A stretch of DNA of 64,000 bases from Myxococcales bacterium (GTDB lineage Bacteria; Myxococcota; Polyangia; Nannocystales; Nannocystaceae), in NCBI GenBank assembly GCA_016793465.1, contig JAEUJW010000090.1, positions 241,548 through 305,547 of the forward strand, read 5' to 3'. The position numbers and the translations under genes were made by a program. Positions within the stretch are counted from its first letter, which is position 1. Every line of letters starts with the position of its first letter. Of this stretch, positions 1 to 64,000 are shown one piece after another. Below the pieces are notes generated by a model that ran no database searches, was not told the origin of the DNA, and was given only the letters and a program-made list of their open reading frames with translations.

Positions 1-206
1 CGTCCCACAGATTGCATCCACGCTTCTTCGTCGACATCACGAGCTCCAGCCGGGCCCGCCACCCGCCGCGAAGTGCGATGCAGGTCGGTCCCGGGCGACA
101 CAGACAGCGAGCCCGCGCCGGGGTTCCGCGGCCTCGTGATTTTTTCTGCGATCGTCGAACCTGGCCGTGAATCGGCCGCCCACCGCCGAATTTCACCGAC
201 GCCCGA
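1..206. other. Non-coding left edge
   Basis: No convincing gene is visible in these bases, although one could enter from the left. There is a run of six T at 140-145 and a small hairpin (GGCCG, loop TGAAT, CGGCC) at 163-177. The hairpin lies just past the stop codon of the minus-strand helicase gene and could help to end its transcript, but the stem is only 5 bp. Confidence 0.4.
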
Positions 207-2573
<2,367 letters not shown>

Positions 2574-2637
2574 GATGCTCGCGCACGTATGCCACACGCT
2601 GTCCGACGATGCACGCGCCCTGCTATCCTCCCGCCCC

Positions 2638-4695
2638 GTGTCCGACGCCCCCGAGCACAACCCCCTGCTGCGGATCCCCCTGCGCGTCCCGTTCGACGCC
2701 ATCACCCCGGCCCACGTCGAGCCGGCGATCGCCGCCCTGCTCGCCGAGGCCCGCGCAGCAATTGCCCGCGTCGTCGACGAGCCGAGCCCGCGGACCTTCG
2801 CCAACACGCTCACCGCCCTCGACGCCGCCACCGAGCACCTCGACGTCGCCATGACGATCGTCGGCCACCTCGAGTCGGTCGCGACCACGCCCGAGCTGCG
2901 CGCCGCCTACAACGCCGTGCAGGCCCCCGTCGCCGAGTTCTACGCCCAGCTCCCCCTCGACCCGGGGCTGTGGCGGGCGATCGAGGCCTACGCGCGCACC
3001 CCCGAGGCCGAGCGGCTGACCGGCGCCCGGCGCCGCTTCCTCACCAGGACCGTCGACGAGTTCCGCCGCCACGGCGCCGAGCTCGCCCCCGCCGGCAAGC
3101 AGCGCCTCGCCGAGATCGGCGTGGCCCTCGCGCAGGCGACCACCGCCTTCAGCGAGCACGTGCTCGACGCGACCAACGCCTACGAGCTCGTGCTCACCGA
3201 CCCCGCCGACCTCGCCGGCCTCCCGCCCTCGGCCGTCGCCGGCGCGCGCGCCAGCGCCGAGGCCCGCGGCCTCGCGGGCTGGCGCTTCACCCTGCAGCAG
3301 CCGAGCTTCGCCCCGTTCCTCACCCACTCGGACCGCGCCGACCTGCGCGAGCGCCTCTACAAGGCCGCCAACATCTGCGCCGACGACGGCCCCCACGACA
3401 ACCGCGGGCTGCTCGCCGAGATCCTGCGCCTGCGCCGCGAGCAGGCCACCCTGCTCGGCTTCGCCGACTTCCCCGACTTCGTCCTCCAGCCGCGCATGGC
3501 CCACGACGGCGACACCGCCCGCAAGTTCGTCGCCGACCTGCGCACCCGCGTGCTCCCGGCCTTCCACGCCGAGAACGCCGACCTCCAGCAGTTCCGCCGC
3601 AAGCTCGAGGGCCCGGACGCGCCCGCGCTGCAGCCGTGGGACGTCGCCTACTACGCCGAGAAGCAGCGCCAGGCCCTCTACGACTTCGACGACGAGGCCC
3701 TGCGCCCCTACTTCCCCGCCCCCGCCGTGCTCGCCGGGATGTTCGAGGTGGTGCGCCGCCTCTACGGCGTCGACGTGCGCCCCACCGACGAGCTCCCGAC
3801 CTGGCACCCCGACGTGCGCACGTTCGCGGTCGACGACGAGCACGGCCGCCGCATCGGCTACTTCTACGCAGACCTCTACCCGCGCGACAGCAAGCGCGCC
3901 GGCGCGTGGATGAACGCCTTCCTCACCGGCACCCCGACCGCCGAGGGCTTCACGCCGCACCTCGGCCTCATCTGCGGCAACCTCACCCCCGCCGTGGGCG
4001 ACGCCCCGCCGCTCCTGACCCACGAGGAGGTCGAGACGCTGTTCCACGAGTTCGGCCACCTGCTGCACCACCTGCTCACGCGCGTCGAGATCCGCGGCCT
4101 CGCCGGCACCAACGTCGCCTGGGACTTCGTCGAGCTGCCCTCGCAGATCATGGAGAACTGGTGCTGGGAGCGCGAGGCCCTCGACCTGTTCGCGCGCCAC
4201 TGGCAGACCGGCGAACCTGTCCCCGAGGACCTGTTCAAGAAGATGGTCGCCGCCCGCAACTTCCGCGCCGCCAACGCGACGATGCGCCAGCTCGGCTTCG
4301 CCGCCGCCGACCTCGACCTCCACACCGGCATCCCCCCACACGACGGCGACGCCGTGATCGCCCGCGCCCGCGACGTCATGGCCATCCACGCCCCGACCGC
4401 GCTCCCGCCCGACTACGCGATGATCGCCCGCTTCGGCCACCTGTTCTCCGGCCCGGTCGGCTACGCCGCCGGCTACTACTCGTACAAGTGGGCCGAGGTC
4501 CTCGACGCCGACGCCTTCGGCCGCTTCCGCCGCGAGGGCGTGCTGAGCCGCAGCGTCGGCGAGGCGTTCCGCGCCGCCGTCCTCAGCCAGGGCGACAGCC
4601 GCGACCCCGCCGAGCTGTTCCGCGAGTTCATGGGCCGCGACCCCGACCAGGGCGCCCTGCTCGCCCGCGCCGGCCTCCTCCGCGGCGCCGCCTGA
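2638..4695 (+). CDS. prlC: M3 family oligopeptidase (oligopeptidase A-like zinc metallopeptidase)
   Basis: A 685-aa cytosolic zinc peptidase of family M3, expected to degrade short peptides, including cleaved signal peptides. The zinc motif HEFGH lies at residues 470-474 and is followed by the FVELPSQIMENW segment that supplies the third zinc ligand. Length matches oligopeptidase A. The start is taken as the GTG at 2638, directly followed by SDAPEHNPLL and the family N-terminus. A TATCCT box ends 8 bases before it and there is no ribosome binding site, so the mRNA is probably leaderless. It is divergent from the helicase gene with 64 bases between the starts. The symbol follows E. coli; dipeptidyl carboxypeptidase is the main alternative. 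Confidence 0.9.
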   Translation: MSDAPEHNPLLRIPLRVPFDAITPAHVEPAIAALLAEARAAIARVVDEPSPRTFANTLTALDAATEHLDVAMTIVGHLESVATTPELRAAYNAVQAPVAEFYAQLPLDPGLWRAIEAYARTPEAERLTGARRRFLTRTVDEFRRHGAELAPAGKQRLAEIGVALAQATTAFSEHVLDATNAYELVLTDPADLAGLPPSAVAGARASAEARGLAGWRFTLQQPSFAPFLTHSDRADLRERLYKAANICADDGPHDNRGLLAEILRLRREQATLLGFADFPDFVLQPRMAHDGDTARKFVADLRTRVLPAFHAENADLQQFRRKLEGPDAPALQPWDVAYYAEKQRQALYDFDDEALRPYFPAPAVLAGMFEVVRRLYGVDVRPTDELPTWHPDVRTFAVDDEHGRRIGYFYADLYPRDSKRAGAWMNAFLTGTPTAEGFTPHLGLICGNLTPAVGDAPPLLTHEEVETLFHEFGHLLHHLLTRVEIRGLAGTNVAWDFVELPSQIMENWCWEREALDLFARHWQTGEPVPEDLFKKMVAARNFRAANATMRQLGFAAADLDLHTGIPPHDGDAVIARARDVMAIHAPTALPPDYAMIARFGHLFSGPVGYAAGYYSYKWAEVLDADAFGRFRREGVLSRSVGEAFRAAVLSQGDSRDPAELFREFMGRDPDQGALLARAGLLRGAA

Positions 4696-4716
4696 GCCAG
4701 CAGCCGCGCCGAGCGC

Positions 4717-5826
4717 TCACGGCGGGCCGAAGCGCGGGTCGGTCGTCAGCGTGACGTCGGTCAGGCTCTCGAGGAACGCCACCAGGTCCGCCTTCTCGTC
4801 CGCGGTCAGGTCGAGCTCGTGGATCAGCGCGCTCTTGTTGGGGTTGCGGCGCCCGTCGCCCGCGAACGGGCCGTCCTCGATCTCGCGCCCGCCGGCCGCG
4901 TAGTGCTCGACCACCTCGGCGAGCGTGGCGATGCTGCCGTCGTGCATGTACGGCGCCGTCAAGGCGATGTTGCGCAGCGTCGGCACCCTGAACTTGCCCT
5001 GGTCGCGGGGGTCGCCGGTCACGTCGTAGAGCCCGCCGTTGCCGATCGGGTACGCCCCCGCGCCGTCGAGGTTGTAAAGCCCGTTGTTCTGGAAGTCGGG
5101 CGGCCCGAGCTCGCTGTCGGCGCTGCGGAAGGCCGTCGTGAAGCCCACGCCCGCGTGGCAGTGGTAACACTCGGTGCGCTCGTCGAAGAACAGTCGGAGG
5201 CCTCGCCGCGCCGCCGCCGACATCGCCGACGGGTCCTCGCCGTAGACCGCCCGATCGTAGGCGCTGTCGCGGGCGATGAGCGTGCGCTGGAACGACGCCA
5301 GCGCGTGGGTGATGCGCTCGACCGTCACCGGGTCCTCGTCGTCGGGGAACGCCGCGGCGAACAGCCCCGCCATGTCCGCGTCGTCGCGAAACCTCTTCAA
5401 GATCGCCGGCGTGTCCTGCTGCACCCCCAGCTCGAGCGGGAAGTCGGCGAACATCGGCACCAGCGCCTGGCCCTCGAGGTCGACGAGCTTGGGGTTCGCC
5501 CACGTGTACACCGACAGGTACGCCACGTTCGTCAGGCCCATGGCGTTGCGCGGCAGCGCGTGCCCCGTCGAACCCTCGGTGGTCGCCTTGCCGTCGGTGA
5601 ACGCCCGCGCCTGCTCGTGGCAGCTCGCGCACGACATGGTCTCGTTGTGCGACAGCCGCTCGTCGTAGAACAGCGCCCGCCCGAGCGCGACCTTCTCCTC
5701 GCTCATCGGGTTGTCGGCCGGCACGTGCGGCTCCGGCAGCCACGCCGGCAGGTCCCACGCGTACGCCGCCGGCGGCTCGTCGCAGGCCGCCAGCACCGCC
5801 GCCGCCACCAGCGCCCGCCGCAGCAT
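4717..5826 (-). CDS. mbnH: MbnH-like diheme cytochrome c peroxidase / MauG family lipoprotein
   Basis: A 369-aa diheme enzyme of the MauG/cytochrome c peroxidase superfamily. It has a lipobox (LAAC, Cys15, Asp at +2), a first heme site CASCH (66-70) and a second CYHCH (220-224). It lies two bases after the stop of a diheme lipoprotein gene, which itself overlaps an mbnP-like gene. That context identifies it as MbnH. In the studied pair, MbnH uses a high-valent diheme state to oxidise a Trp of MbnP to kynurenine, which then helps bind copper. A plain peroxidase role is possible, but the four-Cys MbnP neighbour makes it less likely. The protein should be anchored on the periplasmic side of a membrane. 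Confidence 0.85.
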   Translation of the reverse strand: MLRRALVAAAVLAACDEPPAAYAWDLPAWLPEPHVPADNPMSEEKVALGRALFYDERLSHNETMSCASCHEQARAFTDGKATTEGSTGHALPRNAMGLTNVAYLSVYTWANPKLVDLEGQALVPMFADFPLELGVQQDTPAILKRFRDDADMAGLFAAAFPDDEDPVTVERITHALASFQRTLIARDSAYDRAVYGEDPSAMSAAARRGLRLFFDERTECYHCHAGVGFTTAFRSADSELGPPDFQNNGLYNLDGAGAYPIGNGGLYDVTGDPRDQGKFRVPTLRNIALTAPYMHDGSIATLAEVVEHYAAGGREIEDGPFAGDGRRNPNKSALIHELDLTADEKADLVAFLESLTDVTLTTDPRFGPP

Positions 5827-5828
5827 CG

Positions 5829-6323
5829 TCACGCCTCCGGCAGGCGGACCACCGCGCCGCCCGCGTGGCACACGTTGCACGCCGCCGAGCGGGTCGGGAA
5901 CGGCATGAAGCTGGTGCGCGCCCGGTCGTCGCTCAGCACCCACGGGAACAGCGGCATGTCCGGCAGCGGCAGCGCCTCGGTCGAGTAGAAGTTGCCGTTC
6001 GCGTCGGCCTCCACCCGCAGCACCAGCTCGCCGTTGCCCATCGGCGCGGTGCGCAGCTCGACCACGCCGTCCGGGTGCGGCGCGCCGTCGACGTCGTACA
6101 GCGTGCCCGCCACCGTGAACAGCCCCGGGCCCGGGCCGTTGGCCTGGTGGCACTGCATGCAGTTCTGACCGACGTTGTGGCTGGTCGCCCCGCCGCGGCC
6201 GCTGATCAGCTCGACGTCGAGCGCCGGGTCGCGCTCGTAGTCGGGGTCGCCGATGAACGGCCCCGCGTCGCCGTCGTCGCAGCCCGCCAGCGCCAGCGCC
6301 ACGATCACGCACGCGCGCCTCAC
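5829..6323 (-). CDS. Diheme c-type cytochrome lipoprotein between mbnP and mbnH
   Basis: A 164-aa lipoprotein (lipobox LAGC, Cys15, Asp at +2) with two heme-binding motifs, CMQCH at 55-59 and CNVCH at 149-153. Between them is a stretch that looks like a small beta-sandwich (GTLYDVDGAPHPDGVVEL). The GTG start overlaps the stop of the mbnP-like gene (GTGA), and the stop is two bases before mbnH, so the three genes are translationally coupled. The likely role is electron transfer to or from the MbnH hemes; this is inferred from position only. No named family was recognised for the whole protein. Confidence 0.75.
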   Translation of the reverse strand: MRRACVIVALALAGCDDGDAGPFIGDPDYERDPALDVELISGRGGATSHNVGQNCMQCHQANGPGPGLFTVAGTLYDVDGAPHPDGVVELRTAPMGNGELVLRVEADANGNFYSTEALPLPDMPLFPWVLSDDRARTSFMPFPTRSAACNVCHAGGAVVRLPEA

Positions 6324-7162
6324 GACGCACCCCCGGCCGCGATCGTGAACACCCGCTGGGCGCCGGCCGGCTCGTCGGACTCGTAGCCGAGCCCGAGCGG
6401 GGCCATCATCGCCGGACACTCCGGGTCGCCGGGGAACGCCATGCAGCCCGGCAGCGAGTCGGTCACGCCGTCGGGCACGCGGGCGACGTCGACGTCCTTC
6501 AGGATCTGCGCCGCGTCGACCACGATCGCGTCGGCCTCGAGGTCGAGGCCCTCGAGCGAGATCCTGGCCAGGTTGGCGAACGCGCAGGCGTAGCCGCTGA
6601 TCGAGTCGCCGTCGCACGACGTCGCTCCGAGGTGGTAGAAGAACTCCGGCTGGGTCGCCGGCCGCATGTCGAGGCGCACGTACTTGTAGCCGCCCGCCCA
6701 GCTCCACCACATGCCCTGGGCGTTGAGCGGCGCCGGCGCGGTCGCGCCGTCGAGGTGGTTGTGCTCGCCGGGCACCCCGACCGTGAACTCGACCCCGGTG
6801 TACTCGCCGTCCGGCGCGGTCCCGCGGACCTCGAGGTTGGTGCCCGGGCTGCCGGTCATGCACGCCCCGCTGCCGTCCTCGAAGTCGAGCAGCACCATGC
6901 CGCTGTGCTGCCACTGCGCGTCGTCGGTGATCGCCAGCGGCACGCGCTCGCCGTCGGCGCGCACCAGCGCCACGTCGTGCACGAACATGCGAAAGTCGAG
7001 CGGCGTGACCGTCGCGCCCGACGTGCCGACGCCCGTGAAGTCGCGGCCGCACGCGAACGGCTGATCGCCGACCCGCGGCGCGAAGCGCAGCACGACCTCG
7101 CGGTCGGCGGTATCGCAGCTCACGAGGCCGAGCCCGACGAGAAACAGTGAGAGGCGGAGCAT
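6320..7162 (-). CDS. mbnP: MbnP family copper-binding lipoprotein (four-Cys 'metallo-mystery pair' partner)
   Basis: A 280-aa lipoprotein (lipobox VSC, Cys16, Asp at +2). The family signature is clear: VVLRFAPRVGDQPFAC, the segment TPLDFRMFVHDVALV, RGTAPDGEYTGVEFTVGVP, and the Trp-rich GMWWSWAGGYKYVRLDM (151-166). Cysteines at 38, 101, 183 and 193, plus a pair at 240/249, can form the disulfides. Family knowledge says a Trp is converted to kynurenine by the partner MbnH and that copper is then bound; which of Trp152, 153 or 155 is used here cannot be told. It is the first gene of the operon. Upstream is TAAGAC six bases before the ATG and no Shine-Dalgarno sequence. Confidence 0.87.
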   Translation of the reverse strand: MLRLSLFLVGLGLVSCDTADREVVLRFAPRVGDQPFACGRDFTGVGTSGATVTPLDFRMFVHDVALVRADGERVPLAITDDAQWQHSGMVLLDFEDGSGACMTGSPGTNLEVRGTAPDGEYTGVEFTVGVPGEHNHLDGATAPAPLNAQGMWWSWAGGYKYVRLDMRPATQPEFFYHLGATSCDGDSISGYACAFANLARISLEGLDLEADAIVVDAAQILKDVDVARVPDGVTDSLPGCMAFPGDPECPAMMAPLGLGYESDEPAGAQRVFTIAAGGAS

Positions 7163-7458
7163 CTCGCCGTCTTACCCGACCCCGTCGCGCGCGCGCCTGC
7201 GACGCCGCGTCGCACGCCTCGCGCACGGCCTCACCGCGGTCGGCCGCGCCGCGCTCGCGCGCCGCGTTCGCTGCATCTGCAGCCTTCGCCGCCCGCGCCG
7301 CCGCGTGCGACACCCGGTCGCAGCCGGTGCAGAACCACCGGGCCCCATGCGCCGCGCCGCACTGCCGCCCGCCGCCCTCACCCGCCGCCCCCTATCGAGC
7401 CCGAGACGGCCCACGCCGGCCGCGCCGCGCCGCCGTCCGACTCGGGTAGGATCGCCGG
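7163..7458. other. Divergent intergenic region, no gene seen
   Basis: This stretch separates the divergent mbnP operon and DUF2330 gene. It is extremely GC-rich with many GCG/CGC alternations and no codon pattern in any frame that resembles a protein family. Promoter-like boxes sit at its two ends, close to each start codon. Nothing else could be identified. Confidence 0.45.
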
Positions 7459-8799
7459 GTGCCCCGCCCGCGCGACCCGGCCGCCCGCACGCGAGTCGCC
7501 CTCGCCGCGGCCCTCGTCGCCCTCGCGCCCGCGAGCGCCCACGCGCTGCCGGCCGTGCTCGTCGGCGCCGCCCCGCTGAAGATCCGCAACCACCGCAGCC
7601 ACCTGGTGCTCGCCCGCGACGGCCCGCGCACGACCATGAGCCTGCAGCTCGACGTGCTCGCCGTGCCGATGGACCTGGCGATCGTCCTGCCGATCCACGG
7701 CGAGGTCGACCCCGACTCGCTGAAGACCCTCGACCGCCGCCTGTTCGACCGCCTCGACCGCCTGTCGGCCCCCCACCTCGCGCACGTGTGGGAGGCCGAC
7801 CCCTGCGCCCCGCCGGACCCGCCCGCCTCGCACGCCCCGCCGCGCAGCGAACGTCCGGCCACCTTCAGCGCCGGCGAGTACGAGTTCGCCGCGCTCGGCC
7901 GCATCGGCGCCGGCGAGCTCGAGCTGTGGCTGCGCGAGCGCGGCTACCCGCTGACCGAGGCCCACGCCGCCGCGCTCGCCGAGCACTTCGCCGCCGGCGC
8001 GTCGTTCGTGGTCGCCCGCGTCGATCGCCGCCAGGTCCACTTCGACGCCCGCGGCCACGCCGTGCTCTCGCCGCTGCGCGTGGCGTTCACCGCCGACGAG
8101 CCGTGGCGGATCCCCCTGCGCGCCGGCCTCGGCCACACGCTCGGCGAGCAGGAGGTCGTGCTGCACGCCCTCGCCGACGCGCCCGCCGACCTCGGGCCCA
8201 CCCCGGCGCCAGCGCTGCCGTCCGGCCTCGCGCTCCGGCCCGCCGCGGCCGACCGCTTCTCCGCCGTCTACGCGGCCGTGTTCGCCGCGGCCCGCGACCG
8301 CCACGGCCCGCTCGCGCTGCGCGAGCACACCGCCCCGCTGCCCGCCGGCGCCCTCGAGGCCGCCGAGCTCACCGCGCTCGGCGTCGCCTCGGCCGCGCCC
8401 GTGCTGTCGCGCCTGCACCTCCGCTACGCCCCCGCCGAGCTGCCCGAGGACCCCGCCCTGCTCGCGTCGCCCGCGGCCGCGGAGCAGCGCACCGAGTTCG
8501 TGATCCGCCACCCGTGGACCGGTCCGGTCGCCTGCGAGGCCCCGCGGCGCGGCGTCTACGGTCCGCCCCCCGCCGACGTCCCGCCCGACGAGGCGACCCC
8601 GCGGTGGATCCGGGCCATGGCCCCCGCGCGACCGCTCGCCGAGCTCGCCCCGCTGCTCGCCGAGGACATCCCGGCGCTCGGCCTCACCGCGGCCCCTGCG
8701 GGCTGCGCGTGCACGGTCGATCGCGGCGCACCGCCGGCCCTGGTGCTCGCGTGCCTGATCGTCCTCGCGCCGCGCCGCCGCCGATCTGCCGGGGTGTGA
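7459..8799 (+). CDS. DUF2330 domain protein with MYXO-CTERM-like sorting tail
   Basis: A 446-aa exported protein. The N-terminus is a signal peptide ending near SAHALP. The following segment (IRNHRSHLVLARDGPRTTMSLQ, then MDLAIVLPIHGEV) matches the start of DUF2330, a family of unknown function. The C-terminus has a CAC motif, a hydrophobic helix (PALVLACLIVLA) and RRRR, the three-part plan of the MYXO-CTERM surface-anchoring signal. The protein is therefore likely cut and displayed on the cell surface. The GTG start is six bases after TAGGAT, another leaderless-type promoter. The biochemical role is unknown. Confidence 0.75.
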   Translation: MPRPRDPAARTRVALAAALVALAPASAHALPAVLVGAAPLKIRNHRSHLVLARDGPRTTMSLQLDVLAVPMDLAIVLPIHGEVDPDSLKTLDRRLFDRLDRLSAPHLAHVWEADPCAPPDPPASHAPPRSERPATFSAGEYEFAALGRIGAGELELWLRERGYPLTEAHAAALAEHFAAGASFVVARVDRRQVHFDARGHAVLSPLRVAFTADEPWRIPLRAGLGHTLGEQEVVLHALADAPADLGPTPAPALPSGLALRPAAADRFSAVYAAVFAAARDRHGPLALREHTAPLPAGALEAAELTALGVASAAPVLSRLHLRYAPAELPEDPALLASPAAAEQRTEFVIRHPWTGPVACEAPRRGVYGPPPADVPPDEATPRWIRAMAPARPLAELAPLLAEDIPALGLTAAPAGCACTVDRGAPPALVLACLIVLAPRRRRSAGV

Positions 8800-8917
8800 G
8801 TAGACCGATGTTCTCGCCGCGCACGCGCACGCGGCCGCCGAATGCCGCGCGGCGCCCGTGCGCTGAGTCGCGTGCACCTCGCACGCGGTGCCGGCGGGCC
8901 GCGCTAAGTTCCCCGCC

Positions 8918-10699
8918 ATGTCGACCGACCAAACGCCGCCCCCGACCGACAACCAGCACCTCCTGCAATGGGTCCGCGAGACGGCCGCGCTGACCAAGCC
9001 CGACCGCATCGTCTGGTGCGACGGCAGCGAGGCCGAGAAGACCCGCCTGACCGCAGCCGCCGTGGCCGAGGGCGCCCTGACGCCGCTCAACCAGGACAAG
9101 TTCCCCGGCTGCTACTACTCGCGCAGCAACCCCAACGACGTCGCCCGCGTCGAGAACCTGACCTTCATTTGCACGCCGACCAAGGACGACGCCGGTCCGA
9201 CCAACAACTGGATGGACCCCGACGCCGCCTACAAGAAGCTCGGCGCGCTGTTCGACGGCAGCATGAAGGGCCGCACCATGTACGTGGTGCCCTACGTGAT
9301 GGGCCCGCTCGGCTCGCCGATGTCGAAGATCGGCGTCGAGATCACCGACAGCGTGTACGTGGTGCTCAACATGCGGATCATGACCCGCATGGGCAAGGCG
9401 GCCCTCGACATGCTCGCCGGCTCCAACGACTTCAACCGCGGCCTGCACAGCACGCTCGACCTCAACCCCGAGCGCCGCTTCATCTGCCACTTCCCGCAGG
9501 ACAACACGATCTGGTCGGTCGGCTCGGGATACGGCGGCAACGTGCTGCTCGGCAAGAAGTGCCTGGCCCTGCGCATCGGCAGCTACCTCGGCCGGCAGGA
9601 GGGCTGGCTCGCCGAGCACATGCTGATCCTCGGCGTCGAGTCGCCCGAGGGCGAGATGACCTACGTGGCGGCCGCGTTCCCCAGCGCCTGCGGCAAGACC
9701 AACTTCGCCATGATGATCCCGCCGAAGCGCTTCGACGGCTGGAAGATCTGGACGGTCGGCGACGACATCGCCTGGATGCGCGTCGGCGCCGACGGCCGCC
9801 TGTGGGCCATCAACCCCGAGAACGGCTACTTCGGCGTCGCCCCCGGCACGAGCATGCGCTCGAACCCCAACGCCATGCAGACCGTCACCCGCGACACGCT
9901 GTTCACCAACACCGCCGTGACGCCCGACGGCCTGCCGTGGTGGGAGGGCATCGACGGCCCCGTGCCCGCCGAGCTCACCGACTGGAAGGGCAACCACTGG
10001 ACCGACCACTCGCTCGAGAAGGCCGCCCACCCCAACTCGCGCTTCACCGCGCCGATGCGCAACAACCCCAGCCTGTCGCGCCACGCCGACGACCCGCAGG
10101 GCGTGCCGATCTCGGCGATCGTGTTCGGCGGGCGGCGGGCCTCGACGGTCCCGCTGGTGCTGCAGTCGTTCAACTGGGGTCACGGCATCTACCTCGGCGC
10201 GACCCTCGGCTCCGAGACCACCGCCGCGGCCACCGGCAAGGTCGGCGTGGTCCGCCGCGACCCGATGGCCATGCTCCCGTTCTGCGGCTACAACATGGGC
10301 GACTACTTCCAGCACTGGCTGCGCATGCAGCACAAGCTGATGCTGCCGCCCAAGATGTTCATGGTCAACTGGTTCCGCCAGGAGAACGGCAAGTTCCTGT
10401 GGCCCGGCTTCGGCGAGAACATGCGCGTGCTGAAGTGGATCGTCGACCGCGCCCGCGGCCGCGTCGGCGCCATGGAGACGGTGATCGGCTGGGTGCCTCG
10501 CCTCGGCGACCTCGACCTCCAGGGCCTCAACGTGTCCGAGGACGACGTGGCCAAGGCGACCCGCGTCGACTACCAGGAGTGGAAGCACGAGCTCGAGTCG
10601 CAGGCCGAGTTCTTCTCGCAGTTCGGCGAGCGCATCCCCCGCTCGCTCGGCCTGTGGCGCGAGCTGCTGCTCGCCCGCCTGCAGGGCCTGCCGAGCTGA
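8918..10699 (+). CDS. pckG: Phosphoenolpyruvate carboxykinase (GTP)
   Basis: A 593-aa cytosolic enzyme converting oxaloacetate and GTP to phosphoenolpyruvate, GDP and CO2, the entry step of gluconeogenesis. The GTP-specific kinase-1 loop FPSACGKTN is at 254-262 with the reactive Cys258, and the family's KFPGCYYSRSNPNDVARVE and GDDIAWM segments are intact. Length and the Cys-containing loop separate it from the ATP-dependent class. The ATG at 8918 is 7 bases after TAAGTT without a ribosome binding site. It ends at a strong hairpin terminator and appears to be transcribed alone. Peptide-using myxobacteria need gluconeogenesis constantly, which fits. Confidence 0.97.
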   Translation: MSTDQTPPPTDNQHLLQWVRETAALTKPDRIVWCDGSEAEKTRLTAAAVAEGALTPLNQDKFPGCYYSRSNPNDVARVENLTFICTPTKDDAGPTNNWMDPDAAYKKLGALFDGSMKGRTMYVVPYVMGPLGSPMSKIGVEITDSVYVVLNMRIMTRMGKAALDMLAGSNDFNRGLHSTLDLNPERRFICHFPQDNTIWSVGSGYGGNVLLGKKCLALRIGSYLGRQEGWLAEHMLILGVESPEGEMTYVAAAFPSACGKTNFAMMIPPKRFDGWKIWTVGDDIAWMRVGADGRLWAINPENGYFGVAPGTSMRSNPNAMQTVTRDTLFTNTAVTPDGLPWWEGIDGPVPAELTDWKGNHWTDHSLEKAAHPNSRFTAPMRNNPSLSRHADDPQGVPISAIVFGGRRASTVPLVLQSFNWGHGIYLGATLGSETTAAATGKVGVVRRDPMAMLPFCGYNMGDYFQHWLRMQHKLMLPPKMFMVNWFRQENGKFLWPGFGENMRVLKWIVDRARGRVGAMETVIGWVPRLGDLDLQGLNVSEDDVAKATRVDYQEWKHELESQAEFFSQFGERIPRSLGLWRELLLARLQGLPS

Positions 10700-10713
10700 A
10701 GTCGGCGAGTGAA

Positions 10714-10755
10714 AAAGAAACGAGCCCCGCGGTGAACCGCGGGGCTCGTTTCTTT
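10714..10755 (+). terminator. Strong, probably bidirectional terminator after pckG
   Basis: A perfect 19-bp inverted repeat with a TGAA loop: arm 10714-10732 (AAAGAAACGAGCCCCGCGG) pairs with 10737-10755. The GC-rich core is flanked by A-rich and T-rich ends, so read on either strand it gives a stem followed by U residues. It lies 15 bases after the pckG stop. Confidence 0.92.
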
Positions 10756-10919
10756 AGATAAATTAATAATTAAACCTGACCCTCGGGACAGATCATGGCA
10801 CGGCCACCCGCTCCGCCAGCAACCGACCGCCGTCGGCCAGCGGCGCCGATTGCGGCGCTCTCGCGGCCCGTGCACGGGCCGGTTGCTCGACACGCGCCGC
10901 CTGAGCGAGACTACACGCC

Positions 10920-11687
10920 ATGCCCCTGCGCATCGGCATCTCCTGCGGCCTCCTCCCGCCCGACCCCGAGCGAGCGCTCTTCAAAGGCAAGCCGCTGGCC
11001 TACGGCGAGGCCCACCTCAGCGCCGCGGTCGCCCGCGCCGGCGGCCTGCCCTACCTCCTGCCCGACCTCCCCGATCCCCGGCTGCTCGCGGCCCTCGTCG
11101 ACGACCTCGACGCCCTCGTGCTCAGCGGCGGCAGCGACGTGAGCCCGCAGACCTACGGCGAGGACCCGCTCGACCCGCGCTGGGCCGGCGACCCCGAGCG
11201 CGACGCCTACGAGCGCGCGCTCATCTCGGCCGCCGTCGCTCGCGAGCTGCCCGTGCTCGGCGTGTGCCGCGGCCACCAGATCCTGAACGCGGCCCTCGGC
11301 GGCAGCCTCTACCAGGACATCGGCGCCCAGGTCGACGGCGCCGGCGTGCACCGCGACTGGGAGCGCTACGACGACAACGAACACCCGGTGCGCATCGTCG
11401 AGGACACGTGGCTGGCCGGCGTGCACGGCGCTGGCGAGCACCTCGTCAACAGCGTGCACCACCAGGCCGTCCGCGCGCTCGCGCCGGGCCTCACCGCCTC
11501 CGCCTGGAGCGCCGACGGCCTCGTCGAGGCGCTCGAGCGCGTCGACGACGAGCACTTCCTCGTCGGCATCCAGTGGCACCCCGAGTGGCTGCACGGCCGC
11601 AGCCCCCACGCCGCCCGGCGCGCCCCCGGCGACGCGGTGTTCGCCGCGTTCCTCGCGGCCGTGGCGGCGCGGCGAGAACTGCGGTAA
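10920..11687 (+). CDS. Class-I glutamine amidotransferase-like hydrolase (peptidase C26, PuuD-like)
   Basis: A 255-aa cytosolic enzyme of the gamma-glutamyl-GABA hydrolase family. The nucleophile elbow is LGVCRGHQ with Cys116, and the catalytic His220 and Glu222 are in IQWHPEW. The LVLSGGSDVSP segment forms the family's oxyanion region. Members cleave gamma-glutamyl amides, for instance in putrescine breakdown; the true substrate here is unknown because no polyamine genes are adjacent. The ATG is preceded by GACTACAC, a weak -10-like sequence, and by no Shine-Dalgarno sequence. The next gene starts 12 bases after its stop. Confidence 0.88.
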   Translation: MPLRIGISCGLLPPDPERALFKGKPLAYGEAHLSAAVARAGGLPYLLPDLPDPRLLAALVDDLDALVLSGGSDVSPQTYGEDPLDPRWAGDPERDAYERALISAAVARELPVLGVCRGHQILNAALGGSLYQDIGAQVDGAGVHRDWERYDDNEHPVRIVEDTWLAGVHGAGEHLVNSVHHQAVRALAPGLTASAWSADGLVEALERVDDEHFLVGIQWHPEWLHGRSPHAARRAPGDAVFAAFLAAVAARRELR

Positions 11688-11699
11688 CCTCGCGCGATC

Positions 11700-12908
11700 A
11701 TGCGCGCTCAAGCGTCCCTCGCCTGCCTCATGCTCGCGGCCTGCGGCGCCGAGCCGATCGGTTCGTCCGCGACCAACCAGACCGAGGCCGCGAGCATCAG
11801 CACCGACGTCGGCACCACCGCCGACGCGCCGACCACCGACGCGCCGACCGACGGCAGCGGCGACGCCTCGGCCACCGCCGACGCGCCGACGAGCGCGCCC
11901 GCGTCCACCGGCGAGCCCGCGACCACCGACGCGACCACGAGCGAGCCGACCACCGGCGACCCCACCGGCGAGCCGACGCCCGGGGCCTTCTGCGAGCCCG
12001 TCCCCGCCTGCGACGCCCCGCCGCCGACGCTGCCCGGGCAGGAGCCCGAGTCGAGCGGCTACTCGCGCGGCCGCGACATGTTCTACGTCGACGGCGAGCC
12101 GCAGTGGGTGCTCGGCAAGTTCACCAAGTGGGGCTTCCCCGCCGACAAGGACATCGTCGGCGGCACCGTGCACGTGTTCCTCGACCGCGACTGCGCCGGC
12201 GAGTGGGTGGAGCTCGGCACCACCGTCACCACCGACGACGGCGACCACCCGATCGTCGAGGGCGTCGAGGACTCGGGCGGCCGCGTGTACTTCGAGATCC
12301 CCGCCGACCAGGCGCTCGCGCTCGGCCGCCACCGCGTCTACATGATCGAGGACAGCGAGTGGGAATCTGCCGAGCTGCTGATCGACGTCGTGCCCGCGGG
12401 CGCCCCGTTCTTCATCAGCGACGTCGACGGCACGCTGACGACCTCCGAGAACGAGGAGGCCTGGGACTTCCTCAACGACACCCTGCCCGACGCCAACCCG
12501 TTCGCCGCCGAGGCCCTGTCGCTGCTCGCCAGCAAGGGCTACCGCCCCGGCTACATCACCGCCCGCCCCGAGTGGCTCGACCGCCGCACGCGCGAGTTCC
12601 TGGCCACCCGCGGGTTCCCCCGCGGCATCATGCACACCACCCTGATCTACGAGGGCGCGATGGGCGACTCGGCCGCGCTCTACAAGAGCGGGGAGTTCGC
12701 CCAGCTGCGCCAGAAGGGCCTGGTGCCCGCGTGGGTGTTCGGCAACAAGGACAGCGACGCGCTCGCCTTCGACAACGCGATGATCGATCCGCCAGATCAC
12801 CGCGTGTTCTTCCAGTACACCGACGCGACCTACGGCGGCCGGCGCATCGACAGCTACGAGGAGCTGCTCGCCGAGTTCGAACTCCTGCCCGACCTCTGCG
12901 ACCCGTGA
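11700..12908 (+). CDS. Lipoprotein with LNS2/lipin-type HAD phosphatase domain
   Basis: A 402-aa protein. The lipobox (LAAC, Cys15) is followed by an about 80-residue Thr/Asp/Ala-rich stalk with repeated TTDAPT-like units. After a beta-rich linker comes a HAD domain with the catalytic motif DVDGTLT (Asp241 and Asp243), then GYRPGYITARPEWL, and FGNKDSDALAF as the later acidic motif. This layout resembles the LNS2 domain of lipin phosphatidate phosphatases and PITP proteins. As a secreted, anchored form it could act on phospholipids or another phosphate ester outside the cytoplasm. The substrate is unproven. TAACCT lies 9 bases before the ATG. Its stop overlaps the GTG of the next gene. Confidence 0.8.
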   Translation: MRAQASLACLMLAACGAEPIGSSATNQTEAASISTDVGTTADAPTTDAPTDGSGDASATADAPTSAPASTGEPATTDATTSEPTTGDPTGEPTPGAFCEPVPACDAPPPTLPGQEPESSGYSRGRDMFYVDGEPQWVLGKFTKWGFPADKDIVGGTVHVFLDRDCAGEWVELGTTVTTDDGDHPIVEGVEDSGGRVYFEIPADQALALGRHRVYMIEDSEWESAELLIDVVPAGAPFFISDVDGTLTTSENEEAWDFLNDTLPDANPFAAEALSLLASKGYRPGYITARPEWLDRRTREFLATRGFPRGIMHTTLIYEGAMGDSAALYKSGEFAQLRQKGLVPAWVFGNKDSDALAFDNAMIDPPDHRVFFQYTDATYGGRRIDSYEELLAEFELLPDLCDP

Positions 12909-13387
12909 AGCCCGCCCTCCCCATCCTCGCCGTCGTCGCCGCGGCCGCCGCCGTGTGGGCCTACACCAGCCTGCAGCCGCCCCCGGCCGCGCCCCCGCCC
13001 GCCGAGGCCACGCCGGTCGTCGCGCCCGTACCGACCGATCGCGGCCACGCCAGCCTCGCCGACGCCCTGCAGGTCGCGCTCGACCCGCCCCGCGCCCCCG
13101 AGAGCGAGCGCAGGGCCCAGAGCGTGGCCCGCCGCGAGGCCGAGGCCAGCTTCGACGCGCTCATGGAGTCGATGGAGGGCCTCGCCGACCGCCACGAGCG
13201 CCTGCCCCGCGCCCGCCGCGATCAGCTGTACCGCAACGTCAACGACGCCTTCTCCGCCCTGTCCGCCACCCTCGACCCGCGCAGCGACGCCGACATGCAG
13301 GCGCTCGAGGACGCCAACATCCGCATGAAGGCGATGCTGTCCGAGCTCGGCATCCAGGTCCCGAGGCGCCGCCTCGAGCCGCCGTGA
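12905..13387 (+). CDS. Small membrane-anchored protein of unknown function
   Basis: A 160-aa protein with an uncleaved-looking N-terminal hydrophobic segment (ILAVVAAAAAVWAYT), a Pro/Ala-rich linker, and a largely alpha-helical, charged C-terminal part (ESERRAQSVARREAEASFDALMESMEGL onwards). Its GTG start overlaps the stop of the LNS2-domain gene as GTGA, so the two are probably translated together. No family was recognised. It converges on the kinase gene on the other strand with 27 bases between their stops. Confidence 0.7.
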   Translation: MKPALPILAVVAAAAAVWAYTSLQPPPAAPPPAEATPVVAPVPTDRGHASLADALQVALDPPRAPESERRAQSVARREAEASFDALMESMEGLADRHERLPRARRDQLYRNVNDAFSALSATLDPRSDADMQALEDANIRMKAMLSELGIQVPRRRLEPP

Positions 13388-13414
13388 GCCCCGCCGTGGG
13401 CCCGTGACGCGCGC

Positions 13415-14785
13415 TCACTCGTAGTCGACGCGGAACGGGCTGCCGCGGTCGCTGGGGGCGAAGCGCTCGCGTCCGAGGCGCTCGCGCAGGCACTCGAGCA
13501 CCGCCGGGTCGGCCGTCTTGCGCACCTCGCGGGCCGCGTCGACGCGCGTCACCTCGCCGCTCGGTCCGACGTCGACCCACAGGCGGATCGGCGCGCCGCA
13601 GGCCCGCAGCTCGGGCACGATGCCCTGCACCTGCGCCTGCGCGGCCACCACGTCGAACGGCCGCGCCGGCACGAACGCCCGCATGACCAGCGCGGCCACC
13701 AGCGTCGCCCCGATCGCCAGCGCGATCGTGCCGAGCGGCCAGCCCCGGCGCCGCGGCTCGACCCGCCGGGTGTCGGCGAACGGCAGCACCTCGCTCGGCA
13801 CCTCGCTCGCCGGCGCGGACGCGGCCGCCGCGACCTCCGTCGGCGCCGGCGCCAGCGCGTCGACCTGCTCGCGCCGGGTCGTCGCCTCCTCGTCGCGCGT
13901 CGTCACCTCCGACAGCCAGCGGTCGATCGACGGCGCCCCCGGCAGCGTCGCCGCCACCGCCTCGGCCAGCGCCCGCATGCCCGGGTAGCGCGCGCCGCGG
14001 TCCTTCTCCAGCGCCCTCAGGATCACCGCCTCGACCGCCGCCGGGATGTCCCGCTCCGGCGCTCGCCGCCGCGGCGGCTCGACCGGCTCGTACATGTGCT
14101 GGGTCAGGATGGCGACGTAGCCCTCGTCGACGAACGGCGCCGTGCCGGTCAGCAGCTTGTACATGAGCACGCCGACCGCGTACACGTCGGCGCGCTCGTC
14201 GGCCGCGAGCCCCTGCGGCAGCTCCGGCGCCATGTACTCCGGCGTGCCGAGCAGCGCCCCGGTGGTCGAGCGGATGCCGTCGGGCCCCGCGAGCACCTTG
14301 GCGATGCCGAAGTCGAGCACCTTGATAAAGTCGCGGTTGCCCCCCCCGCGCACGCGGAAGCAGTTCGACGGCTTGATGTCGCGGTGGATGATCCCCCGCG
14401 CGTGCGTCGCCGCCAGCCCCGCGCAGATCTGCATGACCATCGGACCCAGCCGCGACCACGGCAGCGGACCCTCGCGCCTCAGCAGCGCCTTCAGGTCCTC
14501 GCCCTGCAGCAGCTCCATCACCAGGAACACCCCGCCGTCGCCGGTCGCCCCGAAGTCGGTCACGTCGACCACGTTGGGGTGGTCGACCGCGGAGATGGCC
14601 CGCGCCTCCTGCAGGAAGCGCTGCACCGCCTTGGGGTTGCCCACGTACTCGCCGTGCAGCACCTTGACCGCGACCGCCTTGCCGAGCTTGGTGTCCTCGG
14701 CCAGGTACACCGCCGCCATCCCGCCCTCGCCGAGCGGCTGGCTCAGGCGGTAGCGCTGCTCGAGGAGGTGCCCCGACCGGTCCAT
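13415..14785 (-). CDS. Transmembrane Ser/Thr protein kinase with TonB-like C-terminal domain
   Basis: A 456-aa Hanks-type kinase. The kinase domain has the glycine loop LGEGGMAAVY (from 18), Lys41 in VAVKVL, HRDIKPSN (His134-Arg-Asp136) and DFGIAK, so it should be active. A Pro/Ala/Ser linker and one membrane helix (about 345-366, LGTIALAIGATLVAALVM) lead to a periplasmic domain, PELRACGAPIRLWVDVGPSGEV, that resembles the TonB-C/AgmX-like module of other myxobacterial proteins. The ATG at 14785 is preceded by TATATC at a 9-base distance. It lies just downstream of the beta-helix lipoprotein array on the same strand; whether it is linked to them is unknown. Confidence 0.9.
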   Translation of the reverse strand: MDRSGHLLEQRYRLSQPLGEGGMAAVYLAEDTKLGKAVAVKVLHGEYVGNPKAVQRFLQEARAISAVDHPNVVDVTDFGATGDGGVFLVMELLQGEDLKALLRREGPLPWSRLGPMVMQICAGLAATHARGIIHRDIKPSNCFRVRGGGNRDFIKVLDFGIAKVLAGPDGIRSTTGALLGTPEYMAPELPQGLAADERADVYAVGVLMYKLLTGTAPFVDEGYVAILTQHMYEPVEPPRRRAPERDIPAAVEAVILRALEKDRGARYPGMRALAEAVAATLPGAPSIDRWLSEVTTRDEEATTRREQVDALAPAPTEVAAAASAPASEVPSEVLPFADTRRVEPRRRGWPLGTIALAIGATLVAALVMRAFVPARPFDVVAAQAQVQGIVPELRACGAPIRLWVDVGPSGEVTRVDAAREVRKTADPAVLECLRERLGRERFAPSDRGSPFRVDYE

Positions 14786-14914
14786 CCACCGGCCGATATA
14801 CCCCACGCGCCGACCGCCGCCAACGTGCGCATACACGCGGCGCCGGCACCGACGAGCGACGGCGCCGGTGCGATGGCTGCATCGCGCCGGCGCCGGTGCG
14901 GCGTCAGGCCCGCG
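14786..14914 (-). repeat. GGCGCC-centred inverted repeats, probable terminator of the lipoprotein array
   Basis: Between the last array gene and the kinase start there are three copies of a CCGGCGCCG-like palindrome (about 14837, 14859 and 14890 on the plus strand). Two of them enclose a small hairpin, GCGATG-CAGC-CATCGC. This could fold into a large GC stem and reduce read-through into the kinase gene. There is no U tract, so intrinsic termination is uncertain. Confidence 0.45.
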
Positions 14915-16453
14915 TCACGGCGACGGGACGTCGGCGCCCGGCCAGTCGCTCGCGCCGTCCATGTTCGGGCGCGGCTCGAGGTCGAAGTCGTGGTCGGGGT
15001 CGCCGTTCTTCCACACCGCGAAGTCCTTGATCGCCGCGTCGGACTTGACCTTGTAGATGCCCTGGGTCGGCGCGTCGAAGAACACCGCGATGTCCTGGAA
15101 GGTCGCCGACATGTTGGTGTCGCCGTCCATCGCGCCCTCGTCGAGCACCGAGTTGTTGAACGTCCCCGTCAGGCAGTCGACCGACGGCAGGGCGAACGCG
15201 ATGATGACCGAGTTGCGGATGTCGGCCGTGCTGTCGTCGGTGCAGTGCAGCGAGCGCGGGCCCGACATGCTGAGGTTGTTGATCACCGTCGAGTACAGGA
15301 GCGTGAGCTGGTTCATCTGCGCGCTGCGGATGCCGCCGAACTCGCCGAAGTTCTGGGTGCCGTTGCCGCTGATGTAGCTGTTGACGATCGTGGTCGTCCC
15401 GCCGTACGAGGCCACGCCGCCGCCGTCGTTGTCGAAGAACACGCTGCGGTGGAACTCCGAGGTGCACTCGGTCGAGTTGTAGCCCTGCTGCTTGTTGCCG
15501 GCGAAGCGCACGTCGTCGCCGCGGACCATGCCGCCGCCGCAGGTCACGCCCGGGAACGCGTCGTTGCTGTTGAACGACAGGCGGTCGAGGTACACCTTCG
15601 AGCCCGCGCCGATCTTCAGGGTCTCGCCCGAGTCGTCGGTCGCCCGCAGCTTCGGCACGCCGTCCCAGCCGCTCATCGTGACCTGCACGCCGTCCGGCAG
15701 GACCAGCGGGGTCTCGATGTAGTTGTTGGCCCGGATCTTGACCGTCCACACCGGCGCGAGGTCGGTCGCGACCTTGTTGGTGATCGCCTCGGTCACCGAG
15801 CAGTACGGCAGCGACATGGTGCCGTCGGCGGAGGCGCAGTCGGCCGCCAGCTTGTCGACCCACACCGTGTAGTCGGTCGGGTTGCAAGCGCCGGTCTCGA
15901 AGTTGCACGAGCTCGCCGGGCAGTCGGCGTGCTTGCCGCAGCCCACGCACTCGTGGGACGCCGGGTCGCACACCGGGGCGCTGCCGTCGCACTGGCTGCT
16001 GTCGGTGCACTTCACGCACTCGCCTTCGAGGCAGTATGGCGCGTCGCCGATCTCGCCGCAGGCCGCGTCGCCGTCCGGCGTGCCCGCGCAGTTGACACAC
16101 GCGTCGTCGACGCAGAACGGGGTGGCCGCGTCGCACGCGTCGTCCGCGGTGTCGGCGGTGCAGACCGGACCGGGGCCGGTGCTCGAGGTGTCGGTCGACG
16201 GCATCGTCGCGGTCGTGTCGGTCCCCTGCGACTCGCTCTCCGACACGCCCATGGTCGTGTTCGAGGTCTCTTCGGTCCCCTCGGTCGGGTTGGACGGCGT
16301 GCTGCTCTGGGTGAGCGAGCTGTCGCCGCTCGAGCTCGAGCTCTCGCCCTCGGACTCGCTGTCCGTGGTGCCCTCCGTGGTGTTGCCGCCGGGCGGCGGG
16401 CAGGCGGCGAGCAGGAACGAGGAGGCGATGAATGCGGACCGGAAGTTCTTCAT
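14915..16453 (-). CDS. Cys-rich beta-helix surface lipoprotein, array member A
   Basis: A 512-aa lipoprotein. Order of parts: signal peptide with lipobox LAAC, a Ser/Thr/Glu-rich stalk to about residue 105, a cysteine-rich zone of short modules (PFCVDDACVNC, PYCLEGECVKC, PVCDPASHECVGC), then the conserved entry GACNPTDYTVWVD and a right-handed beta-helix-like region with NSYISGNG, LLYSTVINN and DIRNSVII rungs. It ends with GDPDHDFD...GAD, a C-terminal block found in all five array proteins. It is the only member of the four sharing the ATACTG promoter that also has a leader (34 bases) and a ribosome binding site (AGGAACC). A function in adhesion or polysaccharide binding is possible from the fold but not shown. 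Confidence 0.85.
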   Translation of the reverse strand: MKNFRSAFIASSFLLAACPPPGGNTTEGTTDSESEGESSSSSGDSSLTQSSTPSNPTEGTEETSNTTMGVSESESQGTDTTATMPSTDTSSTGPGPVCTADTADDACDAATPFCVDDACVNCAGTPDGDAACGEIGDAPYCLEGECVKCTDSSQCDGSAPVCDPASHECVGCGKHADCPASSCNFETGACNPTDYTVWVDKLAADCASADGTMSLPYCSVTEAITNKVATDLAPVWTVKIRANNYIETPLVLPDGVQVTMSGWDGVPKLRATDDSGETLKIGAGSKVYLDRLSFNSNDAFPGVTCGGGMVRGDDVRFAGNKQQGYNSTECTSEFHRSVFFDNDGGGVASYGGTTTIVNSYISGNGTQNFGEFGGIRSAQMNQLTLLYSTVINNLSMSGPRSLHCTDDSTADIRNSVIIAFALPSVDCLTGTFNNSVLDEGAMDGDTNMSATFQDIAVFFDAPTQGIYKVKSDAAIKDFAVWKNGDPDHDFDLEPRPNMDGASDWPGADVPSP

Positions 16454-16488
16454 GGTTTCAGGTTCCTAGACGATCTTTACGCCCGCGC

Positions 16489-16517
16489 AGTATTCCCTGC
16501 ATCGCCAACCTTGTCCA
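16489..16517 (-). promoter_or_regulatory. Promoter of array gene A (TGGACA-N17-AATACT)
   Basis: On the minus strand, TGGACA (16517-16512) is followed after 17 bases by AATACT (16494-16489). The -10 is embedded in GGAATACTG, which recurs upstream of three other array genes. The start codon is 35 bases further and has an AGGAACC ribosome binding site at 16467-16461. Confidence 0.7.
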
Positions 16518-16721
16518 CCGCGCGGCGCGAACGGCCGTTTTCCGGACGTGCACCGGCAAACCTGGCCCCGAGGACTGGTCGGAAAATTATCTTCGCGGCC
16601 TTTCGTCCGCGGAGGTCCGACCCCGCCGCGCCGTCGAGCACGCAACTGCACGCACGCGATCGCGTCTCGCGTGGGGACGCCCGACCCCGACCGCCGCGAC
16701 GCCGGCCCGTCCGCAGGGCCG

Positions 16722-18293
16722 TCAGTCCGACACGCGATCGGCCCCGGCGAAGTCGGGAGAATTCTCGCCGCTCGGCCGCGGGTCGCCGTCGAAGTCGATC
16801 TCTGGGTCGCCCGCCTCCCAGGTCGCCAGCTGATCGAGGGCGGTGCCCTCGATCGCGCGATAGACCCCGGGGAGCTGGGGATCGGGCGTCAGGTACATCG
16901 GCATCTCGGGGAACGTGATGCTGATGTTGTCCATGCCCGGCATCCCGTCCTTCGCCGTCCAGCCGGTCCGCTGGATGGTCGAGCCGTCGCACAGGGTGCT
17001 GTTGCCCTTGTTGATCGCCACCGAGTTGCGCACGAACACCGACTCGATCGCCGGGTCGCCGTCTTCGTTGCAGGCCACCGAGAAAGGGCTGCCCGCGACC
17101 GCGAGGTTGTCGATGAACGAGGTGTAGACCGCCTCGAGCGCGGCGCCGCTGGTCAGGTAGACCCCGCCCGCGCCGTCGCCGGTGTTGCCGTTCGACGAGA
17201 TGTACGAGTTCTCGATGTGGATCGCCCCGCTCGACACGTAGGCCCCCGACAGCGTGTTGCCGGTCAGGACGCTGCGCCGCAGCTTCACATCGCAGTCGAC
17301 AGTGGCGATGCCGTGGCCGGTGACCCCGGAGACGCTGAGACGATCGAGCCAGAGCTTGCCCGCGCTGCACGACAGCGCGTCGCTGCCGCCGCTGGTCACG
17401 CCGATCCCGTCGAGCAGCAGGGCGCCGCCGGTCGCCACCTCGAACGCCCGCGAGCCGGCCACGGCCGCCAGCGTGACCGGCGGATCGTCGTCGCCGCCGG
17501 TCGCGTGGACGACCGCGACGAGCCCGTCCTCGGGGATCGCCAGCGACGCGTCGATCTCGTAGGCGCCCGCGCGCACGCGGATCGCGTGGCCCTCGCCCGG
17601 CGCCGCCTGGACGCGCGTGAAGGCCGCGCCGAGCGTGCACAGCGGGGCGTCCGGCGTGCCCGCCGCGGCGTCGTCGCAGGCGCCGGCCATGTCGACCCAC
17701 AGGGCCGCGGCCACCGGCATGCAGGCCCCCGTCCACAGGTCGCACGCGCTGCCCGAGCACTGGTCGTGCGCGGTGCACTTGCCGCACGTGTGGGCCTCGG
17801 GGTCGCAGACCGGGTTGGCGTCGTCGCAGGCGCAGACGTCGCAGAGGCCGGAGTTCTGGTTGCACACCGGCTCGCCCGGCGAGACCGCGGCGCACTCGAT
17901 GCCCGAGCAGTCGACGCACTCGCCGGCGAGGCAGTACGGCTGGCCCGAGGGGCACGCCGGATCGACCGAGCCGCCGCCGCCGGGGTCGCACTCGCTGGCC
18001 GCCGTGGTCTCGCCGACGTCGCTCGAGGTCGTCGGATCGACGCCGGTCGAGCTCGACCCGGTCTCGCCGGTCGCCGTCTCGTCGGGCACGCAGCGGTTCG
18101 AGGCGCAGACCAGGCCCTCGTCGCAGGCGTTGCCATCGGTGCACAGGCAATTGAGGCTGCCGATCGGGCAGCCGGTCTCACCCCCGCTCTCGCTCGCGGT
18201 GCCCTCGTCGCCCGGCAACGGCCCGGTGCACGCCGCACCGAGCAGCGCACCGGCGCCGAACAGCAGGAAGGCGAACCAGGAGGAGGAGGCCAT
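16722..18293 (-). CDS. Cys-rich beta-helix surface lipoprotein, array member B
   Basis: A 523-aa lipoprotein. The ATG at 18293 gives a good signal peptide (ASSSWFAFLLFGAGALLGAAC) with the lipid Cys in GAAC. The stalk is shorter than in A and is interrupted by cysteine modules (CPIGSLNCLCTDGNACDEGLVC). The second Cys-rich zone ends in SACDLWTGACM, and the beta-helix region carries IENSYISSNG, AVYTSFIDN and VRNSVAIN rungs. The end is GDPEIDFDGDPRP...DFAGAD. An upstream in-frame ATG exists, but it would place the signal peptide 45 residues inside the protein. The role is unknown. Beta-helix plus cysteine modules suggests a stable extracellular binding or adhesive protein. Confidence 0.85.
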   Translation of the reverse strand: MASSSWFAFLLFGAGALLGAACTGPLPGDEGTASESGGETGCPIGSLNCLCTDGNACDEGLVCASNRCVPDETATGETGSSSTGVDPTTSSDVGETTAASECDPGGGGSVDPACPSGQPYCLAGECVDCSGIECAAVSPGEPVCNQNSGLCDVCACDDANPVCDPEAHTCGKCTAHDQCSGSACDLWTGACMPVAAALWVDMAGACDDAAAGTPDAPLCTLGAAFTRVQAAPGEGHAIRVRAGAYEIDASLAIPEDGLVAVVHATGGDDDPPVTLAAVAGSRAFEVATGGALLLDGIGVTSGGSDALSCSAGKLWLDRLSVSGVTGHGIATVDCDVKLRRSVLTGNTLSGAYVSSGAIHIENSYISSNGNTGDGAGGVYLTSGAALEAVYTSFIDNLAVAGSPFSVACNEDGDPAIESVFVRNSVAINKGNSTLCDGSTIQRTGWTAKDGMPGMDNISITFPEMPMYLTPDPQLPGVYRAIEGTALDQLATWEAGDPEIDFDGDPRPSGENSPDFAGADRVSD

Positions 18294-18302
18294 GGTGGGC
18301 CC

Positions 18303-18332
18303 AGTATTGCCCGAAGCTCCGCGCCATGACAA
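18303..18332 (-). promoter_or_regulatory. Promoter of array gene B (TTGTCA-N18-AATACT)
   Basis: On the minus strand, TTGTCA (18332-18327) and AATACT (18308-18303) are separated by 18 bases. Only 9 bases lie between the -10 and the ATG, so the transcript would start at or next to the start codon. No Shine-Dalgarno sequence is present. Confidence 0.68.
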
Positions 18333-18523
18333 CGCAGGCGTGCGTGATCGAGTGCGCGCGAGCGCGCAAATACCGGCCCCGATCGCCCGCTCTACATGAC
18401 CCGCCACAGCAATTTCCTTCATCACACTCGTCGCCTCCGCGGCGACATCGGCGGTACCCCTGCGAGGCGCTCGCAGCGGCCGGAGCAGCCCGCCTCAGGC
18501 AGATCCTACGCCGCGGCACGTCG

Positions 18524-20101
18524 TCAATTGGGACGGTCGGCGCCGGAGTAATCCATCGTGCCATCCGCGGTGATCCGCGTGTCGCCGTCGTAGTCGACCG
18601 ACGGATCGCCGACCCGCCAGGTGGCCACGTCCTGGAACGGCATGCCCGGCTTGATCGAGAAGTCCCCCATGGCCGGGTTGTTGAACCACGACGGCACCAG
18701 CATGGTCTCGTACTGCACGTTGGTGCCGGTCAGCGACATCGCGTCGACCACGCTGTCCTTGGCGGTGGCCGTCGGACAAATGACCGAGGTGTTCGCCGCC
18801 TTGCCGAACAGGATCGAGTTGCGCAGGCTCACGGGCCCCGGGGTCTGGCAGTGCAGCGACTCCCCCACCCCGCCCATCGCGTCGTTGTCGGCGATCGTCG
18901 AGTAGACGATGTCGACCGCCGCGCTCGAGCCGACGTGGACCGCGGAGATCGAACCGAACGAGTTGCCGTTCTGCACGATGTACGAGTTCTCGATGCGGGT
19001 CTCGCCGCCGCTGAGGCGCAGCCCGCCGGCTTTGTTCTCGTAGAGCTTCGAGCGGCGCAGGATCACGTCGCACTCGTCGCCCTGGATGGCGTAGCCGTCG
19101 CGCTTCTCGATCGTCACCTGGTCGAGCCAGACCTTGGCGAGGTTGGTGCAGCGGAGCGCGGGGATCGCCGCGCCGCCGGTGATGGTGATGTTCTCGAGGA
19201 ACGCCAGGGCCCCGTTGTTGACGACCACAGCGTCGAGGTTGGGCACCGCCAGCGTGACAGTCCCGGTGTTGCCGTCGCGGACGATCGCCACCGTCTTGCC
19301 CGAGGCGACCTGGACCTGGTTCTTGTACGGCGTCTGGCTGGTCCGCACGCGCACGACCAGCGGCTGGTTCTGGACCTTGTCGACCGCCTGCTGGATCTCG
19401 CACAGCGGCAGCTCCATGCTGCCGGTCCCGGCGGCGCAGGTCGCCCCCTGGTCGACGTACAGGATCGACGCGAAGCACGCGCCGGTGGCGAAGTTGCAGG
19501 CCCCGCTGTCGCACTCGCTGTGGGCCGTGCAGGCCACGCAGGTGTTCAGCGAGCCGCACACCGGGGTGTTGCCCTCGCACGCGCTGGTGTCCTCGGCCGT
19601 GCACACCACGCACTTCCCGCTGGCCTCGTCGCACACCGGCGCCACGTCGGAGATGTCGCTGCAGCTGGCGATGCCCGTGCAGTCGACGCAGGTGCCGCCC
19701 GGCTCGCAGTACGGCTTCTGCGGGTCGTCGCACATGGCGTTGGCCACGCCCTGGGCCGGGTCGCACTCGGTCCCGGCCGTCTCCGACTGGCCCGTCGAGT
19801 CCCCAGTGGGACCGAAGGTGGTCCCCGGTTCGCTGGTGGTGCCCGTCGAGGACTCTCCTTCCGTCGTGCTCGACGTCGACGTCGTCCCCTCGCTCGCGGG
19901 CGTGCACAGGCGCGAGGCGCACACGAGACCCGGGCCGCAGTCGCTGTCGTCCATGCAGAAGCAGTTCTCGCCGCCCATGCAGTCGCCGGTCTCGGCCGGG
20001 GTCGCCGACGAGTCCTGGCCCGGTCCCGGATTGCACGCACCCGCGACCGCCACCCCCACGCCGAACCCGAGACTGCAGAAATACCGGGGAATTCGCGTCA
20101 C
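18524..20101 (-). CDS. Cys-rich beta-helix surface lipoprotein, array member C
   Basis: A 525-aa lipoprotein with lipobox in VAVAGAC. A CFCMDDSDCGPGLVC module precedes the Thr/Ser-rich stalk, and after it come PYCEPGGTCVDC, PVCDEASGKCVVC, PVCGSLNTCVAC and SACNFATGACF. The beta-helix rungs include IENSYIVQNG, IVYSTIADN and LRNSILFG. The last block is GDPSVDYDGD...DYSGAD. The GTG at 20101 was chosen because it gives the signal peptide directly and lies 7 bases after the shared AATACT box. An upstream TTG would place that box inside the coding region. The gene is monocistronic in appearance. Confidence 0.83.
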   Translation of the reverse strand: MTRIPRYFCSLGFGVGVAVAGACNPGPGQDSSATPAETGDCMGGENCFCMDDSDCGPGLVCASRLCTPASEGTTSTSSTTEGESSTGTTSEPGTTFGPTGDSTGQSETAGTECDPAQGVANAMCDDPQKPYCEPGGTCVDCTGIASCSDISDVAPVCDEASGKCVVCTAEDTSACEGNTPVCGSLNTCVACTAHSECDSGACNFATGACFASILYVDQGATCAAGTGSMELPLCEIQQAVDKVQNQPLVVRVRTSQTPYKNQVQVASGKTVAIVRDGNTGTVTLAVPNLDAVVVNNGALAFLENITITGGAAIPALRCTNLAKVWLDQVTIEKRDGYAIQGDECDVILRRSKLYENKAGGLRLSGGETRIENSYIVQNGNSFGSISAVHVGSSAAVDIVYSTIADNDAMGGVGESLHCQTPGPVSLRNSILFGKAANTSVICPTATAKDSVVDAMSLTGTNVQYETMLVPSWFNNPAMGDFSIKPGMPFQDVATWRVGDPSVDYDGDTRITADGTMDYSGADRPN

Positions 20102-20416
20102 GCCGGGCAGTATTCCAGAGGGCCATCGCAACAATCAATGCAGCGTTCCGCGCACCAACCGCCCGTTGTCTCCATCGAAAGAAGTGTGCACAAGTGCACC
20201 ATTGTTACGCGACGTCATACGGCGACGCGCGCCGCCGTCACCCGCCCGGGCGCCGCGCGCCTCGCCGGCGCGTGACGCACGAGCGCCCGCGCCGCGCGAG
20301 CCGGACGCGTCGCCGCGCCGCCCGCCGCCGACGAACGCGCGCGAGGCGTCGTATCGCGCCACGGACGAACCGGGGCGCGCGGCCCGCGAGCGCGACGCGG
20401 ATGCGGTCGCTAGCCC
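20102..20416. other. Intergenic region between array genes C and D
   Basis: This 315-base gap carries the promoter of gene C at its left end. It has a noticeably less GC-rich centre (20130-20225). A tandem GTGCAC-AA-GTGCAC dyad at 20186-20199 could be a protein-binding site. The right half is an arginine-codon-like GC-rich run with no protein signature. No gene was recognised. Confidence 0.45.
20109..20138 (-). promoter_or_regulatory. Promoter of array gene C (TTGATT-N18-AATACT)
   Basis: On the minus strand, TTGATT (20138-20133) is followed after 18 bases by AATACT (20114-20109), within the same GGAATACTG core as gene A. Seven bases separate it from the GTG start codon. It is leaderless-type and lacks a ribosome binding site. 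Confidence 0.66.
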
Positions 20417-22171
20417 CTAGTCCTCGGGGAAGTAGTCGGCGCCGGCGAAGTCGGCCATGCCGTCGAAGGCGTTGCGATCCTGGCGCTCGAAGTCCTGGCG
20501 CGGGTCGCCGTAGCGCCACACCGCACGGTCGCGGAACTCCTCGGCGGCCATGATGTTGGGGATGCGGTAGGTGCCGTCGTTCGAGCTGGGGAACAGCGAC
20601 ATCAGGATGGTCTCGGCGGCCAGCTTGTGGTTGTTGCCCTCGTTGCCGAAGTCGCCGTCGACCACCGAGTTGCTGACGCTGATCTGGCCCTCGGCGCACA
20701 CGATGCTGTTGTTGCCGGTGTTGGGGCCGTGGGCGAAGATCGAGTTGCGGATGTCGAGGGTGACCGGGCCGTCGCAGTGCACGGTGTCGCCCTCGCCGGT
20801 CAGCATCGTGTTCACGTTGTTGGCCAGCGTGCTGTACACGACCTCGGCCACAGCCCCGCCCGACATGCGGATGCCGCCGCCGCCGAATTCCTCGTTGCTG
20901 CCGTTCTCGTCGATGAAGCTGTTGAGCATCTGCAGGCTGCCGCCGTTGATCTCGATGCCCTCGCTGCGGCCGAAGGCGATCGAGGAGCGGCGCAGGTGGA
21001 TGTCGCAGCCGTTGGCGCGGATGCCGGGCCCGCGCGAGTACAGCACGCGCGAGTCGTCGAGCCAGATCTCGGCGTCCTCGTTGCAGCTGATGCCGAAGTG
21101 GCCGTCGACCCAGGCCATGTTCTCGACCCGCACGGTGAAGTCGACCATGTACAGGCGGACGCCGCTGTTGACCGTGACCACCGGGCCGAACCCGAGGAAC
21201 GTGGTGTGCGTGTCGAACAACGTCCCGGGCTCGTGGACCATCGCGTAGGCGAGCTGGGTGTCGCCGCCGCCGGACATCGAGAACGGCGACTGGTCGATGT
21301 TCGCCTTGCTCGACATGATCACGAACGTCCAGCCGCTGGTCTTGCCGGCGATCTGCGCCGAGGCGATCGCCGTGGCCATGTCGCAGTAGGGGTTGCCGGG
21401 GCCGCCGCCGGTGTTGACGTCGAAGGTGCACGGCTGGTTCGGCGCCGGTCCGTAGCGCACGTAGAGCACGCGGTCCTGCGGGAAGCACTTGCGCTGCTTG
21501 ACGTCGCAGGCGGTGCCCGGGCACTCGCTGTGCTCGAGGCAGCCCTCGCAGGTGTACTTGTCGAGGTCGAGGTTGCAGTGCGGGCGCTCCTCGTCGCACT
21601 GGCCGGCCTCGATCGCGTTAGTCGCGTTGCACTCGACGCAGGCGCCCGCGTTCTCGCCGTCCATCTGGCAGATCGGGCGCAGCGTGGTGGTCGCGTCGGC
21701 GCACTGCTTGTCGGACTTGCAGGCCACGCAGGCCCCGTCCTCGCAGAACGGGCGGGTCCTGTCGGCCTGCTTGCAGTCCTTGTTCTCCTCGAGCGTGCCT
21801 TCGTCGACGCACTCGGGCGGCGCGACCGTCGTCTCCTCGCCGCTGGTCTCGCCCTCGCTGGTGCCGGTCTCGCCGCTGGCGCTGGCCGTCGTCTCGCCGC
21901 TGGTGCTCGCGCTCGCGTCCGCCGCCCCCTGCTCGCACACGAGCGACTCGTTGCACACGAGCCCCGGATCGCACGCCCCGCCCCCGGTGCAGGGACAGCC
22001 GTTCATGCCGACGGGACACGGTTCCGTGCCCGTCGTCGACGACGACCCCGGCCCCGTGTCGCTGCTCTCCCCGTCGTCGATCGGCGGCGAACTCTGCTCA
22101 CAGGCCATCAGTCCAACCCCGAGCACGACAGCGGCGCAAGCTGAGAGACGAGGGCGTGTGGGACGAATCAC
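20417..22171 (-). CDS. Cys-rich beta-helix surface lipoprotein, array member D
   Basis: At 584 aa this is the longest array member. The lipobox is LMAC followed by EQSS. Next are a CPCTGGGACDPGLVC module, a Ser/Thr/Glu stalk, and the Cys zone (PFCEDGACVAC, then CMECHAC-like spacings ending SECPGTACDVKQRKCF). The beta-helix region has MLNSFIDENG, VVYSTLANN and DIRNSIFAHG rungs and an insertion around WTFVIMSSKAN not seen in the others. It ends GDPRQDFERQ...DFAGAD. The GTG at 22171 lies six bases after the GATACT box. Like its neighbours it should be outer-membrane anchored, with no Asp at +2. The function is unknown. Confidence 0.83.
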   Translation of the reverse strand: MIRPTRPRLSACAAVVLGVGLMACEQSSPPIDDGESSDTGPGSSSTTGTEPCPVGMNGCPCTGGGACDPGLVCNESLVCEQGAADASASTSGETTASASGETGTSEGETSGEETTVAPPECVDEGTLEENKDCKQADRTRPFCEDGACVACKSDKQCADATTTLRPICQMDGENAGACVECNATNAIEAGQCDEERPHCNLDLDKYTCEGCLEHSECPGTACDVKQRKCFPQDRVLYVRYGPAPNQPCTFDVNTGGGPGNPYCDMATAIASAQIAGKTSGWTFVIMSSKANIDQSPFSMSGGGDTQLAYAMVHEPGTLFDTHTTFLGFGPVVTVNSGVRLYMVDFTVRVENMAWVDGHFGISCNEDAEIWLDDSRVLYSRGPGIRANGCDIHLRRSSIAFGRSEGIEINGGSLQMLNSFIDENGSNEEFGGGGIRMSGGAVAEVVYSTLANNVNTMLTGEGDTVHCDGPVTLDIRNSIFAHGPNTGNNSIVCAEGQISVSNSVVDGDFGNEGNNHKLAAETILMSLFPSSNDGTYRIPNIMAAEEFRDRAVWRYGDPRQDFERQDRNAFDGMADFAGADYFPED

Positions 22172-22177
22172 GAACCC

Positions 22178-22206
22178 AGTATCCCGAGGGGCGCGATTCG
22201 CCGCAA
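22178..22206 (-). promoter_or_regulatory. Promoter of array gene D (TTGCGG-N17-GATACT)
   Basis: On the minus strand, TTGCGG (22206-22201) is followed by a 17-base spacer and GATACT (22183-22178). Six bases then lead to the GTG start. The GGGATACTGGG context matches the other array promoters. Confidence 0.65.
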
Positions 22207-22375
22207 CAGGTATCGTAGCTGTACTTTTTGTTTGCCGGCTTACACCGCTTGCATGACCAACGATGACCCACCCGATCCTACAGATGGGGCTGCGTCACCT
22301 GGAGTCGACGCCCGCAGCCAGGAGCCGCGCGGCCCACACTGAACACGCTATCAGAAATCGTCTCGTTGCGGCGAG

Positions 22376-24055
22376 CTACGGGACGTCTGCACCTGCATAG
22401 TCCTTGTTCATCTCACCGGCGGGGCGCTTGTTCGGGCTGTCGAAGTCCTCGCGCGGGTCTCCGTCCTTCCACTCGGCCACGTCCTTCAGCTTGCCGCCCG
22501 TCTGCGCCCGGATCACGCCCTGCTGGATGGAGGCCGCGACCATGTCGGAGATCAGCGCCTGGATGGTGGCGTACTTGCCGGTGAAGTTGTTGAGGTCCTC
22601 CTTCAACGTGCACGTGGTGGCCTTGTCGCCGGCGTAGGCGATGAAGGAGTTGCGGATGCCCACGGTGTTCGAGGCATTGGTGCACGTGATCGGCGCGACG
22701 GTGCCGCTGTTGAGCGCCAGGGTCGAGTAGAGGATGTCGGCGCTCGACCCGTTGGTCACGTTGAGCCCGTGGATCGTGCCGTTGCGGGTGATGAAGCTGT
22801 TCTCCATGAACAGCTTGGCCTGGTTGGTCAGGGTCACCGCGCCGGTGACGGTGTCGTAGATCACCACGCGGCGGTAGTGATTGACGCAATTGTCGGCGCG
22901 GATGCCGACCTTGGAGTTGTAGACCCGCACCTCGTCGAGCCACACCGTGGCCGCCTTGCAGTCGATCATGACGTTGGTGTTGATCGGCATGATCGGGTTG
23001 TACATGCTGATCTTGTGCACGTAGACCCGCGCGCCTCCGGAGGCGTACAGCGCGGACTCGGGGCCGTTGCGGGTGAGCAGCACGTTGTCGCTGCCGATGC
23101 CGATGAGCGCCACGTCGGACGCCGTGGTCACGGCGTTGAACTCCGACTGCAGGCCGACGCCCGGGCGCACCTTGATCGTCAGCGGCTTGCCCGGCATCGC
23201 CCGCGCGAACGCGTAGCTGAGCAGGCACAGCGGCTCCTCTTCGGTGCCCGGGTTGTTGTTGTTGCACAGCACCGGGGCGCCGGTGGTGTTGTCGACCCAC
23301 ACGACGTTGTCGGCCGGGAAGCACACGCCGTCGTCGAGGTTGCAGGCGGTGCCCGGGCCGCCCGCCTCCTCGCTGCAGTGCTCGTGCATCGAGCACTTCT
23401 TGCAGGTGGCGGAGTCGGGGTCGCAGTACGGCGCCGACTCGCTGCAGTCGCCGTTGTCGACGCACTGCACGCACTGGCCGGTCTCCTCGACGCAGGCCGG
23501 CTTCTCGGGGTCGACCTGGGCGCAGGGGACCTGCGTGCACGACACGCACTCGGTCTCGACGCAGTAGGGCGTCGGCTGGGCGCACTGGTCGTTGCCGAAT
23601 TCGGGGTCGCAGCCCCGCATCTCGGTGGTGTTCGTCGAGTCGGTCATCGGATCGGTGGTCGACGTCGTGGTCGACGTGCCGGTGTCGTCCGAGGTGACGG
23701 TGAGCGTGACGTCCATGGTCGTCGGCTCGCTCGACGTCGGGAACGTCGGGCTCGACGTCGTGGTCGACGTGTCGCTCGGGCCCGCCGTCGTCGGGGCGGT
23801 GGTCGACGTCACCGTCTCGCTGGTCCCGGTGGTCGAGCCGCCGAACAGGCACGCGGTCTCGATCACGTCGGGCGCGACGCAGCCGTTGTTGTCGGCCGCA
23901 CACATGCTGCACATCAGGCCCTCGCCGCACGCCCCGGCGTTGAGCGAGCAGTGCGACTCGTTGGTGAACGGGCAGCCGAGCAGCATGCCTACCCCGGCGG
24001 CCGCGACGACGGTGAATAAAGAACGGGGCGCGAACCGAAAGCCAGAGTTTTTCAT
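22376..24055 (-). CDS. Cys-rich beta-helix surface lipoprotein, array member E
   Basis: A 559-aa lipoprotein with lipobox LLGC. An N-terminal Cys module (CSLNAGACGEGLMCSMC) is followed by a long Thr/Ser stalk (about residues 65-145) and the Cys zone with PYCVETECVSC, PACVEETGQCVQC and PYCDPDSATCKKC. The beta-helix rungs include MENSFITRNG, ILYSTLALN and GIRNSFIAY, and the end is GDPREDFD...DYAGAD. Unlike genes A-D it has no ATACTG box. It starts 49 bases after the stop of the gene upstream and has a GGAG ribosome binding site, so it may be co-transcribed with that gene. Confidence 0.84.
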   Translation of the reverse strand: MKNSGFRFAPRSLFTVVAAAGVGMLLGCPFTNESHCSLNAGACGEGLMCSMCAADNNGCVAPDVIETACLFGGSTTGTSETVTSTTAPTTAGPSDTSTTTSSPTFPTSSEPTTMDVTLTVTSDDTGTSTTTSTTDPMTDSTNTTEMRGCDPEFGNDQCAQPTPYCVETECVSCTQVPCAQVDPEKPACVEETGQCVQCVDNGDCSESAPYCDPDSATCKKCSMHEHCSEEAGGPGTACNLDDGVCFPADNVVWVDNTTGAPVLCNNNNPGTEEEPLCLLSYAFARAMPGKPLTIKVRPGVGLQSEFNAVTTASDVALIGIGSDNVLLTRNGPESALYASGGARVYVHKISMYNPIMPINTNVMIDCKAATVWLDEVRVYNSKVGIRADNCVNHYRRVVIYDTVTGAVTLTNQAKLFMENSFITRNGTIHGLNVTNGSSADILYSTLALNSGTVAPITCTNASNTVGIRNSFIAYAGDKATTCTLKEDLNNFTGKYATIQALISDMVAASIQQGVIRAQTGGKLKDVAEWKDGDPREDFDSPNKRPAGEMNKDYAGADVP

Positions 24056-24104
24056 GGGTTCTCCGGGCCCGCGGGCCGCGGGCGGTGGGAGTCAATTAAT
24101 CAGG

Positions 24105-25151
24105 TCAGAAGCGGCCGGACCAGGATAGACCGTAAACGCCGGCGCCAGCCACCGGGGCGACCTGGGTGCGTCGCTTCTTGGCGCCGAGCCCGAGCAACGC
24201 GCCGCCGACCGCCGCGAGCGCGATGCCGGTGACGAGCACGCCGATCCCGGGCGTGCGCCAGTTCAAGAGCTCCGCGCCGTTCATGGCGTCGGGCTGCGAG
24301 GTGTTCTTGCCGATGAAGACCGCGCCCGTGATCACCCCGCCGAGCCCCGCCGCGACCAGGATGCCCCCGCCGATCATCATGCCTCGCCCGGCGTTGCTCG
24401 GGGCCGTCGTCGTCGGGATGTCCTTGCGCGGCACGCACTTCTTGATGACCGGATGGCAGGCCGGACCGTTGCTGTTGCCGCCGCAGTCGGCGTCGGTGGC
24501 GCACTCGTCGGCGGCCACGCACTGCTTCAGCTGCTTGCTGCACTTCGGCAGCGCGGGGTCCTTGCAGCTCGCGTCGCTCTCGCAGCTCGCCGGCCCCGTG
24601 GGCTCGCACGGCTTGTTGTTGAAGTCGGCGACGTAGGCCCGCAGCTTGGGGGTCAGCGCTCGCGTGGCCCCGACGATCTTCTCGAGCAGCTCGCTCTCGG
24701 TGCACAGCGGGCACTCGCCGACCGAGCTGCCGTCCTTGATCGGGCGCAGCTCGCCGTGGTTGATGTCGACGGTGTAGTGGAAGCCGCCGTCGTCGCCGGG
24801 CAGCGGCTCCAGCTTGACGTACAGCACAGGGGTGTCCTGACCGTCGCCCGCGCCCATGATGTCGTTGCGCTTCAGCTCCTCCTCCGCCTTGACGCGCAGG
24901 CGCGGCGCGATGCCCTGGCCGTCGGGGCCGAGCTTGGCGGCGTCGACCTCCACGCGGGCCCGGTAGTCGAGCTTCGGACAGGCGGCCTTGCCCCCCGCGG
25001 CCGGCTCCGCCGACTTCGCGGCCGGCTTGCCAGCCGGCTCCGCGGGCTTCGCCGACGGCCCCGCCGCGGGCGCCGAGACGAAGGGCGCCTGGGTCAGCGC
25101 GGTCACGGGCGAGAAGACGAGCGAGAGGGCGAGCGTGTTGGCGACGAACAT
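24105..25151 (-). CDS. Secreted Cys-containing protein with C-terminal membrane hairpin
   Basis: A 348-aa protein. The N-terminus is a signal peptide (ALSLVFSPVTALTQA) followed by a Pro/Ala/Lys-rich linker. The middle domain is unrecognised and has a CPLC pair and a later Cys-rich part (CESDASCKDPALPKC, CATDADCGGNSNGPAC). Near the C-terminus two hydrophobic helices (GILVAAGLGGVITGAVF and VLVTGIALAAVGGALLG) are separated by a short loop and followed by KKRR and a GLSWSGRF end. This helix-pair plan occurs in other myxobacterial envelope proteins. It sits between the dual kinase gene and the lipoprotein array. The function is unknown. Confidence 0.72.
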   Translation of the reverse strand: MFVANTLALSLVFSPVTALTQAPFVSAPAAGPSAKPAEPAGKPAAKSAEPAAGGKAACPKLDYRARVEVDAAKLGPDGQGIAPRLRVKAEEELKRNDIMGAGDGQDTPVLYVKLEPLPGDDGGFHYTVDINHGELRPIKDGSSVGECPLCTESELLEKIVGATRALTPKLRAYVADFNNKPCEPTGPASCESDASCKDPALPKCSKQLKQCVAADECATDADCGGNSNGPACHPVIKKCVPRKDIPTTTAPSNAGRGMMIGGGILVAAGLGGVITGAVFIGKNTSQPDAMNGAELLNWRTPGIGVLVTGIALAAVGGALLGLGAKKRRTQVAPVAGAGVYGLSWSGRF

Positions 25152-25353
25152 GGGGGGAGGGACGGTCGCGGGCTTTGGCCGGGCGAGGAAGCTGGAGTGC
25201 AGGACTCGACGCGGACGCCGCCGCGCACAGGCCGGGCCGCATTGTGCCCCGCCTGCCCGGCCGAGTCCACCCCTCGCACCGCCTCCCGCGGCCCCCTGCG
25301 CCGGTTCGGATCATCCGGGGGGCGCGCAGTCGCCCGCGGCGGACCGCCGCCGG

Positions 25354-28209
25354 TCACCCGGTCTCGGCGCGCCGCTCACACAGGCGGACCATCTTGACCA
25401 CATCGGGATCGGTCAGGCCCCTGCCCGCGCGCGCGCAGTCCCTGAACTTGCCGAGTTCCATGAACGCCTTGGTCCGCAGCTTGGCGTGCTCCTGCTTCTT
25501 CCAGCAGTCCTTCTCGTTGAGCAGGCGGTTCATGTCGTGCCACTTGCCGTCGTCGCGGGCCTTGGCGACCTTGTCGCGGTTGGCCTTGCACTGATCGCTG
25601 TTGTAGTCGGCCTTCGGCTTGATGACCTCGACCTTCTTCGGCTTGGTGTCGCCGGTGTCGCCGGCGGTCTCGCCCGCGGAGTCGTTGGCCGTGTCGGCGG
25701 CGCTGTCGGTGGTCGGCGGGTCGACGACGGTCTTGATCGGGTCGGGCTGCTTCTTGATCGGGTCGGGCTGCTTCTTGATCGGCGGCTTCACGTCGGGCTC
25801 GTTGACGTCGACCGGCTGGGTTGTGGTGTTGCTGGCCGTCTTGGGGTCATCGCCCGGGCCGGGGCCGCCGGCCACGGCGATGTACAGCAGCACGGCGCAG
25901 GCCACGACGATGCCGGCGATGCCGAGCTTGCGGCCGGTCTCGTAGGGCAGCGTGACCGGGCGGACCTCCTGCACCAGCGGCACCGCGGGCCCGACCTTCG
26001 GCCCCGAGGGCTGCTGCTTGCGGGGGTGCGGCCCCGAGGTCGTCGTCGGCGCCGGCATCGCCGTGCCGATCATCGAGGCCTCCGAGTCGCCCATGTTGTC
26101 GCCGTCGGCGGGCAGGCCGCGGATGCACTCCTCGAGCTTCTGCAGGAACTCGCGGGCCGACTGCGGGCGATCGCCGGGGTCGATCTCGAGGCAGGCGTCG
26201 ACCAGCGCGACCAGGTTCTTCGGCAGGTCGCCGCGGCGCTCGCCGAGCGACGGCGCCTTCTCGGTCGACTTGCGGGCCATGATCTCGACGAGGTTGTTGG
26301 AGACGAACGGCGGCTCGCCGACCAGCACCTCGTAGAGCATCACGCCGAGCGCGTAGACGTCGAACAGCTCGGTGGCGTCCTTGCCCTTGGCCTGCTCGGG
26401 CGCCATGTACTCGGGGGTGCCGAGCGCGTGGCCGGGGACGGTGAGGCGGGCCTCGGCCTCGGTCCGCTCAGCGCCGGCGGAGATGCCGAAGTCGAGGACC
26501 TTGACCGTCTCGCCCTCGCCCTCCGGGAGCGGCACGAACATCACGTTGTCGGGCTTCAGGTCGCGGTGGATGATGCCGACGTCGTGGGCGGCGCGGATGG
26601 CCCGGGCGACCGCGCGGATGATGCGGCAGGCCCGTCCGACCGGCAGCGTGCCGAGGTCCTGGATCTCGTCGTAGAGATTGCGACCGGTGAGGTACTCCAT
26701 CACCAGGTAGAGGCGACCGTCGGGCAGCTGCCCGGCGTCGAACACCTCGATGATGTTGGGGTGACCCGCGGCCGAGGCGGCGCGGGCCTCGGCCCGGAAG
26801 CGCTTGGCGACCAGCTCGCTGCGGCTCCACTGGTGGGTCAGGACCTTGATGGCGACGCGGCGACCGACGGTCGTGTGCTCGCCGAGGTACACCGTGCCCA
26901 TGCCGCCGCGGCCGATGCGGCTGACCACGCGGTAGCGGTCGGCGATGATGGTGCCCGACTCGATGTGCTCGATGTCGTTCTGCGGGTTCTCGGGGCCGGC
27001 GTCGTCCTTGTTGCGCGGGCGCCTCGGCGCGGCGGCGGCGGCGGGGCTGCGCTCGCCGGCCCCGCGATCGAGGCGATCGGGGCGCTCGGCGTGGGGGATG
27101 ATCTTCATGTTGGCGCGGCTGGTCGCCGACACCTCGTCGTCCTCGTCCGACAGCGAGAGCTCGAACTCTTCCTCGTCGCCGAGCGTGTCCTTGTTCGACC
27201 CCTCGCCGCGCGACGGCGACGGCAGGGCGGTGTGCGACAGCTCGGCGAGGATCTGCTCGCGGTTCTCGCGCTCGCGCACCGCCGCGTCGCCGAACAGCAT
27301 CGCCATGAACTCGGAGACCTGCTCGGTGCCGGTGTTGCCGGTCACGCCGCGCTTCGCCAGCCAGCCGCCGAGCGCCTCCATGAAGTCGTGGGCCGAGAGG
27401 TAGCGGTCCTCGCGATCGCGGGCCAGCGCCTTGCCGACGATCGCGTCGAGCTCGCTGTCGACGCGGCTGCTGTAGCTGCTGGCCAGCGGCGCGTTGAAGT
27501 TCGAGACGTCCTCGGTGTCGACGCCGTCGCCGCCGCGCAGGGGTCGACCGGTCAGCAGCTCCCACAGCACGGCGCCGCAGGCGTACACGTCGGCGCGGCC
27601 GTCGAGGATCTCGTGGCGGGCCTGCTCGGGCGACATGTAGCCGACCTTGCCGAACACCACGCCGGGCACGGTGAGGCTGCCCTTCAGCGCCGAGGTCGCG
27701 AGCCCGAAGTCGGCGAGGCGGACCACGCCGGTCCAGTCGATCAGGATGTTCGAGGGCGAGACGTCGCGGTGGACGAGGCCGAGTCCGGGGAAGGTGTGCG
27801 CGTAGTGCAAACCTCGCAGGATCTCGTGGATGATGTGGACTGCGAGGGGGACCGGGAACGCCTTGCCGACCGCGGCGCAGCGGTCCCAGATGTCGGCGAG
27901 GTCGCGGCCCTCGACGAGCGTCATGACGATGAACAGCTGTTCGTCGAGGTCGCCGGCCTCACGCACCTCGACGATGTTCTGGTGGTGCAGGCGCAGCACC
28001 AGCTTGGCCTCGTCCTTGAAGCGCGTGCGGTAGTCGTGGTCCGGCAGACCCGGTCGCAGCAGCTTGACGGCGACGAGCCGAGCCGACGCGCCGGAGCCGC
28101 TCGAGGCCAGGTAGACCGTGGCCATCCCCCCCTCTCCAAGCACCGCGAGCAGGCTCATGCTGCCCAGCGGGCGCGGGGGATCCAGTCGCTCGATCTCGCC
28201 CATGACCAT
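25354..28209 (-). CDS. Dual-domain Ser/Thr protein kinase with membrane anchor
   Basis: A 951-aa protein with two complete Hanks-type kinase domains. Domain 1: glycine loop [10 protein letters not shown], Lys49, HRDVSPSN (147-154), DFG 167-169. Domain 2: [10 protein letters not shown], Lys455, HRDLKPDN (548-555), DFG 573-575. An acidic/basic linker (about 330-415) joins them. A single membrane helix (about 762-780) is followed by a Thr/Asp/Pro-rich stalk with two IKKQPDP units and a small C-terminal domain with three Cys. Both domains look catalytically competent. ATGs at 28209 and 28203 are both possible starts. TAGCGT lies 12 bases before the first. The DUF4388 gene is divergent from it. 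Confidence 0.9.
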
Positions 28210-28266
28210 GGTCTGGCCCAAACGCTACCACGACTCCGGCAAATCCGAGTATCCTTTGCTGCATCC

Positions 28267-29664
28267 ATGGCCTCCCAGCCCCCAGTGTCTGGCCCTGCGC
28301 CCACTTCTGGTTCCGTCGCTGCTGGCGGCGCCTCGGCCTCGGCTGGCGGCGCCTCGGCGAGCAACGGCGCCGCCCTCCCCGGCATCCTGTACTACGACCC
28401 GAATACGACCACCGCGAGGCTGGCGACCGCCGGTCTGCGTCTCGCGGGGTTTTCGGTGTTCAATGCGTACACGCTGAGCGAGGCGGTCGAGCTCTGTAAA
28501 AAACACGGTCCGGCCGGGGATCGAGCCGTGATGGCGCTCTTGCTCGACGCGGCGGCCGATCCCAACACCTCGGCGGCGGTGCTGAAGGCCCTGGTCCAGA
28601 TCCCCGGCGGCGCGCAGCTGCCGGGCATCTTGCTGGTCAGCCGCAGCAACCCGACGCCGATCCCAGGGGCCGAGGGACTGCCGACGGTGCGCCGGCCATT
28701 CAGTACGCCCGCGCTCCTCAAGGTCGTTCACGAGGCCCTCGAGGATCAGGGCGGCTCCGCGGGTCCGGCCAGCACGATCACCGTCGACCTCGCGATCACG
28801 CGGCTGAAGCATCACCTCGTCGAGCACTTTCCTGGCCAGGAGTTCAGTGAGTCGGAGGTCGAGAGCTTCTCCAGGGCAATCCGCGCCGACGACGACCTCG
28901 CCCTGCCGAAGGATCGCCCCGCCATCCGCGGCGCGCTCGGGGCCGCCCGCCTCGAGGCTGTGCTCGAGATGCTCGGCAACTCGGGCGTGCGCGGGGTCCT
29001 GAAGGTCGAGGACCGCGACAAGTGGGGCAAGCTGCACCTCGACGCCGGCCGCATCCGCCTGGCCGAGATCAAGGGCACCGAGGAGGACCTGAAGCTCGGC
29101 CGCTTCGTGGTCGAGGGCGGGTTCATGCGCGACGAACAGCTCGAGACGTTCATCGTCGGCAAGGACCCCGAGCAGCGCCCGCTCGGCACCCGCCTGCTCG
29201 AGGCCGGGTTCATCAGCCAGGCCGACCTCGCCCAGATCGTCGTCGACCAGGCGCGCGCCGTCACCTCGCATCTGCTGACGTGGAAGCAGGGCACGTTCAC
29301 CTTCTCGCCGACCGTCGACCTCGACCCCATGGCCGCGGCCGCGGCCGCCCAGGGCCGCACCGAGCTGCTGGTCTCGGAGGCGCTGCTCGACGGCCTGCGC
29401 TGGCTCGACGAGACCACGGTGATGGGCCCGCACATGCCCGACGTCGAGGATGTGTACCTGCGCGTCGACGAGCAGGTGGCCCGCCTCAGCCGCGAGGCCC
29501 TGCCGCGCGACGAGCTCGCGGTGCTCGAGCTCGTCAACGGCCGCAACAGCGTCAAGGAGATCGCCCGCAAGACGCGGACCGGCACGTTCGCGGTGGCCCG
29601 CGTGCTCTACCGCCACGCCAAGGCCAACCTCGTGCGCAAGCGGGTGATGCCGGTGGCGGTGTGA
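28267..29664 (+). CDS. DUF4388 (PATAN) protein with degenerate receiver-like N-terminus
   Basis: A 465-aa cytosolic signalling protein. After an Ala/Ser/Gly-rich start, residues about 40-160 look like a worn response-regulator fold (ILYYDPN, MALLLDAAADP, VRRPFSTPALL) with the conserved Lys replaced by Arg. The rest is a DUF4388 region (GVRGVLKVEDRDKWGKLHLDAGRI, later FSPTVDLD) and a C-terminal winged-helix-like part (NGRNSVKEIARKTRTGTFAV). DUF4388 proteins are common in myxobacterial motility and polarity signalling. TATCCT lies 11 bases before the ATG, and no ribosome binding site is seen. Its stop overlaps the next gene. Confidence 0.8.
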   Translation: MASQPPVSGPAPTSGSVAAGGASASAGGASASNGAALPGILYYDPNTTTARLATAGLRLAGFSVFNAYTLSEAVELCKKHGPAGDRAVMALLLDAAADPNTSAAVLKALVQIPGGAQLPGILLVSRSNPTPIPGAEGLPTVRRPFSTPALLKVVHEALEDQGGSAGPASTITVDLAITRLKHHLVEHFPGQEFSESEVESFSRAIRADDDLALPKDRPAIRGALGAARLEAVLEMLGNSGVRGVLKVEDRDKWGKLHLDAGRIRLAEIKGTEEDLKLGRFVVEGGFMRDEQLETFIVGKDPEQRPLGTRLLEAGFISQADLAQIVVDQARAVTSHLLTWKQGTFTFSPTVDLDPMAAAAAAQGRTELLVSEALLDGLRWLDETTVMGPHMPDVEDVYLRVDEQVARLSREALPRDELAVLELVNGRNSVKEIARKTRTGTFAVARVLYRHAKANLVRKRVMPVAV

Positions 29665-30089
29665 ACCAGTCGCACGGCCCGCGGCACGTGCTCGTCGCCG
29701 ACCCCGAGACCCGGGAGCGGGCTCGCGTGGTCGCCCTCGTGCACGCGCTCGCGCCGGAGCTCGGGCGCCTGCTCGTGCACACCGCCGCCGACGGTCACGC
29801 CGCGCTGTCGCTGATCGAGCAGCACCGCCCCGAGGTGGTGATCACCGAGGTCCTGCTCGACGGCATCAGCGGTCTCGCCCTGCTCCGCCGGGTGCGCCGG
29901 ACCCCGAGCCACGCGGTCCCGGCGTTCGTGTTCGTGACGACGATGGTCCGCGAGAGCGACCGCTACTGGGGCCTGCGCAACGGGGCTCACGGCTACGTGA
30001 TGAAGCCGTACGAGGACGAGCTGCTGCAGGCCAAGATCCGCGACATCCTCGGCGCGGAGAGCTCGCCCGAGCGCCTCGGCATGCTGTGA
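29661..30089 (+). CDS. Single-domain receiver protein with Glu at the phosphorylation site
   Basis: A 142-aa CheY-like receiver. The GTG start overlaps the TGA of the DUF4388 gene (GTGTGA). The first acidic position is in VLVADPE, the switch Thr in FVFVTT and the Lys in YVMKPYE. The strand normally ending in the phosphorylated Asp reads VVITEVLLDG, so Glu occupies that position. Glu can mimic a phosphorylated receiver, so this protein may be locked on and simply bind a partner, plausibly its DUF4388 neighbour. A one-residue misalignment to the later Asp in LLDG is the alternative reading. Confidence 0.82.
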   Translation: MNQSHGPRHVLVADPETRERARVVALVHALAPELGRLLVHTAADGHAALSLIEQHRPEVVITEVLLDGISGLALLRRVRRTPSHAVPAFVFVTTMVRESDRYWGLRNGAHGYVMKPYEDELLQAKIRDILGAESSPERLGML

Positions 30090-30128
30090 GCCCCCGCCCT
30101 GCTCGTTCATCCTCCGGTGAAAGCACGA

Positions 30129-30159
30129 ACGCCCGCGAACCGGCGCGGTTCACGGGCGT
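30129..30159. terminator. Hairpin between convergent genes
   Basis: Inverted repeat ACGCCCGCGAACC / GGTTCACGGGCGT with a 5-base loop and one mismatch, lying between the stops of the receiver gene and atpC. It could end transcripts from both sides. There is no U tract on either strand. Confidence 0.65.
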
Positions 30160-30189
30160 CCAGGGCGAGGGTAGCTCGCGCGTCGGCTC

Positions 30190-30606
30190 TCAGCTGGCGG
30201 TCCGGATCTGGGCCTCGAGCCAGCCTTGCTCGCTCACCAGCTTGCGGTGCTCGGCGGCGTCGATCGAGCCGAGCTGATGCGCGAGCTCGGCGTTGACGCG
30301 GGTCAGCGCCTGCTTGGCGGCGGCCACGTCGATCTCGTCCGGGGACAAGGCGCGCTCGACCAGCACGGCCACGCGCCCGTCCGCGCCGACCTCGAGGAAG
30401 CCTGCGCCGACGGCGATCCGCACCGACTCCTCGCCGTCGCGGAAGCGGACCACGCCGGGGACGATCGGCGTCACGAACGGCACGTGGTCGGGCAGCACCC
30501 CGAGCTCGCCCTCGAGGCCGGGGATCTCGACGCCGGTGACGTCGAGCCCGCGGCGCTTGGCGCCGAGCGGGGTGAGGATGTCGAGCTTCAGCGACGTGTG
30601 TGCCAT
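30190..30606 (-). CDS. atpC: F-type ATP synthase epsilon subunit
   Basis: A 138-aa central-stalk subunit that couples F1 rotation to the c ring and can inhibit ATP hydrolysis. The N-terminal beta-barrel shows LKLDILTPLG, GLEGELGVLPDHVPFVTPI and GFLEVG; the C-terminal helices (VDVAAAKQALTRVNAEL) are present. Last gene of the operon, 30 bases after atpD, with AGGAGGCACCCC before the ATG. Confidence 0.95.
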   Translation of the reverse strand: MAHTSLKLDILTPLGAKRRGLDVTGVEIPGLEGELGVLPDHVPFVTPIVPGVVRFRDGEESVRIAVGAGFLEVGADGRVAVLVERALSPDEIDVAAAKQALTRVNAELAHQLGSIDAAEHRKLVSEQGWLEAQIRTAS

Positions 30607-30636
30607 GGGGTGCCTCCTGTCGCGCGGGCGCGGGGA

Positions 30637-32274
<1,638 letters not shown>

Positions 32275-33210
32275 CTAGCCCTTGAGGGCCTCGGCGCCGC
32301 CGATGATCTCAAGGAGCTCCTTGGTGATCGCGGCCTGGCGCTCGCGGTTGTAGTGGAGGGTCAGCTCGCGAATGAGCGCGGAGGCGTTGTCGGTGGCGGA
32401 GTCCATCGCGGCGCGACGGGCGGCGATCTCACCGGCGATCGAGTTGATGAGCGCCTGCTGAATTTGGGCCTCGACCGCGATCGGCAGCAGGTGGCCGAGC
32501 AGGCTGGCGCTGTCGGGCTCGAACACAGGCGGGACCGGGGCGTTCTGCGAGCCGTCGGCCGCGGGCTCGGGGTTGACCATCGGCAGCAGCTGGACCGTGC
32601 GGACCTCCTGGGTCAGCACGCTCTTGAAGAAGTTGTACACGAGGTACACCGCGTCGACCTGCGGCAGCGCCGCGCCCTCGGCGGCGGCGATCGGGTTCTC
32701 CTCGCCGGGCGGAAGGAACATCGCCATCGCCTCAGCGGCGATGTCCTTGGCCCGCTGCACGAAGTTCCCCAGGGTCGGGGCCTCGTGGAAGCGATGGACC
32801 TGGGTCTTGCCGGCGCCGAGGAACGAGCGGCCCTTCTTGCCGACCGCCACGATCACGACCTCGCGGCCCTCGCCGCGCTCCTTGCGAAGGAAGTTGTTGG
32901 CCGCGCGGTTGGCGTTGGCGTTGAAGCCGCCCGCCAGGCCGCGGTCGGCGGTGATGAGCACCAGGCCGACGCGGCCGGTGCCGGTGCGCCGGGCGAGCAG
33001 CGGGTGCACGCCCTGATGATCGCCCTCGCCGATGCCGCTGACCAGGGCGCGCACGACCTCGGCCAAGCGCTCGCCGTACGGGCGGGCGGCCATCGCCGCC
33101 TGCTGGGCCTTGACCAGACGCGCCGCGGCGATCCGGCTCATCGCCGAGGTGATCTTGCGGGTGTTCTTGACCGTGGCGATGCGGCCGCGGATTTCCTTCA
33201 GGTTGGCCAT
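32275..33210 (-). CDS. atpG: F-type ATP synthase gamma subunit
   Basis: The 311-aa rotor shaft of F1. The N-terminal helix MANLKEIRGRIATVKNTRKI and the C-terminal helix (SALIRELTLHYNRERQAAITKELLEI) form the coiled coil, and ITADRGLAGGFNANANR is the family segment. An insertion around ENPIAAAEGAALPQ and a Pro-rich loop make it slightly longer than the E. coli protein. It begins 10 bases after atpA with AGACTACTC before the ATG. Confidence 0.96.
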   Translation of the reverse strand: MANLKEIRGRIATVKNTRKITSAMSRIAAARLVKAQQAAMAARPYGERLAEVVRALVSGIGEGDHQGVHPLLARRTGTGRVGLVLITADRGLAGGFNANANRAANNFLRKERGEGREVVIVAVGKKGRSFLGAGKTQVHRFHEAPTLGNFVQRAKDIAAEAMAMFLPPGEENPIAAAEGAALPQVDAVYLVYNFFKSVLTQEVRTVQLLPMVNPEPAADGSQNAPVPPVFEPDSASLLGHLLPIAVEAQIQQALINSIAGEIAARRAAMDSATDNASALIRELTLHYNRERQAAITKELLEIIGGAEALKG

Positions 33211-33220
33211 GAGTAGTCTT

Positions 33221-34762
<1,542 letters not shown>

Positions 34763-34795
34763 GGGTGCCTCTTCACTGCGGCCGTGCGGCCAAAA

Positions 34796-35344
34796 CTAGG
34801 CCCGGAGGGCCGTGCGCATGCGCTCGAGCTGCGTCTTCACGCTGCCGTCGAATTTGTAAGTGCCGAGCTGGGTGACCACGCCGCCGATCAGCGACGGGTC
34901 GACCTTGGTCTCGACGAGGATGGTCTTGCCGGTCGATCGCTCGAGCGCGGCCTTCAGTTTGGCGACCGCGTCGGGCAACAGCGGCTTGGCCGAGGTGATC
35001 GTCGCCTTCATGCGGCCGGCGAGGGCGTCGGCCATCTCGTTGTAGGCCTCGGCGATCCGCGGGGCCGCGCCGATGCGACCGCGGTCGAATACCAGCGTCA
35101 GGAAGCGCGTGACCGTGGCGTCGAGGCTCATACGGCCGAGCACGCCGGTCAGCACGGCGCGCCGCTCCGCCTGCTTGTGCACCGCGAAGTCGAGGACGGA
35201 CAGGAGATCGGTGCCCTCGGCCCTGGCCGTGGCTGTGCGCACGAACGCGGCGAGGTCGCGGCCGAAGATCTCGCGCTGCATCGGCGTTTCGGCGAGCTGC
35301 AGGAGCGCGCGGGCGTAGCGGCGGGCGAGCGTGGCGGGGATCAT
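34796..35344 (-). CDS. atpH: F-type ATP synthase delta subunit
   Basis: The 182-aa peripheral-stalk subunit that clamps F1 to the b subunits. ATLARRYARALLQLAE is the typical start and the C-terminal segment VDPSLIGGVVTQLGTYKFDGSVKTQL is diagnostic. The ribosome binding site AAGGACG lies before the ATG. The leader carries a 17-base direct duplication shared with the end of atpF. Confidence 0.95.
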   Translation of the reverse strand: MIPATLARRYARALLQLAETPMQREIFGRDLAAFVRTATARAEGTDLLSVLDFAVHKQAERRAVLTGVLGRMSLDATVTRFLTLVFDRGRIGAAPRIAEAYNEMADALAGRMKATITSAKPLLPDAVAKLKAALERSTGKTILVETKVDPSLIGGVVTQLGTYKFDGSVKTQLERMRTALRA

Positions 35345-35363
35345 GGCGTCCTTGAGATCGGCG

Positions 35364-35399
35364 GTGACGGGTCTGCGGGTTCGTGACGGGTCTGCGGGT
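35364..35399. repeat. Two-copy 17-base direct repeat at the atpF/atpH junction
   Basis: GTGACGGGTCTGCGGGT occurs at 35364-35380 and again at 35383-35399, separated by TC. The second copy reaches the atpF stop codon. It looks like a small tandem duplication that lengthened the atpH leader without changing either protein. Confidence 0.85.
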
Positions 35400-36115
35400 C
35401 AGCGGGCGGTCGGCCGCGAGGCCAGGTCGACGGCGAAGTCGTCGACCATGCGGCTGTGATCGCTGTCGGTCAGGCGGCTCTGCAGGATCTCGGTGGCCCG
35501 GGCGATCGCGCGGTCGACGACCTCGTTCTCGAGCTCGGCCTTGCGGGTGTCGACCTCGCGCTGGGCCGCGGCGAGGGCTCCGGCCTTGAAGCGCTCGACC
35601 TCGGTCTCGGCCTCGCTCTGCAGGCGCTGGCGATCAGCGGCGGCGGCCTGGCGGGCCTCGTCGAGGATCTGCTGGGAGTCGGCCTCGATGCGGGCGACGC
35701 GCTGCTTGTAGTCGGCGATCACCGTCTGGGCCTCGCGCAGGGCCGCTGCGGCCTCGTCGACCTGGCGCTTGATCTCGTCGTGGCGGGTCGTGTTGTCCTG
35801 GATGAGCTTGCGCAGGATCAGGCGGTGGATCAAAAACGCCAGGACGACGAAGTTGATCACGAGGTACGCGAGGCCGATGCGCGGGTCCTCGGCGCTCGGC
35901 CAGTTGAACAGCGTGATGCCGTCGTGGTGGTGGGCCGCGGCGGGCGCGTGAGCCCCGGCGGCGGCGCCGTGGGCCGCCTCGCCGTGGCCCGCGGCCGGGC
36001 TGGCGAACGCGCTGCCGGTGGCGAGTGCGACCCAGGCCGCGGTCAACGCAGTGATTGCTCGACCAGGCAGGTTCGGCGCGGTGAGGAACGAACGGGGCAT
36101 GGAATTGGAGGTCAT
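35399..36115 (-). CDS. atpF: F-type ATP synthase b subunit with signal-like N-terminus
   Basis: A 238-aa peripheral-stalk subunit. The N-terminal 40 residues resemble a signal peptide (AITALTAAWVALATGSAFAS), followed by an Ala/His-rich stretch with HHH. The b-type membrane helix is GLAYLVINFVVLAFLIHRLI, and a long charged coiled coil runs to the end. Its ATG overlaps the TGA of the b' gene (ATGA), and GGGAGGA lies upstream. If the signal is cleaved the N-terminus would face the periplasm, as in some deltaproteobacterial b subunits. Confidence 0.92.
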   Translation of the reverse strand: MTSNSMPRSFLTAPNLPGRAITALTAAWVALATGSAFASPAAGHGEAAHGAAAGAHAPAAAHHHDGITLFNWPSAEDPRIGLAYLVINFVVLAFLIHRLILRKLIQDNTTRHDEIKRQVDEAAAALREAQTVIADYKQRVARIEADSQQILDEARQAAAADRQRLQSEAETEVERFKAGALAAAQREVDTRKAELENEVVDRAIARATEILQSRLTDSDHSRMVDDFAVDLASRPTAR

Positions 36116-36576
36116 GGCGTCCTCCCGAGGATCTTGGCGGCGATGTCGTCGGCGAGCTCGTCGACGCGGGCGGACAGGGTCGCCCGGGCGGCCTCGGCCT
36201 GGCCGGCCAGGCGATCGCGCAGGGCCTGCAGATCGGTGTTGGCGGCGGCGCGGCTGTCGGCGAGGCGACGGGCGCGCTCGGCCTCGGAGGCCTTGACCGC
36301 CTCCGAGCGGATCGCCGCGGCCCGGCCGCGGACATCGGCGATGCGCCCCTCGTACTCGGCGCCGATGCGCTCGGCCTCGGTGCGGAGCTCGCCGGCGGCC
36401 TGCTGGGTGCCGGTGATGGCGCCTTCGCGGCGCTCGCGGGCGGCGAGCCACGGACGGAACAGCAGCGGATGGAGGATCGCCATCAGCAGCAGGAAGATGC
36501 CGGCCTGGATGAAGATCGTTCCATCGATGTCGACGACCGGAGCCGAAGAGGCGAGGATGAAGGCGGGAGTCGGCAT
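36112..36576 (-). CDS. atpF': F-type ATP synthase b' subunit
   Basis: A 154-aa second b-type subunit. A short N-terminus, one membrane helix (GTIFIQAGIFLLLMAILHPLLF) and a coiled coil rich in Ala/Arg/Glu are present. The DGTIFIQAGIFLLL segment followed by HPLLFRP is typical of b' in bacteria that use a b/b' heterodimer. It is the first gene of the operon, with no clear Shine-Dalgarno sequence. The a and c subunit genes, which should be co-expressed, are not in the window. Confidence 0.92.
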   Translation of the reverse strand: MPTPAFILASSAPVVDIDGTIFIQAGIFLLLMAILHPLLFRPWLAARERREGAITGTQQAAGELRTEAERIGAEYEGRIADVRGRAAAIRSEAVKASEAERARRLADSRAAANTDLQALRDRLAGQAEAARATLSARVDELADDIAAKILGRTP

Positions 36577-36878
36577 GGGGCGGGACCGCGAGGCGGCGAG
36601 CCTCTACCACGCAGCATAGGGGTCGTCAACGGCCCGGGCTCGGGCCTGCGACAACTTGGAAGGCTCTCCGGTCGCACCCCTGCGGGCCGTTCTCCGCTCG
36701 CCGAACGCTGCGTTCTCGGACCGGCGCAGCGTCGGCGCAGTCGGACCCGACCAGCCTTCGCAAAGAGACATGGGTCACCCGCCCCTCCCCCGCCATGGCC
36801 GTGACCGACCCCAACCCCGGCGCCAAACGGACGAAATTGCATAGCATCGCGGGCGGGACTGGCTTACCCTGCTGATCT
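36577..36878. other. Divergent intergenic region between the ATP synthase operon and the FHA gene
   Basis: About 300 bases. The left end holds the ATP synthase promoter candidate and the right end holds TACCCT eight bases before the FHA gene start. The centre (36650-36830) has no coding signature and no convincing RNA gene. Confidence 0.5.
36601..36629 (-). promoter_or_regulatory. Candidate promoter of the ATP synthase operon
   Basis: On the minus strand, TTGACG (36629-36624) is followed after exactly 17 bases by TAGAGG (36606-36601), 24 bases before the b' start codon. The -35 is nearly perfect but the -10 is weak. TATGCT inside the spacer is an alternative -10. Confidence 0.5.
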
Positions 36879-37916
36879 GTGAGTGGCAAAAGGCCCGACC
36901 CGTTCGACCGTCCAGCCAACGCGCTGGCCCAAGACGACGAGGAGAGCGACCGAGACTTCGACCCCGACCTCCGGGGTGAGACCCGCCCGCTCGACCTCAT
37001 CGACTGCTTCGGGCGAGCCAAGGCGGTCCTCGGCGCGCTGGTCGGCAACATGGCCCCGGGCGACTCGCTGGTCGTGGTGACCAACGAGCTCGGCTTCCCG
37101 GTGGCGCAGCGCCCGATCCGCCGCCCCGACAACCTGCCGCACGCGCTGGTGTTCGGGCGCCACAACCGCTGCTCGCTGGCCATCCCCCACGACACCCGCG
37201 TGAGCCTGCGCCACATCCTGCTGACGGCCTGGCCGGGCCAGGGCCAGCTGCGCCTCCGCGGCTACGACCTCGGCGGCCGCGCCGGCATCGTGCTCGCCGA
37301 CGGCAAGCGCGTGCCGGGCTTCTCGGCGCTCGGCCACGTGGCCCTCTCGTTCGGCCACACCGGCCTGTTCGTGCTGCCCGGCGGCCCTCCAGGCCTCTCG
37401 TTGCTCGAGGGCACCACAGATCAGGCGTTCCAGCGGCTCACCGGGATCGATCGCCACGGCGGCGGGATCCGCCTGGCGATCTCGGCGATGGCCGAGCCCA
37501 GCGTGGCCCAGCTCGGCGGCTACCGTCCGATCGACGTCGACGCGAGGCCGCAGCCCCGCGGCGTGCTGCGCCTGCGCTCGCTGAAGGCCGCGAAGTCGCA
37601 GCGCGGCGGCGAGTCGACCCGCGAGCTCGACGTCGACAGCGAGCAGCTGCAGCGCGGCCTGCTCATCGGCCGTTACAGCGACCGCTGTTCGCTGGCCGGC
37701 TCGGGCCGCAACCTCTCGCGGGTCCACGCGCTCGTCACCGAGGAGGGCCCGAACTCGCTGCTGGTCTACGACCTCGCCAGCACCAACGGCGTGCGTCCGG
37801 GCCACGAGACCGAGGGCCCGAGCCACGCGGTCGTGCGCCTGCGACACAACGAGCCGGTGATGCTCGGCCACTTCGAGCTGAGCTGGACCCCGGCCGAACG
37901 CATCCGCGTGCACTGA
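36879..37916 (+). CDS. Protein with two FHA-like domains
   Basis: A 345-aa protein probably reading phosphothreonine marks left by Ser/Thr kinases such as those in this window. A first FHA-like core is LVFGRHNRCSLAIPHDTRVSLRH (about 85-110). A second, more typical one is LLIGRYSDRC...RNLSRVHALV...LLVYDLASTNGV (about 260-310) and keeps the Arg, Ser-Arg-x-His and Asn-Gly positions. The N-terminus is acidic (DDEESDRDFDPDL). The GTG start is 8 bases after TACCCT and no ribosome binding site is seen. No effector domain is attached. Confidence 0.85.
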   Translation: MSGKRPDPFDRPANALAQDDEESDRDFDPDLRGETRPLDLIDCFGRAKAVLGALVGNMAPGDSLVVVTNELGFPVAQRPIRRPDNLPHALVFGRHNRCSLAIPHDTRVSLRHILLTAWPGQGQLRLRGYDLGGRAGIVLADGKRVPGFSALGHVALSFGHTGLFVLPGGPPGLSLLEGTTDQAFQRLTGIDRHGGGIRLAISAMAEPSVAQLGGYRPIDVDARPQPRGVLRLRSLKAAKSQRGGESTRELDVDSEQLQRGLLIGRYSDRCSLAGSGRNLSRVHALVTEEGPNSLLVYDLASTNGVRPGHETEGPSHAVVRLRHNEPVMLGHFELSWTPAERIRVH

Positions 37917-38112
37917 AGGCTGGCTTCACGGCCTGGGTCGGCCTGCGGCCGAGCGGCCCTGCGGGCCATCTTCGCGTCGGGGTGGAGACTTCGACCTTCG
38001 TCGCGGACGCGGACGCGTGCTCCGCTTACAGTCTGGCGCGAGCATCCATCATCAACGCCGCAGCTCCGACCTGCAGGCAGAGGCTCGTTGGAAAACGATT
38101 AATTAAATCTGC

Positions 38113-41100
38113 TCATTTGGCGCGGATGATCTGATCCTCCGCGGCCTTGACCTGGCGCGTGAGGCCGGCGAGGCCCGGGTACTTCTCGGGGCCGTACACG
38201 CCGGTCTGCAGGGTGGCGGTGGTGTGCACGGTGATCTGCTCGGCGCCGGCGGTCGACTCGACGCTGCGGGTGTACGTGCCGTGCGGGGTCGTGATCTTCT
38301 CCGCGCTCGGCAGCCCGGTGAAGCGACCGCCGGCCAGCTTGATCGTCACGTGGGCGTCGAGCAGTGGGGCGTAGGGGATCACGTAGCCGGTCTTGCGCTG
38401 CGGCAGCGAGGTGTAACCGAGGCCGACGTTGAGCGGCACCACCGACGCGCGCATGAGCAGCTCGCCGCCCTGGTTGACGATCATGCCGCGGATCGTGCCG
38501 CTGAACTCGAGCTGCAGCGGCACGCCGAGGTCCTTCTCGTTGTGGATCTCGAGCTCCTCGAGGTCGACGGTCGCGCCGGGGAACAGCACCGCCAGCTCGG
38601 CGCGTTCGAAGCCCTCGTTGACGCGGTCGCGGTCGACGTTGCGCAGGGCGTCGCGCCAGGCGGCGGCCTCCATGCCCTGGAGGTCGATCGTGCCCTTCAC
38701 GCTGCCGGTGCCGTCGCGCTTCAGGTCGACGTTGAACTTGTAGCTGCGCCGCGAGGCCAGGGCGGCCGGGGCCTCGGGGAACTCGACCTCACCGCCCGGC
38801 GGATCGCCCTCCCCCACCGGCACGCGCATGGCGCGGGCGCGCGAGAGCCCGGGGAGCAGGAAGCCGATCGGCACGACCTTCGAGCCGGTCACCACCATCA
38901 CCGGGTCCGCGCCCTCGCCGGTCCACACCGCGAGGTACGGCGAGTCGAAGCTCTCGTACAGCGGGTTGCCGCCGGGCTTGATGTCGAGGCCGTAGCTGTC
39001 GCGCGCGACCCACAGCTCGGCGCGCACGCCGGCCTCGCGCAGCATCGCCTTCAGCAGCATCATGCCGCCGCCCTTGCGGGCCGACAGCGTCAGCGTCGCG
39101 GGGATCTGCATCTCGCCGACCTCCTCGACGTTCTCGACGACCCAGCGGTGCAGCTTCTCGAGCTTGCCGCGCGCCGTCTTCTCGCCGGCGATCAGGCGGC
39201 GCGTCAGCTGGCGCAGCTCGAGGTTGCTGCGCGGCGTGGTGTAGAGGCGCAGCCCGAGCGCGGCCAGCCACGCGTCGACCGAGACGTCGGTGTACACGCG
39301 CACGCTCGGGACCTCGTACAGCGAGTTGCGCATCTGCGGCTCGACGCCGAGGCGAGGCGAGCGCTCCACTCTCCAGTGCGAGATCACCAGGCCGTCCTTT
39401 TTGGTCACGACCGCCGCCGGGGCCCCGCCGCGCAGCTCGGCCTTCAGCGGCAGCTCCGGCGGCGCCGCGACGATCATCTCCGACACGTGGAACGGGGTCT
39501 CCTGCGACTGGAAGCGGAACGTCGACAGGTCGACGTAGCCCGGCAGGAGGCCCATGGCCGGGCGCTCGAGCATGTACTCGTACTCGACGAAGTCGCCGAT
39601 CTGCAGGCCGCGCAGGCTGAGGCCGTCCTTCTCGGGGATCGACTCGGGCTCGAACACGCGGCCGTCGGGCTTGATGGTGTGCAGCGTCAGCACCTGCGAG
39701 CCCTCGGCCGGCTCGATCTCGCCGTAGCGGTCGATCGCCTCCTTCGAGCGCAGCTCGGCGATGGTGTGCACGATGTGGCGCTGGCTGCCGTCGGGGTACA
39801 CGCGCGTGGCGCTGCGGTCGAGCACGAGGACCTCGGCCACGCCCTCATACTCGGTGTTCTGCTTGCGGTAGGCCTCGATCAGCGGCATGCCGGCCACGCG
39901 CAGCGGGGCCATGTCGTCGGGCACGCCGACGGCCCTGGCGATCTGGGCCAGCTCGAGGCTGTGCGGGACCCTGGTCAGCGCGACCTCGACGCTGGCGCGC
40001 GCCGCCTCGACGTCGCCCTTGCGGGCCTGGAGGTCGGCGATGCCGAGCAGCATGCGCGCGTTGTAGGGGTTCAGGGCCAGGATCTTGCGGCGCAGCGCGA
40101 GGGCCTCGTCGAGCTTGCCCTCGGCGATGGCGATGTCGGCGAGCTCGGCCATCACCTCGACGTCGTCGGGCGTGCGCTCGATCAGCTTCTGGAACAGCGC
40201 GCGCGCCTCGTCGAACTTGCCGCGGCGCGCGGCCAGGCGGGCGCGCGTGCCGGTGGTGCCCGGGCAGCGCTCGACCTTGGCGGTCAGGGCGTCCTCGCGG
40301 GCCACGTCGCCGCGGCGCTGGGCCACCCCGCGCTGGGCCTTCAGCACGGCGCAGTGGTCGGGGTGGATGGCCGCGGCCCGGGTCAGGGCCGCGTCGGCCA
40401 GCTGCTCGTTGCCGCGGGCGGTGTAGGCCGCGTAGCGCAGCAGCTCGCCCGAGACGTCGCGCAGGGCCTCGTCGCCGAGCTCCTCGATGGCGTCGAGGAC
40501 CTCGGCCGACTCGCCGCGCTCGAGGCCCAGCTCGAGCAGCCTCACGCGCGCGCGCGTGAGGCCGGGGTCGAGGCTGAGGCCGGTCTCGATGGCCGAGCGC
40601 TGGCGCGTCGTCGAGGCCGCGCGCTCGCGCGTCGGGTCGCCGATCTCGAACGCCGCGACCACCAGGTAGCCCTCGGCGAACGCCGGCCCGGCGTGGACCA
40701 GCGCGCGCGTGAAGCCCTCGGCGTTGTCGGTGTCGCCGTCGGCCATGGCGTCGGTCGCGGCCAGCAGCATGCGCAGCGGCTTGTACGCCGGCCCGGCCAG
40801 CGGGCCCCGGTCGTAGGGGAAGAACGGGCTGGCCGGCTGCCGCGGCTTGTCGGTGTAGGCCGCGGCCAGCGGCTTCTCGGCGGCGCCGGCGGTCAGCGGC
40901 TTGCCCGCGAGGTCGGTCGCGCGGAGCATCACCCACACCTTGTCGCGCGGGACCGCCGCGTGGACGTCGACGCGGTGGGTGCCGGGCGCGACCTTCAGCT
41001 CGAGCGTGGTCTCGCCGCTCGGCCAGCGCTCGCTGAGGTCGTTGCGGTACACCGGCGCGCCGTCGACGTACACGCGGATCGGCTCCTGGCTGCCTATCTG

Positions 41101-41913
41101 CAGGCGCAGCGCGCCCCCCGGCACGTCGACGAACGTCCGCATGCGCCGCATGCCGGCCCGCGGCAGCGGGTTCCACACGCGTACCACGCACGACAGCGGG
41201 GTCAGCAGCGCCTCGGGGTCCGCGGTGAACGCGTTCGGATCGGCGGCCGCGCGCCGCAGCTCGAACGCCGCCAGCGTGCCCTCGAGCTGGCCCACCGACC
41301 ACGCGCGCACGCAGCCCTGGCGGTCGTAGTAGCCGAGGTACGGCTGGTCGTAGCGGCGGGCGATGCTCGCGCGCAGGCTGAGCAGCGTGTGTCCGACCTG
41401 GGCCGGCAAGGCGTCGAGGTCGAGCGTCTCGAAGAACTTGGGGAAGTTGCTGTCGTCGTCGGGCAGCTCGCCGTGGTTCTCGGCGATGTAGCGGGCCGCG
41501 AGCTCGGCCAGGCCGTCGATCGTCGGGCGGTCGACCGCCGCGACGTCCTTACGCGCGGCCCCGCGGACCAGCGCCTGCGCCATGGTCCGCACGGTCGCCA
41601 GCTCGAGGCGGGCGTCGGCCATCAGCATGCGCGACACCTGGGCCACCGGGTCGTCCTCGGCGGCCAGGCGGTCGAGCAGCGGCGCGGCCTTGTGCGGCGA
41701 GCGCAGGTGCAGCCAGAAGAGGTGCGCGAGCTCGCGGGTCGCCGCGGCGTCGCCCGGGCTCTGCTTCAGGTGGCGCTCGAGCGCGGCGGCGCGGGCCTTG
41801 GCCGCGTCGGCGTCGAACGGCGCCTCGGTCGTGCGGGCCGGCGGCTTGCACGCGCCGGTGAGCGCCAGGAGGGCCGCCAGGGCGGCCGCGGTGCTTGCTG
41901 TACGAAAGGACAT
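38113..41913 (-). CDS. Large DUF3857 lipoprotein with TPR repeats and a non-catalytic transglutaminase fold
   Basis: A 1266-aa lipoprotein (lipobox LTGAC, Cys22, Lys at +2). The N-terminal third is helical; TPR-like repeats occupy the middle (KFDEARALFQKLIERTPDDVEVM, KLDEALALRRKILALNPYNARML). The C-terminal half holds DUF3857 (HTIAELRSKEAIDRYGEIE) and the transglutaminase-like part. At the catalytic Cys position, where its neighbour has GDCKDKA, this protein has KGGGMMLLKAMLREAG, so the nucleophile is missing and it should be inactive. It begins 8 bases after its paralogue's stop, so the two are one transcription unit. It might be a scaffold for the active partner. Confidence 0.85.
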   Translation of the reverse strand: MSFRTASTAAALAALLALTGACKPPARTTEAPFDADAAKARAAALERHLKQSPGDAAATRELAHLFWLHLRSPHKAAPLLDRLAAEDDPVAQVSRMLMADARLELATVRTMAQALVRGAARKDVAAVDRPTIDGLAELAARYIAENHGELPDDDSNFPKFFETLDLDALPAQVGHTLLSLRASIARRYDQPYLGYYDRQGCVRAWSVGQLEGTLAAFELRRAAADPNAFTADPEALLTPLSCVVRVWNPLPRAGMRRMRTFVDVPGGALRLQIGSQEPIRVYVDGAPVYRNDLSERWPSGETTLELKVAPGTHRVDVHAAVPRDKVWVMLRATDLAGKPLTAGAAEKPLAAAYTDKPRQPASPFFPYDRGPLAGPAYKPLRMLLAATDAMADGDTDNAEGFTRALVHAGPAFAEGYLVVAAFEIGDPTRERAASTTRQRSAIETGLSLDPGLTRARVRLLELGLERGESAEVLDAIEELGDEALRDVSGELLRYAAYTARGNEQLADAALTRAAAIHPDHCAVLKAQRGVAQRRGDVAREDALTAKVERCPGTTGTRARLAARRGKFDEARALFQKLIERTPDDVEVMAELADIAIAEGKLDEALALRRKILALNPYNARMLLGIADLQARKGDVEAARASVEVALTRVPHSLELAQIARAVGVPDDMAPLRVAGMPLIEAYRKQNTEYEGVAEVLVLDRSATRVYPDGSQRHIVHTIAELRSKEAIDRYGEIEPAEGSQVLTLHTIKPDGRVFEPESIPEKDGLSLRGLQIGDFVEYEYMLERPAMGLLPGYVDLSTFRFQSQETPFHVSEMIVAAPPELPLKAELRGGAPAAVVTKKDGLVISHWRVERSPRLGVEPQMRNSLYEVPSVRVYTDVSVDAWLAALGLRLYTTPRSNLELRQLTRRLIAGEKTARGKLEKLHRWVVENVEEVGEMQIPATLTLSARKGGGMMLLKAMLREAGVRAELWVARDSYGLDIKPGGNPLYESFDSPYLAVWTGEGADPVMVVTGSKVVPIGFLLPGLSRARAMRVPVGEGDPPGGEVEFPEAPAALASRRSYKFNVDLKRDGTGSVKGTIDLQGMEAAAWRDALRNVDRDRVNEGFERAELAVLFPGATVDLEELEIHNEKDLGVPLQLEFSGTIRGMIVNQGGELLMRASVVPLNVGLGYTSLPQRKTGYVIPYAPLLDAHVTIKLAGGRFTGLPSAEKITTPHGTYTRSVESTAGAEQITVHTTATLQTGVYGPEKYPGLAGLTRQVKAAEDQIIRAK

Positions 41914-41921
41914 GTTCGGGC

Positions 41922-44900
41922 CTAGCGCTCCGGACGGATCTCGAACATCTGCTCGAGGCTGCCGTCGACCTGACTGAGGAACTCGCGCAGCGCCCGGTAC
42001 TCCTCGGGCGTGAAGCGCGACTTGCGGTACTCGAGGTGCGTGGTGACCCGCGCCTTCTCGCCCTGGACGTCGACCGAGAGCTTGAACGCGGCCAGCGGCG
42101 ACTCGACCGTCCTGCTCGCCGGCGCCTGCGCGACCTTCCAGCCCTTCGGCAGGGTGTAGGACACGTCGGTGTCCTCGGTCGACGGCACCGCGACCACGAG
42201 GTCGTGCTCCCGCCTGGCCGCGCTGGCCAGCGAGCGCATCAGGCCCGTGCGGTGCCCGAGCGCCGGGAAGCGCAGCCCGTCGCCCTGCGCCTGCCCCCAG
42301 CTCGGCACCTGCCACTTCGACGACAGCTTGACCGGCTGCAGCACGTCGCCGAGGTCCGGCGCCGCGATGTCCGCCAGCTGCAGCCCCGGGAACTGCCCGC
42401 CCCACGCCTGCGTCAGCCGCTCCTTGCGGGTGTCGGCCGCCTGCAGGATGCTGCGCCAGTTGGCCGCGCCGGCGCCCGCGACCTTCAGCGTGTGCTGCAC
42501 CGCGGCGCTGCCGTCGGCCGCCAGCGCGACCTGCTGCTGCACGGTCTGGTTGTTGTCCGCCGCCTTGCTCAGCGGGATCGTGCGCAGCTCGGCGCCCTTG
42601 CCGTCGCGCACGATCAGCACCGTCGCGCCCTGGTCGAGGCTCGGCAGCTCCTCCGGGCCCGAGAACTCGGCGGTGCCGTCGAGGTAGAGGTCGAGGCTCG
42701 GCACGTAGGTGATCGCGTGGTTGAACGCCGCCAGGCTCGCGGGCGTGGCGGTCACCGTGCCCTGGTCGCGCGTGCGCACCAGCACCAGGTGCGAGGCGAT
42801 GCCCGCCTCCGCGAGCATCACCTTCAACAGGCTCGCCTTGTCCTTGCAGTCGCCGAAGCGGCGGTCGTACACGTCGGTCGTGCGGTAGGGCTTGTAGCCG
42901 TGGATGCCGAACTCGAGCCCGACGTAGCGCGTCGAGGTGATCACGTGCTTGTAGAGCGCGCGCACCTTGGCCCGCTCGTCGGCGGTCTTCGGCAGCCCGG
43001 CGAGCACGTCGCGCACCGCCGCCTTGATCTTGGCGTCGACGACCAGCTGCTCGCGCACGAGGTTCCAGTACCAGCGCCCGACCGCGTCCCAGTCCTTGAA
43101 GGTGCTGACGTGCAGATATTTAACGATCTCCGTCCAGCCCGGCATGTTGGGCTCGGGGCGGATGCCCTTGCGCTCGCCGACCACCAGCTTGTACACGGTC
43201 GTGCCCGCCGGCCCCGGCTTGACCTCGACCTCCTGGTTGAACACCAGCGCCCGCGAGGCCGGCGCCTCGAGCACGTACTCGCGGCGCCGCGTCGGCATCA
43301 CGTCGTCGAGCGCCACCAGCTCGCCGAAGTAGTCGTCGAACTTGTTGCGCGCCGCCGTGTCGCGGCGCACGAACGCCACCTCGAGCGTGTCGCCCACGCG
43401 CAGCCCGTTGAACGTGACCCGCTGCTGGCGCTGGTCGTAGAACATGCGGTAGCCGGCCTCGGTCAGCGAGACCACGCTGGCGTCGCCGAGCTCCTCGATG
43501 CCGCCGTCGGCCCGCCGCACGCGCGCGCGGCGGACGTCGACGTAGCTCTCCTCGGGGTCGTAGACCATGCCCTGGACCGCCTGCGAGCGCACGCCGCGGT
43601 CGTCGAGCACGCGGATCACGCGGTGGTCGAGGCGCTCGCTGAGCCCGTTCGGCAGCACGCGCACGGCCGTGCGTTGCAGCAGCAAGCCGGCGTCCTTGCC
43701 CTGCCACGAGGCCGGCACCGGCAGCCTGGCCAGCGCCTCGAGGTCGACGGGGTAGCGCTGCAGCAGGTCGTCGCGCGCCCCGGTGTCGAGCGTGGCCAGG
43801 AAGTCGCGCAGGTCGGGCTGCTGCGGCTTCAGGTCGAGCGAGCGCCGGGTCGCCTGGATGGCCCCCGGCACGTCGCCGGCGCGCGCCGCCAGGCGGCCGA
43901 TCAGCGCGTGCAGCTCGGCGTCCTGCGGGGCCAGCTCGGCCGCCTTGCCGAGGGCCGCGCGCGCCGCCTTCAGGTCGCTGCGGCCCTCCTCGAGCCGCGC
44001 CAGCGTGCGGTACGCGTCGGGCAGGCCCGGCACCACCTGCACGCGCGCGCGCGCCACGTCGACGGCCGCGTCGGCCTTGCCGAGCCGCAGGTAGGCCTCC
44101 TCGATCTGCGCCGCCAGCGAGCCGTCGGTCGGCTGCGCGCCCTGCAGGGCCAGCAGGATCTTCAGCCCCTCCTCGGTGCGCCCGAGCTCGAGCAGGCGGT
44201 CGGCCCGCTCGCGCGCCAGGATCGCCGAGCCCGGGTAGCGCCTCTGCATGTCCTCGACCCAGGCCAGCGACGCCAGCGTGAACCCGTCGCTGGCCAGCCG
44301 CTCGGCCAGCGCGAGCTCGATGATCACGTCGTCCGGGGCCGTGCGCGCCGCCTCGTCGAGCTCCTCGCGCGCGCGCGCGGTCAGCCCCAGCGACTGGTCG
44401 CGCAGCGACATCTCGACGAGCAGCGTCGCCAGCAGCGGCTGGCTCGCCTTGCCGTCCTCGCGCGCCCGCGCGATCGCCTCGACGAGCGCCTGCCGGCTGG
44501 TGTTCTGGTCGGGGTCGATCTGCGCCAGCAGGTACCCGCTGCGCACCGACTTCACCGCCTCGTCGGCCTCCCTCGCGCGGTCGACCGCCGTCCGGTCGCG
44601 CGAGGCGAACGGCACCGTCCAGCGGTAGAACTCGACCAGGTTCAGCAGGTCGGCGCCGCGCGGCCGCGGCGCCTCGATGCGCGCCTCGAGCAGCCGCCGC
44701 GGCGCCCGCGGCTCCTTCGCCCGGGGCTTCGACTCACCTGCTCCTTCGGACAGCTTCCAGGCCGCCACCGCCTCCGAGGCCGGCGGCTCGATCGCCGTCT
44801 GCAGGCCCGCCAGCGGCGCCCCCCGCGGGTCGCTGATGCGGGCGTAGAAGCCCCACAGCCCCTCGTCGCTGCCGATTTTGATCAGCAGCCGGTGCCAGCC

Positions 44901-45716
44901 CGCGCCGAGCTGCAGCGCGTGCGCCTCCTGCAGCGGCGTCGGCGTGCGGTAGGTGTCGCCCTCGCCGACCGGCGCTCCGTCGAGCCACACCTTGTAGGCC
45001 CCCGCCGCGCCGAGGTGCAGCACCGCCGGCCCGGCCTTCGCGGCCTTCACCCAGATCGTCGCGTAGCCGGTGGCCTGCTCGCGCGGGTGCAGCAGGTCCG
45101 CCATGTTGATGAACGCCCCGCGCGGCGCCAGCGCGTGCACGAAGCGCCGCCACGTCAGCGGCTCGCCCGGCAGCTTGCCGACGAACGTCTGGGCCGCCGC
45201 GTGGTCCTGCGTCTCCGGCTGGTAGACCGCCGCGTGGCCGGCCCGCCCCGCGTTCTCGAACGGCCCGACGATCTGCCAGTCGAGCAGGTAGCCCTCGCCG
45301 CGGTACATCGTCGTCGCCGACCTCTGGTCGCCGCGCGCCTCCTCGACCTGCGCGCGCACGTAGCTCGCGTACGACGCCACCAGCGGCTCGCGGTGCTTGC
45401 GGGCCCCGTCGAGGAACCCGATCAGGTCGTCCGGCGGCACCTCGCCCTGGACCTCGATCAGCAGCCCGAGCAGCCCGACGATCGCCTCGACCCCCGGCGC
45501 TCTTAATAGCGCCTTGCGCCGCTCGAACTCGCGGGCCCAGCGCCCGGGGTGGGCCGCGTCGCGCACGCCCGGCGTCCACAGCGTCGCCCCCGGGCTCGAC
45601 GGCGCCGGCGCGACCGGCTTGCTCGGCGCCGGCGCGGCCCCTGCCGAACCTGTCCCGAGGGCCAGGAGCATCAGACCCGCGATCCACGGCGCCCCGCGGC
45701 GCCTCCACGCGGGCAT
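41922..45716 (-). CDS. Large DUF3857/transglutaminase-like exported protein with TPR repeats
   Basis: A 1264-aa exported protein from the ATG at 45716, which gives a standard signal peptide (WIAGLMLLALGTGSAGA). ATGs at 45758 and 45770 are alternatives that add 14 or 18 residues. A beta-sandwich like sugar-binding domains (LDWQIVGPFENAGRAGHA, then YKVWLDGAPVGEG) is followed by TPR repeats and DUF3857. The transglutaminase core keeps Cys in RRFGDCKDKASLLK, His in FNHAITYV and Asp in YLDGTAE. Family members are expected to cross-link or cleave amide bonds outside the cytoplasm. Substrate unknown. Confidence 0.85.
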   Translation of the reverse strand: MPAWRRRGAPWIAGLMLLALGTGSAGAAPAPSKPVAPAPSSPGATLWTPGVRDAAHPGRWAREFERRKALLRAPGVEAIVGLLGLLIEVQGEVPPDDLIGFLDGARKHREPLVASYASYVRAQVEEARGDQRSATTMYRGEGYLLDWQIVGPFENAGRAGHAAVYQPETQDHAAAQTFVGKLPGEPLTWRRFVHALAPRGAFINMADLLHPREQATGYATIWVKAAKAGPAVLHLGAAGAYKVWLDGAPVGEGDTYRTPTPLQEAHALQLGAGWHRLLIKIGSDEGLWGFYARISDPRGAPLAGLQTAIEPPASEAVAAWKLSEGAGESKPRAKEPRAPRRLLEARIEAPRPRGADLLNLVEFYRWTVPFASRDRTAVDRAREADEAVKSVRSGYLLAQIDPDQNTSRQALVEAIARAREDGKASQPLLATLLVEMSLRDQSLGLTARAREELDEAARTAPDDVIIELALAERLASDGFTLASLAWVEDMQRRYPGSAILARERADRLLELGRTEEGLKILLALQGAQPTDGSLAAQIEEAYLRLGKADAAVDVARARVQVVPGLPDAYRTLARLEEGRSDLKAARAALGKAAELAPQDAELHALIGRLAARAGDVPGAIQATRRSLDLKPQQPDLRDFLATLDTGARDDLLQRYPVDLEALARLPVPASWQGKDAGLLLQRTAVRVLPNGLSERLDHRVIRVLDDRGVRSQAVQGMVYDPEESYVDVRRARVRRADGGIEELGDASVVSLTEAGYRMFYDQRQQRVTFNGLRVGDTLEVAFVRRDTAARNKFDDYFGELVALDDVMPTRRREYVLEAPASRALVFNQEVEVKPGPAGTTVYKLVVGERKGIRPEPNMPGWTEIVKYLHVSTFKDWDAVGRWYWNLVREQLVVDAKIKAAVRDVLAGLPKTADERAKVRALYKHVITSTRYVGLEFGIHGYKPYRTTDVYDRRFGDCKDKASLLKVMLAEAGIASHLVLVRTRDQGTVTATPASLAAFNHAITYVPSLDLYLDGTAEFSGPEELPSLDQGATVLIVRDGKGAELRTIPLSKAADNNQTVQQQVALAADGSAAVQHTLKVAGAGAANWRSILQAADTRKERLTQAWGGQFPGLQLADIAAPDLGDVLQPVKLSSKWQVPSWGQAQGDGLRFPALGHRTGLMRSLASAARREHDLVVAVPSTEDTDVSYTLPKGWKVAQAPASRTVESPLAAFKLSVDVQGEKARVTTHLEYRKSRFTPEEYRALREFLSQVDGSLEQMFEIRPER

Positions 45717-46102
45717 GCGGCAGGGGATCGCGGACGAGGGGGACGCAGGCCGTCGCATGAACCGCTGCATGATGCTGGATCCGCGCCCGCCGTGCACGGC
45801 CAAACTCGCGGCCGACAGACCGCCGCCGCGGCGCCCCGGGCGCCCGCTCGCGGCGTCCCGGTCGGGGCTCAGGGCGGGCGACACGGCGGGGGAACGGCCC
45901 CGCATGGCCGATCTCCGCCGCCGCCCGCACTGGCCCCCGCGCAGCAGCGCCGCCGGCACCCGCGCGCACCGGCGCCGGCGCGATGTGGCGCTCCGCGTGC
46001 AGCCGTCGGGGCCGCCGCGGCAGCGCCTCGTCGCGCGTCGGCGCCTCCGCGTGTCGCGGGTCGCCGTCCGACCTGTCGCTCGGGACAGGTGCCCGCGTCG
46101 CC
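45717..46102. other. Intergenic region with no gene seen
   Basis: These 386 bases include the possible N-terminal extension of the DUF3857 gene up to 45770. Beyond that is GC-rich sequence without a protein signature. A hairpin ACCTGTC-GCTCGG-GACAGGT at about 46071-46090 may mark the end of the SPFH transcript. Confidence 0.45.
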
Positions 46103-46282
46103 CTACCCGTCCGGCGCCTCGGGCTTGGCGGGCGGCTTGTGGCGGCCGTTGCGACGCACCGCCTCCTTCAGCAGGAACTCGATCTGCGCGTTGATGCTGC
46201 GCAGGTCGTCCGCGGCCCAGCGCTCGAGGCTGGCGTAGAGCTCCGGTTCGAGGCGGAGCAGGAAGCGCTTCTTGTCCGACAC
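46103..46282 (-). CDS. Small ribbon-helix-helix (Arc-like) protein
   Basis: A 59-aa protein. The sequence [20 protein letters not shown] followed by [21 protein letters not shown] has the strand-helix-helix pattern of Arc/CopG DNA-binding proteins. The start is a GTG 7 bases after the SPFH stop, overlapping no other gene, so the pair is one operon. Such small Arc-like proteins often follow SPFH genes. It may repress its own operon through the palindrome at 47183-47202; this is inference. The tail ([13 protein letters not shown]) is disordered. Confidence 0.82.
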
Positions 46283-46289
46283 GGCCGCC

Positions 46290-47162
46290 TCACGAGTACA
46301 GGCTGCCGGTGTTGATGACCGGCTGGGCCTCGCGGTCGGCGACCAGCGCGACCAGCAGGTTGTTGACCATCGAGGCCTTGCGCTCCTCGTCGAGGTGCAC
46401 GATGCCGAGCTCCTCGAGCCGGCGCAGCCCCATCTCGACCATGCCGACCGCGCCCTCGACGATCTTCACCCGCGCCGCCACGATCGCCTCGGCCTGCTGC
46501 CTGCGCAGCATCGACTGGGCGATCTCCGGCGCGTACGCCAGGTGGCTGAGCCGCGTGTCGACGACCTCGATGCCGGCGATGTCGAGGCGCGCCTGCACCT
46601 CCTTCTTCAGCGCCTCGCTGATCTCCTCCGGGCTGCCGCGCAGCGACGGCTCGTCCTCGTGCGCGTCGTAGGGGAAGCGCTGGGCGACCATGCGGATCGC
46701 CGTCTCGCTCTGGATGGCCACGAACCCCTTGTAGTTCTCGACGTCGAACAGCGCCCGCGCCGTGTCGGTCACCCGCCACACGATCACCGCCGCGATCTCG
46801 ATCGGGTTCCCGCGCGCGTCGTTCACCTTCATCTTCTCGCTGTTGAAGTTGTGCACCCGCAGGCTCACGCTCTCCCGGCTCGCCAGCGGGTTGGCGAAGT
46901 AGAACCCCGACTCGCGCCGCGAGCCGACGTAGCGCCCGAAGAACACCAGCGCCCGCGCCTCGTTGGGCTGGTTCACGAAGAACCCGCCCATGCACACCAG
47001 CAGCACCAGCCCGATCACCAGCGGCTGCCACATCTCCACCCACGCCTGCAGCCGCGCGATCTCGTACGCGCGCCATCCCGCGTACCCCGCCGCGGCGAAC
47101 CACAAGAGCAGCCCCAAGAAGCCATTGATGGCGATTGCAGTGCGTTCCCGGATCGATGCCAT
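46290..47162 (-). CDS. SPFH/Band-7 domain membrane protein
   Basis: A 290-aa membrane-scaffold protein. Two N-terminal membrane helices ([17 protein letters not shown] and [17 protein letters not shown]) precede a complete Band-7 domain: [44 protein letters not shown], and [39 protein letters not shown]. The C-terminus lacks a long coiled coil. SPFH proteins organise detergent-resistant membrane areas. The ATG at 47162 has a perfect AGGAGG ribosome binding site (47173-47168) five bases upstream, unlike most genes here. Confidence 0.93.
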
Positions 47163-47182
47163 GAAATCCTCCTGACATCGAC

Positions 47183-47202
47183 ATGATATCACCGTGATGT
47201 AT
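47183..47202. promoter_or_regulatory. Palindromic candidate operator before the SPFH gene
   Basis: ATGATATCACCGTGATGTAT is an imperfect inverted repeat with half-sites ATATCAC and GTGATGT around one central base. On the minus strand it contains TATCAT, a good -10 box about 22 bases before the SPFH start, so a bound repressor would block transcription. The Arc-like protein at the end of the operon is the natural candidate ligand. Confidence 0.6.
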
Positions 47203-47293
47203 TGGCGGACCGCCTGCCGGTGCGGACTTATCAGCGTCAACCGCAACCACGGATCAGGCGCCCAGGGGGCCACGACCCGGATATCGTGCTCCC

Positions 47294-49474
47294 ATGGCGA
47301 TCTCCGGCGACGCGGGCGACGACCTGTTCGCGTACATCGAGCGCAGCCGCGGCGGCTTCGACCGCGAGCTCTACCGCCGCCTGCTCGCGGCGGCCGGCGA
47401 GTGGAAGGAGGGCGACGCCGTCCAGGGCCTCGCCGCCGACGACGCCACCCGCGCGCTCGCGCGACGCCTGCTCGGCGCCACCCGTCTCCACGCCCTCGAC
47501 GCCCACCCGCCCGTCACCGATCGCCTGCACGCCTTCCTCGAGGCCGACCTCGATCGCGACGCCCAGGCCCGCACCGCCGCGCTCACGCTCCACGAGCTCG
47601 CCGACTTCCTCCTCACCGCCGCCCACGCCGACATCCAGGCCGTCCTGCCCGGCCTCTCGAGCCACGTGCTCGCCTGCCTCGTCAAGCTGCTCGACGAGCC
47701 GCGGCTCGTCGCCCTCGGCGCCCGCATCTTCAACGTCATCCCCGGCACCGATCACGGCGCCCCCGGCCGCCTCGGCGCGCGCCTCCAGCCCAACTCGCCG
47801 ACCGACCACCCCGACGACATCCGCTGGCAGGTGTTCGACGGCTGGGCCTACGGCGTCGGCGACCTGCTGCTCGGCACCAACCCCGTCTCGAGCGACCCGC
47901 GCTCGCTCGCCCGCGTCGAGTCCGCGCTGCACGACATCCGCGTCACCTTCGGCCTGCAGGACACCCTGCCGCACTGCGTGCTCGCCCACATCGACGCGCA
48001 GGCCGCCGTCGAGGCCAGCCAGCCCGGCACCACCGGCATCTGGTTCCAGAGCATCGCCGGCGACGACGCCACCAACGCCTGCTTCGACCTCACCCTCGAC
48101 AAGCTGTGCCGCCACTGCGGCGCGCGCGGCGGTCGCTGGGGCCTGTACTTCGAGACAGGTCAAGGCTCCGAGGTCACCAACGGCCACGGCCGCGGCCTCG
48201 ACCTCGTCGCCCTCGAGGCGCGCAAGTACGGCCTCGCCCGCGCCCTCCAGCGCCGCGTCGCCGCCGTCCAGCGCGCCGCCGGCCACAGCGTGTGGTGCCA
48301 CGTCAACGACGTCGCCGGCTTCATCGGCCCCGAGGTGTTCCGCAGCCCCGACCAGCTCGTGCGCGTGTGCCTCGAGGACCTCGTGCTCGGCAAGCTGCAC
48401 GGCCTCGTCATGGGCCTCGACGTGTGCGCCACCATGCACATGGACATCACCCCCGACGACCTCGACCGCTGCCTCGACCGCATCGTGCCCGCGTGCCCGG
48501 CCTACCTCATGGCCCTGCCGACCAAGCACGACCCCATGCTCAGCTACCTGACGACCGGCTTCCACGACCACGTGCGCCTGCGCCGCAAGTTCGCCCGCCG
48601 CGTCGACGGCCGCATGGGGGCGTTCTTCCGCGACACCCTGCGCGTGCTCGACGAGCGCGGCGAGCCCGGCCCCAACTTCGGCGACCCGCGCCGCGTCTAC
48701 CTCGCCTACTGCCGCGCCCGCGGCGACGACCGCTCCGAGCCCGACATCCTCGCCGAGGCCGCCGCCCACATCGCCGCCGTGCGCGCCCGCGGCGTCCCGC
48801 TCGTCGAGGGCCACGGCCCGCAGCCCGCCGACCTGCCCGCCGCCATGCGCGACGAGATCCGCCTGCTCCACAGCGACGCCCGCCGCAGCCTGCACGCCGC
48901 CTTCGACCCCGAGTTCCTGGCCGGCGTGCCCGACGCCGTGGTCCTGCGCACCTGCAGCCGCGACCGCGACGACTACATCCTCCACCCCGCCGGCGGCGAG
49001 ACCCTCCACGCCGACGCCGTCGCGACCCTCGGCGCCCTCACCGACGACATCGACGTCCAGCTCGTGATCTCCGACGGCCTCAACGCCCTCGCCCTCACCG
49101 ACCCCGGCCACCTCGCCCCCTTCCTCGCCGGCGTCCGCCCGGCCCTCGCCGCCCGCGGCCTCCGCGTCGCCCGCGAGCACCTGGTCGTCCGCGACGGCCG
49201 CGTGCGGGCCGGCTACCACGTCGGCCGCCTGCGCTTCGCCGACCTCCCGCCCGGCCGCCCGCGCCTGCTCGTCCACCTGATCGGCGAGCGCCCGGGGACC
49301 GTGCACCACAACTACTCGATCTACCTGACCGCCGCCGAAAGCCCGATCTGGGCCCGCGGCGCCGTCGACCACGACATCACCCGCGTCATCTCCGGCGTCT
49401 CCGACACCGCCCTGCACCCTGACGTCGCCGTGCGGGCCGCGATCGAGATCGCCGAGGCCCTCCTGCAGCGCTGA
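47294..49474 (+). CDS. eutBC: Ethanolamine ammonia-lyase, EutB-EutC fusion
   Basis: A 726-aa adenosylcobalamin enzyme turning ethanolamine into acetaldehyde and ammonia. Residues 1 to about 440 are EutB-like: GDLLLGTNPVSSDP, CVLAHIDAQAAVEA, WFQSIAGDDATN, and YFETGQGS with Glu287. The C-terminal part from about 500 is EutC-like: DVQLVISDGLNALA, VRDGRVRAGYHVG and HLIGERPGTVHHNYSIYLT. These are usually two genes, so fusion is notable. No stop or frame change separates the halves. No reactivase (eutA) or shell genes are nearby. TATCGT lies six bases before the ATG; no ribosome binding site. Confidence 0.92.
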   Translation: MAISGDAGDDLFAYIERSRGGFDRELYRRLLAAAGEWKEGDAVQGLAADDATRALARRLLGATRLHALDAHPPVTDRLHAFLEADLDRDAQARTAALTLHELADFLLTAAHADIQAVLPGLSSHVLACLVKLLDEPRLVALGARIFNVIPGTDHGAPGRLGARLQPNSPTDHPDDIRWQVFDGWAYGVGDLLLGTNPVSSDPRSLARVESALHDIRVTFGLQDTLPHCVLAHIDAQAAVEASQPGTTGIWFQSIAGDDATNACFDLTLDKLCRHCGARGGRWGLYFETGQGSEVTNGHGRGLDLVALEARKYGLARALQRRVAAVQRAAGHSVWCHVNDVAGFIGPEVFRSPDQLVRVCLEDLVLGKLHGLVMGLDVCATMHMDITPDDLDRCLDRIVPACPAYLMALPTKHDPMLSYLTTGFHDHVRLRRKFARRVDGRMGAFFRDTLRVLDERGEPGPNFGDPRRVYLAYCRARGDDRSEPDILAEAAAHIAAVRARGVPLVEGHGPQPADLPAAMRDEIRLLHSDARRSLHAAFDPEFLAGVPDAVVLRTCSRDRDDYILHPAGGETLHADAVATLGALTDDIDVQLVISDGLNALALTDPGHLAPFLAGVRPALAARGLRVAREHLVVRDGRVRAGYHVGRLRFADLPPGRPRLLVHLIGERPGTVHHNYSIYLTAAESPIWARGAVDHDITRVISGVSDTALHPDVAVRAAIEIAEALLQR

Positions 49475-49497
49475 AGCACCTGGCATACTCCGCGCCC

Positions 49498-51264
49498 ATG
49501 CGCGCGCGCCTCGCCCTCGCCCTGCTGCTCCTCTCGTGCAAGCCCGCCGCCGCCGGCGACACCACCACCGCCCCGGACGCCAGACCCGACGCCGCGAGCC
49601 CGTGGGACCGGCCCCCGCCGATCCAGGCCGAGCTCGTCCAGCGCCACCTCGCCTTCCTCGCCGACGACGCCCAGGAGGGCCGCGCCCCCGGCACCGACGC
49701 CGACCGGCGCGTGCAGCAGCACCTCGAGGCCGACCTGCGCGCGATGGATCTCGAACCTGGCTTCGGGGACAGCTTCGTCCAGCCCTTCGCGGTCACCGAC
49801 GGCGTGCGCCCGCAGGCCGGCCAGGCCCCCTCGTTGAAGCTCGGCAAGGTCGACGTGACCATCGAGCTGGTGCCCTGGGCCCACGCGACCGCCGCCCCGC
49901 TCGAAGCCCCGCTCGTCTACATCGGCCACGGCGTCGGCGACGACGAGCTCGCGAAAATAATTAAAGGCGCCATCGTCGTCGTCCGCGCCGGCGCCCCCCA
50001 GGACCCGCACCTCGACCCCACCCGCACGCGCGCGCAGAACAAGCTGATCGCCGCCCGCGATCGCGGCGCCGCCGGCTTCATCCTCTGGGACCCCGACAGC
50101 GACCTGCCCTACCCCAACCACGGCGAGGCCAACGACCTGCAGATCCCCGCCGTCGCCGTCGGCAAGGCCGGCACCGCCGCGCTGCTGCAGGCCCTCGGCA
50201 GCAAGAAGTCCCCGACCCCCGAGGACCCGCACGCCGGCCTCAAACCCGGCGCCAAGTCGAAGGCGAAGGCCGCCCTGCACACCCCGATCGAGCGCGTCAC
50301 CCTCACGACCGCCAACGTCGGCGCCCTGCTGCGCGGCACCGGCGACCGGCGCATCGTCGTGGGCGCGCACATGGATCACCTCGGCCACGGCACCGCCAGC
50401 TCGCTCGCCCCCGGGGCCCGGGCGATCCACAACGGCGCCGACGACAACGCCTCCGGCGTCGCCCTCATGCTCGGCCTCGCCGACGCCCTGCGCCGCGTGC
50501 CCCGGGCCGCCCGCCCCTACAGCGTGCAGTTCGTGGCCTTCGGCGCCGAGGAGATGGGCCTCCTCGGCTCCAAGCACCTGGTCGCCAACCTCTCCGACGC
50601 CGACCGGCGGGCCATCGTCACCATGATCAACTTCGACATGGTCGGCCGCATGAAGGAAAACAGCCTCGTCGTGTCCGGCGTCGGCACCTCGAGCCAGTGG
50701 CCGAAGCTGCTCGAGCGGGCCAACGCCAGCGCCTTGACCGTCAAACCCAGCGAGGACGGCTTCGGCGCCTCGGATCAGACCAGCTTCTACAGCGCCGGCC
50801 TGCCGGTGCTGCACTTCTTCAGCGGCACGCACGCCGACTACCACAAGCCGAGCGACGACCTCGACAAGATCAACGTGCCCGGCGCCGTGGCGATCGGCGA
50901 GCTCACCCTGCGCCTCGTCGGCCTGCTCATGCGCGAGCAGCCGACCCTCGACTACGTCAAGGTCGCCGCCGTCTCGCCGTCGCGCGGGGGCTTCCGCGTG
51001 TCCCTCGGGACCGTGCCCGACTACGCCGCCAAGGTCGACGGCGTGCAGATCGCCGACGTCAAACCCGGCGGTCCCGCCGCCGCCGCGGGGCTGCAGGCCG
51101 GCGACGTCATCACCAAGCTCGGCGCCCGCGAGATCCACAACTTCGACGACTACATGGCCTGCTTCGGCGAGCTGCAGCCCGGGGCCAGGGTCCCGATCGT
51201 CGTCCGCCGCGCCGACCAGACCCTGACCCTGGACATCACCCCGGCCGCCCCCACCCGTCGCTGA
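49498..51264 (+). CDS. M28 family aminopeptidase lipoprotein with PA and PDZ domains
   Basis: A 588-aa exported zinc peptidase. The lipobox is LLSC (Cys14, Lys at +2). A protease-associated insert (about 110-240) precedes the M28 core with zinc ligands in VGAHMDHLG, NGADDNASG, FGAEEMGLLGS, INFDMVGR and GTHADYHKPSDD. The C-terminal PDZ domain (DVKPGGPAAAAGLQAGDVITKLG) probably binds peptide ends. It should trim peptides at the cell surface, useful for a predatory or proteolytic lifestyle. CATACT lies 8 bases before the ATG. An AT-rich codon patch (AAAATAATTAAAGG, near 49955) is unlike its surroundings. Confidence 0.92.
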   Translation: MRARLALALLLLSCKPAAAGDTTTAPDARPDAASPWDRPPPIQAELVQRHLAFLADDAQEGRAPGTDADRRVQQHLEADLRAMDLEPGFGDSFVQPFAVTDGVRPQAGQAPSLKLGKVDVTIELVPWAHATAAPLEAPLVYIGHGVGDDELAKIIKGAIVVVRAGAPQDPHLDPTRTRAQNKLIAARDRGAAGFILWDPDSDLPYPNHGEANDLQIPAVAVGKAGTAALLQALGSKKSPTPEDPHAGLKPGAKSKAKAALHTPIERVTLTTANVGALLRGTGDRRIVVGAHMDHLGHGTASSLAPGARAIHNGADDNASGVALMLGLADALRRVPRAARPYSVQFVAFGAEEMGLLGSKHLVANLSDADRRAIVTMINFDMVGRMKENSLVVSGVGTSSQWPKLLERANASALTVKPSEDGFGASDQTSFYSAGLPVLHFFSGTHADYHKPSDDLDKINVPGAVAIGELTLRLVGLLMREQPTLDYVKVAAVSPSRGGFRVSLGTVPDYAAKVDGVQIADVKPGGPAAAAGLQAGDVITKLGAREIHNFDDYMACFGELQPGARVPIVVRRADQTLTLDITPAAPTRR

Positions 51265-51305
51265 GCGTGCCCGGGCGTCCCCAAATTTTTTCGCGCCAGG
51301 GGCGC

Positions 51306-51334
51306 TTGCGCGCGCGGACACACTTTTGTATCAG
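51306..51334 (+). promoter_or_regulatory. Promoter of the stalked lipoprotein gene (TTGCGC-N17-TATCAG)
   Basis: TTGCGC at 51306-51311 is followed by a 17-base spacer and TATCAG at 51329-51334. Six bases then lead to the GTG start codon, the leaderless arrangement seen at many genes here. Confidence 0.6.
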
Positions 51335-51340
51335 GACGGT

Positions 51341-52705
51341 GTGCGAAGGAACGCCCCCCCTGCGATCGTGCTCGCGGCCCTCGCGGCCTGCGGCGACGCC
51401 AGCCTCCACGGTCCCCTGACCGACGTCGCCCTCGACACCGGCGGCGACGAGTCGAGCGGCCCCGCCGACAGCAGCGACGACGACGGCTCCGCCGGCAGCA
51501 GCGACGACGGCTCCACCGGGGCCTCGACCGGCGACGCTGCCGCGGACGCAGGCGAGACCGCCGCGACCACGGCCCCGCCCGCGGTCTGCGGCGACGGCGT
51601 GGTCGAGGGCGACGAGGCCTGCGACGGCCCCGCCCGCCCGTGCGAGGCCCTCGGCGCCGGCTACACCTGGGGCGACGCGCCCTGCGCGGCCGACTGCGCG
51701 TACGACCTCGCCGCCTGCCAGACCTGCGAGGCCCCGGCGCTGGTGCCGTGCGACGGCCAGAGCGACGCCGTGCTCCACGCGCTCGAGCTCGGCTGCCCCG
51801 ACCTCGCCGGCTGGACCGCCGGCAACGGCGTGCCGCTGCTCGCCCGCACCTTCGCCTCCGCGGATCAGGACGCCTACCGCGTGCTGCGCCGGTTCGGCAG
51901 CCACGACCTCGACGACGACACGCCCGCCTGGGCCCCCCGCGCCGGCGAGCGCATGCTGCTGCTCGGCACCGGCAAGTTCGGCCCGCTCGACATCGTCGAC
52001 GCCCTGCTCGAGGTCCCCGGCGCCGCCTCGCTCGGCGGCAGCAACGCCAACCCCGAGGCCCCCGGCGGCTTCGAGCTGCCCGCTCCGGTCAAGATCCGCA
52101 TGGCCAAGGGCAGCCGCTCGAACACCCCGTTCGTCGACTGCGACGGCGTCAACGACTGCTCGCACACGCTGAATTACCAGTGGCAGCCGGCGTCGATGGC
52201 CGCCGACATCGCCTACCTCGACGTCACGATCGCGGTGCCCCGCGGCACCCGCGGCTACGCCCTCGACGTCGCGCTGTTCACCGCCCACTTCCCCGAGTAC
52301 ACGCACACCACCCACAACGACATGGCGATCGTGTGGTCGCAGAGCGAGGCCTACGTCGGCAACATCGCCCACCTGGTCGACGGCGAGAAGGCCCGCCCGC
52401 TGTCGCTGCCGACCATGGACGAGGCCGGGCTCATGACCCACGACGGCGCCGACGACCCGGCCCTGCTCGGCACCGGCTACGACGACCTGCTCGGCGAGCA
52501 CGGGGCCGCGACCGACTGGCTGACCCTGCACGGCCCGGCGATCCCCGGCGAGCGCCTGACCCTCGCGCTCGCCGTGCTCGACCTCGACGACGAGAACCTC
52601 GACAGCGCGCTGCTGGTCGACAACTTCCGCTGGCGCTGCGAGGCCTGCACGCTCGGCGCCCCGGCCGAGCAGGCCGGCTGCGGCCTGCGCCCGGCTTCGC
52701 GCTGA
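51341..52705 (+). CDS. Stalked lipoprotein with one Cys-repeat module and an unrecognised C-terminal domain
   Basis: A 454-aa lipoprotein. The GTG at 51341 gives lipobox LAAC; an upstream TTG at 51326 overlaps the promoter and was rejected. An Asp/Ser/Gly/Thr stalk (about residues 25-75) leads to VCGDGVVEGDEACDG, one copy of the cysteine repeat seen in neighbouring genes. The remaining 330 residues include LLGTGKFGPLDIVDALLEVPG, FVDCDGVNDCSHTLNYQW and LALAVLDLDDENLDSALLVDNF, suggesting a beta-sandwich of the choice-of-anchor type, but the family is not certain. It follows the M28 gene by 76 bases and has its own promoter. Confidence 0.78.
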   Translation: MRRNAPPAIVLAALAACGDASLHGPLTDVALDTGGDESSGPADSSDDDGSAGSSDDGSTGASTGDAAADAGETAATTAPPAVCGDGVVEGDEACDGPARPCEALGAGYTWGDAPCAADCAYDLAACQTCEAPALVPCDGQSDAVLHALELGCPDLAGWTAGNGVPLLARTFASADQDAYRVLRRFGSHDLDDDTPAWAPRAGERMLLLGTGKFGPLDIVDALLEVPGAASLGGSNANPEAPGGFELPAPVKIRMAKGSRSNTPFVDCDGVNDCSHTLNYQWQPASMAADIAYLDVTIAVPRGTRGYALDVALFTAHFPEYTHTTHNDMAIVWSQSEAYVGNIAHLVDGEKARPLSLPTMDEAGLMTHDGADDPALLGTGYDDLLGEHGAATDWLTLHGPAIPGERLTLALAVLDLDDENLDSALLVDNFRWRCEACTLGAPAEQAGCGLRPASR

Positions 52706-52854
52706 AAGCCCGCGACCCGCGTCGGGCGAGCAGCCCGGTATCGCCGCCGTGGGCCCGCGCTGCGCCTTGAAACCGCGTTCCGGCAGTGTGCCTGCACACA
52801 CCCGCCGGGCCGGCTGCTCTGGTATACGAGCGTCCACCTCATAGGGGGAAATTC

Positions 52855-53819
52855 ATGGCACGTCGCAACAAGATCACGATCGTGGGCGCCGGCAACGTGG
52901 GGGCGACGACCGCCCACTGGGCCGCGCAGAAACACCTCGGGGACGTCGTCCTCGTCGACATCGTCCCCGGCTTCCCGCAGGGGAAGGCGCTCGACCTGGC
53001 CGAGTCGGCCCCGGTCATGGGCTTCGATCTGAAGATCGTCGGCAGCAACAGCTACGACGAGACCGCGGGCTCGGACGTCGTGGTCATCACCGCCGGCGTG
53101 CCGCGCAAGAAGGACCCGGTCACCGGCAAGTTCACCTCGCGCGACGACCTCGTCGAGATCAACCGCAAGATCGTCGGCGCCTGCACCAAGGAGATCGTCA
53201 GCCGCTCGCCCGACGCCGTGCTGATCTGCGTGTCGAACCCGCTCGACGCCATGTGCCACGTCATGTACGAGGAGTCGGGCTTCCCCCGCGAGCGCGTGAT
53301 CGGCATGGCCGGCGTGCTCGACACGGCCCGCTACAAGTACTTCATCAGCGAGGCGCTCGGCGTCAGCGTCGACGACATCCACGGCATGGTGCTCGGCGGC
53401 CACGGCGACACCATGGTCCCGCTGCCGACCCACACCTCGGTCGGCGGCATCCCCCTGACCGAGCTGCTCGCGCAGGACAAGATCGACGCCATCATCCAGC
53501 GCACCCGCGTCGGCGGCGGCGAGATCGTCGGCCTGCTCGGCTACTCCGGCTACTACGCCCCGGCCGCCTCGACCGTCGCCATGGTCGAGTCGATCGTCCG
53601 CGACCGCAAGCGCGTGCTGCCCTGCGCGGCCCTGCTGAGCGGCCAGTACGGCTACAAGGACCTGTTCCTCGGCGTGCCCTGCGTGATCGGCAAGGGCGGC
53701 GTCGAGAAGGTCATCGAGATGAAGCTCGGCGACAAGGAGAAGGAGATGCTCGAGGTCTCCGCCAAGGCCGTGCGCGAGGTCGTGGCCATCCTTCCGTACG
53801 GGAAGGAGAAGCCGGCGAC

Positions 53820-53823
<4 letters not shown>
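52855..53823 (+). CDS. mdh: Malate dehydrogenase (LDH-like type)
   Basis: A 322-aa NAD-dependent enzyme interconverting malate and oxaloacetate. The nucleotide motif is [12 protein letters not shown], and Asp in VVLVDIV sets NAD preference. The substrate loop GVPRKKDP carries Arg, and the catalytic His is in [10 protein letters not shown]. It leads a three-gene operon with sucC and sucD. The ATG has a clear ribosome binding site (AGGGGGAAATTC), unlike many neighbours, and TATACG about 20 bases earlier may be its -10. Lactate dehydrogenase is excluded by the malate-type Arg-Lys in the loop. Confidence 0.95.
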
Positions 53824-55900
<2,077 letters not shown>

Positions 55901-55908
55901 CTCGCCAT

Positions 55909-55983
55909 TTCCCGGCCCACTGGGCCGGGAATCAGCCGTGAATCCACGGCGCCCAGCGGCCATCCGGGACCCCGGATGGCCGC
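55909..55983 (+). terminator. Two hairpins after sucD
   Basis: First hairpin: TTCCCGGCCC, loop ACT, GGGCCGGGAA at 55909-55931. Second: 13-bp arms starting GCGGCCATCC at 55956-55968 and ending at 55983, with a 2-base loop (or a 4-base loop with a 12-bp stem). The second is followed by TTCGTCGTGTTCC. Together they should stop the mdh-sucCD transcript. Confidence 0.8.
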
Positions 55984-56144
55984 TTCGTCGTGTTCCACGT
56001 CACACTTTGAAATAACTGTAGTCCAGGCTGCACGAATAACACCGTCCGCCCGCCAAACCGGGCGCCGGCCGTTGTACAGGCACGTTCGACGAACAGCTCG
56101 GCGGCGCTGGACGTTGAATCTGCAATCTCCTACGTTTCCGGCGT

Positions 56145-57266
56145 ATGCGGAGACTGGGATTCATCCTCGTGCTCGGCGCCTGCACTCCGCCGCCCAGCGG
56201 TAGCGACTCCGGCAACGATACGACCACCGGCGACGAGAGCAGCAGCAGCGCGGCCGACGAGGGTGTGCACACCGTCACAGGCTGGGACACGTCGACCAAC
56301 GACGTCGACGCGACGTCGACCACCGGCGCGCCGGCGTCCACCAGCACCGGCGAGACCGCCGACCCCGAGACCACCGTCGACCCCGACACCGACTCGTCGG
56401 GCGGCGAGTCGTCCTCGAGCGGCGCCCTCGCCAGCTGCGGCGACGGCGTCGTCGACGACGGCGAGGACTGCGACGACGGCAACCAGGACAACACCGACAA
56501 CTGCACGGTCAAGTGCGCCGCCCCGCGCTGCGGCGACGGCCTGCTCAACCCCAGCTCGGAGGCCTGCGACGACGGCAACGACGCCGAGGACGACGCCTGC
56601 CTCAACGACTGCGTCGCCGCCGTCTGCGGCGACGGCAAGACCCACGCCGGCGTCGAGGAGTGCGACGACGCCAACGAGAACGACAAGGACGAGTGCCTGA
56701 CCGCCTGCAAGGCGGCCAAGTGCGGCGACGGCTTCCTCTGGGCCGGCCACGAGATCTGCGACGACGGCTTCAACGACAACGACTACAACGGCTGCAAGCC
56801 CGGCTGCCAGTCGCGCTCCGACGAGTACTGCGGCGACAACAAGGTCCAGAAGAACTACGGCGAGCACTGCGACGGCCAGACCGGCATGATCGGCATCGGC
56901 TGCGACGCCTGCCACTTCGACTTCGCCAGCGTGCCCCAACTCGCCTGCGCCGGCACCTGCACGTGGGACGCGTCCAGCGGCTGTGGCCAGGGCGACGCCG
57001 ACATCTACTGCAAGCTCCGCACCGGCAACGCCAGCGCCAAGGCCAAGGCCGGGTGGACCACCGCCCCGCCGACCGACGTCGGCGGCTTCGCCTGCGCCGA
57101 CCCCGACGTCTACATCGACCTCAACGGCGTCGACCCCCGCAAGTGGCTCGGCACCCTCCCCGAGTTCGGCGTGCTCGTCGACGTCGCCTGGCAGCAGACC
57201 AAGCTGAAGACCACCCACGGCAACTCCGCGGTGCTGACCCTGTCGTCGGTGCAGTGCGACGGCTGA
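56145..57266 (+). CDS. Lipoprotein with five CGDG-type cysteine repeats (DUF4215-like)
   Basis: A 373-aa lipoprotein with lipobox VLGAC (Cys13). A Thr/Ser/Asp-rich stalk to about residue 96 is followed by five repeats of CGDG...CDDGN type ([35 protein letters not shown], then VCGDG, KCGDG and YCGDN forms). These resemble the disulfide-rich repeats common on myxobacterial surface proteins. The C-terminal 120 residues (from [13 protein letters not shown]) contain more Cys and no known domain. TACGTT is 8 bases before the ATG, with TGGACG 17 bases before that. The function is unknown, probably a surface display or adhesion role. Confidence 0.85.
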
Positions 57267-57398
57267 CGTCCGCGTGAACACGCCCTGACCCGCGGCGCGG
57301 CGCGGGCGACGGCGCCCGTCACGTCACGCGCCCGTCACTTCGGCCGGGCGGGCGCCGACCCACACCACGCGCGGGGATCTGATAGCCTCCGCCCGAGC

Positions 57399-58261
57399 AT
57401 GTGGCCCCGCTTCGAACAGGTCACCAGCCGTGACGTCCTCGACCGCCTCGGCCGTCTGGACCTGCCGTTCAACCAGTACGGCATGGACCCGTACGGCGTC
57501 TCGCGGCACCACCTCGGCCTCTTTTTGTCGCTGCTCGAGGTGTTCTACAAGCGCTACTTCCGGGTCCGCCCCTACGGCCTCGAGCACGTCCCGAAGCACG
57601 GCCCCGGCATGCTGGTCGGCAACCACAGCGGCGGCGTGCCGGCCGACGGCGGCATGGTCATCGCCTCGCTGTTCTTCTCGCTCGACCCGCCGCGCCACGT
57701 CCACGGCATGGTCGAGAAGTTCGCGCAGGAGTGGCCGTTCGTCAGCCAGTGGTTTAGCCGCGTCGGTCAGCTGCCCGGGCTGCCCGAGCACGCGATCCGC
57801 CTGCTGCACGACGGCCGCCTGCTGATGGTCTTCCCCGAGGGCGCGCGCGGGCTCGGCAAGCTCTACAAGGACCGCTACCACCTCAGCCACTTCGGCACCG
57901 GCTTCATGCGCATCGCCCTGCAGACCGGCTCGCCGATCGTCCCGTTCGCCTTCATCGGCGGCGAGGAGGCCATGCCGACGCTGTTCCACGCGCGGCGCCT
58001 GGCCAAGCTGGTCGGCGCGCCGTACTGGCCGGTGCCACCCTACCTGGTGCCGATCCCGCTGCCGCTCGGCTGCGAGATCCACTACGGCAAGCCCATGGTG
58101 TTCGAGGGCAACGGCAGCGAGAGCGACGACGTCGTCGAGGGCTACGTCGAGCAGGTCAAGAGCGTCATCAACCTGCTCGTCACCCGCGGCCGCGCGGTCC
58201 ACGAGCAGCGGCGGGCCGGCACCGACCCGAGCGCAGGCCCCGACCGGGGCTCCGAGGGACC

Positions 58262-58265
<4 letters not shown>
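57399..58265 (+). CDS. PlsC-like phospholipid/glycerolipid acyltransferase
   Basis: A 288-aa acyltransferase, probably peripheral on the inner membrane. The acyltransferase block is [13 protein letters not shown] with His76 and Asp83, so the His-Asp spacing is six residues rather than the usual four. [18 protein letters not shown] (about 146-163) supplies the second motif, and [14 protein letters not shown] the fourth. The acceptor could be glycerol 3-phosphate, lysophosphatidate or a sugar. It overlaps the next gene by ATGA, so acyl transfer and sugar-nucleotide chemistry may be linked. TAGCCT lies 10 bases before the ATG; no ribosome binding site. Confidence 0.85.
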
Positions 58266-59173
<908 letters not shown>

Positions 59174-59177
59174 CGCC

Positions 59178-60896
59178 TCAGCGGACCCACAGCAGCTGGG
59201 TCATCGGCGCCACGTACTTGTCGTTGTTCATGAGCGTGACCGTCGTGTAGGTGCCCCAGCCCTGCCCGGCGTGGTTGCCGGTCCCGCCGTGGTTGCCGTT
59301 GACACGCATGCCGAAGCGCGCCCCGCCGTTCCAGTCGCACTGGCCGCCGTCCGGCAGGAAGCCGACCCCGTTGCTCGCCTTGAGGTTGACGCCGAAGTTG
59401 ACGTACTTCGCCGACGGGTTGCACCCCGCGAGGTGCTGGTCGTAGACCGCGTGCATGCCGTTGAAGTACGGCAGCACCATCATCGTGTTGACGACCGCCG
59501 CCGGCCCCGTGAACAGCGCCTGCGCGCTGGCCACCGCCGCCGGCAGCGCGTGGATGTACGACGACGAGCCGTCGACGTAGGCCGTGCGCAGCTCGCCGAA
59601 CCCGACCGAGGTGAACGCGCGGTACTTCGACTTCTTGCCGCTGGTCACGAAGTCGTAGTCGTCGGGGTTGTCGAAGTTGCCGTTGGTCCACAGCGCGTCG
59701 TCGTAGTGGTAGTTGCTGTTGATCGACTTCATGATCAGCGTCCACCCGCCGCCGTCGTGGCTCATGTCGCACATGGCCTGCAGCGGCGGGTTCGGCCCGT
59801 CCTCGTCGGGGTCGAGCGCGTACATGCCGTCGCCGAGGCCCGGGTCGGCCGCGTGCAGGGCCTTGCAGCTCTTGTTGCTGGCGCACGTGCCCTGCGCGCA
59901 CTGCTGCGAGCCGCAGTCGTCGTCGCCGCCGCAGGCTTCGCCGACCCCGCAGTCGCCGCAGGTCGGCCCGCCGCAGTCGACGTCGGTCTCCGCGCCGTTC
60001 TTGGCCCCGTCGCTGCAGGTCGGCAGCACACACGCGTTCGAACACTCGTCGGCGTCGACGTCGTCGCCGTCGTCGCAGTCCTCGACCCCGGCCTGCACGA
60101 TCCCGTCGCCGCAGGCCGCCGCCTCGCAGCTCGCCAGGCACTCGTCGGTGTCGTCGGCGTCGCCGTCGTCGCAGGCCTCGACCCCGTCCTGCACGATCCC
60201 GTCGCCGCACGCCGCCGCCTGGCAGGCGCTCGTGCACGCGTCGCCGTCGACCTGGTTGGCGTCGTCGCAGGCCTCGACCCCGTCCTGCACCACCCCGTCG
60301 CCGCAGGCCGCCGCCTGGCACGCGTTGGTGCACGCGTCCTCGTTGATCCCGTTGCCGTCGTCGCAGCCCTCGCCCGGCCCGACGACGCCGTCGCCGCAGC
60401 CCGCCGCCTGGCACGCGTTGGTGCACTCGTCGGCGTCGTCCTGGTCGCCGTCGTCGCAGCCCTCGCCCGGCCCGACGATGCCGTCGCCGCAGGCCGCCGC
60501 CTGGCACGCGCTCGTGCACGTGTCCTCGTCGATCTGGTTGCCGTCGTCGCAGGCCTCGCCCTCGTCGACCGCTCCGTCGCCGCAGAACGGCGCCGGTCCG
60601 CTCGAGGTGTCGCTCGTCTCCGGCTCGCTCGTGCTCGACGTGCCCGGCTCCGTGGTCGGCACCTCGGTCGTGCTCGACGTGTCCGACGTGCTCGTCGTCT
60701 CGACGTCGCTGGCGCTACCGATCATCGTCGTCGCGTCGCCCGTGGGCGCCGTCGTCGTCGCCGCCGTCGTCGTCGCCGCCGTGGTGTCGCTGCTCGACGA
60801 CCCGGCCTCGCCGCCGGACGTCCCGCCGTCGCTGTTGCACCCGCTGCCCATGCAAACCAGGGCAATCCCCACCGCTCCACCTACGCGCATCATCAT
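59178..60896 (-). CDS. Lipoprotein with six cysteine repeats and a fibrinogen-like domain
   Basis: A 572-aa lipoprotein (lipobox MGSGC, Cys20). A Thr/Ser stalk (about 25-92) leads to six repeats, each with a CGDG motif and ending CDDGN/D/AN, from [17 protein letters not shown] to [18 protein letters not shown], about 31 residues each and nearly identical in DNA. A Cys-rich spacer follows, and residues from about 340 match a fibrinogen-like domain: [20 protein letters not shown], then [19 protein letters not shown]. Such domains usually bind acetylated sugars. The ATG at 60896 was chosen for GAGGTC nine bases upstream. It converges on the epimerase gene with 4 bases between stops. Confidence 0.87.
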
Positions 60897-61107
60897 ATCA
60901 ACCGACCTCGACTGGCATTGTCCCATCGCCCCGCGGCCGTGTCACAAGCGGCCCGCGCTTTGCCACAGCCGCCGGCAGAGCGCCGCATCGACGGGTCTCA
61001 CGCGGCCTCGCCGTGGCTCGACGTCAGCGACTGCGGCGCTCGACGCAGCCTCGCGTGGCTCGACGTCGGCGAGCCCATGCCGACCTCCGCATCTCGCGGC
61101 CCGCGCC

Positions 61108-61623
61108 TCACGCCCCGGCCCGCGCGCGCAGCAGGTGGGCGAGCACGCCGAGCCCGAGGTTGGTCGTGTTGCAGGCGATCATCACCACCCCGACCCACCA
61201 GAACCGCCGACGCACCGCCGGCAGCTCGTCGGGCCCCGCGAACACACGCCGCGGCCACAGCGCCCACGACACGTGCACGAACAGCGCGAGCGACACGCCC
61301 AGCAGCACGAGCTTGGCGACCACCAGCGCGCGCCACGCCGGCCCGCCCGCGGCCCACCCGAGCCGCCCGAGCAGCAGCGCCCCGCTGGCCACGATCGCGG
61401 CGATCCCGGCGACGACCTTCCAGCGCGCCCCGTGGACCACCGTGAAGATGAAGTCCTCGAACTCGCCGCTCGCGACCTCGCGGCCGTCCGGGCCCGCGCG
61501 GGCGAAGAATTTCTCCGCCCGCGGGTGCAGCACGAACACGCTGAACACCATCGCCCCGATCCACACCCCGCCGCCGAGCACGTGGACCAGGGCGATCGCC
61601 GCCGCCGCCAGGAACTCGCCCAT
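61108..61623 (-). CDS. Four-helix CopD-like membrane protein
   Basis: A 171-aa inner-membrane protein with four predicted helices: ALVHVLGGGVWIGAMVFSVFV, VVAGIAAIVASGALLLG, LVVAKLVLLGVSLALFVHV and WWVGVVMIACNTTNLGLGVL. The His in the first helix (ALVHVLGGGVWIG) and the one in VVHGARW fit the CopD/copper-resistance D superfamily, whose members may bind copper or heme. The link to the copper-related mbn genes 54 kb away is not established. It is divergent from the GMC oxidoreductase with 113 bases between. Confidence 0.68.
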   Translation of the reverse strand: MGEFLAAAAIALVHVLGGGVWIGAMVFSVFVLHPRAEKFFARAGPDGREVASGEFEDFIFTVVHGARWKVVAGIAAIVASGALLLGRLGWAAGGPAWRALVVAKLVLLGVSLALFVHVSWALWPRRVFAGPDELPAVRRRFWWVGVVMIACNTTNLGLGVLAHLLRARAGA

Positions 61624-61736
61624 GCCCGCGAGTCTACCCCGCCCCGCCCCGCCCCGGGCCGTGCGGCGGCGACACCGTGTTCCCGCACGTCCGCCGGCTT
61701 CACCGCCGGGGCGGGCCTGGTACAGTCCGCCCCGAC

Positions 61737-63344
61737 ATGACCGACGGCCTCGACTTCGACTACGTGATCATCGGCGGCGGCTCCTCGGGCTGCGTCATCG
61801 CCGGTGAATTGTCGGCCGACCCCGGCGTGCGCGTGCTGCTGCTCGAGCTCGGAGACCGCGCCGAGGACCACCCCGAGACCCTGCGCGCCGACGGCTACAA
61901 GGACGCGTTCGTCAACGACCGCCTGGTCTACGAGCGCTTCTCGACCCCGCAGCCCGGCTGCCTGCGCCGCCCGCTGTTCATGGGCTCCGGCCGCGGCCTC
62001 GGCGGCAGCGGGTCGATCAACGCCATGGTGTACCTGCGCGGCAGCGCGGCCGACTTCCGCGGGTGGGACACCGAGGGCTGGGGCTGGGCAGACGTCGAGC
62101 CGCACTTCCGCGCGGTCGAGCAGCGCCTCGACGTCCACCGCCGCGAGCCCACCGACTTCACCGAGGCCGCGATCGAGGCCGCCGCCGCGGCCGGCTTCCG
62201 CCGCCAGGCCGACCTCAACGACGGCGACTTCCTCGGCGGCCTCGGCTACGAGTGGATGAACTACAGCGGCGACCGCCGCCGCAACTCGTACGTCGCGTTC
62301 GTCCAGCCCCACCTCGATCGCCCCAACCTCACCGTGCTCACCGGCGCGGCCGTGCAGCGCGTCCTGTTCGACGAGCGCCGCCGCGCCACCGGCGTGGCCT
62401 TCGAACACCACGGCGCCGGCCGCAGCGCCCGCGCCCGCCGCGAGGTCATCCTCTGCGCCGGCGCGCTCGAGTCGCCCAAGCTGCTCATGCTGTCCGGCGT
62501 CGGCCCGCGCGCCGAGCTGACCCGCCACGGCATCGCCCCCGTGTTCGACCTGCCCGGCGTCGGCGAGAATTTTCAGGACCACCCCAACGTCACGCTGTTC
62601 CACCTCGCCGACCACGACATCGACTGCCACTACCCCCAGGTCTACGGCTTCCACCGCGCCAACCCCCGCAGCGACCTGCCGCCCGACCAGGCCGACACCT
62701 GCTACGTCCTCTACCCCGCGCGCTCGAGCTTCCGCGAGATGGCGATGCGCATGCTGCCCGCGCTCACCGTCCCGCCCGCGCTCTACCACCGCACGCCGCT
62801 GCCGGCGCTGGTCCGCCGCGGCGTGATGCTGGCCTTCCGCCCCGAGCTGGTCCGCAGCTACGTGCGCCGCATCTTCGGCCTCGTCATCATCCTCGGCAAG
62901 CCCAGGAGCCGCGGCCGCGTCGGCCTGCAGTCGCCCCGCGCGTGCGACGACGCCCGCATCGACCCCGCGTACTTCTCCCACCCCGAGGACATGGACACCA
63001 TGATCGCCGGGGTCGAGCTGGCCCGGTCGATCGCCGACGCCGCCCCGCTGCAGGCCCTCGGCGCCCGCGAGCTGCTGCCCGGGCGCTGGGCCGCGTCGCG
63101 CGCGGCCCTCGCCACGTTCATCCGCGGCATGGCCATGACGACCTACCACTACGCCGGCACCTGCTCGATGGGCCAGGGCGCGGGCAGCGTCGTCGACCCG
63201 CGCCTGCGCGTCCGCGGCATCACCGGCCTGCGCGTCGCCGACGCCTCGATCATGCCGGTGGTCCCGGTGTCCGCCCTCAACGCTCCGAGCATGATGATCG
63301 GCCACCGGGCCGCGCAGTTCCTCCGCGAGGACTCGAGCTCCTGA
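61737..63344 (+). CDS. GMC family FAD-dependent oxidoreductase (choline dehydrogenase-like)
   Basis: A 535-aa flavoenzyme oxidising an alcohol. FAD binding is shown by YVIIGGGSSGCVIAGELS near the N-terminus and GRGLGGSGSINAMVYLRG. The catalytic His is His471 in TTYHYAGTCSMG, and the second position is Asn in VSALNAPSMM rather than the common His. GALESPKLLMLSGVG is the second family signature. Choline, sugar or long-chain alcohols are possible substrates; the sequence does not decide. It begins 10 bases after TACAGT, without a ribosome binding site. Confidence 0.92.
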   Translation: MTDGLDFDYVIIGGGSSGCVIAGELSADPGVRVLLLELGDRAEDHPETLRADGYKDAFVNDRLVYERFSTPQPGCLRRPLFMGSGRGLGGSGSINAMVYLRGSAADFRGWDTEGWGWADVEPHFRAVEQRLDVHRREPTDFTEAAIEAAAAAGFRRQADLNDGDFLGGLGYEWMNYSGDRRRNSYVAFVQPHLDRPNLTVLTGAAVQRVLFDERRRATGVAFEHHGAGRSARARREVILCAGALESPKLLMLSGVGPRAELTRHGIAPVFDLPGVGENFQDHPNVTLFHLADHDIDCHYPQVYGFHRANPRSDLPPDQADTCYVLYPARSSFREMAMRMLPALTVPPALYHRTPLPALVRRGVMLAFRPELVRSYVRRIFGLVIILGKPRSRGRVGLQSPRACDDARIDPAYFSHPEDMDTMIAGVELARSIADAAPLQALGARELLPGRWAASRAALATFIRGMAMTTYHYAGTCSMGQGAGSVVDPRLRVRGITGLRVADASIMPVVPVSALNAPSMMIGHRAAQFLREDSSS

Positions 63345-63477
63345 CGCAGGTCGACACGCGACGGAGCGGGGCGACATCGTCGGCGCATCGTTCGTCCCCT
63401 GTTCGACGACCTGACCCGAAGCACAGCTCGTCCGCAGGTCCCGTCCCGCGCTCGCTCGGCGCCGGCTCGGCGGCGAC

Positions 63478-63524
63478 GAAGAAACGCCACGCGGGCCGCG
63501 TCCTGCTCCGGACGGACCCGCGTG
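63478..63524 (-). terminator. Hairpin terminator of the right-edge gene
   Basis: On the minus strand a GC stem, CACGCGGG pairing with CCCGCGTG (63524-63517 and 63495-63488), has further pairing inside it and is followed by GCGTTTCTTC. It lies directly after the stop of the heptad-repeat gene and is a plausible intrinsic terminator. Confidence 0.6.
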
Positions 63525-63539
63525 CGTCGGCGACGCGGC

Positions 63540-64000
63540 CTAGTTGGTGTCTTCGGCCTTCGCGCGCGCCCTGGCGGCCTGTTCGCGGTCCCTCGCGGCC
63601 TGCTCGCGCTCCCTCGCGGCCTGCTCGCGGTCCCTCGCGGCCTGGTCGCGGTCCCTCGCGGCCTGCTCGCGCTCCTTCGCGGCCTGCTCGCGCTTCTTCG
63701 CGGCCTTCTCGCGCTCCTTCGCGGCCTTCTCGCGCTCCTTCTCGGCCTGCTCGCGCGCCTTCTCGGCCTGCTTCAGCGCCTTCTCGCGGTCCTTGTCGGC
63801 CTTGCCGCGCAGGGACCGGAGCTCGCCGAGCCCGCGCTGCAGGTCGGCCTCGACGCGCTGCTGCTCGTCCTCGGCGAGGCCCGCTTGCTCGACGGCGCGG
63901 CGCACGGCGTCCTCGAAGGTGCTCGGGTCCGGCAGGCTGCGCCGCACCTGCGCCTCGATCTCGGCGGCGTCGGGCAAGCTGCGCTGGATCTGCCGCTCGA
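63540..64000 (-). CDS. Charged heptad-repeat helical protein, C-terminal part (runs off the window)
   Basis: The last 153 or so residues of a longer protein; the reading frame is open to the right edge. Upstream of the repeats two similar units occur (QRSLPDAAEIEAQV and RRSLPDPSTFEDAV). Then nine seven-residue units follow the pattern K/R-E/D-R-E/D-Q/K-A-A, such as REREQAA and RDREQAA, encoded by 21-base tandem repeats. Alternating acidic and basic residues predict a long single or coiled helix. No catalytic domain is visible in this part. It could be a spacer, a structural filament or an RNA/DNA-associated tail. Confidence 0.75.
   Translation of the reverse strand, partial: ERQIQRSLPDAAEIEAQVRRSLPDPSTFEDAVRRAVEQAGLAEDEQQRVEADLQRGLGELRSLRGKADKDREKALKQAEKAREQAEKEREKAAKEREKAAKKREQAAKEREQAARDRDQAARDREQAAREREQAARDREQAARARAKAEDTN

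What the first reader, a model, noticed from the sequence alone, without database searches (positions are those of the whole stretch)
14915..24055. Tandem array of five paralogous beta-helix surface lipoproteins
Five consecutive genes encode the same order of parts: lipobox, Ser/Thr stalk, cysteine modules, the GAC...VWVD-type entry, helix rungs (NS[YF]I..NG, [LV]YS[TV]..N, [IV]RNS) and a GDP..D[FY]...GAD end. The end block and rungs are conserved while the stalks and cysteine modules vary in length and sequence. That is what is expected if the stalk and Cys zone diversify while a common anchor and folding unit is kept. This could be a species-specific surface recognition, adhesion or predation system.
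Basis: partly seen in the sequence, partly recalled or inferred. Interest (0 to 1): 0.75.

Follow-up and report, generated by a model that had tools for sequence, protein, structure and literature searches.

The report
Kinase-linked beta-helix surface lipoprotein array
Five neighbouring genes make related disulphide-rich, beta-helix lipoproteins that come as a fixed set in Nannocystis soil bacteria and sit behind a distinctive membrane protein kinase, which suggests a surface-to-cell signalling unit rather than a strain-specific recognition array.

Summary
In detail: five tandem minus-strand genes encode homologous lipoprotein-like proteins; the one modelled is a right-handed beta-helix. The interpretation needs changing. 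(1) Not species-specific: six of six Nannocystis isolate genomes carry the same five genes in the same order, and each position forms its own supported clade. (2) The cysteine zone does not diversify: 16 cysteines in 47 of 47 aligned homologues, with lower dN/dS than the helix in all five genome pairs. The stalk has the highest dN; no segment has dN/dS above 1. (3) The array is part of a larger cassette: Ser/Thr kinase(s) with an extracytoplasmic four-cysteine tail, an exported two-helix protein (P), then lipoprotein(s). The tail was found in 28 of 29 genomes of the family and in none of 275 other sampled Myxococcota genomes, and has no Pfam match. Of 80 assessable tails, 60 have P directly behind and 41 a beta-helix lipoprotein within 4 kb. 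(4) In the window the last four genes each have a promoter-like GNRATACTS element near the start. Best reading: outer-membrane sensors or adhesins coupled to a family-specific trans-envelope kinase. Function is inferred, not shown.

The parts
25354..28221 (-). Double Ser/Thr protein kinase (955 aa): two Pkinase domains, one hydrophobic segment (about residues 767-785), extracytoplasmic C-terminal tail
   Evidence: Two PF00069 stretches, 295 bits; hydropathy and tail domain
25363..25602 (-). Kinase tail domain with four invariant cysteines (C..CW..C..C)
   Evidence: Alignment A6; 28 of 29 family genomes; 7 of 282 sampled Myxococcota, all 7 family members; no convincing Pfam match in 4 tails
24105..25151 (-). 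P protein (P0006, 348 aa): signal-like N-terminus, alpha/beta domain (residues 60-180), Cys-rich linker, two hydrophobic helices, SGRF end
22376..24055 (-). Beta-helix lipoprotein 5 (first of the array; HC..N.GAC-type early Cys module; no promoter-like element; directly behind P)
20417..22171 (-). Beta-helix lipoprotein 4
18524..20101 (-). Beta-helix lipoprotein 3 (probable GTG start at 20101; ORF open to 20134)
   Evidence: PF13229 23.9 bits, below cut-off 25.9
16722..18293 (-). Beta-helix lipoprotein 2
   Evidence: PF13229 23.1 bits, below cut-off
14915..16453 (-). Beta-helix lipoprotein 1 (last of the array; no early Cys module); modelled structure
22177..22185 (-). Promoter-like element GGGATACTG; ATACT ends 6 nt before the GTG of gene 4
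20108..20116 (-). Promoter-like element GGAATACTG; ATACT ends 7 nt before the GTG of gene 3
18302..18310 (-). Promoter-like element GCAATACTG; ATACT ends 9 nt before the ATG of gene 2 (a TTGTCA lies 18 nt before the second hexamer)
16488..16496 (-). Promoter-like element GGAATACTG before gene 1 (a TGGACA lies 17 nt before the second hexamer)
13415..14836 (-). Second Ser/Thr kinase downstream of the array; not part of the conserved cassette; 72% identical relative behind the array of L002, not behind that of L003
28327..29664 (+). Divergently transcribed DUF4388 protein, kept beside the double kinase in three sister genomes (L009-L011)

Best explanation
The five genes are a fixed set of outer-membrane lipoproteins that form the envelope end of a family-specific kinase cassette. 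Shown: each protein is built as lipoprotein-type signal, (in four) a 6-Cys module, a Ser/Thr stalk, a zone with 16 invariant cysteines, and a beta-helix capped by the end block; the set is conserved by position in Nannocystis; and this lipoprotein family is repeatedly encoded directly behind protein P and behind kinase(s) with a four-cysteine tail. Inferred: the lipoprotein sits in the outer membrane with the beta-helix held out on the stalk, where it binds a ligand (most likely a polysaccharide or another cell's surface); binding, or the folded state of the disulphide-rich base, is passed through P (TolB/PelC-like periplasmic domain plus inner-membrane helices) to the cysteine tail of the kinase, which then phosphorylates cytosolic targets. 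In the window the last four lipoproteins carry promoter-like elements of their own, so the cell could change which sensor heads are displayed.
Confidence: 0.45

Rival explanations
1. The kinase controls the lipoproteins (output model): the kinase senses envelope state through its tail and switches on a set of adhesins or prey-binding proteins; the lipoproteins do not signal.
For: In the window four of five genes have their own promoter-like element, not seen before 91 other genes, which suits separate regulation.
Against: Does not by itself explain why P stays directly upstream of the lipoproteins, as in the repeated P-lipoprotein pairs of L056.
Confidence: 0.3
2. The beta-helices are polysaccharide lyases, esterases or epimerases that degrade prey or matrix polysaccharide on the cell surface.
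Confidence: 0.12
3. Species-specific recognition array that diversifies by rapid change of stalk and Cys zone.
For: Stalk has the highest dN in all five pairs, and the helix evolves faster than the neighbours (dN/dS 0.50-0.71 against ffh 0.12-0.18). By dN alone the Cys zone is level with or slightly above the helix in two of five pairs. In other genera arrays are local duplicates, for example three near-identical copies in L013.
Against: Fixed set across Nannocystis; cysteines of the zone invariant; its dN/dS below the helix in all five pairs; dN/dS never above 1.
Confidence: 0.1

Closest known systems
Right-handed parallel beta-helix repeat proteins (Pfam PF13229 Beta_helix)
   Same: Fold; genes 2 and 3 hit the model just under its cut-off; relatives P0030 and P0046 carry the name 'right-handed parallel beta-helix repeat-containing protein'
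   Different: Added 16-Cys zone, stalk and lipobox. The precomputed PF27011 (not in the local Pfam, name unknown) seems to mark the zone: present on P0053, which has the zone and little helix, absent on P0048 and P0049, which have the helix without the zone
Rhombotarget A (PDB 9cdv, 9cdu)
   Different: Recalled, from no call: a rhombosortase substrate held by a C-terminal tag; here an N-terminal lipobox
TraA kin-recognition receptor of Myxococcus
   Same: Myxobacterial cell-surface receptor in recognition (starts of abstracts); cysteine-rich (recalled)
   Different: One polymorphic locus with partner TraB; here a fixed five-gene set beside a kinase. Strain polymorphism was not examined here
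RcsF-type outer-membrane lipoprotein sensors coupled to inner-membrane kinases (recalled)
   Same: Proposed logic: outer-membrane lipoprotein, periplasmic relay, kinase
   Different: Ser/Thr kinase instead of a histidine phosphorelay; no sequence relation tested
TolB N-terminal / PelC / CsgG / HpaA / TraT alpha-beta fold
   Different: P also has two hydrophobic helices and an SGRF end; identity 6-14%

Membership tests
Right-handed beta-helix proteins | Parallel beta-helix coil of short strands | tested here: met
   AlphaFold model of gene 1 from 47 rows and PDB matches; the other four are held to share the fold by homology
Right-handed beta-helix proteins | Pfam PF13229 match above gathering score | tested here: not met
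   Genes 2 and 3: 23.1 and 23.9 bits against 25.9; genes 1, 4, 5 no match
Bacterial lipoproteins | Signal sequence ending in a lipobox cysteine | tested here: met
   Read by eye: canonical in genes 1, 4, 5; relaxed in genes 2, 3. No signal-peptide program was on hand
Bacterial lipoproteins | Lipidation and outer-membrane location | not testable with these tools
   Needs experiment
Beta-helix polysaccharide lyases | Conserved catalytic residues | tested here: inconclusive
   No catalytic set apparent among invariant columns of 47 rows; geometry not examined
Kinase-P-lipoprotein cassette (defined here) | Kinase with four-Cys tail, P, Cys-rich lipoprotein in order on one strand | tested here: met
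   Window 28221 down to 14915
Transmembrane receptor-like Ser/Thr kinases | Cytosolic kinase domain, TM segment, extracytoplasmic domain | tested here: inconclusive
   Pkinase and one hydrophobic segment before the tail; topology itself was not measured
TraA-like recognition receptors | Polymorphic self-recognition region | not tested
   No strain-level sequences were compared

The most novel reading that the evidence does not exclude
Nannocystaceae have their own class of trans-envelope Ser/Thr phospho-signalling: a kinase with a four-cysteine tail, a TolB/PelC-like bridging protein and exchangeable disulphide-rich surface lipoproteins (beta-helix, perhaps beta-propeller, or Cys-only heads), with as many as a dozen parallel cassettes in one genome.
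Probability: 0.35. Interest if true: 0.75.

Novelty: new variant of a known kind. Interest (0 to 1): 0.55.

Why it matters
Myxobacteria have some of the largest bacterial kinase sets (start of the abstract of PMC2887360, listed), and what most of these kinases sense is unknown (general knowledge). A rare, family-specific kinase tail that recurs with one type of surface lipoprotein gives a concrete receptor-kinase hypothesis that can be tested in culturable Nannocystis strains. It also corrects the reading of the array: the disulphide zone is a constant part, and the set is old and fixed in the genus.

Tried and rejected
Species-specific array: rejected by synteny and tree. Cys zone as diversity zone: rejected. 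NCBIfam gave nothing near a cut-off for the 5 array proteins, P and 8 homologues. PDB sequence search with the beta-helix alignment: no hit; with the kinase tail: one weak hit, E 0.42, taken as chance. tRNA scan: none. Terminator scan: 5 found against 4.9 expected, uninformative. A first count of tails with neighbours (38 of 53 with a beta-helix gene) is not used as evidence because 36 of its 56 tails had been reached from the lipoproteins or lie in the window; the remaining 33 tails were then fetched and all 88 counted. In one search a loose pattern for Cys-rich lipoproteins hit 4 of 11 random places and was dropped; a stricter one missed modules plain to the eye and was widened, so the widened count (20 of 39, two of which, L098 and L102, look like chance by eye) was set after looking at the misses; its control is 4 hits in 478,315 bases. 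Literature: Nannocystis + beta-helix 0 papers; Nannocystis + kinase + lipoprotein 1 review; Nannocystaceae + lipoprotein 1 review; Plesiocystis + protein kinase + lipoprotein 1 review. Listings and starts of abstracts only; no paper was opened. 'Not in print' is claimed only for those searches of that library.

The protein search scored only the 7994 candidates with most shared words. Phylum searches scored only 5 or 19 candidates per genome, so absences outside the family are soft. dN/dS is Nei-Gojobori with Jukes-Cantor, pooled over the orthogroups, in GC-rich genes; comparative only; L003 gene 5 was left out because its N-terminal part is out of frame. Only gene 1 of the five was modelled. 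The control stretches are flanks within the fetched loci, not random genome.
Full report
What is there. Five minus-strand genes between 24055 and 14915 encode proteins of 512 to 584 aa. They are paralogues along their whole length (27-31% identity to gene 1). Segment limits and cysteine counts: early module of 6 Cys in genes 2-5, none in gene 1; stalk of 33-79 residues without Cys; zone of 90-109 residues with 16 Cys in every gene; helix part of 283-322 residues with 6 Cys in every gene; end block of 31-33 residues. In alignment A3 47 of 47 rows have 16 cysteines in the zone, and the six helix cysteines are kept in 42 of 43, 42 of 44, 43 of 45, 43 of 46, 46 of 47 and 46 of 47 rows.

Distribution. 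A protein search found 51 relatives at E <= 1e-5. One scan of genome contigs gave 8 loci, all Nannocystis. Six Nannocystis isolate genomes searched whole have 7-12 matches each, and each carries the five-gene array; a seventh, a metagenome-assembled genome (L002), is cut by its contig and shows three. In the GTDB family 28 of 29 genomes have at least one match, one of them 48 match pieces. In a sample of 282 Myxococcota 10 genomes match at 1e-15, four of them family members.

History. In a tree of 71 members the five positions of the window fall into five supported clades with the matching positions of the six Nannocystis arrays: P1 12 rows 100/99 (including one solo copy, L007), P2 8 rows 97/96, P3 11 rows 100/99, P4 8 rows 100/99, P5 10 rows 95/90. 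L002 adds genes 3, 2 and 1. Sister genomes G014, G015 and G017 have 4, 4 and 5 members; positions 1, 3 and 5 (and 4 in G017) fall into the same clades while one member of each falls outside. Other genera have their own local duplicates, for example three near-identical copies in L013. The window's genes 4 and 5 have long branches and were flagged as such. So the Nannocystis set is old and fixed; the arrays sampled in more distant genera arose separately.

Rates. Between five Nannocystis pairs, pooled over the orthogroups, dN/dS was: stalk 0.58-0.80, helix 0.50-0.71, Cys zone 0.30-0.56, end block 0.27-0.50, early module 0.10-0.37. The stalk has the highest dN in all five pairs, but in two pairs (L004-L008, L001-L008) the helix has the higher dN/dS. 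The Cys zone has lower dN/dS than the helix in all five pairs; by dN alone it is lower in three and level or slightly higher in two (L005-L008, L003-L006). Control genes in the same loci: ffh 0.12-0.18, P 0.13-0.39, kinase tail part 0.23-0.39, another kinase 0.14-0.38. Window against five of the six Nannocystis, amino-acid identity: early module 51-60%, Cys zone 49-51%, end block 47-51%, helix 37-40%, stalk 35-43%. The lipoproteins evolve fast for their neighbourhood, but the Cys zone is among the constant parts and nothing exceeds 1 by this crude measure.

The cassette, seen from the lipoproteins. Upstream of the array stand P (24105-25151) and a double Ser/Thr kinase (25354-28221). The same order was found in the six Nannocystis loci and in G014, G015 and G017. 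In other genera two adjacent kinase genes often take the place of the double kinase, though long single ORFs also occur (L057, L105). Of 89 family arrays in the loci fetched up, window included, 69 had at least 2.5 kb upstream; 36 had P directly upstream, 35 a same-strand kinase, 29 both, 28 a kinase with the tail. Against this, 33 have no P there and 34 no kinase. Loci were chosen from the listed matches, whose list was cut, so weak members are under-sampled. In G021 15 of 18 arrays have P directly upstream. L056 shows P and lipoprotein repeated as pairs.

The cassette, seen from the kinase. The kinase ends in a stretch with four invariant cysteines (alignment A6, 27 rows), preceded by a hydrophobic segment in 28 of 34 tail-bearing ORFs (three of the six without, in L004, L013 and L068, are short pieces). 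Pfam has no convincing match in 4 tails. 88 tails were found in 28 of 29 family genomes, up to 13 each, while each genome checked has well over a hundred kinases (at least 138, the scoring cap, in 5 of 5). In 282 sampled Myxococcota 7 genomes match, all 7 family members; the other 275 do not. I then looked at all 88 tails: 80 have at least 1.5 kb downstream; 60 of 80 have P directly behind on the same strand, 41 of 80 a beta-helix lipoprotein within 4 kb. Two P hits occur in 478,420 bases of the same loci that lie more than 6 kb from any beta-helix gene or tail. Of the 39 tails without a beta-helix gene, 20 have within 4 kb a hit to the pattern of a lipoprotein module (lipobox C, then HC..GD..C), against 0.069 expected per stretch, about 2.7 in all. 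13 of 80 have none of P, beta-helix or module. Each of the six Nannocystis genomes has three tails: one before the array; one with P and a small Cys-rich lipoprotein (L097, L099, L132, L135, L137, L139); and one with no beta-helix gene and no P (L096, L098, L131, L136, L138, L140). In G021 12 of 13 tails stand beside beta-helix lipoproteins, in L047 and L056 on the other strand, and the thirteenth (L113) beside a Cys-only one. So the beta-helix is one of several heads; proteins with DUF4215 and weak beta-propeller matches stand near the arrays in L013 and L015.

Transcription. GNRATACTS occurs 5 times in the 64 kb window against 1.45 expected (1 of 100 shuffles reached 5), and 4 of the 5 lie just before genes 1-4. 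In genes 2-4 the ATACT ends 6-9 nt before the start codon. In 15 loci, 19 of 44 later array genes and 1 of 12 first genes have a close variant in the tested 148 nt (5 further genes could not be placed), against 0 of 91 other genes and 402 of 60000 random stretches. The motif was taken from the window, so its own 4 of 4 are not independent; without the window it is 15 of 40. Gene 2 has it in all six Nannocystis, gene 3 in three, genes 1 and 4 in none.

Verdict. The array is real. It is a fixed set of beta-helix lipoproteins tied by gene order to a family-specific kinase and to P. That they are sensors of that kinase is my best guess (0.45), that they are its regulated output the main rival (0.3).

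Noticed in passing
L003:2932-4245: Gene 5 of the Nannocystis poenicansa FL3 array lacks its N-terminal lipobox and stalk in the open frame (437 aa against 566-582 in the other five), a broken frame or a sequencing error.
   Followed up: partly
L004:839-1402: In N. exedens DSM 71 the kinase tail lies in a short open frame of 187 aa with no kinase domain in the same frame, unlike the other five Nannocystis: a frame break or a sequencing error.
   Followed up: no
window 11700-12908 (+): Lipoprotein-like protein with PITM1-3/LNS2 domain matches, a family I know from eukaryotes (recalled); relatives in L009 and L010.
   Followed up: partly
window 28327-29664 (+): DUF4388 protein transcribed divergently from the double kinase, kept in L009-L011 and, by its sequence ends, in L105 and L108.
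   Followed up: partly
window 30190-35344 (-): Looks like an F-type ATP synthase operon (read by eye from the translations, no family search run).
   Followed up: no
window 56145-57266 (+) and 59178-60926 (-): Two further lipoprotein-like genes with Ser/Thr-rich stretches and DUF4215 repeats.
   Followed up: no
L013:5304-6944 and L015:8045-9667: Proteins with DUF4215 and weak beta-propeller matches next to beta-helix arrays: a possible alternative head in the same cassette.
   Followed up: partly
G006:C2:1790-3259 and G006:C3:38306-39775: The same extra beta-helix copy with equal scores on two contigs, perhaps one gene in an assembly overlap.
   Followed up: no
L056:7999-16699 and L114: Alternating P and beta-helix genes repeated in tandem beside a tail kinase.
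   Followed up: partly
L028, L030, L031, L032, L034: Solo beta-helix copies in Nannocystis stand directly behind a single kinase without the tail, with a P-like gene divergent from that kinase: a second, different kinase arrangement.
   Followed up: partly
homologues P0048 and P0049: Relatives with the beta-helix and end block but without the Cys zone; they also lack the precomputed PF27011, so that model probably marks the Cys zone.
   Followed up: partly
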